A stretch of DNA of 64,000 nt, from assembly GCA_009746045.1 (NCBI GenBank), contig RPFO01000264.1, forward strand, positions 682,001 through 746,000, read 5' to 3'. Position 1 is the first letter of the stretch. Each line of letters starts with the position of its first letter. A model generated the notes under the pieces. It was not told where the DNA came from. It saw nothing but the letters and a program-made list of their open reading frames with translations, and did no database searches. Below are positions 1 through 64,000 of the stretch, piece after piece. Made by a program: the position numbers and the translations under genes. The DNA is from Mesostigma viride. Taxonomy: Eukaryota > Streptophyta > Mesostigmatophyceae > Mesostigmatales > Mesostigmataceae.

Positions 1-275
1 TGAGTTGAGTGGGATGGACTCTGGTGGGAGTTTGGTTGGAATAAGCTGAGATGACATCCAGATTTTGGTGACCAGTTTCTGAGGATGGTTGAGGGGATCT
101 GAGCTTGGATGGCACATGGAGAGTGACTTCTGTGTTGTACCCTCGACATATGGAGTGGTTCACCTAGGGCTTGATTCCTGGTATGATTAAGACACGTGGG
201 TCATGTTCTGCATGCACGTCTTCGTGTACCAGACCAATAGTATATACCTGGAGGTTTCTACCTTGATGCTGCTGA

Positions 276-1088
276 GTGGCCTATGTGGATCATAGGAACT
301 GCACGGGCCCCTGTGACCACTATGAGACTTTGGCCAAGGCGTTGGCTGCACTCAACAGAGAGGAGGGGGAGGTGAGCTCTGAAGGCTATGTGGAGGAGGT
401 CCTATCTCAGCTGCACACAAGCCTGTATGAGAGTGGCTCCCCTTTTGTGGCTAATCTGCTGCATAGGATGTATGCATTGTCACCAGGACCTGAGATTGAC
501 ATGAGGCCTGCTGAGGGGCCGGTCATGCTGGCAGCCTTACCTGAGGCCTTGAAGGAGGCATTTACTCAGTTGCAGCCAGTGAGTATGGGAGAGGCTTCCT
601 ACATGGAGCTGTTGGAGTTTTCAGTTCAGAAGGGTGACTTTGATTTGGTTCCTTCTTCCTCCAGCTCTGCCAGAAGGTGTTTTCCTTTGGAGACTTCTAA
701 CCTCTTTTGCAATCCAGGGTTGCCCAAGTACACTGTGGAACTTAAGGTCCGTCAGACGCCACTAAGGGTGCTGGTGCCTCTGATAGGTGCTAAGTGGTCG
801 GTGGTCAAGACCTTTCTGCAGTTCTGGTGGGCGTACAGATCATGGGTGAGCAAGCACAAGACGTCCTCTACTTGGGTGATGGACCCTGAGAGTCAGTCTG
901 TGGTGCTCCTCTCCTATCCAGGGGCATGCCTTCGCTATGCTGCCCAGATGGTGGCAGGAGCTGCTGAGACTTGCGTGGTGTTGCAGGTCAGCAGGAACTG
1001 GCCAGAGTTGGCCCACATGGTGGAGCAGTCTCCCATGTGTGGACTCAAGGGCAAGGATGGCCTGAATGGGGATTGGTATAGCCTGTGA
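276..1088 (+). CDS. Unidentified ORF upstream of LTR E (possible 3'-terminal ORF of element E)
   Basis: An open frame of about 270 codons that starts at a GTG directly after an in-frame stop, so the true start is uncertain or upstream sequence is lost. I do not recognise the product. It contains a Ser tract (SSSSS near residue 127), a Trp-rich patch (FWWAYRSW) and a late segment, PESQSVVLLSYPG, followed by a hydrophobic stretch. It ends 360 bases before LTR E with a purine-rich tract between, so position suggests a 3'-terminal pol segment or an accessory ORF of that retroelement. No RT, RNase H or integrase motif is visible. It could also be a captured host fragment. Confidence 0.35.
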   Translation: MAYVDHRNCTGPCDHYETLAKALAALNREEGEVSSEGYVEEVLSQLHTSLYESGSPFVANLLHRMYALSPGPEIDMRPAEGPVMLAALPEALKEAFTQLQPVSMGEASYMELLEFSVQKGDFDLVPSSSSSARRCFPLETSNLFCNPGLPKYTVELKVRQTPLRVLVPLIGAKWSVVKTFLQFWWAYRSWVSKHKTSSTWVMDPESQSVVLLSYPGACLRYAAQMVAGAAETCVVLQVSRNWPELAHMVEQSPMCGLKGKDGLNGDWYSL

Positions 1089-1447
1089 GGAACAGGGCTG
1101 AGAAGGAAAGGAGGCTTTGGATTGTGGTGTGAGGGGGGGATTCCAGGATGGATGATGGGGGGGCTCCAGTCCAGTTCTGATGTTCCAGTCCAGAGTTCCA
1201 GGTTCCAGGATGCTGAATGGAAGACCTTGTATTATGAGATGTGTTTATCTGGATTTATAGTAGATAAGGTAGTGACTTGTCTGCTGTAGAAACCTGTGAC
1301 TAGATGTTTATGAGATAGGAGGCCCTGTTTCCAGGGATGTAAAAACCCATCTGCTTTTCCCAAGAGATGGTGGATTTCTGTTCAATGTTCCTCTGCCTTC
1401 AAGAGTTGGCTATTGGACCTGGGAGGTCCAGTTTTGAGGGGGAGATA
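1089..1447 (+). other. Non-coding tail of element E with polypurine tract
   Basis: No gene is seen. The segment has CCAG-rich short repeats (GTTCCAGTCCAG-type) and ends in a G-rich purine run, GAGGGGGAGA, immediately before the LTR start TGTAAC. This is the expected position and make-up of a polypurine tract priming plus-strand DNA. Confidence 0.5.
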
Positions 1448-2226
1448 TGTAACAAGCAAAAATGACTTTGTTGTTACATCCTTTGTTTTGTGAATGTTTG
1501 GCTTTTATTTGAGGACTTTTGGATCAGTATTGAGAAAGTTATGAGGTTTCTAAGACGACGGTACTTGGAGCTGATACTTTGTCAAGCAACTGATAGGAAC
1601 CCTCATTGGTCGTGGCCTGATCCACGTAGGGTTGTAGTTTGTTGGCTGATACTACTGATAGGAGCCCTCATTGGTCGTGGCCTGATCCACGTGGGGTTGT
1701 AGTTTGTTAGTTGGTACTATTGAGTCTTAAATGCTCCTTTGGGACTTCAGTGCTTACGACAGATTTAGGATCTCATGGAAAGATTCTGCCAGGCTGTGTG
1801 TGGTGTTGTTCTGTTCTGTGTGACTAGGATGGATACGAAGATCTTGTATAGAATCCCATGGTTCTGATTGGTTCTCTTCAGGCTAAGGTTGGAGCAAGTT
1901 CGACAAGCACGTCGATATCAAGGACGTGGGGTCGCCATTGTTGCTACGTTGGTTTTGATTCACCATGGTATAATAAAGCTTGGCTTTGTTGTCCAATCCA
2001 TAAGAGCCCCTTGGCTATAGACGTCCTTCAGTTCCACAGAGGTCGTCTACACACGAGCTTGTCTTTGTGTCTACAAGGGGTGTGATTCCCTAAATCACGT
2101 GCTGTGGAATTTCCATCTCAACGTTGCTCGGATACTTGAAGTTCTGCGACTCAGGAAAGCAACCCAGGTAAAAGATCTTTCATATTGGACTGTGGATGAT
2201 GCTGATGATCATTTTTAGTCGTTACA
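1448..2226 (+). mobile_element. LTR of element E (779 bp, TGTAAC...GTTACA)
   Basis: The ends form a perfect 6-bp inverted repeat (TGTAAC / GTTACA) with canonical TG...CA. A polypurine tract abuts the left end, so this is most likely the 3' LTR of a plus-strand element whose body lies left of the window. No second copy is present for confirmation. The superfamily is unknown; TGTAAC ends after a G-run are common in Ty3/gypsy elements. Confidence 0.6.
1590..1719 (+). repeat. 65-bp tandem duplication inside LTR E
   Basis: Two near-identical 65-bp units, each starting CTGATAGG and including CTCATTGGTCGTGGCCTGAT. Repeated units in an LTR are often enhancer-like U3 elements; that role is inference. 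Confidence 0.7.
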
Positions 2227-2313
2227 CGTACGGTAGAGCTACGCTACAGGCGGCAGATCGGCCCCCTTTTAGCCCGCCGCAACATAACTATAAAATGAGC
2301 AGATAGCTCAGAA
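2227..2313. other. Short unassigned spacer between LTR E and element D
   Basis: 87 bases that match neither the LTR nor the D pol frame. CGTAC right after the LTR would be the candidate E target duplication, but the other side is off the window. Confidence 0.3.
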
Positions 2314-3396
2314 ATTATGGTCTGTCCTGGATGGATGAGGGTGAGCAGGAGTCTGCTGAGATGTCTGTCACAAGGCCAGAGGTGGCCAGGGCTGCACCAC
2401 AGTCCAGGGGGCTGCATATGGCGGACATCATTCGAGCTCTGCAGAACAGCGAGCGTGATCCCAAGGTATCTAAGCTCACGGGATGGGGGTCATGTGGGGC
2501 ACCAGCACTAGAGGTGGATACCAACTCACAGGTGTCCATTCTAAGGGTAGAGGATGCTGCAGGACTGCAGTGGTCATCCCCTAGCTGCCTAGCTGTGTCT
2601 GATTTCTCTGGGAATGTGTCCATGAAGATCTTGGGAGAAGTGAGTGTGCCTATCCTGGGGGTGCCCACCACGTTCAGTGTGGTAGAAGGGTATCAGGGGC
2701 CTGCCATTCTAGGTCAGAACTTCTTGTGCTTGCCAGGGGTGAGGATATCCTCTGAGGAACTAGCATTAGAGGGGAAGGGCCGCCTTCCCTTGCAGAGATA
2801 TCGCTACTCCCAGGGTCTTAGTGTGGCTGTAAGGTCTGTGAGGGGTCAAGAGGCAGAGGGTCCTGATACAAAGGAGCCCATTGCTGGGGACCTGCTGATC
2901 CTCCCTACTACGTTTGACCGACGTGAGTTGGGTGTGCAGAGGTACCAGATCCCAGGAACGAGTCCTGTACTACCTTGGCGCAAGCTAGTGGAGATGATGC
3001 AAAGCCCCAAGATGGCTAAGGCATGGACTCTTGGCTTTGTTGCTTCTGGGCATGAGTGGATAGTTGCCAACTGTGCAGAGCCTGTGGATGTCCTCCCTGA
3101 CTGAGGATCACCAGCTGCTCAGATTGATGTTTGTCCTCAAGCTCAAGGAGGTGGATGGCGTGCAGGTGCCACATGTAAGACCAGTTGTGACTGAGTACCA
3201 TGGCACTGGACAGTTAGCAGATGAGGAGCTTTACACACCAGGGATGCTGCATGATACATGGAGGATTTTGTTGTGCATTTACTTATCTTTTCTGAACAAG
3301 GGGATACCCTATAGCTCTGTGTTGGTAGATTTCAAGAGGGCTTTTCTCAAGGGTGATCAACAGGAAGCACAGGATACTAGCTTGGCGCACAATACC
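2314..3396 (+). pseudogene. Element D pol, left part: protease-like domain and RT N-terminus
   Basis: Copia-like pol fragment related to the A pol at 38726-41167. The open frame from about 2331 carries a protease-like domain: VDTNSQVSI near 2514, VSDFSG near 2600, and LGQNFL near 2710. The RT N-terminus follows in another frame from about 3100 (LKLKEVDGV, RPVVTEYHGTG, ELYTPGMLHDTWR) and reaches VDFKRAFLKG, the first catalytic Asp region. It is cut at 3396 by A1 and resumes in the same frame at 11221. Gag and integrase are missing here, either off the window beyond E or lost. Confidence 0.75.
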
Positions 3397-4013
3397 AGTT
3401 GTGAGGGTGAGAATGCCACGAATTCCGCCATGGTTCTTGCAGGAAGTTGCCTTTATTAATAACAAGGAAACACAGACGTAAGTCACGTCACTTCCAAGAC
3501 TGCACGCAGCACAGGCGACGGGGTCGCAGTGCCAAGAGAACGTGCACGCAAGAACTAGCGTCCCGGTGTGACCAAGTCACTCATATAGCTTGCTAGGGAC
3601 GCGTCCAAGTATTCAGCTGCACTGTCACAGCTGAACTGTCAATCAATTGATTACACAGACTCTGGCACGCCTTTGGCGCGCAGATCTATCAATTGTCCAT
3701 ACGGCTAGTCCTGTGGACCTATCCGTACACTACTCAGCATCAATTGTCTCATAGGTCCTGGCGCGCTACAGCACGCCTACCTATCAATTGACCATCAAGT
3801 CCTGTACAAGTCCTGTCAACGTCCTGCGGACTATCAAAGTGACACTTGTACATCCTGTGTCCGTACGCGCCCACAGTGGCGCGCCGGGTACTGTCGGCAC
3901 AGCCTAGGAAACGTCATAACTTTTACGTTCCTTAACCAAATGAGGCGTTCAAGGTGCCGTTGGAAAGAGCGTAACAATCTCTATCCATCTAACGTAAATC
4001 CTTTACGTTAACT
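3397..4013 (-). repeat. A1 3' LTR (617 bp)
   Basis: Direct repeat of 10596-11211 with only a few differences. In sense it starts AGTTAACGTAAAGG and ends CCTCACAACT, and carries TTATTAATAAAGG, a likely polyadenylation signal near its 3' end. It also holds four CAATTGAT motifs. Confidence 0.9.
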
Positions 4014-4963
4014 CCAATCCCTTCTTTTCTTTAGGGATCACATCCCCTGCCAGGGACCCTTGAAGTAGCTTGAAATGTCCTTCACTCCAGCTTGAAGCTT
4101 GAACAGATGTCTTTAATGGCCATTGCCATTCCCCCAGCCCTTTCTTTTAAGGAACTGGAAAAGAAACAGATCTGCCACAGGGAAAACCATTCCATGAGAA
4201 ATGGATAAAAACCTATGGAAGTGGCATTACAGAGTACCACCAGATATTAGAAGCACACAAAATTAAATACATACAGGTTAATTCTATGAGGTCTTCTCCA
4301 GGAATTAATCCCATCACCTCGGTAGAGCCTCCAGTACAATGACCTTCTGGCGGTGAGTTACATTAATCCCAGATACTAATCCCATAAAACCCAGTACATA
4401 TTCAATATAAGTACAATAAATCCATGACAATTAAAATACCACTTGACAAAGTAAGGCGTATTACAATAGTTTGCCTGTCATTCTCTCAACAGGGGTCTAT
4501 TGGCGCCCGTCTTACGGCGCCCGTCTACTTGCCAGATGGTAAACTGCCACAGCAAACAAATGACAAAATGAAACACATAGGCAACAATTAAATCCTGCCC
4601 TGGGGAACTAGGGAAGTCTGAACAGGCAAACACCTGAACAGGCCAGCTTGTAGAAACATAATACCAGGGAATCGAACCCCGCCCTATAAACCCCAGAATA
4701 AAGGTTCCCAGACCATTGTGAGAAGTATGTACAAATATACATTTCTTTTAAAATAGAATACATGGTCTGTAATGGACCTGTCAACCTTGTGTAGTCAACA
4801 GCATGAACCCCAGCCAAAACCTGGCTGTATCCTGATTAAAATCAGAGTGAGTGTACCATGGTCCATGAGCCTTAGTACAGACTAAAATACAGGTATTATG
4901 CCAGTCACAATGCTGACACTACCACACAATCTGCTCTCCAATGCCCTATAACCAGGCACCAGC
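4014..4963 (-). other. A1 3' untranslated region
   Basis: About 950 bases between the RNase H stop and the 3' LTR with no convincing ORF. In sense it ends in the purine-rich AAGAAAAGAAGGGATTGG, the polypurine tract, directly before AGTTAACG. It matches the corresponding stretch of A2 almost base for base. Confidence 0.8.
4665..4681 (-). promoter_or_regulatory. T-arm-like hairpin in A1 3' UTR
   Basis: In sense CGGGG / TTCGATT / CCCTG: a 5-bp stem (one G-T pair) with a 7-nt loop of the tRNA TTCGANT type. Conserved in A2 and, in altered form, in D and G. Confidence 0.6.
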
Positions 4964-6225
4964 TTAGACAGCTTGCTGAGATGGGTCCATCAGAGACTGA
5001 AGAACCTTGTATTGCACTGCTGCCTTCTGCACTAGCTTGGTCAAAGCATCAGCAGGATTGTCAACCCCAGGGATATGCTCAATATTGGCCAAGGAGGACA
5101 ACTCCTTAAGAAGGAGATAATCCAAGTCCCTACTTCTGGCCATCTGCCTGTGCACAAACTGCACCATCCCCATGGAGTCTGTTTTTAGAAGAGTGGTAAC
5201 CTGAAGTGGCCAAGGAGTGTTAGAAGTCATCTGATGAAGCAACTCCTTCAGATAAAGGCTTGTGTGAATGCCTTCACAAATAGCCCTGCATTCTGCCACA
5301 TCACTGCTGACAGCCACCCGTTTGTGCAGGCGACTAAACCAGCTCACCAAACTCCCCAGGCCTTCCTGTCTGAGCACAAAGAGCCCTGCAGCCCTGCCCC
5401 TGACCTTGGAGACCTGCCTGCTGTCCATTGAGCTATCCACATACAGCTCCATGCAAATGGGTTGTGATAAATCCACTGCAGACAACAGAATGCCAGATGA
5501 AGCCCTGACCTGATCAGCCACCTTGGCAGACCCTAGCTCCACCAGCATGTCATCAGGCAACCTGGCTATGACCATAAGGTCTGGCCTGGAAATGCCTGCC
5601 ACCCAAGCAACCATGCCCCTCACCATGGGACACAGTGCCTGTGTGATGGTTGGAGGAAGCTTGCTAATGAGGGTCTCTTGATAATCATTGCCCCCCACCA
5701 GCAGCATACGCCACTCCCCCCCTTCTTCACCAGTGTGGCCTCCATGCCCACAAACAGCAGAGGCTCATTCTCCACCTGCCATTGCTCCCTACCCAGAGGA
5801 AACTTGGACTTAATGATGGAGATCAGCTCCTTAAGCCACGACGTGGGAGCTATCAGATGTAGGTCATCCCCGTGCAGCGAAGCATACACTGGCAGGCCTT
5901 CCCATTGCCCCAGAAACAGACAGGGGTCTACAGGAGAGACCTTCAAGTTGCAATGCTCCTTCAGGAAACGGTTGAGAGTCTCCCTCCAGATTATTGGACT
6001 TGACCTCAGGCCCTCCAGGCCCTTGAGGATTTTAAGGAACTCCGTGTGGATGTCCCTTTTCCATACAGCAGGCACCCTAACATAGAAAGGCGTCTTGCCC
6101 TCCCACTTTTCCTGTGCCACATCTGCATCCCCTCCAGAAATGCCCTCTTGAAGTCTACCACCACTGAGCCATAGTCCAAGCCCTTGTTGAGAAGGCCTAG
6201 AAATACACACAGCAGCAGCCTCCAA
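4964..6225 (-). pseudogene. A1 RT C-terminal half and RNase H
   Basis: Two overlapping frames. The first (about 6225-5620) has the RT core with VSPVDPCLF and LHGDDLHL, the GDD catalytic motif. The second (5707-4964) has the RT thumb and RNase H: YVDSSMDSR, AVSSDVAECRAI, TDSMGMVQFVH and NPADALTK. They are joined by a -1 step at a run of seven G, the same place as in A2. The enzyme would copy the element RNA and degrade it from the hybrid. The shared break suggests a defective master copy, programmed slippage or a systematic homopolymer miscall. Confidence 0.8.
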
Positions 6226-8470
6226 GTATCATGCAGCATGCCAGGGGTATACAACTCCTCAGCAGTGCACTCACCAGTACCCTTGAACTCATTCAGCACT
6301 GGCCTGACATGTGGTACCTTGACCCCGTCCACCTCCTTCATCTTGATGACAAACTTGAGCTTGAGTAGACGTCGTGCAGGAGGCAGGTCATTGACAGGTT
6401 CCACGCATTTCTTGGAGATCCAGTCCTCCCCAGATTTAATCAGACCCAGTGTGACCTGGGGACACATAATGGGAGAGGACATGAGCTTCACCAGGCCTTG
6501 GTAGTTGATAGGGCTGTGTCCAGCAAGTGAGTGAGGACCAATGCCCAAACTGCTTGGATGACTAGCAGCTGGCAGTATGAGGTCATCAACCAAGGGCTCC
6601 TGCCCCTGGCACACTTGCACACGCTTAACCGACCTGGTTACTGCACGTGATAGGTGAGTGGTCCTGAAATTAATCAGTGGGACCTGACCAGCCCCTTCCT
6701 TAGTCAGGAGAGAGGACGTGATCACTACCCCATCCTGGCATAGGAAATTCTGCCCCAGAAGAGCAGGTCCTTGATAGCCCTCCAAGACACAAAAAGCAGT
6801 GTCCTGTCCAAGGATAGGAATGAATACCTCACCCAGTACCTTCACGTGTACCCCGCCACTGAAGTCAGACACAAACTGATAGCTGGGTTCAGACATGCTG
6901 TACCCTGCTGCAGCCCTGGTCCCAATGATGGAAACCTGAGAATTAGTGTCTACCTCTAAGGCAGTGTCCAGCCCCAGATTGCCATGCCACCTGAGCTTGG
7001 CTACCTTGGGCTGCTTCTTGGCCCTTTGTAGAGCCCCAATCAATCCAGCCAAACTTGTCCCCCTGGGCTTGGTTAGTGCCTTGGGCTTGACAGTTGACTC
7101 CCCAGCTGTTGACCTTGCAGCCTGTTCAACAAGTACCTCTGCAACCTGGCCAGGGCTGACAGATTCCCCTGCAACAGATGTGGTCGTTGCGTCAGTGATG
7201 TCACCTGGGACCTGAAAATCCTGCAGATCCTGTGAGCCTTGTGCCTGACTGCCCTCATTCATCAGGTTAGGCTTGACATATGACCAACTCAGCCGGTGCA
7301 CATGCTTTGGTTCGTCCTCCATGCTGACCAAGCATGCGTGGCTAGCTTCATCAACCTGGGTAACCACCCCAGGACTCCAGCTACCACGTTTGCCATAAAG
7401 GCTAGGTTCCTTCCAAGCTAGGACCTTCTGACCCACTTGTGGCTCCAGCATCTTCCAACCCCGGTCCTTCTCCCTCAGCTTGGCAAAGGTGACATGTGCA
7501 GCATGTTTCCAGCCCTCCAGCACATGTGGTGGGCACAGGCCATGATATAGACCCATTGGGCTGACAGCAACTCCATCATAGTAGAAGTTAACCCTGCTGT
7601 TCAGCTGCTGCTCCACGTTCCTCAGCCATGCACTCCTGACAAGTGCAGGTGCAGACAAGGGTACCCAGTCTTCAGAGATGATCAATTTCTTGACCTCCTG
7701 GATTGCCCTCTCGATAGCACCCTGCTGCCCATGAGCCTCCCTAGGTGTAACCAGCAACTCAGGAAGGGTAGGATCACCCTTGAGATGCTGAAACTGCATG
7801 TCCACCTGGATCCTTGTGGTAGGAAACTTGGCTCTTACATTCTGCAGGGCAGCCAGCAAGTACCTGTTCTTCATAGAAGGTAAATGCTCCAGCACCTTGT
7901 ATTTCGTGTACCTGTCCACGCACACCAACAGTTGCATGCCCCTGATGTGTTGGATATCACACTGCAGATCACCAATGCTCTGAGGTAGAGCTTTGGCATG
8001 TGATTTCCTGGGCTTGTTGGAGGACAACTGGCACTTACACCGTGAGGCAGCTTGCTGACACGCCTTAAGAAGGGGTGCCCTGCCCATACGGAAGGCAAAG
8101 TTGTTTGACAGAGAAGTGGCATGCCCAAACATGTTGTGGATTCGGGCACCCAACTCCTGGTACACAGAGGAAGCAGTCCCTGGCACAGTCAGGACTGTGC
8201 TGTCAGGTTGTCCAGCATCACCATGCTGACTTCCATCCTGTTCTGACTCAGAGCCTGAGTCACCCTGCTCATGCCCAACACCTGGACCGCCAGCAGGGAC
8301 CACATGCATACCACCAGAGGCCTTCACACCCCTCTGTGGTTGTACATTGGTTTCTCTCAAAATGAGAGGTCCACCCTCGTGCCCAGCACGAGGATGCATG
8401 GGTCAGACATTCTTACAGCTGCATCAGCTGTCAAGGACGTCTTCATAGGAACCTGTACCTCTCCAGGTGA
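6006..8470 (-). pseudogene. A1 pol: integrase, protease-like domain, RT N-terminus
   Basis: One long frame of about 800 codons. Order: HNMFGH...CQQ...CKC pre-integrase zinc site; integrase core with CDIQHIRG, VDMQFQ and QQGAIERA; an integrase C-terminal region rich in Trp and Lys; then a retropepsin-like domain (VDTNSQVSII ... LLGQNFL); then the RT fingers up to DFKRAFLEG. After that the frame runs out of the RT homology by a -1 step at GGAGGGGATG. The protease-after-integrase order is unlike Ty1/copia (PR-IN-RT) and Ty3/gypsy (PR-RT-IN). The protein is nearly identical to that of A2. Confidence 0.85.
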
Positions 8471-8587
8471 CCTGGGGCCACACTGAACCTGGAGATCACC
8501 CTCTTGTTGCCCAGATATAAAATCTGCATTGGAGCACCTGGCCTCCCCCTTGGGTGAATTAAGGTGTGTAGGGGTTGCCTCAGACAG

Positions 8588-9691
8588 TCACTGCTCCTTG
8601 TTGTCTTCTTGCTGACTGCCCTTTGAAGGCTGGCCTGCCTGGGACTTGTTGTTGTTCTTCTTGTTGTTGTTGTTGTTATTCTTGTTGCTGCCCTGGCCCT
8701 GGGACTTCTTGAAGCTGGGACACTCCTTCTTGATGTGCCCCCACCCCTTGCACAGGTAGCATTGTATCTTGGACTTGCCCTGGCCACTGCCCCCGTTGTC
8801 AGACGCGTTGCCCTGCTTGGGCTGACCACCCACCCGCCTGAACACCGACTTGGAGTGTGACCTCCTGTCAGAATCAGGTGAATGATCTCCCTTGCGCTTG
8901 TTATGGTTGCCCCTACGCCCTCCTTGGCTTCGGTCAGCCTCAGACGTCTTGGAGCCACCCTGGGTACGCCCGCCTGCCTGGGTAGCCTTCACTGCTGGCA
9001 CTCCACCCTCAAACAGCTCCTCTGCCTCGAGTGCTTGTTTGATTATGACCTTGTAGGCCTTGAGGGTTGAGTGTGGGGCACACATGACTTTTAAGGAGCC
9101 ACGTGTCGCCTTATCCAGCCCAGAAACCTTGAGCCAGTTGGTTAGGGCTATGTTATCAGCGACATTAAAGCCGTGAGCCCTGCCCTCCTCAACCATCTTA
9201 CAATAGTTGAGAAAGTTCTGGATCAGGTCCCCCTTGACCTCCCACCCTGGTATTTATCCTGCCAATGGATCCCCACTTTCTTCCTCTGATCCTCCAGCAG
9301 CTCCTTCAGCTCAGCCACGTACAGTGCCCAGGCCTTGTTGGCCTTTTACACTCCCTGGTTAGGTCCTTAATCTGGTCAGTACACTTGCCAAAAGTGCTAC
9401 CCTATCCAGATTTGATAGTTTGTACCACCGTACAAGCTAGGGAACCCTTCTCCCTCCACAAACTCTTCAGCCTGCTTAGGCTTGGAGTCTGAGGTTACAG
9501 GCTGCAGTGATTGACAATTAAAAACCCTGTGTGGTAAGATCAAAGCCATGAACAGCTTGTGCATTATTATTATTGTGAGGAAGGTTGGTAATCTCTCCGG
9601 TAAGCCCCACGTCATCTACGTGAGCGGTTCCACTACCAGCACCCCCATTATTCCCACTGGCTGGACCCTTGCTACGGCGTCCCTCAGCCAT
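8588..9691 (-). pseudogene. A1 gag (second ORF), frameshifted
   Basis: Starts at ATGGCTGAGGGACG in sense and ends at TGA. It carries a capsid-like region (TDQIKDLTREC, VEEGRAHGFNV), a basic linker and a CCHC zinc knuckle, CYLCKGWGHIKKEC (C-x2-C-x4-H-x4-C), then an Asn/Lys-rich tail. At least one small indel near 9240-9400 breaks it compared with A2. Gag would package the element RNA into virus-like particles. Confidence 0.8.
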
Positions 9692-9861
9692 CCTGCACTA
9701 CCAGCTATTCAAAGAACACCTTAGCAAAGCAGCAGAAAATATGTACAAAATTTTTGTGTCGCCACTGCCGCCTGCGCCGGTGTCGCTGCCGCCCCCGCGA
9801 ATTGCCGCTGAAAATTCGACAAAAAAAATGTCGACGAGTACTGCAAAGAAAATTAGGCCGA

Positions 9862-10571
9862 CTAGTAGTCAAGGCCCCTGAAGTCGCAGTACGTGTATAC
9901 GAACTCACGATCCTCCATATCCAGCTCCGGACCTGCACCGGTATGAATTAAAACCGGCGTGCTCCCCGCCGCGTAAGTTGCGACGCGCCGACGCGCGACG
10001 AGGCGCAGAGGATGTGTAAAGATCGTCAATAATTCCCACCCCGCGGGAATCCACTCTCGCACAGAGGCGAGAAATGCCACCAGGTTAATTAAAACCTGGC
10101 GCTCGCGACTGCGTACGCCGCGAGTGAGCAGCGATAACAGCGCGAGATCCTGAAACAAATTTGTCGACACCGCCGGCGCGCCCCCGTGCGTAGCGATGCC
10201 CAGTTTTGCAGGTTTCTCTGGTAACCGGTGAGTGAAGAGAGGACGTTGTCCAACTCCTCAATGGCAGTCGTGACTTCGGTCACCGACCGCAAACCTCCCC
10301 GCACCTGGACCGTAAATGTCGATAAAATGTTTCGAATCTGGTCCAACAGGTTGCGGATAGCCGGCACCAGTGCTGGCAAATCGGGGTCCTCGGGGTTATC
10401 CCCGAGCAATGCGTGAGCTGCACGCTGCTGACGATGAAGCTCGTCGAGCGAGACCGTGACTTCGTCGAGCAATTGCTGCCACGACGGCACAGTCGGTCTT
10501 GACGAAGAACCAGCCGGCGGAGCGGCTATTTCCTCATCGTCCGGAATCCGAAATTCTTCCGAATTTGGCAT
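9862..10571 (-). pseudogene. A1 ORF1, extra ORF between 5' LTR and gag, frameshifted
   Basis: Counterpart of the intact 236-codon ORF at 31042-31751. Here a small deletion in a GC-rich stretch near 10180 shifts the frame. The two copies otherwise agree closely, including the start MPNSEEFRIP and the end CDFRGLDY. The function is not recognised. Confidence 0.75.
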
Positions 10572-10595
10572 CTTTTTGACAGAGCGTGTAATACG

Positions 10596-11211
10596 AGTTG
10601 TGAGGGTAAGAATGCCACGAATTCCGCCATGGTTCTTGCAGGAAGTTGCCTTTATTAATAACAGGAAACACAGACGTAAGTCACGTCACTTCCAAGACTG
10701 CACGCAGCACAGACGACAGGGTCGCAGTGCCAAGAGAACGTGCACGCAAGAACTAGCGTCCCGGTGTGACCAAGTCACTCATATAGCTTGCTAGGGACGC
10801 GTCCAAGTATTCAGCTGCACTGTCACAGCTGAACTGTCAATCAATTGATTACACAGACTCTGGCACGCCTTTGGCGCGCAGATCTATCAATTGTCCATAC
10901 GGCTAGTCCTGTGGACCTATCCGTACACTACTCAGCATCAATTGTCTCATAGGTCCTGGCGCGCTACAGCACGCCTACCTATCAATTGACCATCAAGTCC
11001 TGTACAAGTCCTGTCAACGTCCTGCGGACTATCAAAGTGACACTTGTACATCCTGTGTCCGTACGCGCCCACAGTGGCGCGCCGGGTACTGTCGGCACAG
11101 CCTAGGAAACGTCATAACTTTTACGTCCCGTAACCAAATGAGGCGTTCAAGGTGCCGTTGGAAAGAGCGTAACAATCTCTATCCATCTAACGTAAATCCT
11201 TTACGTTAACT
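10596..11211 (-). repeat. A1 5' LTR (616 bp)
   Basis: Direct repeat of 3397-4013. In sense it is followed by CGTATTACACGCTCTG, which does not look like a standard initiator-Met tRNA complement. Confidence 0.9.
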
Positions 11212-11328
11212 ATACCCCCTTTCTTTGTTTAACAATACCCCCTTTCTTAATAAGGTGCCTGCAGTGTGGAGGGCAGAGCTACTAAAGGCGAGCTATCTGA
11301 GGATTCTCAAAGGCGTGGAAGGCCTTAG
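11212..11328 (+). pseudogene. Element D RT, middle fragment, with junction micro-duplication
   Basis: Begins with the ATACC target duplicate of A1. A 14-base stretch, ATACCCCCTTTCTT, occurs twice (11212 and 11235), separated by TGTTTAACA, so the original target gained 23 bases. From 11240 the RT frame resumes in phase with the fragment ending at 3396 (TPFLNKVPAVWR..., then LRILKGVEGL), and it is cut by C1 at 11328 after CTTAG. Confidence 0.75.
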
Positions 11329-11927
11329 TGTCAGGGTTTTAGTATAAACCCTGGATGTGCCCGTTTGCCAGCCTATGTTATGTTGTGGCCAATCTTCTGT
11401 ATTTTCTGGCCAAGGATATTATTAGGGCTGAGTAGGGCTTGCCGTGTTCTTTCCGGCGGTACTTTTCTTATGACGGACAGTTGAGTATGCACAAAGATAT
11501 TAGGTGCCGAAGTTAGGATTAATTCGGCTCTACCTTGTGGTTGCATGGTACGACTTGTAGGGCGTGAGTATCTCGTGCCATTTGGCGGTGGCTAACTCCT
11601 AGCGCCGCGCAATAGTGGGTTCGAATATTGGTGCCGAATATTCGCATCATTGCCTAGTGGATTTTGTGTGCCAGTTGTTCAAGTCGAGACACTTTATGTG
11701 TTAAGTTAACGTAGGGATAATGTGTGCAGCCGACATTGGACATTGTTTAAGAGGTCGGCGTGCACCTTTTCACGTTACCTGATGGTGGGCCAGTTGCCTT
11801 GTGGCTTGGCAATGGACACCGGTCACGGTCCTTAAATTCTATATATGCGTCTTTTATTGTATTAATGAAATGAGTTGTGCCGCAACATTTGAGCTCATTC
11901 GTTGACGCATTATTAGGATTTTTGACA
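11329..11927 (+). repeat. C1 5' LTR
   Basis: 599 bp, direct repeat of 13365-13963. I saw no differences by eye over most of its length. It contains CCTTAAATTCTATATATGCG, a TATA-like segment about 110 bases before its end. Confidence 0.9.
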
Positions 11928-13364
11928 TGGTATCGGAGGGAAAGTTCCCCACCTTTGAGACGACTTTGAACGACATTCTTGTGACCATGATGAAGCCATT
12001 TTACCCTGCCGGCGCATATAATTGATGGCGGCAGCGTTGTTACGTAATTTCGTGAGCAATGTCGTGAGGATTCATACGTCGCAGCATTTTGAATTTGAAG
12101 TTCGGCGGAACGGGCAGAAATTTCATGGGTCGACAGGCCTGGGCCAGCGCAGCCACGCAGGCGAGTTGTTATATGTGTCAAAGCCAGCGGAACTTTCATG
12201 TTTCGGGTTTGCTGTGGGCTGGCGCCGCCTGGCGTTGAGCCCCGCATGGCGAGGTCAAGGCTCTGGTTCCAGCTGGGTGCAGACTTTTTTCTCTTTTTCT
12301 GTACCAGTGACCTGCGCATCAACATGTGGCTCGGAGCGGACGTCGGCTGGAATTTTGCGAGCAACCAGCGCAACGGATTATCGCCATTTTTGGTGGCGCA
12401 GCCTGCGGAATTTCCAGCATTTTTTGTCGACGAGGACTGCCTGCCTACCGGCTTTTTGTTGGCGATGAAGATGTTGGCCAGGAGTGCCAGCATGGTCTCT
12501 CTTTTGAAGCTGGCTATGCCAGTGGGTTTTTGATTTTGAAGCTGGTCAGGAGTACCAGTGAGCTGCATGTTATTTTAGAAGCTCTAAGCCAAGGGAGCTT
12601 GTGACATTTTAAAGCTGACAAAAATATTTGCCCCCACTTATTTCTTGAGGGGGGGGTGTGTTGACATGAGACTGGCTCGCGACGACATTTGTGGGGCCTA
12701 ACGTGGCCTGTGGTCTGTATTGACCTACTTTGGGATGTACGCGCCTGGTTTGCATGCAATCTTGGTGGTCAGCTGTGTTTTTGAGTGGACTTGGCAACCT
12801 AGTATGTGCAGCCTAGTGTTTGGCCAGTCTGGGGGTTGGGATATGTCCAACCTGTTGGGTGAGACCTTGATGGCTCACTGTTTGGGAGCGCTCTGGGGGA
12901 AGTTCTTGGTTGACTTTCCATGCTCGGGACCTGATCACTCCCGGGAGTTTGTTGGCACGACGGCGTGCCAGCGTGGGGCCGTGGAGGCCTTGGGACCGTG
13001 GTGGTCCATTTTAGGGCTATTGGTAGCCTGATGGGGCAGTGTTTGCCCATGTGTGCTATTCCTGGCAAGTGTAGTTGTTGTGACTTATTGCTGTGTTTCT
13101 GCATCAGACCTGGGACGCTGGGGCTGTCAGTTTATACCTCTAGGGACGCCTGGATGTATTTTGGAAGAGACACAGGCATGTAGCACCTTTGTTGTTATGA
13201 CCAGGATGGCATTTTTCCAGTGAATTTGTTGCTGGATGGTTCCTTGGGAGGGGCTTCCCGGGTAAGGGGGGGTTGCTGGGGTATGTTGTACCCGGCAAGC
13301 CCTACCCTAGTTGAGGGGGGACTTGACGTTCATTGGACCCTGCACTGGCAACGTGCAAGGGGGG
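11928..13364 (+). other. C1 interior, no recognisable gene
   Basis: Open stretches exist (for example about 12022-12533) but the frame differs between C1 and C2 because of small indels, and none shows gag, protease, RT or integrase motifs. The bases are well conserved with C2, which points to RNA-level constraint or recent shared origin rather than coding. Confidence 0.6.
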
Positions 13365-13963
13365 TGTCAGGGTTTTAGTATAAACCCTGGATGTGCCCGT
13401 TTGCCAGCCTATGTTATGTTGTGGCCAATCTTCTGTATTTTCTGGCCAAGGATATTATTAGGGCTGAGTAGGGCTTGCCGTGTTCTTTCCGGCGGTACTT
13501 TTCTTATGACGGACAGTTGAGTATGCACAAAGATATTAGGTGCCGAAGTTAGGATTAATTCGGCTCTACCTTGTGGTTGCATGGTACGACTTGTAGGGCG
13601 TGAGTATCTCGTGCCATTTGGCGGTGGCTAACTCCTAGCGCCGCGCAATAGTGGGTTCGAATATTGGTGCCGAATATTCGCATCATTGCCTAGTGGATTT
13701 TGTGTGCCAGTTGTTCAAGTCGAGACACTTTATGTGTTAAGTTAACGTAGGGATAATGTGTGCAGCCGACATTGGACATTGTTTAAGAGGTCGGCGTGCA
13801 CCTTTTCACGTTACCTGATGGTGGGCCAGTTGCCTTGTGGCTTGGCAATGGACACCGGTCACGGTCCTTAAATTCTATATATGCGTCTTTTATTGTATTA
13901 ATGAAATGAGTTGTGCCGCAACATTTGAGCTCATTCGTTGACGCATTATTAGGATTTTTGACA
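13365..13963 (+). repeat. C1 3' LTR
   Basis: 599 bp, ends GGATTTTTGACA, then the CTTAG target duplicate. Confidence 0.9.
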
Positions 13964-15009
13964 CTTAGATCGAGTCCCATCATCTGGAGAAAGAGCTTGG
14001 AGAAGTACCTCAGGTCTGTCTGTGGTCTCTCAGTCTCTCCAGTTGATCCTTGTCTGTTTCAAGGTAGCCATGATGGGCTGCCAGCGTTTGCCTCCCTGCA
14101 TGGTGATGATCTGCATCTCCTGGGCCATCCCACTTGGCAAGAGCTGACTCTGGCCAGGATCCAGAAACGGTTTGAACTGGGTAACATCCAGTACATGGTT
14201 GAGAATGAGCCCATGGTGTTTTGTGGAATGCAGGCAACCTTGATCCATCAGCAGGGTACGTGGTCCATCAAGCTGGAGGGTGGTAAGGATTATCCCCAGC
14301 AGATCATAGATGCTTTGCAGGAGCCCATCACTCAGGCCAGATGTGCAACAATACGGGGTATGTTGGCATGGCTGGCCAGCATTTCCTGAACTGTTGGTAT
14401 TGAGTCGGTTGACCGATTCCCAACTGGTTGAGGTGGGTGCTGAGAGAGTGGTAGAGGCTGTTCGCATGTCTCCCCCTCTCATGCTGGGTCCTCTGGATTT
14501 GTACAGGCCTTTTGACATGGTGCTCTATGTGGACAGTTCTATGGATAGTAGGAAGGTCACAGAGGTCAGGGGCCGTGCAGCAGCATTAATATCCCTGGTG
14601 CAGGAACAGTCCTCTCTGGTCTGCTGGTACAGTCGGTTGCAGAAGAGGGTAACTCTCAGCAGTGACATTGCTGAGTGCAGGGCAATCTGTGAAGGGCTTC
14701 ATACTGCTCTTTACTTGAGGGAGCTATTTTACCAGCTATGTCAAGTGGCTTCCTGTCGGTTGCAGATGCACATGTGCACTGGTAAGAACTGACAGCATGG
14801 GCATGGTGCAGTTTGTGCACAGGCAGCTGGCCAGGAGCAGGGACCTTGATTACTTGTTGCTCAAGGAAATGTCTTGCTTAGTAGCTAACATTGAACATGT
14901 GGCTTGCGTGGACAACCCTGCAGATGCTCTCACCAAGCTGGAGGAGAAGGCTGAGCTGCAGTACCCTCTGCTCCGTGGGCTCATGGCTTCCAAGGGGGGA
15001 GAGCCATAG
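13964..15009 (+). pseudogene. Element D RT C-terminal half and RNase H
   Basis: Resumes exactly where D was cut at 11328. RT continues with SSPIIWRKSL, SPVDPCLF and LHGDDLHLLG (GDD near 14105), then EPMVFCGMQATL. After frame changes near 14390, RNase H follows: YVDSSMDSRKV, LSSDIAECRAICEG, then TDSMGMVQFVHRQ from about 14790 and NPADALTKL. The protein is close to A but clearly diverged. Stops and shifts make it non-functional. Ends at TAG, 15007-15009. Confidence 0.8.
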
Positions 15010-17288
15010 TAGACCAAACAGCCTTGCTCTAGGTGGGAGGCATCCCAGTGGGCTGGGCAGCCAAGTGTTGGCTGACAGCAGGTTCTTCAGAGTTCAGACA
15101 CACTCTGCTGGACAGGGGTCAGGGTGGAGTCACTCCCCTGGCTGAGAATTTCGCCTGGTCCTGTCATGGGGCTGCAGAAGAGTCTTTGTAGTGGGCCAGA
15201 GACTTTGTAATGGGCCTTGGGTCTTCATGGAATGGACCCTGAAAGGGCAGCCCAAGTGTTGGCTCTAACAACAGGTTGCTGTACATTTGTATATATTCTC
15301 TGTAATCAACCTGTTGCATGCTAATAAAAACCCTGGTTGTGTGACCATGTTGGACGTGGCTGCCAGGGGCCTCACTATGGATTATACTTCTTTATCTAAT
15401 AAAACATAATCATGTTACTGTCATGTCATGTTGTTTGTAATGTTCAGTTCCAGGATCTGATCCAAACCTGGAGGATATGGGGTGGGGTTCGATTCCCCAG
15501 CTCAGTGACCTCAGCCTGGCATGTGTGAATCCTGAGTTTATCCCTCGAAGTGAGGACATGGGCTCCCCATGTGTTGGCTATCATTTGTCAGGGCTCTCTC
15601 AGTCTTTGGAAGGATTTAAAAGATAAGGGAGGCTCCGTGGCGGGCGCCATATGAACGGGCGCCTGTGATAACTGGAAGACCAGGAACTCACAATAGTACG
15701 TTCATGGGGCTCCTCTATCCAAACTCCTCTGACTAAGTGAAGACCTAACTTTAATCTACACCAGGTCCCCAAAGAAAGGGTTGGGATGTCATGTGGGTCA
15801 GAGGGCAACCTTTGAACCAATGAGCAGGCCTAGCTAATATTTGGAGGCACCTCAGGTTCCAAAAGAAAAGGCAGGTCTGGTCTCTGGGAGGGATCAGATG
15901 TCTGAAGGCTTGTGGGGACAGTGGCTGATAGGTTCTCAGGCTGCATGGTCCAAGCTCCAAAATATAGCATATTGGGGCATCAATGTGCTAGATGGATGCA
16001 GGTTGAGGAGACCTTTCCAACGCCGTGTCAACCGCCTAGAACAGACGAGGGACTAGAGAGATATCAGGTCCCGAAGTACTGCCGACCGGCGGGCGGGGGC
16101 GGTGCACTCTCAGGGCATAGTGGGCAGGACACGTGGCAGGCAGTGCCTGCACAGGCTTAGCTGAACCATCTGTAACGTGCCAAACCCATCGGCCAGGCAC
16201 GTTGGGAAAGATCGTTTCTATCTACGGGACTATCGTCCCGGTTTGTTGCCTGCCTGAGTAGGAAGGGTGATCACTATTCTATGGGCTACTTGGTGTCATC
16301 ACAGCGTAGGCCCAGAGCCTGCCTTATATTAATTACCTTCTTGTATTCTTGCAATTGCAGTTGTACAAGGTTATGTGTCGAACACGATTGTATTAAAAGG
16401 AATAGATTCGTGGCTCAGATTAACTGACGGGGTGAGTCGGCGGATTGGCGGACCACTGTCTTGTCCATCGTCCTCGCACGCCTTTATGCCAAGCAGTGCC
16501 ACTAGGTCGGCACTCCGCACCAGCTGGCTGATCCACTCGTGTGGCCCAAATTCACCCGTCACTAAGTTACGGCCTGAAGTTCATTGTAGTGTGCCGAACT
16601 ACGGGTCGAACATAGGGCTGATCGACCTCTAACCATGTCCGTGGTAACCATCGTTACGTTATGCCATCGGACACACATCCATCCATATATATCCCAATGT
16701 CACCAATATTACTCTAGATATCGACTGTCGGCACCCTCGTATACACATGCAGAGATGTGCCGGAAGGTATGGACTTCAAACCACCCTAGGTATCTATCTC
16801 TTTTGCACGTATCTTTTTATACCATATTTCTTTTGCCAATTAACCTTCTCGTGCTCGCTAGGCTCGACCCTAGTCGGCACGCTACACCATCACGTGACTG
16901 CAGGGACACAGAGTACTGAGGACGCAAGGGTCCTATGGCTATAGTAGAAGCCAGTAGCCAGCCAGCAGGTCTGCAAGGATGTAAGTCCATGCAGGACTGT
17001 CTGTGGCAGGTCCTGTGCTGTCCTAGACACCTGTAGGATAGCCAGAGATTTCTGTATGCTGCCCGCAACGAGGATGCAGGGCAGCGATACGAGGCTCTGG
17101 CAGAGAAGCGTTGCACTGCGTTGCTCATGACCGAGGAACAAGGATGGAACGAGGTTGCATATAGCTCGAGGCTCAACGAGGCAACGAGCGTCTTCACACA
17201 CGAACCTTGGTCGTCACGACGAGTGGCGAGCCTATCGAGGGTCGTAGGCCTGGTGTGAGGATAAAGGTTGCTAGCCAGCAGCCTAGGG
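15010..17288 (+). other. D 3' region and unassigned DNA
   Basis: No gene recognised. 15010-15600 is the D 3' untranslated part (repeated AAGTGTTGGCT, AATAAAA near 15332 and 15400). Near 15985-16030, TAGATGGAT...CTTTCCAACG resembles the early part of LTR A, hinting at a decayed D 3' LTR starting around 15975, but its ends and a second copy are missing. 16640-17280 shows nothing I can assign; the short open frames have no known motif. Confidence 0.35.
15483..15499 (+). promoter_or_regulatory. T-arm-like hairpin in D 3' region
   Basis: TGGGG / TTCGATT / CCCCA: perfect 5-bp stem and 7-nt loop as in a tRNA T-arm. No acceptor, D or anticodon arm is found around it, so it is not a tRNA gene. Confidence 0.6.
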
Positions 17289-18735
17289 TCATTCCAGCCA
17301 GCAAGACCAGGAGCTCACAAGCTCTGCTGACGAGTTGCTGTGCAAATGGCGTGGGATAGCTTGTAAAATTTTTGCTATGGCCGCGTCGGCTTCGGGGTGG
17401 GGTTCATTTTGGAACAGCGAGGTGTAGAAACGATGTCCACTTTCTAGGATGGGGGTTGTGGCCGTGTGTGTGCCTTGTTCATCCTGGATTTCTGAGATGA
17501 TTGAGTTGGATTTTAGTGGTGGAATAAGTGCGAAAAATCTTTTGTCATGCGTTCGCCTACCTGATGCCACCACAGATTTTCAGAGTCTAAAGCTAGGGCG
17601 TGTCTTTCAAAACGGAGTTTGTCGAGTTCAGTTTGTGAACTTTGAAGTCGAGCTTGTTCGTAGTGGTTTAGGTGGGGTTTAAGCTGTAGCTTGTTGACTA
17701 TGCGTTGGTGAATTCAGTATGCGCGTCCTTTCTCGCGACGTACGTTTAGGGAGTAGGAATGTGAATATGCTAGCATTTTGGCTAGGCCTTCCTGCATCCA
17801 CGTGCAGCAGTCAGTGTAGCTATCCTTGTGAGTTCGCCAATTGCTCCAACGCTGCATGATCTCAAAATAAAACTGATCGTCTTGTAGAAGAATTTTATTG
17901 AGGCGAGGTATGCCTGGGCCCCGTGGTGCCTGGGTGTGATGGGCAAGCGTGACAATGCATGGGTAGTGGTCTGAGAAGGCTGTGGAGCGTTCTACGCTTG
18001 CGTGGCAGACTAATAAATCGGCCCATTTGGGCGTGATATATAATTTATCCAAACGACGGGTTGTGCGAACGCCCAGACGAGTGGCCAGCCAAGTGTGCTC
18101 CTGATCCCGTGACCGAATGACATCCTGCAAATTCAGGTCTAGAATGTGTTGGTAAAAGGAGGCTGTGCGGTGGGCAGGGTGCTCGTTTAGATCCCTCATA
18201 AGTACTATTTCTTGGCCGTTTGAGATGAGATCAGAAACCATTGCAAATATATGCTGGTAGAAAAGGGTTTGTTCAGCCGGCATATATTTGTTCAGCCTTG
18301 CGGGCGTGGTGAGAGCGCTCCTTGCTGGCCTTGGCCTCAACAATCTTGGCTGGGCACTCGTACGTGTCATGCTCGCGGGATTTGAGGCAGGTTTGGCAGA
18401 TGATGTCATCGTAGTTGATTTGAGTAGTGATTCGGTTGTTGCCAGCAGTTCCGTGTCTGCCGGGCATGTCCATGTGAGGATGTCAGGGATGCACCTGGGG
18501 TTATTACCGGAGTAGCCCCGGGGAACTTCCATAATAAGGTCGGTGCCCTGGTTGTTCACCCCTAACTCCGGGTTGAAGTGCGGGGTGAAGCCCATGGTGG
18601 CGGTTTGAACACGGCGGATGAGCGCTTTGCTGTCTGTCGTCAATAGAGGTGTGTTACTGTCCTCGACGACGACCAGGTTGCTGACACTGCCATACTGTTC
18701 GATGAAGTTGCGGAGGAGAGGGCCGTCCAGGAAGC
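17289..18735 (-). pseudogene. LINE: ORF1 C-terminal part, endonuclease remnant, start of RT linker
   Basis: Minus-strand non-LTR retrotransposon. From 18735 downward the ORF1 frame continues that of 29642-30043. It carries the second half of an RRM-like fold and then, one frame over near 18470, a zinc knuckle CQTCLKSREHDTYEC (C-x2-C-x5-H-x4-C). The ORF2 endonuclease follows but lacks its N-terminal half. Visible are VLMRDLNEH, RLDKLYITPKW and SDHYPCIVTL, which match the APE-type late motifs. A further frame (17573-17289) has the linker ISEIQDEQG and FYTSLF typical just before RT. The RT itself is absent: sequence stops matching below 17289. Confidence 0.75.
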
Positions 18736-19187
18736 AGTTAGATGAGATGCTTAGGCTGACACACGGATTTCCGGCCTGCGCGCCGCGTATTGCCTACCGC
18801 GGCTGAGCGGGACACCTCAGTACTGTACGGCAGGTCGTACAGTCCTGAGGTGTCATGTGGACTGATGTGCAGTTAGTGCCAGACTGTGCCTAGGCTCTAG
18901 CTCGACCCGCCAGATCCGGGTTATCCGGGTCTGACGGGCCGAGTGTAGTCGATGCTAGTGACGTGGTCACATGGCATTGCAGTGTACAGTTGTCCACTGG
19001 TAGACGCTGCAGGCAGCGCTGCCATAGGCATATAGGCGTAGCACTGGGGAGTGCCACAGCACCGAGTTTGCACACGGCAGAGTTCCATTCCTCACTCGTT
19101 GAGTTTCCCTTGTATTATTTGCATACTACAATCTCTCTCCACTCTCATCATCATTGAGTTGTCCGCCGCTATCTCGGCTTTCCAACT
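18736..19187 (+). repeat. F 5' LTR (452 bp)
   Basis: Ends AGTT/AACT. Contains a strong hairpin at about 18809-18852: GACACCTCAG ... CTGAGGTGTC with CTGTACG/CGTACAG inside. Followed by TGGACCGAAAAAATTTGC, not a standard initiator-tRNA site. Confidence 0.9.
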
Positions 19188-21765
19188 TGGACCGAAAAAA
19201 TTTGCAATGGCTTCCAACAACAACGCTGACAACACCAACACCAACAAGAAGGGGCGTGCGCCGACCAGGCGCACTTCCCCAAGGCTCTCGCCGGAGGGTT
19301 CGCCCTCCGCCACCGTGCGGGTGACGCCAAACGTCACCTTCAGCACGGTGGTTGCTGATAACCCGAGGCGTCGGACCCCGCAGGTGGGGGCCGGCGCCCC
19401 GGGGCAGGCAAGAGGTCGCACGCTTGCCGCCGGCGGTTCGTCCGCCATGGCACCCGGGGGGCAGGAACCCCGGGCACACGTGTGACACCCCCGTCGCAGG
19501 TGGCGGGGGACGTGAGCGTAGCGACTCCTCTGAGGAGGACGGGCAGGTGCCGCCCGTGAGGCCGCGACCCTCGCTCGAGGTGTCGTCACAGACTCCCGCG
19601 ACGTCGGGAAACCTGTCGGTGGGCCGCCAGCTGGCCACCATGGATATTGATCGCTACGGCGAACATGTCCCGCCCCCCGTCCAGTTCGGGCTTCGGCCCT
19701 TCTATCTACCCCTGGGGGAGTTACCGGATTTCATTCCGCGGTGGCGGCGTGGCGTCTCCGGAAGGCTTTTAACCTCAATTTTGAGGAACAAATGACGTCC
19801 TTTGATGTGCATTTTGTTCGGACGACCATCGAGCGCCGGCTGCAGTTGGGCTTCCATCCGATACACGTGGCGATCTGGCTGCGCTGTTTTGCCACCATCG
19901 CGGTTCAGAACCCGGGGACGGCTGATCAGTGGGCGTCAGATCTGCGCCAGTGTGAAGCGCTGCAGGTGGTGGCAACGCGTGAGCACGCGACCTTCACCCC
20001 GTTGCCTCAGTGGCCCCAGGTCACGCCAGTTGGCTGGGGGGACGTGAGGAGCCAGGCGGCTGCGATGCCGCCTCCGGCTGGGCGTGGGGCGGCAGGCGCC
20101 CCCGACACACCACCGGGTGGTGAGACCACCCAGGGCCCTCTGGCAGGTCAGAGGGCCCACACTCAGCAGCCGGCCCCCCCGCCAAGCGCAGGGGGCCAGG
20201 CGACTGCTGAAGCTCCCGGGGTTGCAGGGACCCCAGTGGCGACACCAGCTCCCGGGACTGCAGGGACCCCGGTAGCGACGCCGGCGCCTACGGCGCAGGC
20301 GGGGGAGGTAACTCCCATGGAGGGTGTCTCCGGCCCCTCCAGCAGCTCAGGTGGGCAGGTCACCTCCAGGCGCACCAAGGACAAGGGCCAGGCCGGGGAA
20401 GGCGGGCCCACGGGTCCCACCCGGGCGCAGGAGCAGCCTGAGGTGATGGAGGGTGATCTGTCTGGGGATGACATGATCACCCTGGGGGATGATGAGCAAG
20501 TGTGGCGGGCCATTGAGGCTGCCACAGCATCCTTTCGCGGGCTGGCTGACAGAACTCAGCAGCTGCACATTGCTGAGGCGGGCAGCCTGGTTTGTGCGAT
20601 CATTACGCACTTGCTGGGGTTGCCCAACCTCCAGGAGCACACCCGTGCAGTGTGCAACTCCTTGCTGCCTGCCCTGCAGGCCCTCCTTGCAGGGAGGAGG
20701 GTCCAGGGTAACAGGGCGCGCCTGGTGCGACACCTGGAGCGCCTGCACAACGCCATCTTGGTAGGTTGTTGCCTACCTGGCTGCACCATGACATTACTAA
20801 CCCTACTGACGATGACGTGTCTCTCTCTCCCACCACCTTCCATAACTGGGAGGAGGCCCGCAGCAGGAGGCGGGAAGTCACACACACTAACAACCCTACA
20901 CAGCCCACCCATATGCATGTTGCCCACCCATCCTACTCAGCCCATGTATGTCCCTCCTCCTCAGCCCCCTCATGTAGTACCTCCCACTCAAACTTTCTCT
21001 CCAGTGAATGCTGCAGCAGCACCCTCATCTCCCTCTCCCCCCGCGTCCCCCTCCCGTTGGCCTGTTTACAATGAGAACCGTCCTGTGGATAGGATCAATG
21101 TCAGGGGGCTGCCTGAGGGGCACACTAGGGAGCAGGGAAATCATGTACTTCTGTCTCTCCAGTTAGCCAGGGAGGAACTGAATGTAAAGAACTGGTTTGG
21201 GTCTCTCATGCAGGGGGATTTTTACCATCAGTCTTCCACTCAGATTCAGAATCTCATTCTCATCTTCCAGCGTAGGTATCCCAGGTGGCAGGATACACAG
21301 GCTAAGGCAGTCTGGGAGAGCTTCCTGAGGGCGCTCACTGACCTCCTCTCCATCCCCGCCTCGGTGGATATGTATGGGGCATTTAGGTGGGTAGAGGAGT
21401 ACCATGTCAGTTCCTTAGACTATGTGGCTGAGACCAAGAAGTACGAGCTAGCCATCAAAGCCCGTCCTGATGTCCAGCAGCTAGATCACAAGTTCTTGCT
21501 GCATGCCTTCCTGGAGAAACTTAAACTTGACAAAAACACATATGCTATGCTTGCAACAGGGCTGGCTAAGCATTGGGAGAACATGAAGGAGGCCCTGGAT
21601 TACATCAAGCTGGCCCTGGCCCCCCTCAGCAAGGGGGCCATGGGCACCTCAGTGAAGAGGGTCAGGGGGGAGGGGCAGGAGGAGGAGGATAGGGAGCGGG
21701 AGGATAGGAGCAAGAGGCCTGTCACCATGGCAGAGGTGAAGTCCCTGCTGGGACAGATGTTTAAG

Positions 21766-21909
21766 GGCAAGGGCAAGGGCAAGGGCAAGGGCAAGGGCAA
21801 GGGCAAGGGCAAGGGCAAGGGCAAGGGCAAGGGCAAGGGCAAGGGCAAGGGCAAGGGCAAGGGCAAGGGCAAGGGCAAGGGCAAGGGCTGGGGCAAGGGC
21901 AAGGGTAAG
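21766..21909 (+). repeat. GGCAAG hexanucleotide repeat, coding (Gly-Lys)n
   Basis: About 24 units of GGCAAG with one GGCTGG interruption near the end, giving a basic Gly-Lys ladder just before the Asn tract. A basic RNA-binding role is plausible by composition only. Confidence 0.95.
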
Positions 21910-21942
21910 GAGCAGTCTCCCTCCAAGGGGGGCAGCTCCAGC

Positions 21943-22724
<782 letters not shown>

Positions 22725-23277
22725 GAAGCAGGACAAGGAGGACAAGTCTTCTCAGCGGTGCACCCGCTGTGGCATGAAGTACCACCTTCGGGCGACCTGT
22801 CGCAAGAACATGCCCGAGTTGAAGGACCACGACGTCCTGTGCCACAAGTCCCACGGGCCGCCCCACGGCGACCCAAAGGACTGCAAGAGGCCTCCTTACA
22901 AGAAGTGTGAGTCTCCCTCTCATGCTGGCTTGATTGTGCCTGCTTCACCTCTTTCATCTGCATGCCCCACTGTCAGAGCAGTGAGCAGTTCTGGAAAGGT
23001 GTTACAGTTGGTTTCAGAATACTATGTCTCTAAACCCACATTCACTTCTATTGTTCCCAAGGTATGCAGGGTGTTCCCTTCAGAGGACACTCATATCAGC
23101 ATTCAGGAGCTTGCTTTACAGTTGCACTTCCTTTATGGGCATGAAGTGAGTGCAGAGGTGGTGGCAGCAGCAATAGGGGGGGCAGCACTCAGACGTGCTT
23201 GCCAGGTGGTCAGATCCCACTGCCATGCATGCAGCATTGTCAGTTCAATGCACCTGAACCCCCTAAGTGGCATGTAG

Positions 23278-24200
23278 CTACCCCACCTAAGTGCAAGGGC
23301 AGCCGGGTGGTAGGAGATGTCTTTCATATAAAAGGACAATCTTACTTGGCACTTAAAGATGCATGGTCAAGGTACACAACCATTGAACCATTACCTGCAT
23401 GGGATGGACAAGACACAGTTGCTCAGGGCTCTCTTCATTGCTCAGGCCAGGTACTACCCTGTGGAGGCATTGCTATTGGATCAACAGTTCACTTGTCTTG
23501 CCAATGAACCAGGGTGTGAGGCTATTGATCTGGCAGGGCTAGAAGATCATGAGAGGCAAGGCATCATTGAAAGGGCTATCAGGTCCATTAAAACCCCTGT
23601 AGCCAAGGAAGATGGTAATCTGCTGGCTGACAGTGGGTCATATGCTGACAGAGCCCTGTGGTCCACCAGGTTGTGCCAAGTCCTCAACAGGAGGCCACTC
23701 ATGAAAACCCCACAAGGGGTGGTCATTACACCAGATGGATTGCATGCAGGCATATATCCACCTGAGGTATTAGCCCTATACAACGCACTGCGAGCACATA
23801 CAGCTACATAGCAGGTTAGCTGTCAAGGATGCAAAGCATCCACGTCCCACCTTCAGAGAAGGGGATCAGGTCCTCTTCTACAAGGAGTCGGGACTAGGCA
23901 AGGTGGGTACCTGGCATGGGCCAGCCACCATCCTAACATTTAACACCACTGGCAGGACAGTGCAGGTTAAACACAATGACACGGGTAAGGTTCACAGGTG
24001 TTCACCGCACAGGATGAAATTGTATTTTCCAACTGTGTCAGACGTGGCAGAGGAGGAAGAGCTGTTGGCCGACAGCCCTGTACAACTGCCTGGCATCCCA
24101 GCGTTGCCCAGTGAGTGGTTGTTTGGAACACCCACTGGTGAGTGTGAGAGCCACAACCACTGTGACACCCAGGTCACCCTTGATGATTGCAGGCAGTCAC
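23278..24200 (+). pseudogene. F integrase
   Basis: Follows gag in a -1 frame, then shifts again near 23400 and 23810. Core motifs: VVGDVFHIKG (first Asp about 23316), LLLDQQF (second Asp 23479) and RQGIIERAIRSIK (Glu 23569), giving D-x29-E. Then NRRPLMKTPQGVV and, in the C-terminal domain, GTWHGPATILTFN and VHRCSPHRMKLYF. The enzyme would insert the element cDNA into the genome. Frame breaks make this copy defective. Confidence 0.8.
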
Positions 24201-25066
24201 TGCAGGCTTGGCCCCCTGCAGCAGAGGGTCACATTGGCAAAACAGGTGATCAGCAACCTATCACCTCTTCACTTGTGGAAATAGCTCAGCCACTAGCTGC
24301 ACGTTCCAAACGCAGCCTAGCAGAAGCTGTCCGCATTTTACAATCAGCACATAGAGCTAAAGCTCAAACTGCTGCAGGATCAGCTAAGGTGGGTAAGGTT
24401 GGGCAGAATGACAATAGCCCATTCTTGGTTGCAGTGGACACACAAGCCCAGGTCAGCATTATTAGTGCACTGGCTGTGCCCCATTTGCCTTTGGAACCTT
24501 CACCCTGGCACCATGTGGCTGATTTCTCAGGGCAGTCATCACTCAAGGTACAAGGTCAGGTAATGTTGACTATACTTGGTATCCCAACCCCTTTCCAGGT
24601 ATTGGAAGGTTATAAAGGTAATGCCTTGTTGGGTGATCCCTTTCTCTCTTACCCTGGTGTCATTATCTCCAGTGATAGACTGGCCATCCAGGACCTGGGT
24701 GGTGCTGATCTGAATCATTTCAAAATTCCTCTTCAAACACTTATTCAAACCAACATTGCTTCTGTAAAATTTGCTACCCCCAAGTATGCTCCAGGGCAAG
24801 AACCTTGTGTGGCAGATTTGGTTCATAATCAAAAACTTCATCCAACATCCTTTGGATTGGGCAAGCATGATGTGGCAAAAATGTCTCCTCTTTCTTATGA
24901 ACAGATAGAGCAAGACTGTCGCACACACATAGGGTTCCTAAAATGGGTGGAGGCCTTCAACAAGGCCAGGGAAGAATGGGTAGTGCCAGATCCCCTTAGC
25001 CCCTCTCACACTCCACCTGTCACACCTATTGACGAAAAGCCTGCAGGGTGCAGCACTTGCGCCTGA
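24201..25066 (+). pseudogene. F protease-like domain
   Basis: Same open frame as the integrase C-terminus. VAVDTQAQVSII (Asp near 24437), VADFSGQSSLKV, ILGIPTPF and ALLGDPFL form a retropepsin-like pattern, with Gln in place of the active-site Gly. It lies after integrase and before RT, where copia elements usually have nothing. It presumably cleaves the polyprotein, but activity with this active site is untested. Confidence 0.75.
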
Positions 25067-26497
25067 AGTTTGTGTGTAAACATAAGCCAGCAGCAGATGG
25101 GTCAGTCATTTTTCATGCTAGACCTTGTGTGACAGAGTTCAAGGGAACCACTGATCTGACAGAAGCAGAGCTGTACACGCCAGGCATTCAGCAAACTTCT
25201 TTAAAAATCTTGCTGTCTGTCTTTGTGGGTCATCTAAATGACGGGGATGATTATATCTGCAAGGCTACAGACATTAAAAGGGCCTTCCTGAAAGGCTCAC
25301 CTGAGATAGCACAACAAGTGTGGCATGGTCAGGTGTATGTAGTCTCCACTCCCTGAGTTTGGGCAAAACATATCCCTCAGCAGTACCTGAAAGCTAACAT
25401 AGGTGTTGAAGGGCTGCAATCAGCCCCTCGCATTTTCAGGATGTCAGCTCAGGCAGTGTTTGAAAAGCTAGGGGCTAGATATGATGACATAGACCCTTGC
25501 TTCTTTGTGGTACCACACCCTCATGGCATACTCACCTTTGTGTGGTATGGGGATGATCAGCTGATTGCTGGGCCAAGGCGTGCTGTAGAGGATTTTATTC
25601 AACAAGTGTCACAGCACTTTGAGATTGGCAAGCAAGTAGAGCTCGGTACCACTGCATGCCATAAAATTTTGTGGCACAATGTTACAACTTCAGCAGCATG
25701 ACAGCCAGTGGGTGTGTGCACTATACTCTCCTACTGATTACATGCACAGCTGCTTAATTGGAGGTTCTGCAAACAAAAATCAAACCTGGTGCATGTCCCA
25801 CCATTAGAGGCAAGCTGGGGTGGTTGTGCTCCACCTGTGCACCTCACCTGGCTGTGGCTACTGTAGCAGAGTTGATGATGATGTCTTGATGCAAGTAGGT
25901 CACAAAGCCATCACCAAAACTCTCCAGGAAGGCCCTCCCCTTATCTTGCATTCCTTGGATCTCCACAAAACCATTCACATCCAAGCTATGATGGATAGTT
26001 CCATGGAGTCCAGGCAGATCACCAAGTTGAAGGCAAGGGAGTCAGGCTTGTATTTTGTGCAGAATGATGATGCACCCTTGTCTCTCATTTCATGGTACAG
26101 CCGGTTGCATAGACGCAAGGCTGTCAGCAGCAATGCTGCTGAGTGCAGGGCAGTGGTGTCAGCAGTGCTTCATGCAAGATACTCGAATCATGTGCTGGTT
26201 TGGTTGCAGATGCAAGCAGGCAGCAGCGCTGGGGTGGTTGCACACTTGCTCACTGACAGTCAGTCAGTCCTCAGCTTCCTTGCTAACCCCTATGCTGTGC
26301 ACACTGATCTTGACTGGGTGGTCCTCAAACAGGAATCCACCTACCGGGAGTCCACCCGTCACGTGGAGGACAAGCACAACGCTGCTGACGCACTTACTAA
26401 AGTGCCTCAGCAGGCAGCTGATCAGTATCAGCTGTTGTACCACCTGATGAACCCGTACGGCAAGCAGGCAACCCTGCCCCATCGGGGGGACGCCTAG
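25040..26497 (+). pseudogene. F RT and RNase H
   Basis: RT: LRLKFVCKHKPA, RPCVTEFKGTTDL, ELYTPGIQQTSLK, DIKRAFLKG, then a stop near 25354, FVWYGDDQLIAG (YGDD near 25550) and a frame change near 25700-25850. RNase H: AMMDSSMESRQI, VSSNAAECRAVV, LTDSQSVLSFL, LDWVVLKQE and NAADALTKVPQ. Family match to copia RT/RH is clear, with GDD instead of the usual VDD. Broken by at least one stop and two shifts. Confidence 0.8.
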
Positions 26498-27155
26498 CAG
26501 GTCCCTGTTAACCAGGGGCACCTAGGTAACCCAGTACCCCTTGGGCAGGTCCAAGGGGCAGGTTGTGCTTCCAGTAAGGGGGGTTGGTTGGAGTCTGTTT
26601 TTTTCTGCATCTGCGTGCCCTATGCCAATAAAGTCTTTTGATTTTTCACACACCATGGAATTTCGTGCTGCTCACCTTCATATAGGTGGGCAGGGGATGT
26701 ATCATACTCTCATTGTCCATTAGGGTTGTATACCTTGGTGGATAGGCCTTGAGCTCAGTGGCTCAGGTGCCTCCCATTCAAGTGGAGGGTCAAACCTCCC
26801 TTGACAGATGGCTTCCCAGGACCCCAGTTCACTGTGGGTTTCCTGGGCCACCTGGCCTCACTGTTCAGTGGCAGTAAAGGCATGGGTGCTGTCATGTTGT
26901 CTAGTACAATGTGATCAGCCCAGGTACAGGATGCAATATTCCTGTCACCTGTCACCAGGACTTCAGATCCCACTGTGCAGGGCAGGGGTGGCTGGTCCTC
27001 ACACGTTGTGCAGGTGCAGCGTGGACAGTTCAGGGTGCAATAAACCTGGCTACTGTCACTCCTCAGGTTGCAGGTGACCTGAGCTCAGTTGCCCCAGCCT
27101 GGCTGGGTGCTATGTTTTCTGAGTGGCCGATGATGATGGAACAACATGGGACCTC
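26498..27155 (+). other. F 3' region, first part
   Basis: No gene. Contains AATAAAG near 26625 and a hairpin GGAGG-GTCAAA-CCTCC near 26786. It stands where A, D and G have their T-arm-like hairpin, but the loop has six bases and no TCGA. Confidence 0.4.
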
Positions 27156-28880
27156 TTAACCCTTCTATTGTGTCAACTGGAACCGCCAGAACGGACTGAG
27201 TATGGGCATCTTAGTAAGTATGAGAGTATCTAGCCAAATAACATTTTCTGGCCCACCCTTGGAACCAAGGATGCTTTTATATCAAATAACTTTGGGGTCA
27301 TGTCATTGGTCACATATCTATGCCCCACAGCTGCTATAAATAGCACCCCCCCCAAGGGGGTACGGTGCATATGGGGTTCAAGAGATATATAATGCAATAT
27401 GGACCATTTCTCAAAATCTGCCGACCCTGGCCCTTTGAGGGGAGTTTAAGATAATCACAGGCATGCCATAGATGCATTCACAACATGACATGCCATAGAA
27501 CTGCACAGGCTAGCTAGCATACAGCCCAAAATAGCTCAGACCGTTATAACGGGTGCAGTTATTTTGGGGTGTCTTGCTAGCACTACCGTATAGGCATTCA
27601 ATTCCAACGTGGCACAAAACATCATAGATGGCCACACATGGATTCCCAAACACATTTCCAGCTTTAAAGTCACAACATCATGCTATACAACAAGTATAAA
27701 GCTTGTGCCAAGGCCCCAAACCAAGCGTATAACGGGTTCACAAGGAGCTACATTATCAATGCATCCAACACACTGTAAAGCAATTCCAATGATTGGCAAT
27801 GATAGAAAAAACAAAAGAACTAACCTGGTTATGCTTCCATGCAAGCAGGCCCTGGCCATTCATGTTTCTTGCATGCATTATGGACGCACAAGCAGAAGGA
27901 TAACTTGGGCCAGCAAACCAAGAAGCAATGCCTAGAGCTGGCCAGAAAACCACTTGTCTCGCTATGTCTGTGCAGGGAAAAGCATCCCGTTATCAAGCCC
28001 ACCATGTTTAGAGACAATACCAAACGCTACTTCACTGGTTTCGTTGAAGCCTCAGCTAATAGCAATCAAATCTGGTCCAAAATCTGCGTGACGTAGTGGT
28101 ATTCCCCAACCATCACAAGCGAACGCGTACAAGCACTAAAGCAACAAAACGACAAGCAAAAACCATCGATTACATGTCTACAACTAGTTTATAAACGATA
28201 GGACGACTTGGTACTGTAATGTATAAACGCTAACACGTTAATACGTACCAGGTCGAAACCGCAGATTACCTGCTGTGCGGGAGCCATCACTCCCACCTCA
28301 CGGACATAGCCTCGAACCTTTCCTGGCCGTCATCGCTAATAAAACATGTCAAGAATAACGTAGCAAGTCTATCCACGCGCAAATATATGGACGTTTGCTG
28401 CCGAACAACAGGTAGCATACGCACTGTCACCGCCTGACCGCTGACAGGATCTGCCGCACCGATTAGAACCTAGAGACATACTTGCGCACATCCAGACGCT
28501 TCACGGCCAGAGATATAACCTTTATAACACTCAAGGATAATTACTACAAGATTTGAGTTCAAAATTCCAAGCCATGCTCTCGTACCAGTCATTTGCCTGC
28601 ACCGCCATAGCCGCGGACGTCAATTATTTTCATTCACGTCGGTCCCGTTTGACCATGGTACCCCCCCAGCTTTGATTGAGTATATCTCCCTGGCCAGTTG
28701 TCCAAAGTACGGTCTGAATAGTGCCAGGCAAAGCTTACATCTAGATCTTTCGATCCCCCCAGGTTTGACCGTTGAATTATTTTTGGCGCGGCGCCTGGTT
28801 CTGCCACAAACTCAGTCCGTTAGAGTGGCGCGAGTTCAACTGGCGCCACGAAAACGGACTCAGTACAAATTAAGGGTTAA
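27156..28880. mobile_element. TTAA-flanked inverted-repeat element T1 (piggyBac-like, non-autonomous)
   Basis: TTAA at 27156-27159 and 28877-28880. Inside, the ends read CCCTTCTATTG and, on the other strand, CCCTTAATTTG, like the CCCT ends of piggyBac elements. The motif GGACTGAGT (or ACTCAGTCC) occurs near both ends (about 27194, 28810 and, as a variant, 28855). No transposase ORF is present. It interrupts the F 3' region and contains repeat R1. Confidence 0.6.
27727..28310. repeat. Dispersed repeat R1, copy 1
   Basis: Diverged match to 44071-44640, including CTATGCTTCCATGCAAGCAG, TGGCCAGAAAACCACTTGT, AATCTGGTCCAAAATCTGC and GTGGTATTCCCCAACCATCA. Non-coding, class unknown. Confidence 0.7.
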
Positions 28881-29189
28881 AAGGTTTACCTTGGCATTTT
28901 TTTGACAGTGGCTCTCTATGCTGGTGAAGCACTCCCTGGATAGGCACGCAGGCATGACTATCTCCCTTATGGGCTCGCGAGGAGGAGGAACTCCCCGGGT
29001 CTGTTGAGCTAAACTTGATGCCACCAGAAGTATTGCACTAGTTCTGGGGCCCATTTTTTTTTTCAGTCCAGATGTTGCAGTATGGGTGTCAGTTGCTCAG
29101 CACCTCAGTCAGCTTGGAGTCAGTCTCCTAGCTGGGCAGGATCAGGCTTGAAGTTGCTAGCCTTCAACCTGAAAGGAAAACATAATGGG
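28881..29189 (+). other. F 3' region, last part, with polypurine tract
   Basis: No gene. Ends GAAAGGAAAACATAATGGG immediately before AGTTAG of the 3' LTR, a purine-rich plus-strand primer. Confidence 0.55.
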
Positions 29190-29641
29190 AGTTAGATGAG
29201 ATGCTTAGGCTGACACACGGATTTCTGGCCTGCGCGCCGCGTATTGCCTACCGCGGCTGAGCGGGACACCTCAGTACTGTACGGCAGGTCGTACAGTCCT
29301 GAGGTGTCATGTGGACTGATGTGCAGTTAGTGCCAGACTGTGCCTAGGCTCTAGCTCGACCTGCCAGATCCGGGTTATCCGGGTCTGACGGGCCGAGTGT
29401 AGTCGATGCTAGTGACGTGGTCGCATGGCATTGCAGTGTACAGTTGTCCACTGGTAGACGCTGCAGGCAGCGCTGCCATAGGCATATAGGCGTAGCACTG
29501 GGGAGTGCCACAGCACCGAGTTTGCACACGGCAGAGTTCCATTCTGAGCTCGTTGAGTTTCCCTTGTATTATTTGCATACTACAATCTCTCTCCACTCTC
29601 ATCATCATTGAGTTGTCCGCCGCTATCTCGGCTTTCCAACT
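29190..29641 (+). repeat. F 3' LTR (452 bp)
   Basis: Direct repeat of 18736-19187 with about six differences seen by eye (for example CGACCTG for CGACCCG). Ends CCAACT before GAAGC. Confidence 0.9.
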
Positions 29642-30043
29642 GAAGCCAGCTGCGACGTTGTAGAGTGTCAATGTGTAGGCTGCTGGCAGGTCCGCAGGCT
29701 GAAAGCGTCGAACCACCACTTTCTCCCCCACGCTGATATAAGGAAATGCGTCTTTTACCCTTGCGGGGGTCAGATCGGTTAGCATTTTCTTTACCATTTC
29801 GGCTGTGCGAAATTTGACGTGAATATTCGGCTGGTTTTCAACTCCCCCACAGATGGTGCCACCGAATCCGCACACCTTTTCTTCCACATGTTTCTTCTCG
29901 TCGAGGGACAGACTTGCTTCACCGTGTATTTCAACAACCGCAATCCGTTCTTGGAGTTGATTAGCCCGCGCAGTCATGGCTGGGCTCCATATGATTTTTC
30001 CGCTGACTTTGTCTGCTGTGGTAGCGGGTTTGTATGTAGCCAT
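29642..30043 (-). pseudogene. LINE ORF1, N-terminal part
   Basis: Starts ATGGCTACATAC in sense. Residues include MATYKPATTADKVSGK, a Gly/Cys-rich segment CGFGGTICGG, and IHVKFRTAEMVKKML. The strand-loop TLTLYNVAAGF at the cut resembles the RNP2 strand of an RRM, as found in some LINE ORF1 proteins. It joins in frame to 18735 once F and its duplicated GAAGC are removed. ORF1 proteins coat the LINE RNA. Confidence 0.65.
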
Positions 30044-30387
30044 GGAGTTGTAGCACCGGCCCTGCGTTGGTGGTGAGGAGGAGACGGAAACAAGGAGAGA
30101 AAACGTGTTAGTAAGTCATCGCGGCTGGCTACCTGCGCATCTAGGGGGAGCTGAGATGTTAAAGCCACATCACATCCTTGTCCAAGTAATGTCGGCTGGT
30201 GTTGTCAAAGGTGTCTGGGCGATTTCCAATCACCATGTGTGGCACAGACTATTCCATAGTCCCAGCGCCTGTTAAAGGGTTTTCCGTGTTGTAGGAGACT
30301 AGGCCCCGGGGTAACTACTGGCCCATCCAAAGGGGCTGGCCCGTGCCAGCGCCACATTGCCAATGGGCGTTCGTATCCTGGCCTAGC
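30044..30387 (-). other. Probable LINE 5' leader
   Basis: No gene. In the LINE sense this precedes the ORF1 ATG, so it is probably 5' untranslated sequence. It is cut by A2 at 30388. Confidence 0.4.
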
Positions 30388-31004
30388 AGTTAACGTAAAG
30401 GATTTACGTTAGATGGATAGAGATTGTTACGCTCTTTCCAACGGCACCTTGAACGCCTCATTTGGTTAAGGAACGTAAAAGTTATGACGTTTCCTAGGCT
30501 GTGCCGACAGTACCCGGCGCGCCACTGTGGGCGCGTACGGACACAGGATGTACAAGTGTCACTTTGATAGTCCGCAGGACGTTGACAGGACTTGTACAGG
30601 ACTTGATGGTCAATTGATAGGTAGGCGCACTGTAGCGCGCCAGGACCTATGAGACAATTGATGCTGAGTAGTGTACGGATAGGTCCACAGGACTAGCCGT
30701 ATGGACAATTGATAGATCTGCGCGCCAAAGGCGTGCCAGAGTCTGTGTAATCAATTGATTGACAGTTCAGCTGTGACAGTGCAGCTGAATACTTGGACGC
30801 GTCCCTAGCAAGCTATATGTGTGACTTGGTCGCACCGGGACGCTAGTTCTTGCGTGCACGTTCTCTTGGCACTGCGACCCTGTCGCCTGTGCTGCGTGCA
30901 GTCTTGGAAGTGACGTGACTTACGTCTGTGTTTCCTTGTTATTAATAAAGGCAACTTCCTGCAAGAACCATGGCAGAATTCGTGGCATTCTCGCCCTCAC
31001 AACT
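30388..31004 (+). repeat. A2 5' LTR (617 bp)
   Basis: Begins AGTTAACG, where TAACGTAAA and TTTACGTTA form a 9-bp inverted repeat around 3 bases. Ends CACAACT. It is followed by CGTATTACAACTCGTATTAC, a 13-base direct duplication at the place where a primer site is expected. Confidence 0.9.
30611..30759 (+). promoter_or_regulatory. Four CAATTGAT motifs in LTR A U3
   Basis: CAATTGAT at 30611, 30655, 30706 and 30752, spaced 44, 51 and 46 bases. Present in all A LTRs. Regular spacing suggests a repeated protein-binding site; this is inference. Confidence 0.5.
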
Positions 31005-31041
31005 CGTATTACAACTCGTATTACACGCTCTGTTAAAAAGA

Positions 31042-31751
31042 TGCCAAATTCTGAAGAATTCCGGATTCCCGAAGACGAGGAAATAGCCGCTCCGCCGGCT
31101 GGTCCTTCGTCAAGACCGACTGCGCCGTCGTGGCAGCAATTGCTCGACGAAGTTACGATTTCGCTCGACGAGCTTCATCGTCAACAGCGCGCAGCTCATC
31201 CATTGCTCGGGGATAACCCCGAGGACCCCGATTTGCCAGCACTGGTGCCGGCTATCCGCAACCTGTTGGACCAGATTCGAAACATTTTATCGACATTTAC
31301 GGTCCAGGTGCGGGGAGGTTTGCGGTCGGTGACCGAAGTCACGACTGCCATTGAGGAGTTGGACAACGTCCTCTCTTCACTCACCGGTTACCAGAGAAAC
31401 CTGCAAAACTGGGCATCGCTACGCACGGGGGGCGCGCCGGCGGTGTCAACAAATTTGTTTCAAGATCTCGCGTTGCTATCGCTGCTCACTCGCGGCGTAC
31501 GCAGTCGTGAGCGCCAGGTTCTAATTAACCTGGTGGCATTTCTCGCATCTGTGCGAGAGTGGATTCCCGCGGGGTGGGAATTGTTAACGATCTTTACACA
31601 TCCTCTGCGCCTCGTCGCGCGTCGGCGCGTCGCAACTTACGCGGCGGGGAGCACACCGGTTTTAATACATACCGGTGCAGGTCCGGAGCTGGATATGGAG
31701 GATCGTGAGTTCGTATACACGTACTGCGACTTCAGGGGCCTTGACTACTAG
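31042..31751 (+). CDS. A2 ORF1, intact 236-codon ORF of unknown function before gag
   Basis: ATG lies 37 bases after the LTR. The protein begins MPNSEEFRIPEDEEIAAPPA, has a long, probably helical middle (about residues 30-125, heptad-like Leu/Ile: LLDEVTISLDELHRQQ, ALVPAIRNLLDQIRNIL, TAIEELDNVLSSL), then a Leu- and Arg-rich part and an acidic/aromatic end (MEDREFVYTYC). No zinc knuckle or enzyme motif is present. It is conserved with A1. It may be a second structural protein or a leader regulator; copia elements do not usually have a separate ORF here. The stop is followed by CTAATTTTCTTTTGCAG, which resembles a 3' splice site. Confidence 0.65.
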
Positions 31752-31920
31752 TCGGCCTAATTTTCTTTTGCAGTACTCGTCGACATTTTTGTCGAATTTT
31801 CGGCGGCAATTCGCGGGGGCGGCAGCGACACCGGCGCAGGCGGCAGTGGCGACACAAAAATTTTGTACATAATTTTCTGCTGCTTTGCTAAGGTGTTCTT
31901 TGAATAGCTTGTAGTGCAGG

Positions 31921-32546
31921 ATGGCTGAGGGACGCCGTAGCAAGGGCCCAGCCAGTGGGAATAATAATGGGGGTGCTGGTAGTGGAACCGCTCACGTAGA
32001 TGACGTGGGGCTTACCGGAGAGATTACCAACCTTCCTCACAATAATAATAATGCACAAGCTGTTCATGGCTTTGATCTCACCACACAGGGTCTTTTAATT
32101 GTTAATCAGCTGCAGCCTGTAACCTCAGACTCCAAGCCTAAGCAGGCTGAAGAGTTTGTGGAAGGATTGGAAGGGTTCCCTAGCTTGTACGGTGGTACAA
32201 ATTACTATCAAATCTGGATAGGAAGTAGCACTTTTGGCAAGTGTACTGACCAGATTAAGGACCTGACCAGGGAGTGCAAGAAGGCCAATAAGGCCTGGGC
32301 ACTGTATGTAGCTGAGCTGAAGGAGCTGCTGGAAGACCAGCGAAAGAAGGTCGGCATCCATTGGCAAGACAAGTATCAAGGGTGGGAGGTCAAAGGGGAT
32401 CTCATCCAGAATTTCCTTAGCTATTGCAAAATGGTTGAGGAAGGCAGGGCCCACGGTTTCAACGTGGCAGACAACATAGCCCTGACCAACTGGTTGAAGG
32501 TCTCAGGGCTGGATAAGGCCACACGTGGATCCCTCAAGGTCATGTG
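31921..32546 (+). pseudogene. A2 gag, N-terminal part, cut by B
   Basis: ATGGCTGAGGGACGCC start, 170 bases after ORF1. An Asn/Gly-rich head is followed by a capsid-like region (EEFVEGLEGFPSLYGG, ADNIALTNWLKVSGLDKATR). The frame is broken at 32546 by B, which duplicated ATGTG; it resumes at 38096. Before the B insertion the gag frame was open. Confidence 0.8.
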
Positions 32547-33290
32547 TGTCAAATATCTAGCGATGTTTCTCTACTTTTGTCACGCATTATGGTATCACGC
32601 ATTATATGCGGGGAAAATTGACGCCGTCAGCTAGGTGTTTATTTACACGACTTGTTGTTGGGTTTGCATCCCTATTAATTGCACCCACAGGTCGTTGACT
32701 AACTTAATATCATATACAATGTTTGAGTGTACTAAAATCCGAATGATGTTGCTCGGAATACAGCAAGCGTTACCTGTCAGCACCGTTACAGGTGCCGTAA
32801 TTTACATCGGCTCTCTCCGGATCAGATCAGGTCCGCAGTTTGTGGTGCCGCCCTGGAGGCGATAGGACTTTGAGCCTATCAGACCACACACACAATGTAC
32901 CATGATGTGGACAATAGATTACAGGCTGCAAAGTCGTTATTATCTAGTGTTCTTTCCGTGGTTGTAGAGACGCTAAGCTGCAGTGCCGTCAGATGTAAAT
33001 CAACGGTGCATAATGCATTAGCCGCCACTACTTTGTGTGCCTAGAGTTGTTTTGCTTGCTAGCCGTGTGTGGCCCCGACCCAGTGTTGGTCGTGTGACCC
33101 TGCCCAGTGTTGGCATTGTCATTTGCCCTGGCCCAGTGTTGGCTATGGTAGACTGCGCCCAGTGTTGGCCGCACCGTGTTTTCCACTCTCAGTAAACGTA
33201 TTTTAATACAAGAAGTCTTTTCCATACACTTGTGCAATATCTGGGTCATAACAGGCAAAAGATCTTTCCTCCGAGCCCCGGTTTCTGACA
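32547..33290 (+). repeat. B 5' LTR (744 bp)
   Basis: Identical by eye to 37347-38090. Holds four copies of CCAGTGTTGG between about 33080 and 33170. The primer site TGGTATCGAG follows directly. Confidence 0.95.
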
Positions 33291-33306
33291 TGGTATCGAG
33301 TAGCGA

Positions 33307-33708
33307 GTGATGCCTATGAACCCATATTTTCCAATTCCCAACGACCGCAACCTGAGATCTGGAATTGAGCTTTTTCAATTTCCCGAAGAATCTTGCCCAG
33401 ACTACCTCGCAAGAGCAAATCTGCTTTTTGCCCAAGTTGAAGACATCTTCCCGGGCGTGTTTCCTGAATCTGCCTACTGCCGCTGGCTCCTGCGTGGCAT
33501 TCGACAAGAATTTTTCAACTGTGTGTGTTTCAGCGAACTTCCAGACTTTTCAATCAGAAATCTACAGGATCTGCTCGACAACAACGCAGTATCTCTGGAG
33601 AGATTAAATCACACTTTACTTCACATTACAAATCTCCAACGCAATCAAGAACATGTCGGGAGGTGCGCCAGCTGTGGCACGAGAAGTCAAGGAGAGCAGC
33701 GTTCTTAG
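33307..33708 (+). CDS. B upstream ORF, overlapping gag
   Basis: About 132 codons, first ATG at 33310, opening 20 bases after the LTR. Residues include FPIPNDRNLRSGIELF, FPEESCPDYLARANLL and YCRWLLRGIRQEFFN, compact and helical-looking, and it ends with CASCGTRSQGEQRS in the 56-base overlap with gag (+1 relation). It is not recognised. The middle loosely recalls short retroviral-type gag helices, so it may be a first part of gag joined by frameshifting. Confidence 0.5.
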   Translation: MMPMNPYFPIPNDRNLRSGIELFQFPEESCPDYLARANLLFAQVEDIFPGVFPESAYCRWLLRGIRQEFFNCVCFSELPDFSIRNLQDLLDNNAVSLERLNHTLLHITNLQRNQEHVGRCASCGTRSQGEQRS

Positions 33709-34326
33709 TGCTCTCAAGAATCTCAACTTCGATGGGAGCGACCCCAAGAAATTCACCGGATTCCGAATCAAGGCGGAAGGGCAATTCGACGCCCTCGGAT
33801 ATTCAGATGTACTAGCTGGAAAGGATCCGATCGTGGTAAAGCAGCAAAAAATTGGCTACGCTGCCCTGATTGCTGGCCTCGACGGCAACGCGCTACTGCA
33901 TGCCGCTACGGCCCCCAACAAGTATATGCACGAGGCGTGGACCGTCCTGGTTGACGTCTATGGACATGACGAAACGACATCCACCCATCAGGCCGCGACA
34001 CTTGAGGAACTGCTGTCGGCTGAGCAGATTCCCATGGATTCTGTTCCTGCAAATATCAATCTCACCGAACGAAAGTACCTGGAATATAATAAACTAAGCA
34101 ACAATAAACTCCATGATTCTATCCTGGTGACATCACACCGCCGCAGACTTCCTGCCCAGTATGGCCCCGTCCTGGCGGCGTACAACCTTCCCCCCGACTT
34201 GACGTGGAAAGACTACAAGACCGCCGTCCTGAAAGTGGACGACCATCTGCGTGTGCACCGCGCGGCCCAAGCTGGCAGCTCAGATTCCAGTGCACCAGTG
34301 TATCATACTGCTGCCTGCCCCCACTG
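33653..34326 (+). pseudogene. B gag, N-terminal part, cut by C2
   Basis: ATG at 33653 (MSGGAPAVAREVKESSVLSA). Capsid-like features of the UBN2/copia type: FDGSDPKKFTGFRIKAEGQF, AWTVLVDVYGHDETT, then a linker HRAAQAGSSDSS. C2 splits it after CACTG; the frame continues at 37106. Structural protein of the particle; the open frame and identical LTRs suggest it was intact until the recent C2 insertion. Confidence 0.8.
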
Positions 34327-34927
34327 TGTCAGGGTTTTAGTATAAACCCTGGATGTGCCCGTTTGCCAGCCTATGTTATGTTGTGGCCAATCTTCTGTAT
34401 TTTCTGGCCAAGGATATTATTAGGGCTGAGTAGGGCTTGCCGTGTTCTTTCCGGCGGTACTTTTCTTATGACGGACAGTTGAGTATGCACAAAGATATTA
34501 GGTGCCGAAGTTAGGATTAATTCGGCTCTACCCTGTGGTTGCATGGTACGGCTTGTAGGGCGTGAGTATCTCGTGCCATTTGGCGGTGGCTAACTCCTAG
34601 CGCCGCGCAATAGTGGGTTCGAATATTGGTGCCGAATATTCGCATCATGGCCTAGTGGATTTTGTGTGCCAGTTGTTCAAGTCGAGACACTTTATGTGGG
34701 TTAAGTTAACGTAGGGATAATGTGTGCAGCCGACATTGGACATTGTTTAAGAGGTCGGCGTGCACCTTTTCACGTTACCTGATGGTGGGCCAGTTGCCTT
34801 GTGGCTTGGCAATGGACACCGGTCACGGTCCTTAAATTCTATATATGCGTCTTTTATTGTATTAATGAAATGAGTTGTGCCGCAACATTTGAGCTCATTC
34901 ATTGACGCATTATTAGGATTTTTGACA
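34327..34927 (+). repeat. C2 5' LTR
   Basis: 601 bp, TGTCAGGG...TTTTTGACA. Confidence 0.9.
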
Positions 34928-36346
34928 TGGTATCGGGAGGGAAAGTTCCACACCTTTGAGACGACTTTGAACGACATTCTTGTGACCATGATGAAGCCAT
35001 TTTACCCTGCCGGCGCATATAATTGATGGCGGCAGTGTTGTTACGTAATTTCGTGAGCAATGTCGTGAGGATTCATACGTCGCAGCATTTCAAATCAGTG
35101 AATTTGAAGTTCGGCGGAACGGGCAGAAATTTCATGGGTCGACAGGCCTGGGCCAGCGCAGCCACGCAGGCGAGTTGTTATATGTGTCAAAGCCAGCGGA
35201 ATTTCATGTTTCGGGTTTGCTGTGGGCTGGCGCCGCCTGGCGTTGAGCCCCGCATGGCGAGGTCAAGGCTCTGGTTCCAGCTGGGTGCAGACTTTTTTCT
35301 CTTTTTCTGTACCAGTGACCTGCGCATCAACATGTGGCTCGGAGCGGACGTCGGCTGGAATTTTGCGAGCGACCAGCGCAACGGATTATCGCCATTTTTG
35401 GTGGCGCAGCCTGCGGAATCTCCAGCATTTTTTGTCGACGAGGACTGCCTGCCTACCGGCTTTTTGTTGGCGATGAAGATGTTGGCCAGGAGTGCCAGCA
35501 TGGCCTCTCTTTTGAAGCTGGCTATGCCAGTGGGTTTTTGATTTTGAAGCTGGTCAGGAGTACCAGTGAGCTGCATGTTATTTTAGAAGCTCTAAGCCAA
35601 GGGAGCTTGTGACATTTTAAAGCTGACAAAAATATTTGCCCCCACTTATTTCTTGAGGGGGGGGGGTGGCATGAGACTGGCTCGCGACGACATTTGTGGG
35701 GGCCTAACGTGGCCTGTGGTCTGTATTGACCTACTTTGGGATGTACGCGCCTGCTTTGCATGCAAACTTGGTGGTCAGCTGTGTTTTTGAATGGACGAGG
35801 CAAACTAGCATGTGCAGCCTAGTGTTTTGGCCAGTCTGGAGGTTGGGATCAGTCCAACCTGTTATGGGAGCGCTCTGGGGGAAGTTCTTGGTTGACTTTC
35901 CATGCTCGGGACCTGATCACTCCCGGGAGTTTGTTGGCACGACGGCGTGCCAGCGTGGGGCCGTGGAGGCCTTGGGACCGTGGTGGTCCATTTTAGGGCT
36001 ATTGGTAGCCTGATGGGGCAGTGTTTGCCCATGTGTGCTATTCCTGGCAAGTGTAGTTGTTGTGACTTATTGCTGTGTTTCTGCATCAGACCTGGGACGC
36101 TGGGGCTGTCAGTTTATACCTCTAGGGACGCCTGGATGTATTTTGGAAGAGACACAGGCATGTAGCACCTTTGTTGTTATGATCAGGATGGCATTTTTCC
36201 AGTGAATTTGTTGCTGGATGGTTCCTTTGGAGGGGCTTCCCGGGTAAGGGGGGGTTGCTGGGGTATGTTGTACCCGGCAAGCCCTACCCTAGTTGAGGGG
36301 GGACTTGACGTTCATTGGACCCTGCACTGGCAACGTGCAAGGGGGG
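34928..36346 (+). other. C2 interior, no recognisable gene
   Basis: An open stretch at 35023-35541 shares most bases with C1, but indels move the frame between the copies and no retroelement motif appears. I treat it as non-coding. Confidence 0.55.
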
Positions 36347-37100
36347 TGTCAGGGTTTTAGTATAAACCCTGGATGTGCCCGTTTGCCAGCCTATGTTATG
36401 TTGTGGCCAATCTTCTGTATTTTCTGGCCAAGGATATTATTAGGGCTGAGTAGGGCTTGCCGTGTTCTTTCCGGCGGTACTTTTCTTATGACGGACAGTT
36501 GAGTATGCACAAAGATATTAGGTGCCGAAGTTAGGATTAATTCGGCTCTACCCTGTGGTTGCATGGTACGGCTTGTAGGGCGTGAGTATCTCGTGCCATT
36601 TGGCGGTGGCTAACTCCTAGCGCCGCGCAATAGTGGGTTCGAATATTGGTGCCGAATATTCGCATCATTGCCTAGTGGATTTTGTGTGCCAGTTGTTCAA
36701 GTCGAGACACTTTATGTGTTAAGTTAACGTAGGGATAATGTGTGCAGCCGACATTGGACATTGTTTAAGAGGTCGGCGTGCACCTTTTCACGTTACCTGA
36801 TGGTGGGCCAGTTGCCTTGTGGCTTGGCAATGGACACCGGTCACGGTCCTTAAATTCTATATATGCGTCTTTTATTGTATTAATGAAATGAGTTGTGCCG
36901 CAACATTTGAGCTCATTCATTGACGCATTATTAGAATTTAAGGACCGTGACCGGTGTCCATTGCCAAGCCACAAGGCAACTGGCCCACCATCAGGTAACG
37001 GTCCTTAAATTCTATATATGCGTCTTTTATTGTATTAATGAAATGAGTTGTGCCGCAACATTTGAGCTCATTCATTGACGCATTATTAGGATTTTTGACA
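36347..37100 (+). repeat. C2 3' LTR with inverted duplication
   Basis: After the normal near-end ...GACGCATTATTAG at 36934, 66 bases (36935-37000) are the reverse complement of 36791-36856, and then the LTR tail from GTCCTTAAATTC repeats to the proper end GACA. Confidence 0.9.
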
Positions 37101-37105
37101 CACTG

Positions 37106-37316
37106 TGCGGGTACTATCGACGAATCAGTCTTCCTCACCAAGGGTGGGAAAGTGCTGACCTGCAAGCACTGCCACCGTACCGGCCACACTGAGGATCGCT
37201 GCTGGTCCAAGAAGGCGGAGAACAAGTCCAAGAAACCTGAGGCGCACTTCACCATGGACGGCGAGCCACTGGCTGACGACGTGGCAGATGTTCCTGCTGG
37301 TTTTTTCATTGAGTAG
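37106..37316 (+). pseudogene. B gag, C-terminal part with zinc knuckle
   Basis: Continues B gag after C2. CCHC knuckle CKHCHRTGHTEDRC (C-x2-C-x4-H-x4-C), a Lys-rich stretch (KKAENKSKKPE) and an acidic end, then TAG. Nucleocapsid-type RNA binding. Confidence 0.85.
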
Positions 37317-37346
37317 CCGGAATACGTGACATGCAATATGGGGGTG

Positions 37347-38090
37347 TGTCAAATATCTAGCGATGTTTCTCTACTTTTGTCACGCATTATGGTATCACGC
37401 ATTATATGCGGGGAAAATTGACGCCGTCAGCTAGGTGTTTATTTACACGACTTGTTGTTGGGTTTGCATCCCTATTAATTGCACCCACAGGTCGTTGACT
37501 AACTTAATATCATATACAATGTTTGAGTGTACTAAAATCCGAATGATGTTGCTCGGAATACAGCAAGCGTTACCTGTCAGCACCGTTACAGGTGCCGTAA
37601 TTTACATCGGCTCTCTCCGGATCAGATCAGGTCCGCAGTTTGTGGTGCCGCCCTGGAGGCGATAGGACTTTGAGCCTATCAGACCACACACACAATGTAC
37701 CATGATGTGGACAATAGATTACAGGCTGCAAAGTCGTTATTATCTAGTGTTCTTTCCGTGGTTGTAGAGACGCTAAGCTGCAGTGCCGTCAGATGTAAAT
37801 CAACGGTGCATAATGCATTAGCCGCCACTACTTTGTGTGCCTAGAGTTGTTTTGCTTGCTAGCCGTGTGTGGCCCCGACCCAGTGTTGGTCGTGTGACCC
37901 TGCCCAGTGTTGGCATTGTCATTTGCCCTGGCCCAGTGTTGGCTATGGTAGACTGCGCCCAGTGTTGGCCGCACCGTGTTTTCCACTCTCAGTAAACGTA
38001 TTTTAATACAAGAAGTCTTTTCCATACACTTGTGCAATATCTGGGTCATAACAGGCAAAAGATCTTTCCTCCGAGCCCCGGTTTCTGACA
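37347..38090 (+). repeat. B 3' LTR (744 bp)
   Basis: Copy of 32547-33290; ends GTTTCTGACA before ATGTG. Confidence 0.95.
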
Positions 38091-38095
38091 ATGTG

Positions 38096-38585
38096 TGCTC
38101 CTCACTCCACCCTGAAGGCCTACAAGGTCATCATCAAGCAAGCTCTTGAAGCTGAGGAGCTGTTTGAGGGTGGGGTGCCAGCAGTGAAGGCAACCCACGC
38201 AGGTGGGCGTGCCCAGGGGGGCTCCAAGACGTCTGAGGCTGACAGAAGCCAGGGAGGACGAGGGGGCAACCATAACAAGCGCAAGGGCGATCATTCACCC
38301 GACTCTGACAGGAGGTCACACTCCAAGTCGGTGTTCAGGCGAGTGGGTGGTAAGCCCAAGCAGGGCAACGCGCCTGACAACGGGGGAGGAGGCCAGGGCA
38401 AGTCAAAAATACAATGCTACCTGTGCAAGGGGTGGGGGCATATCAAGAAGGAGTGTCCCAGCTTCAAGAAGTCCCAGGGCCAGGGCAGCAACAAGAATAA
38501 CAACAACAACAAGAAGAAGAACAACAACAAGTCCCAGGGCCAGCCTTCAAAGGGCAGTCAGCAAGAAGACAACAAGGAGCAGTGA
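38096..38585 (+). pseudogene. A2 gag, C-terminal part with zinc knuckle
   Basis: Continues from 32546. Basic, Gly/Ser-rich linker, CCHC knuckle CYLCKGWGHIKKEC, then an Asn/Lys/Gln-rich tail (NNNNNKKKNNN) and TGA. The short Asn run here may be the ancestral counterpart of the giant one in F. Confidence 0.85.
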
Positions 38586-38653
38586 CTGTCTGAGGCAACC
38601 CCTACACACCTTAATTCACCCAGGGGGAAGCCAGGTGCTCCAATGCAGATTTA

Positions 38654-41167
38654 ATATCTGGGCAACAAGAGGGTGATCTCCAGGTTCAGGGTGGCCCCAG
38701 GTCACCTGGAGAGGTACAGGTTCCTATGAAGACGTCCTTGACAGCTGATGCAGCTGTAAGAATGTCTGACCCAATGCATCCTCGTGCTGGGCACGAGGGT
38801 GGACCTCTCATTTTGAGAGAAACCAATGTACAACCACAGAGGGGTGTGAAGGCCTCTGGTGGTATGCATGTGGTCCCTGCTGGCGGTCCAGGTGTTGGGC
38901 ATGAGCAGGGTGACTCAGGCTCTGAGTCAGAACAGGATGGAAGTCAGCATGGTGATGCTGGACAACCTGACAGCACAGTCCTGACTGTGCCAGGGACTGC
39001 TTCCTCTGTGTACCAGGAGTTGGGTGCCCGAATCCACAACATGTTTGGGCATGCCACTTCTCTGTCAAACAACTTTGCCTTCCGTATGGGCAGGGCACCC
39101 CTTCTCAAGGCGTGTCAGCAAGCTGCCTCACGGTGTAAGTGCCAGTTGTCCTCCAACAAGCCCAGGAAATCACATGCCAAAGCTCTACCTCAGAGCATTG
39201 GTGATCTGCAGTGTGATATCCAACACATCAGGGGCATGCAACTGTTGGTGTGCGTGGACAGGTACACAAAATACAAGGTGCTGGAGCATTTACCTTCTAT
39301 GAAGAACAGGTACTTGCTGGCTGCCCTGCAGAATGTAAGAGCCAAGTTTCCTACCACAAGGATCCAGGTGGACATGCAGTTTCAGCATCTCAAGGGTGAT
39401 CCTACCCTTCCTGAGTTGCTGGTTACACCTAGGGAGGCTCATGGGCAGCAGGGTGCTATCGAGAGGGCAATCCAGGAGGTCAAGAAATTGATCATCTCTG
39501 AAGACTGGGTACCCTTGTCTGCACCTGCACTTGTCAGGAGTGCATGGCTGAGGAACGTGGAGCAGCAGCTGAACAGCAGGGTTAACTTCTACTATGATGG
39601 AGTTGCTGTCAGCCCAATGGGTCTATATCATGGCCTGTGCCCACCACATGTGCTGGAGGGCTGGAAACATGCTGCACATGTCACCTTTGCCAAGCTGAGG
39701 GAGAAGGACCGGGGTTGGAAGATGCTGGAGCCACAAGTGGGTCAGAAGGTCCTAGCTTGGAAGGAACCTAGCCTTTATGGCAAACGTGGTAGCTGGAGTC
39801 CTGGGGTGGTTACCCAGGTTGATGAAGCTAGCCACGCATGCTTGGTCAGCATGGAGGACGAACCAAAGCATGTACACCGGCTGAGTTGGTCATATGTCAA
39901 GCCTAACCTGATGAATGAGGGCAGTCAGGCACAAGGCTCACAGGATCTGCAGGATTTTCAGGTCCCAAGTGACATCACTGACGCAACGACCACATCTGTT
40001 GCAGGGGAATCTGTCAGCCCTGGCCAGGTTGCAGAGGTACTTGTTGAACAGGCTGCAAGGTCAACAGCTGGGGAGTCAACTGTCAAGCCCAAGGCACTAA
40101 CCAAGCCCAGGGGGACAAGTTTGGCTGGATTGATTGGGGCTCTACAAAGAGCCAAGAAGCAGCCCAAGGTAGCCAAGCTCAGGTGGCATGGCAATCTGGG
40201 GCTGGACACTGCCTTAGAGGTAGACACTAATTCTCAGGTTTCCATCATTGGGACCAGGGCTGCAGCAGGGTACAGCATGTCTGAACCCAGCTATCAGTTT
40301 GTGTCTGACTTCAGTGGCGGGGTACACGTGAAGGTACTGGGTGAGGTATTCATTCCTATCCTTGGACAGGACACTGCTTTTTGTGTCTTGGAGGGCTATC
40401 AAGGACCTGCTCTTCTGGGGCAGAATTTCCTATGCCAGGATGGGGTAGTGATCACGTCCTCTCTCCTGACTAAGGAAGGGGCTGGTCAGGTCCCACTGAT
40501 TAATTTCAGGACCACTCACCTATCACGTGCAGTAACCAGGTCGGTTAAGCGTGTGCAAGTGTGCCAGGGGCAGGAGCCCTTGGTTGATGACCTCATATTG
40601 CCAGCTGCTAGTCATCCAAGCAGTTTGGGCATTGGTCCTCACTCACTTGCTGGACACAGCCCTATCAACTACCAAGGCCTGGTGAAGCTCATGTCCTCTC
40701 CCATTATGTGTCCCCAGGTCACACTGGGTCTGATTAAATCTGGGGAGGACTGGATCTCCAAGAAATGCGTGGAACCTGTCAATGACCTGCCTCCTGCACG
40801 ACGTCTACTCAAGCTCAAGTTTGTCATCAAGATGAAGGAGGTGGACGGGGTCAAGGTACCACATGTCAGGCCAGTGCTGAATGAGTTCAAGGGTACTGGT
40901 GAGTGCACTGCTGAGGAGTTGTATACCCCTGGCATGTTGCATGATACTTGGAGGCTGCTGCTGTGTGTATTTCTAGGCCTTCTCAACAAGGGCTTGGACT
41001 ATGGCTCAGTGGTGGTAGACTTCAAGAGGGCATTTCTGGAGGGGATGCAGATGTGGCACAGGAAAAGTGGGAGGGCAAGACGCCTTTCTATGTTAGGGTG
41101 CCTGCTGTATGGAAAAGGGACATCCACACGGAGTTCCTTAAAATCCTCAAGGGCCTGGAGGGCCTGA
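38654..41167 (+). pseudogene. A2 pol: integrase, protease-like domain, RT N-terminus
   Basis: Open from about 38726 for 813 codons, -1 relative to gag. Pre-integrase site HNMFGH...CKC near residue 108; integrase D about 163, D about 215 (VDMQFQ) and E about 246 (QGAIERA), spacing D-x29-E. The C-terminal part runs to LSWSYVKPNLM. A Ser/Gln/Pro-rich linker leads to the protease-like domain: LEVDTNSQVSII near residue 499, VSDFSGG, ALLGQNFL near 563. Then the RT fingers, LLKLKFVIKMKEVDG, YTPGMLHDTWR and VVVDFKRAFLEG. RT homology then leaves this frame by a -1 step at GGAGGGGATG. Confidence 0.85.
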
Positions 41168-42209
41168 GGTCAAGTCCAATAATCTGGAGGGAGACTCTCA
41201 ACCGTTTCCTGAAGGAGCATTGCAACTTGAAGGTCTCTCCTGTAGACCCCTGTCTGTTTCTGGGGCAATGGGAAGGCCTGCCAGTGTATGCTTCGCTGCA
41301 CGGGGATGACCTACATCTGATAGCTCCCACGTCGTGGCTTAAGGAGCTGATCTCCATCATTAAGTCCAAGTTTCCTCTGGGTAGGGAGCAATGGCAGGTG
41401 GAGAATGAGCCTCTGCTGTTTGTGGGCATGGAGGCCACACTGGTGAAGAAGGGGGGGAGTGGCGTATGCTGCTGGTGGGGGGCAATGATTATCAAGAGAC
41501 CCTCATTAGCAAGCTTCCTCCAACCATCACACAGGCACTGTGTCCCATGGTGAGGGGCATGGTTGCTTGGGTGGCAGGCATTTCCAGGCCAGACCTTATG
41601 GTCATAGCCAGGTTGCCTGATGACATGCTGGTGGAGCTAGGGTCTGCCAAGGTGGCTGATCAGGTCAGGGCTTCATCTGGCATTCTGTTGTCTGCAGTGG
41701 ATTTATCACAACCCATTTGCATGGAGCTGTATGTGGATAGCTCAATGGACAGCAGGCAGGTCTCCAAGGTCAGGGGCAGGGCTGCAGGGCTCTTTGTGCT
41801 CAGACAGGAAGGCCTGGGGAGTTTGGTGAGCTGGTTTAGTCGCCTGCACAAACGGGTGGCTGTCAGCAGTGATGTGGCAGAATGCAGGGCTATTTGTGAA
41901 GGCATTCACACAAGCCTTTATCTGAAGGAGTTGCTTCATCAGATGACTTCTAACACTCCTTGGCCACTTCAGGTTACCACTCTTCTAAAAACAGACTCCA
42001 TGGGGATGGTGCAGTTTGTGCACAGGCAGATGGCCAGAAGTAGGGACTTGGATTATCTCCTTCTTAAGGAGTTGTCCTCCTTGGCCAATATTGAGCATAT
42101 CCCTGGGGTTGACAATCCTGCTGATGCTTTGACCAAGCTAGTGCAGAAGGCAGCAGTGCAATACAAGGTTCTTCAGTCTCTGATGGACCCATCTCAGCAA
42201 GCTGTCTAA
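40948..42209 (+). pseudogene. A2 RT C-terminal half and RNase H
   Basis: Frame 40948-41553 carries GDADVAQEKW, VPAVWKRD, SSPIIWRETL and LHGDDLHLIAP. After a -1 step at seven G (about 41452), frame 41466-42209 carries the rest of RT and RNase H: MELYVDSSMDSRQV, AVSSDVAECRAICEG, KTDSMGMVQFVHRQ and IPGVDNPADALTKL. Stop TAA at 42207. Both steps occur at the same bases in A1. Confidence 0.85.
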
Positions 42210-43158
42210 GCTGGTGCATGGTTATAGGGCATTGGAGAGCAGATTGTGTGGTAGTGTCAGCATTGTGACTGGCATAATACCTGTATTTTAGTCTGTACTA
42301 AGGCTCATGGACCATGGTACACTCACTCTGATTTTAATCAGGATACAGCCAGGTTTTGGCTGGGGTTCATGCTGTTGACTACACAAGGTTGACAGGTCCA
42401 TTACAGACCATGTATTCTATTTTAAAAGAAATGTATATTTGTACATACTTCTCACAATGGTCTGGGAACCTTTATTCTGGGGTTTATAGGGCGGGGTTCG
42501 ATTCCCTGGTATTATGTTTCTACAAGCTGGCCTGTTCAGGTGTTTGCCTGTTCAGACTTCCCTAGTTCCCCAGGGCAGGATTTAATTGTTGCCTATGTGT
42601 TTCATTTTGTCATTTGTTTGCTGTGGCAGTTTACCATCTGGCAAGTAGACGGGCGCCGTAAGACGGGCGCCAATAGACCCCTGTTGAGAGAATGACAGGC
42701 AAACTATTGTAATACGCCTTACTTTGTCAAGTGGTATTTTAATTGTCATGGATTTATTGTACTTATATTGAATATGTACTGGGTTTTATGGGATTAGTAT
42801 CTGGATTAATGTAACTCACCGCCAGAAGGTCATTGTACTGGAGGCTCTACCGAGGTGATGGGATTAATTCCTGGAGAAGACCTCATAGAATTAACCTGTA
42901 TGTATTTAATTTTGTGTGCTTCTAATATCTGGTGGTACTCTGTAATGCCACTTCCATAGGTTTTTATCCATTTCTCATGGAATGGTTTTCCCTGTGGCAG
43001 ATCTGTTTCTTTTCCAGTTCCTTAAAAGAAAGGGCTGGGGGAATGGCATTGGCCATTAAAGACATCTGTTCAAGCTTCAAGCTGGAGTGAAGGACATTTC
43101 AAGCTACTTCAAGGGTCCCTGGCAGGGGATGTGATCCCTAAAGAAAAGAAGGGATTGG
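42210..43158 (+). other. A2 3' untranslated region with polypurine tract
   Basis: About 950 bases without a convincing gene, ending AAGAAAAGAAGGGATTGG before AGTTAACG. The length suggests RNA-level signals (packaging, dimerisation or priming). Confidence 0.75.
42492..42508 (+). promoter_or_regulatory. T-arm-like hairpin in A2 3' UTR
   Basis: CGGGG / TTCGATT / CCCTG, 5-bp stem, 7-nt loop containing the self-complementary TCGA. Confidence 0.6.
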
Positions 43159-43771
43159 AGTTAACGTAAAGGATTTACGTTAGATGGATAGAGATTGTTA
43201 CGCTCTTTCCAACGGCACCTTGAACGCCTCATTTGGTTAAGGAACGTAAAAGTTATGACGTTTCCTAGGCTGTGCCGACAGTACCCGGCGCGCCACTGTG
43301 GGCGCGTACGGACACAGGATGTACAAGTGTCACTTTGATAGTCCGCAGGACGTTGACAGGACTTGTACAGGACTTGATGGTCAATTGATAGGTAGGCGCA
43401 CTGTAGCGCGCCAGGACCTATGAGACAATTGATGCTGAGTAGTGTACGGATAGGTCCACAGGACTAGCCGTATGGACAATTGATAGATCTGCGCGCCAAA
43501 GGCGTGCCAGAGTCTGTGTAATCAATTGATTGACAGTTCAGCTGTGACAGTGCAGCTGAATACTTGGACGCGTCCCTAGCAAGCTATATGTGTGACTTGG
43601 TCGCACCGGGACGCTAGTTCTTGCGTGCACGTTCTCTTGGCACTGCGACCCTGTCGCCTGTGCTGCGTGCAGTCTTGGAAGTGACGTGACTTACGTCTGT
43701 GTTTCCTTGTTATTAATAAAGGCAACTTCCTGCAAGAACCATGGCGGAATTCGTGGCATTCTCGCCCTCAC
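43159..43771 (+). repeat. A2 3' LTR, lacking its last bases
   Basis: Starts AGTTAACG; ends at CCTCAC, four bases short of CACAACT, and runs into unrelated TGATCCTCGC. Confidence 0.9.
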
Positions 43772-44070
43772 TGATCCTCGCTATATGAAACAGCCATGGG
43801 AGGGAGGCCGTCACTGAAAGCGGTGTGGCTACAGGGCAGAGTTCAATTATACGCAATACGCGGTTATACGCGCGGGGTCCGTATAATGGATAATACGGTA
43901 TAATACGGTATTATCCGGAAATTATACGCAAATACTGGGTTTCGTCGTTTTTGGGGTTGTTTCATGCATTTTGATATCATTTCAAGCAGTCCACATGTTT
44001 CTGACACTAAATTACACATGATACATGGGTTGCCACTGCTCAGCAGTGCTTGGGAACACTGGACGTGTAA
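43772..44070. other. Unassigned DNA with TATAATACGG repeats
   Basis: No gene. 43848-43934 is made of TATACGC, CGCGGTTATACGCGCG and repeated GGTATAATACGG / CCGTATAAT units that form overlapping inverted repeats. Confidence 0.4.
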
Positions 44071-44640
44071 ACCGGGTTTCCCGAGGAGCTAGATTACCTA
44101 TGCATTATACCCTAAAAAACAAAGCCAAATGAAATGGAAAGATGAAAAAAGCAAAAGAAGTAAGATGGCTATGCTTCCATGCAAGCAGGTCCTGGGCATC
44201 TCCATGTTTCTTGTATGCATGAGGAGCACACAAGAAGAAGGCTGACTTTGGCGAGCAAAACAAGAAATAGTGGCTAGATCTGGCCAGAAAACCACTTGTT
44301 TCGAGATGCTTTTAGCAAGAAAAAACATCGCGTTATCAAGCTTATCATATTTATAAACCATGCCAAGCACTACGTCACTGCTTTCGATGAAGCATAAGCT
44401 AATAGCAGACAAATCTGGTCCAAAATCTGCATGTCGTAGTGGTATTCCCCAACCATCACAAGCCAACAATGCGTAGAGGCAGTAAAGCAACCAAAAGACA
44501 AGCAGAAAACCTCCATTACAGGTCTACGATTATTTTGCAATCCACCCAACAACTTGATACAGTACAATGAACACGTGAACAGGATAGCACGTACCAGATC
44601 AAAACCGCATAATACCTTTCTTGACGGAGCCAGCATGCCC
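44071..44640. repeat. Dispersed repeat R1, copy 2
   Basis: Diverged copy of 27727-28310. It ends at the truncated H1 LTR. Without the TTAA ends seen around copy 1. Confidence 0.65.
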
Positions 44641-44642
44641 AG

Positions 44643-45172
44643 CTAAACTAGTGAGGTTACCTAGTGCATGGTGAGGAGCTATATTGTGGAGAGACCTGGG
44701 ACGCGTCGACTCTGTTCTCAATGCATTCTATTATAATACGCCATACACCGAATAAAACCAGGGTACTACGAAGGAAACAATACTACACTGCCACATGACC
44801 CTAGCTAATATGTGCTAATTCATCATTAACACACGCCGGGTGCCATTCACGAAGGACAACTGCTGCATAAATGATTGCCGACCTAAGTTCGTGTATGCTC
44901 GGGCCGACATCGACCCTTGCCTACAGGACCAACGCATGTCCACAAGGTTCACACGGAGGATAAAAGGACCACTACTAAAGTACGCAGCGCGGCGCGACTG
45001 CACCGAACCACCATACTGTACAATTGCCACGTCACAAGGCCCGGTACCGACCGGCCAAAAGGTCCTAACTACACGTAAGCCTAGGAAAGTCCGCGAACTG
45101 TTCCGGAATGGCTGAGGCAACAAAGGACCTAATTTACGTCCGTAACAACAACAAAAGTTACGCGACGTAACA
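44643..45172 (-). repeat. H1 3' LTR, partial
   Basis: In sense starts TGTTACGTCGCGTAAC, directly after the polypurine tract GTGGGGGGGGAAG. Close to the H2 LTR but cut at the far end near CTAAACTAGTGAGG. Confidence 0.8.
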
Positions 45173-45540
45173 CTTCCCCCCCCACAAAGGTAGGGAGCCC
45201 TCTCTCTACGTACAGGGAGGAAACGAAAGGGGTAGGAATAACCTAACGCACCCAACAAAAGCCTAACACAATCGACTGACCACCCAAGGCCCAAAGCAAA
45301 AACATGTTAACCTCGGGTCCACCCAAAACGGTGTAAGGATCACCAGCACCACGCCGGGTGTGAGGCTCCCCTAACTGCCTTGCACGGAGGCTTGCCGGGA
45401 GGGACGGCACTAGGCAGGACACGCGTAGGAAACAATGTTCACACTGAGGACAGAGAACGGCCAACCAGCTGGCCAAGCCCAGAGGGCGACTCTATATACC
45501 GGAGGGACAACACCCTCAGGTCGGGCCTAGAGCCCTCTGT

Positions 45541-46400
45541 CTACACACCAGTAGCCTGAAAAGTACCACGGGTGGCAAAAAGCACCGCCATGTACGCCCG
45601 GTGATGAGCAACAACAGTAGGGTTGTCTTGGTTGTCTACATGGATGATACAATGGGGGAACACATCCTCCCAGACGCCATCAAGATAGATGCCGAGGAAA
45701 GCCCAGTAGTATCGTAGCTGTGACAGGACCAGGTCTGTCCACGGGCCCAGTCAAGGAACCCACACTGAAACTATCGCAAGAAGGGCTCTGCCGACAGCAG
45801 AAGGAGGGCGCGCAAGAGGAACCGATAAAAGACCAGCTCACCACGAGCAACGGAGGTGAAAAAAAGTCCAGGAAACACTCCACGTTGTCGGGCCACAGAC
45901 GCACGTGCCGGATCTCACGACTCTCGCTAACACGCGTGCCCGAAGCTGAGGACGCCGCAACAGGAGCAACGCGCGGTCGGTGGATGACGGCGGAGGCGGG
46001 CGCGACGGAAGAAGCGGTGGCGGCAGGAGCGACGACAGGGGAAGACGTCGTGGCCGGTCGGACAGCTAGAGGTCCAATCACCCATGGCCGAATCATACGT
46101 ATCCTCGGTAGTGTCAAACACCCACTTGCCCGTCGACGCCTTGCCCGAATCTGGATGACACTGAGGCTCGGCCGGCTGAACAGGCGCGACGGAGGGAGCC
46201 ACGGACGGAGCAACAGCGGCCGGCTGAGCATGCGCGACGGAGGGAGCCACGGACGAAGCGACAGCGGCGGGCTGAGCAGGCGTCGTCTGACATGATGGCT
46301 GCGGTGGGCGGGGGACAACCAACCGACCCACAGCCAGAGGAAATAACCTATAAGGCAAGGAAGGAAAACAACTAGAGGTTGCGCAGGTTTTCACTCAACC
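45541..46400 (-). pseudogene. H1 post-integrase region and ORF3-like C-terminus
   Basis: After the integrase comes a Pro/Ala/Val/Ser-rich stretch (repeated QPAAVA.SVAPSVA), then, across frame changes, a segment SREIRHVRLWPDNVE and a tail with RYYWAFLGIYLDGVWEDVF and ATRGTFQATG before the stop at 45541. H2 has the matching SREIRHIRLWPANVE, RYYWAYLGL and SRGTYQTDG. Conservation of both ends in two copies argues for a real protein segment downstream of pol. I do not recognise it; it could be a relocated gag-like or accessory protein. Confidence 0.55.
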
Positions 46401-46451
46401 AAACATAGGTAATCTTCCCAGTCACTACCAGACGGGTCTATTTACATAATG

Positions 46452-46832
46452 TCAGAGGGCTTCTTCTACAACTCTATTTAAGCGCTCTACTAGGTGTGAG
46501 GAGGAGGGATGGTACGCAGTGCCAAACGCCACTTTCGTACCCATAGCAGCAAAGAACTCTGTCCAAATGTCCGAGGTAAACAACTTGTCCTTATCAGAAA
46601 TAAAATGCCTGCTCAACCCATGGTAACGATAAACGCTTTGAAGGTACAGCTGAGCACAGTCACTCGAGCAGTAAGCTCCAAGGAACAAGGGACAAGGTGA
46701 CAACGTCTAGTAAGGCGGTCTACAAACACGAGGATGTGCGCATCAATTGCCTTTGGCCGTAAACACTGATAAGACGCTCTAAATGTGACGTAGGATTGGC
46801 TACCGAGGTATCTACAGAAGGTTTTAACCCCT
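46452..46832 (-). pseudogene. H1 integrase core fragment
   Basis: Residues VYRYHGLSRHFISDKDKLFTSDIW and GTAYHPSSSHLVERLNRVVEEAL (quoted in parts): the second catalytic Asp (ISDKD) and the Glu (VERLN) of a Ty3/gypsy integrase are present. The first Asp region is gone. Upstream it jumps to the pre-integrase region of the family. Confidence 0.8.
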
Positions 46833-47119
46833 AAATGGGCAGAAATACTGCCGATGCATCGGCTGTAACTTCACAATTTTGCAAACCAGATGCCATCCAA
46901 CCCACCCATATCCAATGGCTGTCCTTGGGGGCCAAGCATTTCCATGAGTTGCCCTTCGGGTTGGTATATCACAACCTTACATATATTAAAAATATAATTA
47001 CTTACAACAGAGTGAAATCACTCAAACCAAAGCAAACGCCCAGCTATAAACCTATATACAGAGCCATGTCAAAGCTCTATACTACGATAAGACCAATGGA
47101 AACGCCTAACGGGAGGAAC
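46833..47119 (-). other. Probable 3' UTR of LINE fragment
   Basis: No gene. AT-rich in part (TATATTAAAAATATAATTAC). Lies downstream of the LINE stop and against H1. Confidence 0.35.
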
Positions 47120-47934
47120 CTAATAGCCCTGCTGCACCGCAAAATCAGCCCGCGTACGGCGGAGCATGATGTCAGCCATGGCCCGAGTCAGCGCCACCGA
47201 CAAGCGCTGACGCCAATATGACGTCCAGGTCCGCGCCGACCATGGGGCCCGCTGGCCCTCCAGGTCCAGCCGGTCCTCCCGGAGCCGGCAACACTCCTTG
47301 AAGAAGGCGGAGGTCAGGGGCCCCATGGCCCCAAACTCCTCCAGGACAAAGGGCACCACACGATGGTGCCCGACGTCGCCGTAGGCCAGGAGCTTGGCCC
47401 GCTCCGCCCGGTCCGCCGTGTAACCTGCCGTGAGGGAGGCCCCAGCCACGTGGCTAAGAGCCAAGGGCCGCGCCACCGAAACGTCAATAAGCAGATGCCG
47501 GCCACCCCCCTCAAAGTCCAGCACCACGATGTCAGGCCGGTGGTTGGGGGAATAGAAGGCAGCGCCATCCGCATCCTCGGACCGGATGTTCGCGTGGGGG
47601 AAAACCGACCGAATCATGGCGAGCACCACCGTCAGGAGGACAGTGTGCAAATACAAATACCAATTCTGATTCTGTTGGCCCCCATGCAGGCAAGGTAGTG
47701 AGTCCCCGTGGGATCCAGCGGCTGCCCACAGCTACCACAAGGCCGCCCGGCCGGAACAAGAGGCTGCGGGGCAAATAGCTGGTGCCGGAGCGCCACCGAG
47801 TAGTGGCTGGGAGCCAAGGCGAATGGGGGGCCATGGGAAGAGCACGAAGGTACGCCGAGCCCACACTCCGCAAGGAAAGCGAGAACAGCCACGCACGTCC
47901 CTGGGCGTTGAGGTCCGCGAAAAGAGCAATCCAA
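47120..47934 (-). pseudogene. LINE 3' fragment: zinc knuckle and C-terminal domain
   Basis: Two frames. The first (47934-47632) has CGSCGQPLDPTGTHYLAC, the Cys/His cluster seen near the C-terminus of many non-LTR reverse transcriptases. After a shift near 47650, the second (to 47120) has NHRPDIVVLDFEGGGRHLLI, DVSVARPL, a Lys/Tyr element (ERAKLLAYGD) and a final RQRLSVALTRAMADI. The spaced acidic residues recall a PD-(D/E)xK-like fold, but that is inference. A 5'-truncated LINE copy is the simplest reading. Confidence 0.55.
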
Positions 47935-48460
47935 TCAGCCGTGTGCAGAATACCCGCGTAGGTTTTACATATATGCAGGGTAGGCCATGTTTAACTGCCG
48001 TCAAAGTCAGGTGGGTCAAGACGAGCGTTTTCATTTTTGGTAGAATGTGCATTTTGAATTATGTTGTAAGAGCTAGGCACCTACCACTTCAGGGATGATA
48101 AACAATTAGTTGCTGAACAGTTTGAGCGATTGGGGTCATCATTTGGGTGGGTATACCAGCACTTACACCCAGTACAGCCCATAGTAGGGGTACCGTTGGT
48201 AAAAAGCAACCAAGGGGGTAGGAGTGGGCATACTACCTACTAATACCTACTAATATGGCCCCAAACCATGCCACACAATACATTTCCCTTCCACGATGAT
48301 GGGGAAACATAACTGCATCATCACACTGCCCTTATATGGCACCTATGTGCAGGTGCCACCTTGTCCATGCACGTAGGTAACGTGGTACGGATACCCTACG
48401 CAAGGCATGCATTCTAGGAGGCAGCCACCAACAAACTAGTGATTTTAAGCCTATTTCAGT
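47935..48460. other. Unassigned DNA before H2
   Basis: No gene. A short tandem CCTACTAATA repeat lies near 48235-48255. TTCAG (48456-48460) is the candidate target duplication of H2. Confidence 0.35.
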
Positions 48461-49043
48461 GTTACGTCCTGGCTCGACTCTATCCTAAACACCTCGCCTA
48501 ACCTTACCTAAACTAGTGAGGATGCACATACCTAGGAGTGAGGAGCTGTATTGGCTATAAGACCTAGGACGCGACGACTCTGCTTCTCAATGCATTCCAT
48601 TATAGTACGCCATATACCGAATAAAACCAGGGTACTACGAAGGAAACAATACTACACTGCCAATCTGCCATGACCCTAGCTAATATGTGCTTATTCATCA
48701 TTAACACACGCCGGGTGCCATTCACGAAGGACAACTGCTGCATAAATGATCGCCGACAGGCGTGTATGCTCGGGCCGACATCGACCCTCGCCTACAGGAC
48801 CAACGCACGTCCACAAGGTTCACACGCAGGATAAAAGGACCACTACTAAAGTACGCAGCGCGGCGCGCCTGCACCGAACCACCATACTGTACAATTGCCA
48901 CGTCACAAGGCCCGGTACCGACCGGCCAAAAGGTCCTAACTACACGTAAGCCTAGGAAAGTCAGCGAACTGCTCCGGAATGGCTGAGGCAACAAAGGACC
49001 TAATTTACGTCCGTAACAACAACAAAAGTTACGCGACGTAACA
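48461..49043 (-). repeat. H2 3' LTR (583 bp)
   Basis: 8-bp inverted ends TGTTACGT/ACGTAACA; polypurine tract TGTGGGGGGGGAGG adjoins in sense. Confidence 0.85.
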
Positions 49044-49411
49044 CCTCCCCCCCCACAAAGGTAGGGAGCCCTCTCTCTACGTACAGGGAGGAAACCAAAG
49101 GAGTCGGAATAACCTAACGCACCCAACACAAATCCAACACAATCGACAGGCCATCCAAGGTACAAAGCACCGACAAGTTAATTCGGTTCCACCCCGAGTG
49201 GTGTAGGGTTAACCAGCACCAAGCCTGGTGGGAGGATCCCCTAACTGCCTGGCACGGAGGCCTTGCCGGGAGGGACGGCACTGGGCAAGACACACAGAGT
49301 GAACAATGTCAACACCAGGGACCAAGAACGACCAACCAACTGGCCAGAATATGAGGGCGACTCTATATACCGGAGGGACAACACCCTCAGGTCGGGCCTA
49401 AGGCCCTCTAT

Positions 49412-50065
49412 CTAGTTGCCATCAGTCTGGTAGGTACCACGCGAGACCAGCAGGACATCCAAAAAGACCCAGGTAGGCCCAGTAGTACCTATGCTGGGTT
49501 AGGACCACCTGGCCCCGAGCCCAGTCCAAGAAGCCGCAGGCAAAGAGCCGAAGGAAAGGCTCTACCGCGATCAAACAGAGAGCCTGAAGGAGTAGGCGCT
49601 GATACCGGATCCGATGTCGCAGACCCGTCGGGAAGAACAGATCTAGCAGAGGCTCCACATTAGCCGGCCACAATCTGATGTGCCGGATCTCACGTGAGCG
49701 CCACCGACGAGCACACTGTCGCGACCCAAACGTCTCTAAATACTCACTAGCCCGAGGGGGAGGATGACCACGGGAGTCCAGGCCCTGGCCCGGGAGAGGC
49801 ACTGGGCGGCGGGCAAACAGGATGGGCTGCAGGTGCACCGCACCGTACGTAGCACCGGGCGCGGCAGGGTACTCGACCGTAAGGGCATCCGAAGCCATGA
49901 TGCCCAGAGGCGGAGGGTAAGCCCACTGGTAACCACCGTAGGTGTCCAAGTCGTTATATGACGCCTCGCCCAGCGATAGAGGACGCGAAGAACCAGGATC
50001 TCACCCTGGAACAGAGGATCAGCTACAATAACCATGTCAAACGGAGGCCGATCAGTATCAAGGGT
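49412..50065 (-). pseudogene. H2 ORF3-like C-terminal part
   Basis: Downstream of G in sense. Motifs: DTYGGYQWAYPPPLGIMASD, a Pro-rich segment, SREIRHIRLWPANVEPLLDLFF, GQVVLTQHRYYWAYLGL, then after a deletion SRGTYQTDGN and stop at 49412. Matches H1 at both the REIRH and the RYYWA blocks. Function unknown. Confidence 0.55.
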
Positions 50066-50410
50066 AGTTGAGTAACTCTAGAGCCCTAGGATCTGGCTCT
50101 GAGTTCCCCATGTCCGTCCGCACGCCATCCGCTAGCGTCCGCTCAGCCGCCGGCTATAATCCGGCGGTCCGATGCGGGCGACCGGTCTAAGGGCGGCGCC
50201 TAGGGCCGGCGCCACCTAGGCCCCAGTCCGGGGCCTTATCCGGGTCAGTACGGACGGCTAGCTTGTCCCACGGTTACGGCTAACCGGATAGGGTTTGCTG
50301 GCTAAGACATAAACCAGTGGTGGGCCAGCTCCGACGGTAGTTCTCTGTGTTCACCTTATCCCAAGCTCAACGTGACCGACCGCCATAGCTGAGCCGGTCG
50401 GGCTTTAACT
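50066..50410 (+). repeat. G 5' LTR (345 bp)
   Basis: Ends AGTT/AACT. GC-rich with several hairpins; CCGCCGG / CTATAAT / CCGGCGG places a TATA-like box in a 7-nt loop. Followed by TGTATTCATAAAAATCCCG and then the gag ATG, leaving only 19 bases of leader. Confidence 0.95.
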
Positions 50411-50429
50411 TGTATTCATAAAAATCCCG

Positions 50430-52111
50430 ATGGCTTCCGGTACACGGAGCCGCACGGGCGAACACACAGATACGCCAAGTGGCGAGGCCGCAGGGTCCGT
50501 CCTGCCACGCTTTAGTGCGGACGAGGCCACGAGGTTGATGCAAACCCTCGTGGCGCAACCGGAACTGGCCAAGCAGTTCAAGCATCTCATGCTGGCTGCT
50601 GACGATGCACTAAATCGCGGCCCTCTCAAGCAAACGGAGGTGCCCGCAGATCTACCGGCCGACTATACGGCGGACGACGCAGCAGATTTTCTAGCTGCTC
50701 TCAAGCGTCTGCGCGATGGACGCGCAGACAAAGATTCGGAGCTGATTGGCAAGTTCCGTGCAGTATTCTGCAGTACAACAAAGCACCCAAACATTGCCAA
50801 TCTAGTTCGCATTGCGGACGACAACAAACAAACCTGGGAAGTTTTTTACAACGGTCTAGATGCCCACTTGTCGCGGTCTAAGGAAGAGGCCGACGAGCAA
50901 GCCTTCAACGACTTCGAGGGCTATGCAGTTAATAAGGCAAATTTGCCCGGGGCTGCACGTGATTTCCAGGTCTTCGTGCACAAGCACAAGCTGCTAGATA
51001 CTCTCAAGCCCATTTTCCTGTGCAATCGCTTTCTCAAGAAATGCGACCTCTCGTCGGATGTGCATCTGACCATAGCGACGGAACTCAAAAAGAAGAGTGC
51101 CGTCAGTTTCGACGAGGGCATGCTGTATTTGATTTCATGCTTCAAGAGTGCGCAGTCCAAGCCGGCTGCCTCGGCTGCTCTGCCATCCCTGCGCAAGGTG
51201 GATGCCGGCGCGTCTTCTTCTTCAGGCGCAGAGGCTCCATTACGCGGTCGGAGCTTACGGCCATCCTGAAAAAGGTCGTCGGCCACGGCAACAACGGGGG
51301 CCAGCGAGGGCGCAAGCGCGGGCATGGTGGCGACGCCAAGCAGGGTGATAATCCCCCGGCCAAGCGGCAGCAGGGGGCGTCTACTGACCGCAAGCAACGC
51401 TGTGAGCGCTGCTTCGGACGTCGCCATGTCCGGGATGACTGCCGAGTTCGCCCGGACCTGGAGCTCGAGGACAACCTTTGCCGCAAGTGCCACGACGTTC
51501 TGCGTGGTCACAGCGTGGAGGCGTGCAAGGCCAAGCGCATCGTCGTCCACGGCACACGCGAGGAGTGGGCAGAGCGACGGGCAGCACGAAAGTCAGGTGA
51601 GAGCACGCTCGATACCCCTTCTTTTGCTCAATGCGTCACGCTGAACCGGGCCGTCGTAGAGCCTGACGTCGTTCCTAAAAGCAACGTGACTGCATCCTCT
51701 GTCTCCTTCCGTGATGTGCTCACGCAATCCGTTGATGCTGCTCTGGCTCTGTCGCGCCAGGATCACGTGCTTCCTGAGCACGGGTCTACAATGCGTGACC
51801 TAAGCAATGTGGTGTCTTCTAGGTCGGGTGTGTACAACGCCGAGCGACCAAGCACTACTGCAGCACCCCAGCTAGATACTGGGGCGGTTGGGCCTATGAG
51901 GAATGTTGTGACAGTGCAAGAGAATGCTGGGCGGGCAGATGTTCTCGGTACACACCACCCTAGTGTGGATCTTCACATTGGCAAGGTGCTCACACGGGCG
52001 GCCTTTCGTGCAGCCTCTGAAGCTGCCCAGTTAGCCAATGTCACTACCCCAGTAGTCACCCCACCTGTTGAGAACCTGACAATGCCACTGCACCTCAGGC
52101 TGTCACCCTGA
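50430..52111 (+). pseudogene. G gag with two zinc clusters
   Basis: ATGGCTTCCGGTACACGG start. Capsid-like region with helices (EATRLMQTLVAQPELAKQF, AADFLAALKRLRDG, DDNKQTWEVFYNGLDAHL). A -1 step near 51230 leads to the nucleocapsid part: basic GRKRGHGG linker, CERCFGRRHVRDDC (C-x2-C-x4-H-x4-C) and CRKCHDVLRGHSVEAC. A long Ser/Thr/Val-rich tail follows to the stop at 52109. Confidence 0.8.
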
Positions 52112-53209
52112 AACTGTTAGCATACCAGATGCACCGTGCATACGGGCATGAGGCCCAAGCCGAGGTAGAGGGGGCACACATGTTGGGGGCACCTTTATAC
52201 AACGAGCTGAAGAATGTGCGTGCTCAGTGTCCTGCCTGCATCAAGATCAGGAAGAAGTCGCGTAGGCGGCATGCCAAGACTCCACCCTTGGAGCGAGGGT
52301 ACCTTGTGGGGGATGTCATGCACATGGAAGGGGGGGACACCTATTTCATAGTCAAGGATAGGTTCAGCAAGGCCACCTACATTGAGCCGCTGCCCCACAT
52401 GTTGAGGCTGACCTGCACAGGGCTATCAAGATCAGCCTGGCTTTCTTTCATCCCGTAGTGGAGCTCATGCTAGACCAGCAGTTCCGCTGTGTGCAAGGTT
52501 TGCCGGGGATGGAGGCCGTGGTCATCGTGGGGCGTGAGGATCACGGCAATATGGGCATGATAGATCGCACTGTAAGCTATGTCAAGACTGTGGCAGCCAA
52601 GCGACAGGATAACCCACATGGCAAATCCTACGCGGTCAAGACGGCGTGGTGCAAGGAGCTCATGCATGTGTGCAACCATAGGCACGTGCTTGATGTCAAG
52701 GGCTTTGGGCTAGTCACGCCTCGGGGGCTGTCAGCGGGCACCTACTCACCCGAGGTAGTAGAGGCATACCACAGCATCTACAGGATACCGCCGCCAAGCT
52801 GCGGCTCAAGGATGCCACGCTGCCTGATTTGTCTAGCGCTTTTGAGGTCGGGCAGTTGGTCATGTTCCACAAGGAGAGCTCGCCCAGCGGCAAACGGGGC
52901 ACCATGCAGGGGCCTGGGGCCATCACAAAGTTAGACTGGCCGCTGCGGGTCATAGACATAGAGTGGAATGATCGGGTGTATAGGGTACCATGGGCATCGG
53001 TGGCAGGCTATAAGCAAGGGGATAGCATGGAGAGTGAGCTGGCAGCCAACAGGGCACTGGGGTGGGTAGTGAAGGATAATGCGCCTGTCGTAGCATCTGA
53101 GGTGGTACCCCACGGGTCGCTCCCAGGGGCAGACACAGCTACACCCCCCCCTCCCCTGGGCCCCAATATGACCCCGTGGATGGGTGGGATGAGGATGGGG
53201 TGGGTTTGA
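52072..53209 (+). pseudogene. G integrase
   Basis: Pre-integrase site (LAYQMHRAYGHE ... CPACIK), then GDVMHMEGGDTYFIVKDRFS with the first Asp. A -1 step near 52390 leads to LMLDQQFRCV (second Asp 52473). At the catalytic Glu position, 30 residues on, it reads MGMIDRTV: Asp instead of Glu. Another -1 step near 52795 leads to the C-terminal domain (FEVGQLVMFHKES, YRVPWASVAGYK). As read, catalysis would be impaired. Confidence 0.75.
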
Positions 53210-54700
53210 CGGGACCTAGTGCACGTAGTGACTCACCTCCTGTGCTAGCCACGGATAATGTGGGAGGCCCGCCTAGCGTGGCCTCGCCGGAGGGTCAGGG
53301 TCCTGCCCATGCGCCTCGCCCACCTAGGGACCTGGCTTCAACGGTCACGGCCTTGTGGCGTGCTCAGGCGCTTAAAGCGAAAGCTGCATCAGGGGTGGCT
53401 CAGGTCAAAACTCTCTCACAGGGGGTCAGGCCGGTTAAGTCAGCCTTGTTTCCTACGTGTAGACCGTGGCAGCTGGTGGCTGTGGACACGCAAGCATCCG
53501 TGTCTATTATCTCTCGTCGGGCAGCCACCCTGTATCCAGTGCTAGAGTCGCCGTACAAATCGGTGACCGACTTTGCAGGCACTTCGGCATATCAAGTTAC
53601 CGGGATGGTGGTGCTGCCGGTGTTGGGCATTGACACGCCGTTTCACGTCGTGGATGGCTACGAGGATGTGGCCTTGCTGGGCGAACCTTTCGTATCATAC
53701 CCGGGGTTCTCAGTGTCCGCTGACTTGCTGTCAGTCGCGGGGGTGGGCAGCATCCCGCTTCGCGAGTACCACGCTCCATTGGGGGTGGTGGTCGGGCAGC
53801 CCGGCGTCGTGCGGCGCTTACCGATGGCGGCGTTTTCCACACCGCCGCTCGTCCAGTCCATCATTCAGCCTCAGGATTGGCACCCGCGCAGCTTCGGCCT
53901 CCACTCACACTCACTGGCGGCGGATAGCCCTGTGACGTGGGAGCAACTTGTCCTGGACTGTCAAGATCCTCTCAAGTTTGCTTTGTGGCGCGACGCGTTC
54001 ATTCGAGCCAAGGAGCAGTGGCGAGAGCGCGAGGTCTACCGAGGATTGGAGAGTGTGCCAGCCGGGGCCACGCGGTTGCGGTTGAAGTTCGTGCTCACCT
54101 ACAAGCCGGACGAGACCAACTCTTCGGTGGTGTTCCGGGTAAGGCCCGTGGTCACGGAGACGAAGGGGTCCTCCCCGCTGGATGCCAAGGATCTTTATAC
54201 CCCTGGGCTCAACCATGTTTCGCATCGGCTACTGACGGTCATCTACTTGGGCAAGCGGAACGCGGGCAAGGACTACGGGATGTGGTGCGGTGACTTTCAG
54301 CGGGCATTCCTCCACAGCGACGCTGGGGTCGCGCAGCAAACATGGCAAGGCACCCGCTACGTGGTGAAGGTCCCGGTGGTCTGGCAGGATGGCACCATTG
54401 GCAGCGAGTATATCGAGCTGTTGACAGGGGTGGAGGGGCTGCAGAGCTCTCCCATCATCTTCCGCATTTCCGCGGAGGAGGTCTTGCAGAGCTTAGGGGC
54501 CACGTACCATCGCGCGGATCCTAACTTCTTTGTGGTCCCCACCGGCGTCCCTGGCGAGCCAGCCCTCTTCGTGTGGCATGGCGATGACTTCAAGCTGGTG
54601 GCACCTCGCACCTTTGCTACCAGTTTCTTGCTGCAGTGGCGGCTAAGTTTCCCCTGGGCAGGGCGGTGGATCATGAGGAGGGTAAACCCGTGGTGTTTTG
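53176..54700 (+). pseudogene. G protease-like domain and RT N-terminal two thirds
   Basis: Open for over 480 codons. Protease-like: VAVDTQASVSIISRRAA (Asp near 53485), VTDFAGTSAYQV, VLGIDTPFHVV, ALLGEPFVSYPG. RT: TRLRLKFVLTYKPDE, RPVVTETKGSS, DLYTPGLNHVSHR, WCGDFQRAFLHSD, SSPIIFRISAEE, FVWHGDDFKLVAP (GDD near 54583). RT homology leaves this frame by a -1 step near 54640. Confidence 0.8.
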
Positions 54701-55493
54701 CGGCGTGCAGTCTACGTTGCAGCGGGATTCGCGTTCTGGCGAATGGGTCATGCACATGCAGGATAGCCGCAACTATGTGGTTGACCTGCTGGCCGACCTC
54801 CCGTCCCCGCTGTTGGCAACCCATGGGCCCTCGGTTAAGGGCAAGCTCGGGTGGTTGGCGGACACGGTGGCACCTGATTTGGCAGTGCTCGCTCGCCTGC
54901 CCGATGATGTGCTGGAAGGACTAGGGTCCATTCATGTTCGGCGGCAGCTGGCCATGACGCCCGGCATTGTGCTTCGTGGGCTCGATTGCTCACAGCCGGT
55001 GCACCTCGAGATAGTGACGGATGCTAATCTAGAGACGCGCACAGTCAGCCAAGTGCGGGCCCGCATGGGGGCACTGTTCTTTATCAGCAATGAGGGCCAG
55101 CCTGGCATGTTGTTAGATTGGTACTCGCGCTTGCACAGCCGCATTGCCACTAGCCCCAACACGGCTGAATGCCGGGGCATTGTTTCAGCTATCTCACATG
55201 GCATGTGGCTGCGGTACTTGCTGGGTTGGGTATTTGGCTCGTGTGGGTTCACTCTTCACTGGACTAGCACGGTGCACACTGACTCACAAAGTTGTTTGGC
55301 CTTCCTTGACAATCCCTATGCGCGGTCACAGGACGTTGATTACCTCGTACTCGCTGAGGCGGCCTCCTGCGTCACGCGTCTCCAGCACATCGCGGATGAA
55401 CTCAATCCCGCGGATGCACTCACCAAGGAGGCGCGGGAGGCTGCCCCGCAGTACGCAGTGTTGCGCAAGCGCATGACGATGCAACACCCGTGA
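54636..55493 (+). pseudogene. G RT C-terminus and RNase H
   Basis: Continues RT (FPLGRAVDHEEGKPVVFCGV) and then RNase H: LEIVTDANLETRTV, LLDWYSRLHSRIATSPNTAE (the usual SS before the catalytic E region is SP), VHTDSQSCLAFLDNPYARSQ, LNPADALTKEA. Ends TGA at 55493. Confidence 0.8.
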
Positions 55494-55871
55494 GCCACAC
55501 AGGGTTACGGCTCGGGCGCTTTATGAATACAGCCATAACTCACCCTGTGTTGCTAGCATTCACGAATATCATGGTGGTAGTTTTTTTGCTTGTCCTGACC
55601 ATACCCTAGCCACGTTGGACGGTGCCTTGGGCCCGTCGGCGGGTCACTGGTCCTAATAAATGGGTCACCTTTTGTCTGGTGGCATAGTTGTTTTTTTGCT
55701 CGCTACTTATTACATCACTATTCATGTGTGATCACAAGGGCGCGGGTCGATACCGTGGTGATTTTGACGGCCTTGAGGCCCCCTTGAGTTCCCTACCTTA
55801 GAGGGTTTTGTATGATCTGCATTTGATGTAATTATTTTGATAATTAATCAAAGAACAAAAGAGTATGTCGG
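55494..55871 (+). other. G 3' untranslated region
   Basis: No gene. Contains AATAAATG near 55655 and ends AAAGAACAAAAGAGTATGTCGG, a purine-rich tract (quoted region 55850-55871), before AGTTGAG. Confidence 0.6.
55741..55757 (+). promoter_or_regulatory. T-arm-like hairpin in G 3' UTR
   Basis: CGCGG / GTCGATA / CCGTG: 5-bp stem with one G-T pair, 7-nt loop containing TCGA. Same place as in A and D. Confidence 0.5.
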
Positions 55872-56216
55872 AGTTGAGTAACTCTAGAGCCCTAGGATCT
55901 GGCTCTGAGTTCCCCATGTCCGTCCGCACGCCATCCGCTAGCGTCCGCTCAGCCGCCGGCTATAATCCGGCGGTCCGATGCGGGCGACCGGTCTAAGGGC
56001 GGCGCCTAGGGCCGGCGCCACCTAGGCCCCAGTCCGGGGCCTTATCCGGGTCAGTACGGACGGCTAGCTTGTCCCACGGTTACGGCTAACCGGATAGGGT
56101 TTGCTGGCTAAGACATAAACCAGTGGTGGGCCAGCTCCGACGGTAGTTCTCTGTGTTCACCTTATCCCAAGCTCAACGTGACCGACCGCCATAGCTGAGC
56201 CGGTCGGGCTTTAACT
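55872..56216 (+). repeat. G 3' LTR (345 bp)
   Basis: No difference from 50066-50410 seen by eye. Confidence 0.95.
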
Positions 56217-56221
56217 AGGGT

Positions 56222-57180
56222 AGGTTACAGTCCCGTGGCGCCCGACACACCTGGGAGAACCCATAGGACATGGGTGAAATGGACAGCTCCGGAGCGACGC
56301 GCGGGAGGTCACACTGTCGGTACGCAAGCGCTGACATACCATATCCGGGAACGGGCGAATCTCGCGACTCCGGCGTAAAATGCACCACGGAGGGGGCACG
56401 TTCCCGGTCGCCCTGGGACAACTCCCATAGGGAGTCGGCAGCGCGGAGAGAGCGCTGATCAACACCGCTGGTCCTAACAACCGTAGCCAGCGAGCGAGGG
56501 GCCGAAGGGGCAGGAACCGAAACAGGGGTAGGATCCTGCACAGGCGCAGAGGGAGCCGGCACCGCAGGAGGCCGCGACGGACCTGCAACCGCGGCTGACG
56601 ACATGGCCTCCGCTGGAGGCGCACCCTCGGGCCGCATGTTGAAAATTGGGCCCGTAGGGACAGGCACCTTACCATAAAACTGACTGCCATCAAGACTCCA
56701 GTCCGGCACTGGAATCCTCTGAGGGGGACCCCCCTACCAGAGCCTGGGCAGCCCACTCGTGTCGCCAAAGAAGCCCCGCAGCGGCTGCGACGGAGCTTGG
56801 GAAGGCCCGGAAGCAGCGACGGCGGGCGAAATCGCCGCGGCAGGAGACGAAACCGCAGCGACCGAGGGCTCGCCCTGGGGCGCAGGCGAAGCCGCAGTCG
56901 CCGAGGCAACAGGAGGGGTAGGCGAAGCAGCAGCAACAGGCGCCACAGCAGGCGCAACGGCAGCGGGCGACTGAGACGCCAAGAATGCCCCGAATGCCGA
57001 GGCTAAGGACTGGATCTAGGCCTGCCTTGCAGACACGGTAGCCGCAAGATTGGCAGACTCTGGACCCACGTACGTCCGGAGGGATAGGAGACGGCTCCAC
57101 CGACACGCGTCTCGTCGACGCCGACGATGACGGAACAGGGGAAGGCGCCGACACTGAGGAGGAGTGGTAGGCAGTACCAA
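56222..57180 (-). pseudogene. H2 Pro/Ala/Ser-rich region upstream of G
   Basis: In sense it follows the integrase remnant: TAYHSSS, then Ser/Pro-rich sequence, an Ala/Pro/Val repeat region (VAPAVAPVAAASPTPP), PDWSLDGSQFYGKVPVP, GVDQRSLRAADSLWELSQGD and SPMSYGFSQV up to the G insertion. Frame changes are present. It is the counterpart of the H1 stretch at 45927-46394 by position and composition. Confidence 0.5.
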
Positions 57181-57436
57181 AGGTGACCTTAGTACCGATA
57201 GCAGCAACGAACTGCTGCCAAAAATCTGAAGTAAATAACTTATCTTTGTCAGAAATAAACTGCCTACTCAAACCATGGTATCTATAAACATTATGGAGGT
57301 ATAGGCAGGCACAATCGCGTGCGGTGAGGTCAAGGGGACAAGGCACGAGATGGCACATACGCGTAAAGCGATCTACAAACACAAGGATCTGAGCATTACC
57401 CTTATCATTCTTTCTAAAAGGTCCTACAAAATGCAT
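57150..57436 (-). pseudogene. H2 integrase core remnant
   Basis: MHFVGPFRKNDKGNAQILVF (His where the first catalytic Asp of M-D-F-x-G-P stands), VYRYHGLSRQFISDKDKLF with the second Asp, then FGTAYHSSS where the catalytic Glu region is deleted. Inactive as read. Confidence 0.75.
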
Positions 57437-59570
57437 CTACATCCTTGAAGAGGGAGGGCCAGTAGTAGGAACGGGTTACCAAATCCCGTACCCGTTTACC
57501 GCCCTGGTGAGCAGCTGAATCATGCAACTCAAAAAGCAAGGAGGAGCGACAGATAGGCGGGACATAAAGGCGCCATTGAGGGGGAGAATCTGTTAACTGC
57601 ACATATAAAAACCCACCTACAAACTTACAGGGGTATATACCTAACTGTTGGGGATGGGAGGCAATAGCAGCTAAAGCTTCCGGCTCAGTGGCCGTAAATC
57701 TACTGATAAGGCGTTCGAGATCAGAGGTAGGCATCGCTACAGAAGTATCTATATCAGGTTTAAAGAGGTCTCTTACCGCCTTGCCAAAGAGAAGGGGAGG
57801 TCCTAGAGGGACTATATTATCATAGGACTTTACTGACCTAGTCGCTATATGGCTAAGCGGTATAGAAATTTTATTTTTCCGCTCCCCCCCCACAGAGACC
57901 ACAGGAAGGGCCTCACACGGGAGAGAGAGTCCTACGTGAGAAAGGAGGTCAGGCATGCGAACAGCAGTATGAAAGAGGTAGGCATAATGTTCATCATCCG
58001 GTAGTTCGCCATAAGGGGTTACACCAAGGGTGGTAGAAACTAGAGTAGTATTGAGAACATCTAAGTCCTCAAAATAGGAATAATCTGCGCGGCAGGAGAG
58101 GGCATCAGGCACTATGTTATCTACACCTTTAACATACTGAAGTTTAAAAGGGGAAAACTGTGCTAAAAACTCCATCCAGCGCGCTTGACGACTAAGGTTG
58201 GGTTGGGAGAGAAGATGGGTAAGGGGACGATGGTCCGTTTGTATAACTAATCGATAAGGATCTATCTCACAGGGTTCATTCAGACAAACATCAAATTGGG
58301 CACCTTTAAGAAAGTGCTGCCACGCGTGGCAACAATACACCACAGCTAAGAGTTCCTGCTGGTGTACAGGATAGTTACGCTCCGCGGGGAGCATTGTCCT
58401 AGAGATATACTCAATTGGCTGTAAGCCCTGACCCTGATCCTGGAGAAGGACGCCCCCTATAGCTACCTTACTAGCGTCTGTAGCTACCACAAAGGGTTTG
58501 GTAGTATCGGGTAGGATGAGTACGGGAGGAGAGAGGAGCAGGGATTTTAAACACTGAAAAGCAGACTGACAATCACTACTCCAGATAAAGGGGATATCTT
58601 TCTTCAATAAATGATTGATAGGGGCTGCTATAGTTGCGAAGCGAGGGATAAAACGCCTATAGTAAGAGGCAATCCCTAAGAAACTACGTACACTTTTAAC
58701 GTCGGTAGGGGTAGGCCAATCCTGAATCGACTTAGTTTTATCCGGGTCGGTAGCGACACCGGCATCTGACAAAACATGTCCTAAAAATGGTACACTCCTA
58801 CCAGAACGAACTTTAGCACGGCGAGCCCACAAGGAATTTTCAGACATTAATATTTCTAAGACTTTCTTTAAATCACGTAGGTGCGTTTCAAAATCAGGGG
58901 AGTAAATAAGGATGTCATCTAAGTATAAGCCTGAGCACAAGAACGAGATCTCGTGCTCAGCTAAAGAAACAGAGGAGAAGGAGGGATCCTTTAAATCAGA
59001 GGACACTTGGGGAAGGTGAGAATTACCCATATTAACAGGTCTAAGCACTTCATTCATCAACATTTGAAAAGAGGCAGGAGAATTACAGAGTCCCATAGCC
59101 GCTACTCTAAACTGATAATGACCAAAAGGGGTAGCAAAGGCGGTTTTATGACAATCCTCGGGCGCTATACGCAGTTGCCAAAAACCATCCGCACAATCCA
59201 GTACAGTGAAACAGGTAGAACCTTTAACCTTATCAAATATATCATCAATACGAGGTTGAGGGTATTTAGACTTCACAGTGATATCATTTAACTTCCTATA
59301 ATCAGTAACTAAACGAAACTTGCCATTTGGCTCAGGGACTAACAGGACACCAGCTGAGTAGGGGGAGTTACTAGGCTCTATCAATCCTGCTTCTAATAGT
59401 GACACTAAAATCTGTTTTAGTTCCTTTAGCTCGGTAGGGCCCATTCTATACATCGGAGAGTGCGTAGGAACTGCACCGTCTTTGATAACTACACGGTGTA
59501 AAACAGAACGAGGAGGAGGATAAGAAGGAGTCTTTTCTTCAAAAACCTTGGAGGAATCTATCACAGCCAT
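57414..59570 (-). pseudogene. H2 RT and RNase H with start of integrase
   Basis: 718 codons, Ty3/gypsy type. RT: HSPMYRMGPTELKELK, LVTDYRKLNDITVKSKYPQP, VLDCADGFWQLRI, AFATPFGHYQFRVAAMGLCNSPASFQ (in parts), SGLYLDDILIYS and VRSFLGIASYYRRFIPRFA. About 30 extra residues sit between the VLRPV segment and YLDD. RNase H: FVVATDASKVAIGGVL, YPVHQQELLAVVYC, IQTDHRPLTHLL. The integrase zinc region starts (HDSAAHQGGKRVRDLV, YYWPSLFKDVDAFC) but is fused by a deletion to the later core. The protein is otherwise intact. Confidence 0.9.
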
Positions 59571-59740
59571 GTATCTTACTATTTCGTTTCAGTAAATCCC
59601 ACCCCTATTGTATCCACTGTGTTCACATCTATATCCACACTATTATTAGTGATAGGTATCTCCTGTACTTCTAACTGAAGGAACATACATAATAAATATC
59701 CATATTCCTTTTAGCTCAGATCGCAATTCATCATTGGACA

Positions 59741-60139
59741 TTAATACTTCAGGTATATAGGTCTTACAGGAGGATCAACAGGTGTAGGAGGAGTAATATC
59801 TACCAAGGATAAACTTTCTACTCTATAATGACGTTCCGGTACCCAGTAAGAGCTATCTGGAAACCAGATGACCATGGTATCATAATTAATAGTAATCTTA
59901 TTATCCTGGTGCCAATCTAATCCTAGTAATACATCAGCGGTAGTGATAGGGCCTATAGTGGCCGTCAGGTTGACAGTACGTCCTTGTATGACCAGGGGAA
60001 GGGACACCGTACCCGGGGAATGACTGGTGCGACCGTCAGCATAATGGACAGTGACAGGCTTGGTGTGAGGGATAGGGACTAGTCCTAAACGCCTAACTAG
60101 GGCCTCGCTCACAAAGGAGCTAGCCGCACCGCTATCCAC
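59741..60139 (-). pseudogene. H2 protease
   Basis: VVDSGAASSFVSEALVRRLG with the D-S-G-A active site, a flap-like segment with HYADGRTSHSPG, and TADVLLGLDWHQD, the closing I/L-L-G-x-D/N motif. Ends YLKY, TAA. A 170-base gap in another frame separates it from RT, so a spliced, shifted or degenerate junction must be assumed. Its start is cut by element T2. This normal DSGA site in the same window is a useful contrast to the DTQA/DTNS sites of A, D, F and G. Confidence 0.85.
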
Positions 60140-60152
60140 TACAGTGGTTCGA

Positions 60153-61880
60153 TTAACTCGTCGTCTGTCCCTGGTCCTCTACGGAGGACTGAGTCGAACT
60201 CAGTCCTCTCTCGAGGACCGAGTTTTTGGGTTTCGTAGAAAATTCGCCCCGGTCAGAATTTTTGACAATAAAAATCTCTCAAAATTTATTCAAATACTAC
60301 GTGAAAAGATCTTTCTTGGACATATTTTTGGGATTTTTTTGGATTTGGTATGAGCGGCTAAATGTACGGTCAAAGTACAGGTGGTAAGGGTACTTTTCCA
60401 CATGAAACGCGAGTTCCGGAAATGCACCACCTAGCCATGGCGGCTCGCGCCCATGCATGCAGTTTAGGTTTGCGGACGAGTTAGCTGTCCAAACTCAGGA
60501 AATAGATTTCACATGCCCTGAAGATGATAAAAATCAATTTTTAGCTCGCGGGGATGCGATTTACCCGGTGTCGGCACTGTTCTTGCTGGAAAAAACTGCG
60601 ATAAGGCAGGTCGACGGAATTGATGACTGCGCTTGCTTTCCGGCGCAATTTCAATGGCTGATAGGTTTCTTTCTACATTGTAACATGCATTGTATTAGAA
60701 TAAATCGAGTGACAGTATAGATTTGATGATTTCGACCATTCTGTCACGTCATGGTCTATGTGCCGCAAAGTGCCACTTTTGCGGGCACCGCCTGGGCCAA
60801 GGTAACGCCAGCCGTGCCAGGTAAAGCCGGATAATCGTTGCCTCTTCGTTTCTTGATGTTCGTACATGAGTTTAAGCTTGCGAGGCGTTGTCAGGTTCAA
60901 GTCTTGATGCTCTTTCTTGACCGTTGCCTGCCCCTCTCTAAAACCCCCTTTTCACATGATGTTAGCAGGCATTTGCCTTACCCCAGTGTAGTTGTGCAGG
61001 GTTTTAGGAGCTGTGCAGGTTTAAACTCCTTCATAGATGTTAGTTATTCTTTTGCTACGTTCATACTGCATGATTGTGTGGCCAAGGGCTGCGTCAAGGG
61101 TGCATTCAAGCTTTTACGGGTGAGTGAAAAGTCTTGGTGACAAACCACTGCCATCATGTGCCAGCAACTATGTTGGCCACATCATGGCAAGGCAAAACAG
61201 TTATAGCCATATCTATTGTTGTTAGAAACAATGGAAATATGATTAACCTACCCATTATATTGGTGGTTGACACTTATGACATAACCCTTTGTTGGTAGGT
61301 ATCCAAGCCCATTCCCTACGTGCATGCATAGGCTCTCACTACATGATAAGGTATGATATACCTGAAGTATGATGATGCAAGTGTGTTGTCCTGTAATGCT
61401 TGAAGGGAAATGAGTTGATTGGGATGGTTGGTGGCCACGGTGGTGTGTAGTATGACCGCACTTACATGCTAGCAAAGTTAGCAAAAGCCCCATTCCTCTC
61501 CTGAGGACTGAGAGTTTTTTAATTGTTTCAGGCAGTTGCAGTGGCCAAATCGAGCCCAGTTTTTTGCCACGTTTCAAGAACTATATTGTTTTCATGCCTA
61601 TATTTTTTCTTCATGCACCAGGATTTGATTGAATTTTTCCCACTCGTTCTTTTCCCGAAAAATGCAAAATCGCGAAGGGTGCCCAACGTCGGTGTAATTT
61701 TCAGGTGTTCGGGTCAAGTTTTCACATATGCAGTATTTTTGCCAACAAAATGACATCTAGTACACCCCCGATCCACATCAAAACATTTGGGATGGACCCC
61801 CCACCTAGTCGCTACACGCGGTTGAAAGTTGTCAACTCAGTCCTCCTGTGAGGACTGAGTTGGGACAGACGACGAGTTAA
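60153..61880. mobile_element. TTAA-flanked inverted-repeat element T2, non-autonomous
   Basis: TTAA at 60153-60156 and 61877-61880; perfect 15-bp terminal inverted repeats CTCGTCGTCTGTCCC. Just inside each end is a hairpin built from GAGGACTGAGT and ACTCAGTCCTC. About 1.7 kb, no transposase-like ORF. TTAA targets fit piggyBac or Kolobok-type transposition. Cut out, it leaves one TTAA in the H2 protease upstream region. Confidence 0.7.
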
Positions 61881-63096
61881 GGTTTTCGTTACTCGTGGCG
61901 CTAGGCCACTTGTGGCGTTTCGAACTATGAAAACTTCAGTTTACTCGGCCAATGTGTGGCTTTAAGCCAATTAAAATTGGGCTTGGCACGGCCACGTGTG
62001 GCGGGCTGGCTTTTTGGTGCGGCAAATGACCCTGCCGGCAGCGGGGTCAGCGCGGCGCGGCGCCGTACTGGCTGTACACAAGAGGATTTTTCCTACTTGG
62101 TAAATTAACAACAACGATTACTAGTGCCGAAAGTCGAAACACATTAGGCTGGGTTTATACGAACTTTTATTAAAAAGCTACGGGCACAAATTTACACGTG
62201 GACGGCTCGATCTAGCCAATTTTTCATCTTGCGGTGCTCCTCGAGGCAAGCCATCAAGGCGGGGATCGATGCGGCCGTAGCAAGATCGGATCGCGTAACT
62301 CCAACGTAACTCCCATAACCGCCCGAGAATCTGGTGGTGGAACCGCTGTGTACGAACTGGGTACGGCGGTACCTAGTTCACGTTAAAATGGGTCCGATTT
62401 TTAATAAAACGGCGTGAAGGGGTGTGCACCTCCGGAGGGGTCTGTTGAAAATTACCGACCTAGCCGGTAATAGCCCTAGTAGATACCATACCGACCTAGT
62501 AGATAAATAAACCTAGTCAATGCAGTATGGCTGGCGAGTGTCTTATTGATAACTGAGGCGCCAGGCCGGCGGCCGCCAGCCAGCTGAAGCCTGACAAGTG
62601 AAAATGCACACAAGCTGCAGTCTGCACAGTGCACTATGGTCTCTGGCAGCGGGCCACTGGCTTGCCACTTGGCACTTGGCCGGGCTCTTGGCCGGGCTCT
62701 TGGCCGGGCTCTTGGCCATGCACTATGCAGTCAGTAAGTCAGTCAGTCATATTAGTACTCATAGTAGTAGTCTAGTACTAGGGAGGCTTGTGGCGGAACG
62801 CCGGCCGGAAGACCGGCTGACACCGCCAATTGTGGCGTAACCTGTACTAGAGTGAACTTCAGGCACGGCCACCCTGTGGCGAAACGAAACTACAAAGTAG
62901 AACAGCACGACCAAATTGTGGCTTCTTGGGAGCCCTGTCGAAGTGGGTGGCAACGCCACATTTTGCCAAAAAAAGTGCCACACCGCCACATTTGGCGGTG
63001 TATCGCCACTAATCGAAACACTGATCCACTAACACAGAGACATTCAAAAGTTCATCAGCATGCAAGAAGGGGTCTACAACAGTGTGGGGAACGGTT
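61881..63096. other. Unassigned, hairpin-rich DNA
   Basis: No gene. Repeated GCCAC...GTGGC mini-hairpins at 61905, 61991, 62868 and a longer CACCGCCA/TGGCGGTG at 62981; three tandem TTGGCCGGGCTC units near 62680-62715; GTCAGTCAGT near 62730. Confidence 0.5.
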
Positions 63097-63654
63097 TGTC
63101 AAAAATCCTAATAATGCGTCAACGAATGAGCTCAAATGTTGCGGCACAACTCATTTCATTAATACAATAAAAGACGCATATATAGAATTTAAGGACCGTG
63201 ACCGGTGTCCATTGCCAAGCCACAAGGCAACTGGCCCACCATGCATCAGGTGACGTGAAAAGGTGCACGCCGACCTCTTAAACAATGTCCCATGTCGGCT
63301 GCACATATTATCCCTACGTTAACTTAACACATAAAGTGTCTCGACTTGAACAACTGGCACACAAAATCCACTAGGCAATGATGCGAATATTCGGCACCAA
63401 TATTTGACCCCACTATTGCGCGGCGCTAGGAGTTAGCCACCGCCAAATGGCACGAGATACTCACGCCCTACAAGCCGTACCATGCAACCACAAGGTAGAG
63501 CCGAATTAATCCTAACTTTGGCACCTAATATCTTTGTGCATACTCAACTGTCCGTCATAAGAAAAGTACCGCCGGAAAGAACACGGCAAGCCCTACTCAG
63601 CCCTAATAATATCCTTGGCCAGAAAATACAGAAGATTGGCCACAACATAACATA
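63097..63654 (-). mobile_element. C3: LTR of family C, cut by an A element
   Basis: In sense the 3' part of LTR C, ending GGATTTTTGACA at 63097. Its first roughly 45 bases are displaced by the A-family insertion at 63655. No C interior or second LTR is adjacent, so it may be a solo LTR. Small differences (for example an inserted GCAT near 63243) show it is older. Confidence 0.85.
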
Positions 63655-64000
63655 AGTTAACGTAAAGGATTTACGCTAGATGGATAGAGATTGTTACGCT
63701 CTTTCCAACGGCACCTTGAACGCCTCATTTGGTTAAGGAACGTAAAAGTTATGACGTTTCCTAGGCTGTGCCGACAGTACCCGGCGCGCCACTGTGGGCG
63801 CGTACGGACACAGGATGTACAAGTGTCACTTTGATAGTCCGCAGGACGTTGACAGGACTTGTACAGGACTTGATGGTCAATTGATAGGTAGGCGTGCTGT
63901 AGCGCGCCAGGACCTATGAGACAATTGATGCTGAGCAGCGTACGGATAGGTCCACAGGACTAGCCGTATGGACAATTGATAGATCTGCGCGCCAAAGGCG
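63655..64000 (+). mobile_element. A3: family A LTR, start only, runs off the window
   Basis: Begins AGTTAACGTAAAGG and follows LTR A for 346 bases to the window edge. It confirms the AGTT start independently of A1 and A2. Confidence 0.9.

Follow-up and report, generated by a model that had tools for sequence, protein, structure and literature searches.

A copia-related lineage of LTR retrotransposons in Mesostigma viride with a retropepsin-like domain between integrase and reverse transcriptase

The order of domains along pol is the textbook criterion that separates the superfamilies of LTR retrotransposons. In Ty1/copia elements the protease (PR) normally precedes the integrase (IN), which lies before reverse transcriptase (RT) and RNase H (RH), while Ty3/gypsy elements have the order PR-RT-RH-IN, which is also that of foamy virus pol. 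Known pol shuffles such as that of Gmr1, a Ty3/gypsy clade whose integrase stands in a copia-like position, move the integrase in gypsy elements (PMC2774666, available part of the text). Foamy virus PR-RT is a fused enzyme with the protease directly N-terminal to RT, and its PR carries the Asp-Thr/Ser-Gly motif of retroviral proteases (PMC8387031, available part of the text).

Here we analyse a 64-kb stretch of the genome of the alga Mesostigma viride (hereafter the window, meaning the whole of this stretch), in which several elements follow another arrangement. They resemble Ty1/copia elements in their RT and RNase H profiles, in having the integrase before RT, and in their LTRs with short target duplications, but differ in that no copia-type PR is detected before the integrase and a PR-like domain stands between integrase and RT. 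Since their integrase precedes PR and RT, they do not have the Ty3/gypsy order either. Gmr1 is a gypsy lineage with a moved integrase, whereas here the RT is copia-like and it is PR that has a new place. As in foamy viruses, PR lies directly N-terminal to RT, possibly uncleaved, but with D-T-N, D-T-Q or D-T-M as its motif. Our preferred reading, which we regard as reasonably probable, is that these are Ty1/copia-related elements with an IN-retropepsin-RT-RNase H pol that lost the copia PR, gained a retropepsin of another type and use it, with its D-T-N/Q/M motif, to cleave Gag-Pol.

Domain order of pol in five families

A tblastn search of the window with the frames of A2, F and G showed that IN comes first, followed by the PR-like domain, RT and then RNase H, in A1, A2, F and G, and of D it recovered the PR-RT part. 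The placing of IN, PR and RT is as the first-pass annotation of this DNA had claimed. The stretch 23278-25066 comprises the integrase core of G, its PR-like domain and the edge of its RT. The features are the following:

18736-19187, plus strand: 5′ LTR of G, 452 bp, ends AGTT...AACT, 98.7% identical to 29190-29641
22759-22800, plus strand: zinc knuckle of G gag, CTRCGMKYHLRATC
23122-23790, plus strand: G integrase, from HH..CC to the catalytic D, D, E; frame broken; rve matches the sister copy L038 at E=0.0074, below cut-off
24425-24682, plus strand: G retropepsin-like domain, VDTQAQVSII ... ALLGDPFL; AlphaFold2 pLDDT 78, pTM 0.75
25054-25635, plus strand: G RT, box WYGDD at 25543-25557; RVT_2 matches the sister copy L038 at E=8.2e-9, over cut-off
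25844-26452, plus strand: G RNase H, ADALTK at 26384
29190-29641, plus strand: 3′ LTR of G
38052-38582, plus strand: A2 gag fragment, zinc knuckle at 38415-38456
39032-39484, plus strand: A2 integrase, from HH..CC to the catalytic E; rve E=0.025, below cut-off
40211-40468, plus strand: A2 retropepsin-like domain, EVDTNSQVSII ... ALLGQNFL
40808-41388, plus strand: A2 RT in two frames, box LHGDD at 41296-41310
41466-42206, plus strand: A2 RNase H
4967-9253, minus strand: A1, gag to RNase H, retropepsin-like domain at 6705-6962; 99.9% identical to A2 over 798 aa
3391-4013 and 10590-11211: LTRs of A1, 98.9% identical pair
50066-50410, plus strand: 5′ LTR of F, 345 bp, identical to 55872-56216
52129-52931, plus strand: F integrase, third catalytic residue D (GMIDR, 52557-52586)
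53473-53730, plus strand: F retropepsin-like domain, AVDTQASVSII ... ALLGEPFV; gag-asp_proteas E=0.2 over positions 13-89 of 92
54076-55490, plus strand: F RT (WHGDD at 54574-54588) and RNase H
2505-2762, plus strand: D retropepsin-like domain, EVDTNSQVSIL ... AILGQNFL; RT then runs to 3408, and the rest of D is at 13928-14985
551-981 of locus L025, elsewhere in the genome: LTR of a copy of family H

Four families had been said to share this order. The repetition is real, but A1 and A2 are one family by the identity given above, which leaves A, D, F and G as independent families, to which we add H. A2 has a single open frame that runs from before the integrase through PR into the start of RT, a D copy (L055) has IN and PR within one open frame, and a single 1249-aa frame, which we read in three copies, spans the whole pol order of H (protein P0003). 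Of 15 H loci excised from at least 71 H matches listed, 13 have this frame intact, on different contigs. Because the IN-PR order sits in single open frames in all three, it is more than chance, and we regard the order IN-PR-RT-RNase H as real in this lineage virtually beyond doubt.

Between 2331 and 14985 the window holds a nested insertion, in which two elements interrupt D: A1 (3391-11211 from LTR to LTR) and another with identical 600-bp terminal repeats at 11328-11927 and 13364-13963. More LTR copies of the A family, 98-99% identical, lie at 30388-31010, 43159-43771 and 63655-64000; the first two are possibly those of A2, with the insertion of a further element between them. The gag frame of G (19651-23274) traverses several hundred asparagines encoded by a microsatellite, and another G match has an open frame given as 18754 aa. 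One F copy (L050, 1-1531), which is 100% identical to the F query over PR-RT, has its integrase split over two frames, and PR-RT-RNase H opens in a third frame that overlaps by about 100 bases, a layout that reflects either fixed defects or programmed frameshifts.

The copia affinity of the lineage is clearest from RT onwards. Profile-profile comparison of its RT (D, F, G and H) with copia RT gave 97% (E 8.7e-12), and that of its RNase H, which follows RT, gave 96.8% (E 2.6e-10); against the gypsy element of the window the values were 0.4% for RT and 0.1% for RNase H, a weak negative as the target is a single sequence. With Pfam, RVT_2 exceeds its cut-off in G, stays below it in A (0.0013) and D (0.13) and does not match the F and H proteins, and RVT_1 matched none of the lineage proteins scanned. 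The RT box reads YGDD or HGDD, against HVDD in the canonical copia elements of the same genome. The integrase was identified from its motif register together with weak matches to rve (0.0074 to 0.051 in A, D, G and H); its comparison with the copia IN profile (15%, E 0.0017) is not far from a control of lineage IN against copia RT (E 0.0077). Of the D, D, E motifs attributed to it by the first-pass annotation, E holds as the third residue in A, D and G, but F (GMIDR) and H (GLIDR, in the pol of L025) have D.

The LTR pairs of H copy L025 are 98.8% identical, close to those listed above for A1 and G, and LTR flanks were read as target duplications of about 5 bp. LTRs begin with AGTT and end with AACT in F, G and H, instead of TG...CA, and those of A1 begin with AGTT. 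In H, a gag frame of 406 aa (L024) or 423 aa (L025) lies upstream of pol and in the same frame, from which it is split by one TGA followed by CGT in four of four copies (L024, L025, L026 and L034), making this TGA a candidate for stop-codon read-through.

We also searched the whole genome of this alga (439.9 Mb, 2243 contigs), scoring 150 RVT_2 matches. The top matches include families with frames of 1226, 1460, 1444 and 1625-1755 aa, and direct reading of four of their loci (L027 to L030) showed a PR motif before the integrase (WVLDSAASSHM twice, WILDSAASSHM and WVVDTGATYHM) together with the HVDD box. Pfam found Pol_BBD, which is the copia PR model, rve and RVT_2 in canonical order in the three loci scanned (L027, L029 and L030), but no Pol_BBD in the lineage proteins scanned. 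The gypsy element of the window has a DSG protease upstream of RT (gag-asp_proteas, 1.5e-10). As the copia loci read and the gypsy element of the window are canonical, the IN-PR-RT order is a property of the lineage and not of the host or the method.

Fold, motif and constraint of the retropepsin-like domain

Structure prediction, one of the checks proposed for the domain at first pass, gave a retropepsin fold in AlphaFold (from alignments of 5 and 6 sequences, the A model alone being compared with solved structures), and not a domain that fails to fold as one. In the proposed search with retropepsin profiles the Pfam models fell short of cut-off, the best being gag-asp_proteas with 14.1 bits against 28.2. 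An NCBIfam scan returned nothing relevant, and phmmer against the PDB returned chance rows only for the whole A2 frame and no rows for a four-row PR-RT profile. In profile comparison the register of D-T, flap and LLG agrees with that of retropepsins of clan AA, such as gypsy gag-asp_proteas and the RVP of Ddi1, with which the predicted fold is shared. The second motif, two hydrophobic residues and a glycine, is LLG in A, F and G, ILG in D and LIG in H. We are confident that the domain, as modelled, has the retropepsin fold.

The catalytic motif itself departs from VDTG. It reads DTN in A and D, DTQ in F and G and DTM in H, hence replacing the glycine of D-T/S-G by N, Q or M in five of five families, and the codons that follow D-T are at least two base changes away from a glycine codon. 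Each family keeps its motif constant, in 41 of 41 loci overall (19 of H, 10 of G and 4 each of A, F and D), a sample biased towards this outcome as the loci are best matches to motif-bearing queries and three of the 19 H loci repeat others. Between families, whose PR domains show 38-41% identity to that of G, neither the Asp nor the Thr varies.

Purifying selection acts on the PR domain in family G. Among 10 copies (38 to 44 non-independent pairs), mean dN over mean dS was 0.19 for PR, 0.12 for IN, 0.12 for RT and 0.63 for the linker before PR; pairs with fewer than 40 shared codons or without synonymous differences, and codons with stops or N, were left out. The stretch between PR and RT gave 0.006, a stronger constraint than that on RT, as seen on the L038 stretch, and RNase H gave 0.51 (7 copies, 20 pairs). 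A smaller set of 6 pairs, free of minus-strand copies, had medians of 0.23 for PR, 0.08 for IN, 0.08 for RT and 0.46 for the linker, with 0.08 for RNase H (3 pairs). These estimates are confined to G, as H copies are too alike and A versus D is saturated.

Whether the constrained domain is an enzyme bears directly on our reading. By analogy with the standard retroviral motif, Asp-Thr/Ser-Gly (PMC8387031, available part of the text), the missing glycine of all five families predicts weak or no activity. The domain could then be a catalytically dead retropepsin kept to dimerise or to stabilise RT, with processing left to other elements, to host enzymes or to none. The distance of each replacement codon from glycine agrees with this, as do the abundance of canonical copia and gypsy proteases in the same genome, on which transposition may lean, and the likeness of a PR directly N-terminal to RT to the fused foamy virus enzyme (PMC8387031, available part of the text). 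Against it, the Asp and Thr are preserved between diverged families and constant within them. Dead proteases usually lose the catalytic Asp. Furthermore, of the four canonical copia elements whose sequences were read in this genome, three have D-S-A; glycine is therefore not universal in amplified elements and the position is not strictly glycine, and Tnt1 likewise has alanine there. The dead-domain alternative is thus possible, if somewhat doubtful.

We lean slightly towards a catalytically active PR domain. Given the D-T-N/Q/M motif, its active site would have to accommodate a side chain at the position usually taken by glycine, and we know of no active retropepsin with this motif. In the preferred reading Gag and Pol would be made as precursors, in H across the in-frame TGA between gag and pol, and the retropepsin domains would pair within the assembling Gag-Pol, as in other LTR elements, and then cleave the precursor. 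Since PR adjoins RT, a PR-RT enzyme is possible, and PR might stay joined to RT in the manner of foamy viruses. We infer the dimerisation and the catalysis, like the protease swap discussed below.

Origin of the domain and search for a second protease

The domain could be the original copia protease, moved by rearrangement from before the integrase to a place after it. Clan AA proteases share distant ancestry, pol is copia-like from RT on, and a PR profile built from the gypsy elements of the M. viride genome also misses the lineage domain, even at E 5. Against a move, the score of the lineage PR with the copia PR profile (13.7) was reached by 27 of 200 shuffles, which is no similarity above shuffles, whereas that with a gypsy-type protease set (28.7) exceeded all shuffles and was 23.5 without one member, L058, which resembles a host or bacterial single-domain protease. 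Comparison with a gypsy-only PR profile gave a probability of 11.6% (E 0.0026), and 5 to 19% with one family left out. Copia proteases usually have ILS where others have ILG (PMC2642776, available part of the text), and the canonical copia elements of this genome have LLS, where the lineage has LLG, ILG or LIG; the Pol_BBD of the three canonical loci is also lacking from the lineage proteins scanned. A copia-derived PR was hence rejected, on its within-shuffle score and on LLG in place of LLS, and relocation appears unlikely.

Replacement is preferred because PR has no copia PR match and carries LLG, ILG or LIG, while RT and RNase H match copia. The sequences thus suggest that PR was probably replaced by another retropepsin: an ancestor would have lost the copia-type protease that normally precedes the integrase and gained, immediately before RT, a retropepsin of a different type. 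Gypsy elements, retroviral-like elements or a host Ddi1-like gene may have been the donor.

A further alternative is that another protease in gag or upstream of the integrase went undetected. According to the first-pass annotation, no DTG-type site precedes the integrase in any copy. Taken literally this is wrong, since QLDTGAVGPM stands at 51869-51898 in F, GDSGSESEQ at 38909-38935 and 8238-8264 in A, and VVGVDSGSQAARLEG in the D copy L055. These strings lie in stretches of simple composition, lack a following [ST]-x-[IV], are unlike between families and are absent from H; that of F has a VLG downstream, but only about 20 residues on. With no PR profile match there and the next motif missing, they were rejected as true proteases. 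When H, F, G and A1, each from LTR to LTR, and partial D were translated in six frames and searched with PR profiles of the lineage, of gypsy and of copia elements, nothing besides the domain itself scored better than E 3.4, and the copia profile, which finds its own source elements at E 1e-51 or better, had no match at E<=5 in these sequences. Pfam showed no protease in H gag, H pol before PR, the pre-integrase stretch of F, the A frame and the D-like protein P0001. Because the gypsy and copia profiles miss the lineage's own PR, an equally diverged upstream protease could escape them; nevertheless, a hidden protease, for instance around the DTGA of F or the DSGS of A and D, is very unlikely. 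The claim that a copia-like lineage has a retropepsin-like domain between integrase and RT is thus supported by the predicted fold and by the detection of no second protease in four full elements and partial D.

That the arrangement is an artefact of chance rearrangement or of misassembled broken copies, as the broken frames of A, F and G in the window might suggest, is hardly credible given its repetition in five families and the intact H frames on different contigs, in line with the first-pass argument against chance rearrangement.

Amplification and distribution

The lineage has been amplified recently, since over 395 aa all F matches listed (at least 105) show 100% identity to the query, and the two F LTRs of the window do not differ. 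At least 110 matches were listed for A, 148 for D and 139 for G. LTR elements, at 27.9%, outrank every other class of repeats in the M. viride genome (PMC6947507, available part of the text), and we suggest that part of this genome would escape classifiers that insist on domain order or on Pfam cut-offs.

If our reading is true, this highly amplified lineage, which breaks the usual order and combines PR and RT of apparently different ancestry, would clearly exemplify the exchange of modules within pol. With the glycine of DTG lost in every family, one can also test how much change the active site of a retropepsin tolerates in an element that proliferates. We propose only tentatively that these elements form a distinct class of LTR retrotransposons, IN-PR-RT-RH, that arose by protease exchange and has a retropepsin working with D-T-N/Q/M.

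A literature search, outside which most subscription journals lie, found no paper under IN-PR-RT, INT-PR-RT, INT-AP-RT or the long form, and among titles and the beginnings of abstracts on domain order, Mesostigma and algal copia elements none reported IN-PR-RT. Neither of the two papers on the M. viride genome uses the word copia in its main text (PMC6947507, PMC7027972).

Among the matches listed, drawn from at most 8000 candidates within a length limit, M. viride is the one species known to carry the lineage. The A2 protein and a three-sequence profile had no relative in genome-contig and viral-contig collections, and the nearest database proteins are M. viride gene models, P0002 matching F at 97% identity across 60% of the query and P0001 belonging to family D. 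The matches listed in a large protein set were three M. viride proteins, one remote copia protein of canonical order and one record labelled Prorocentrum lima (P0004). The latter, of 158 aa, is 99% identical to F over the match length and may represent contamination or a recent transfer.
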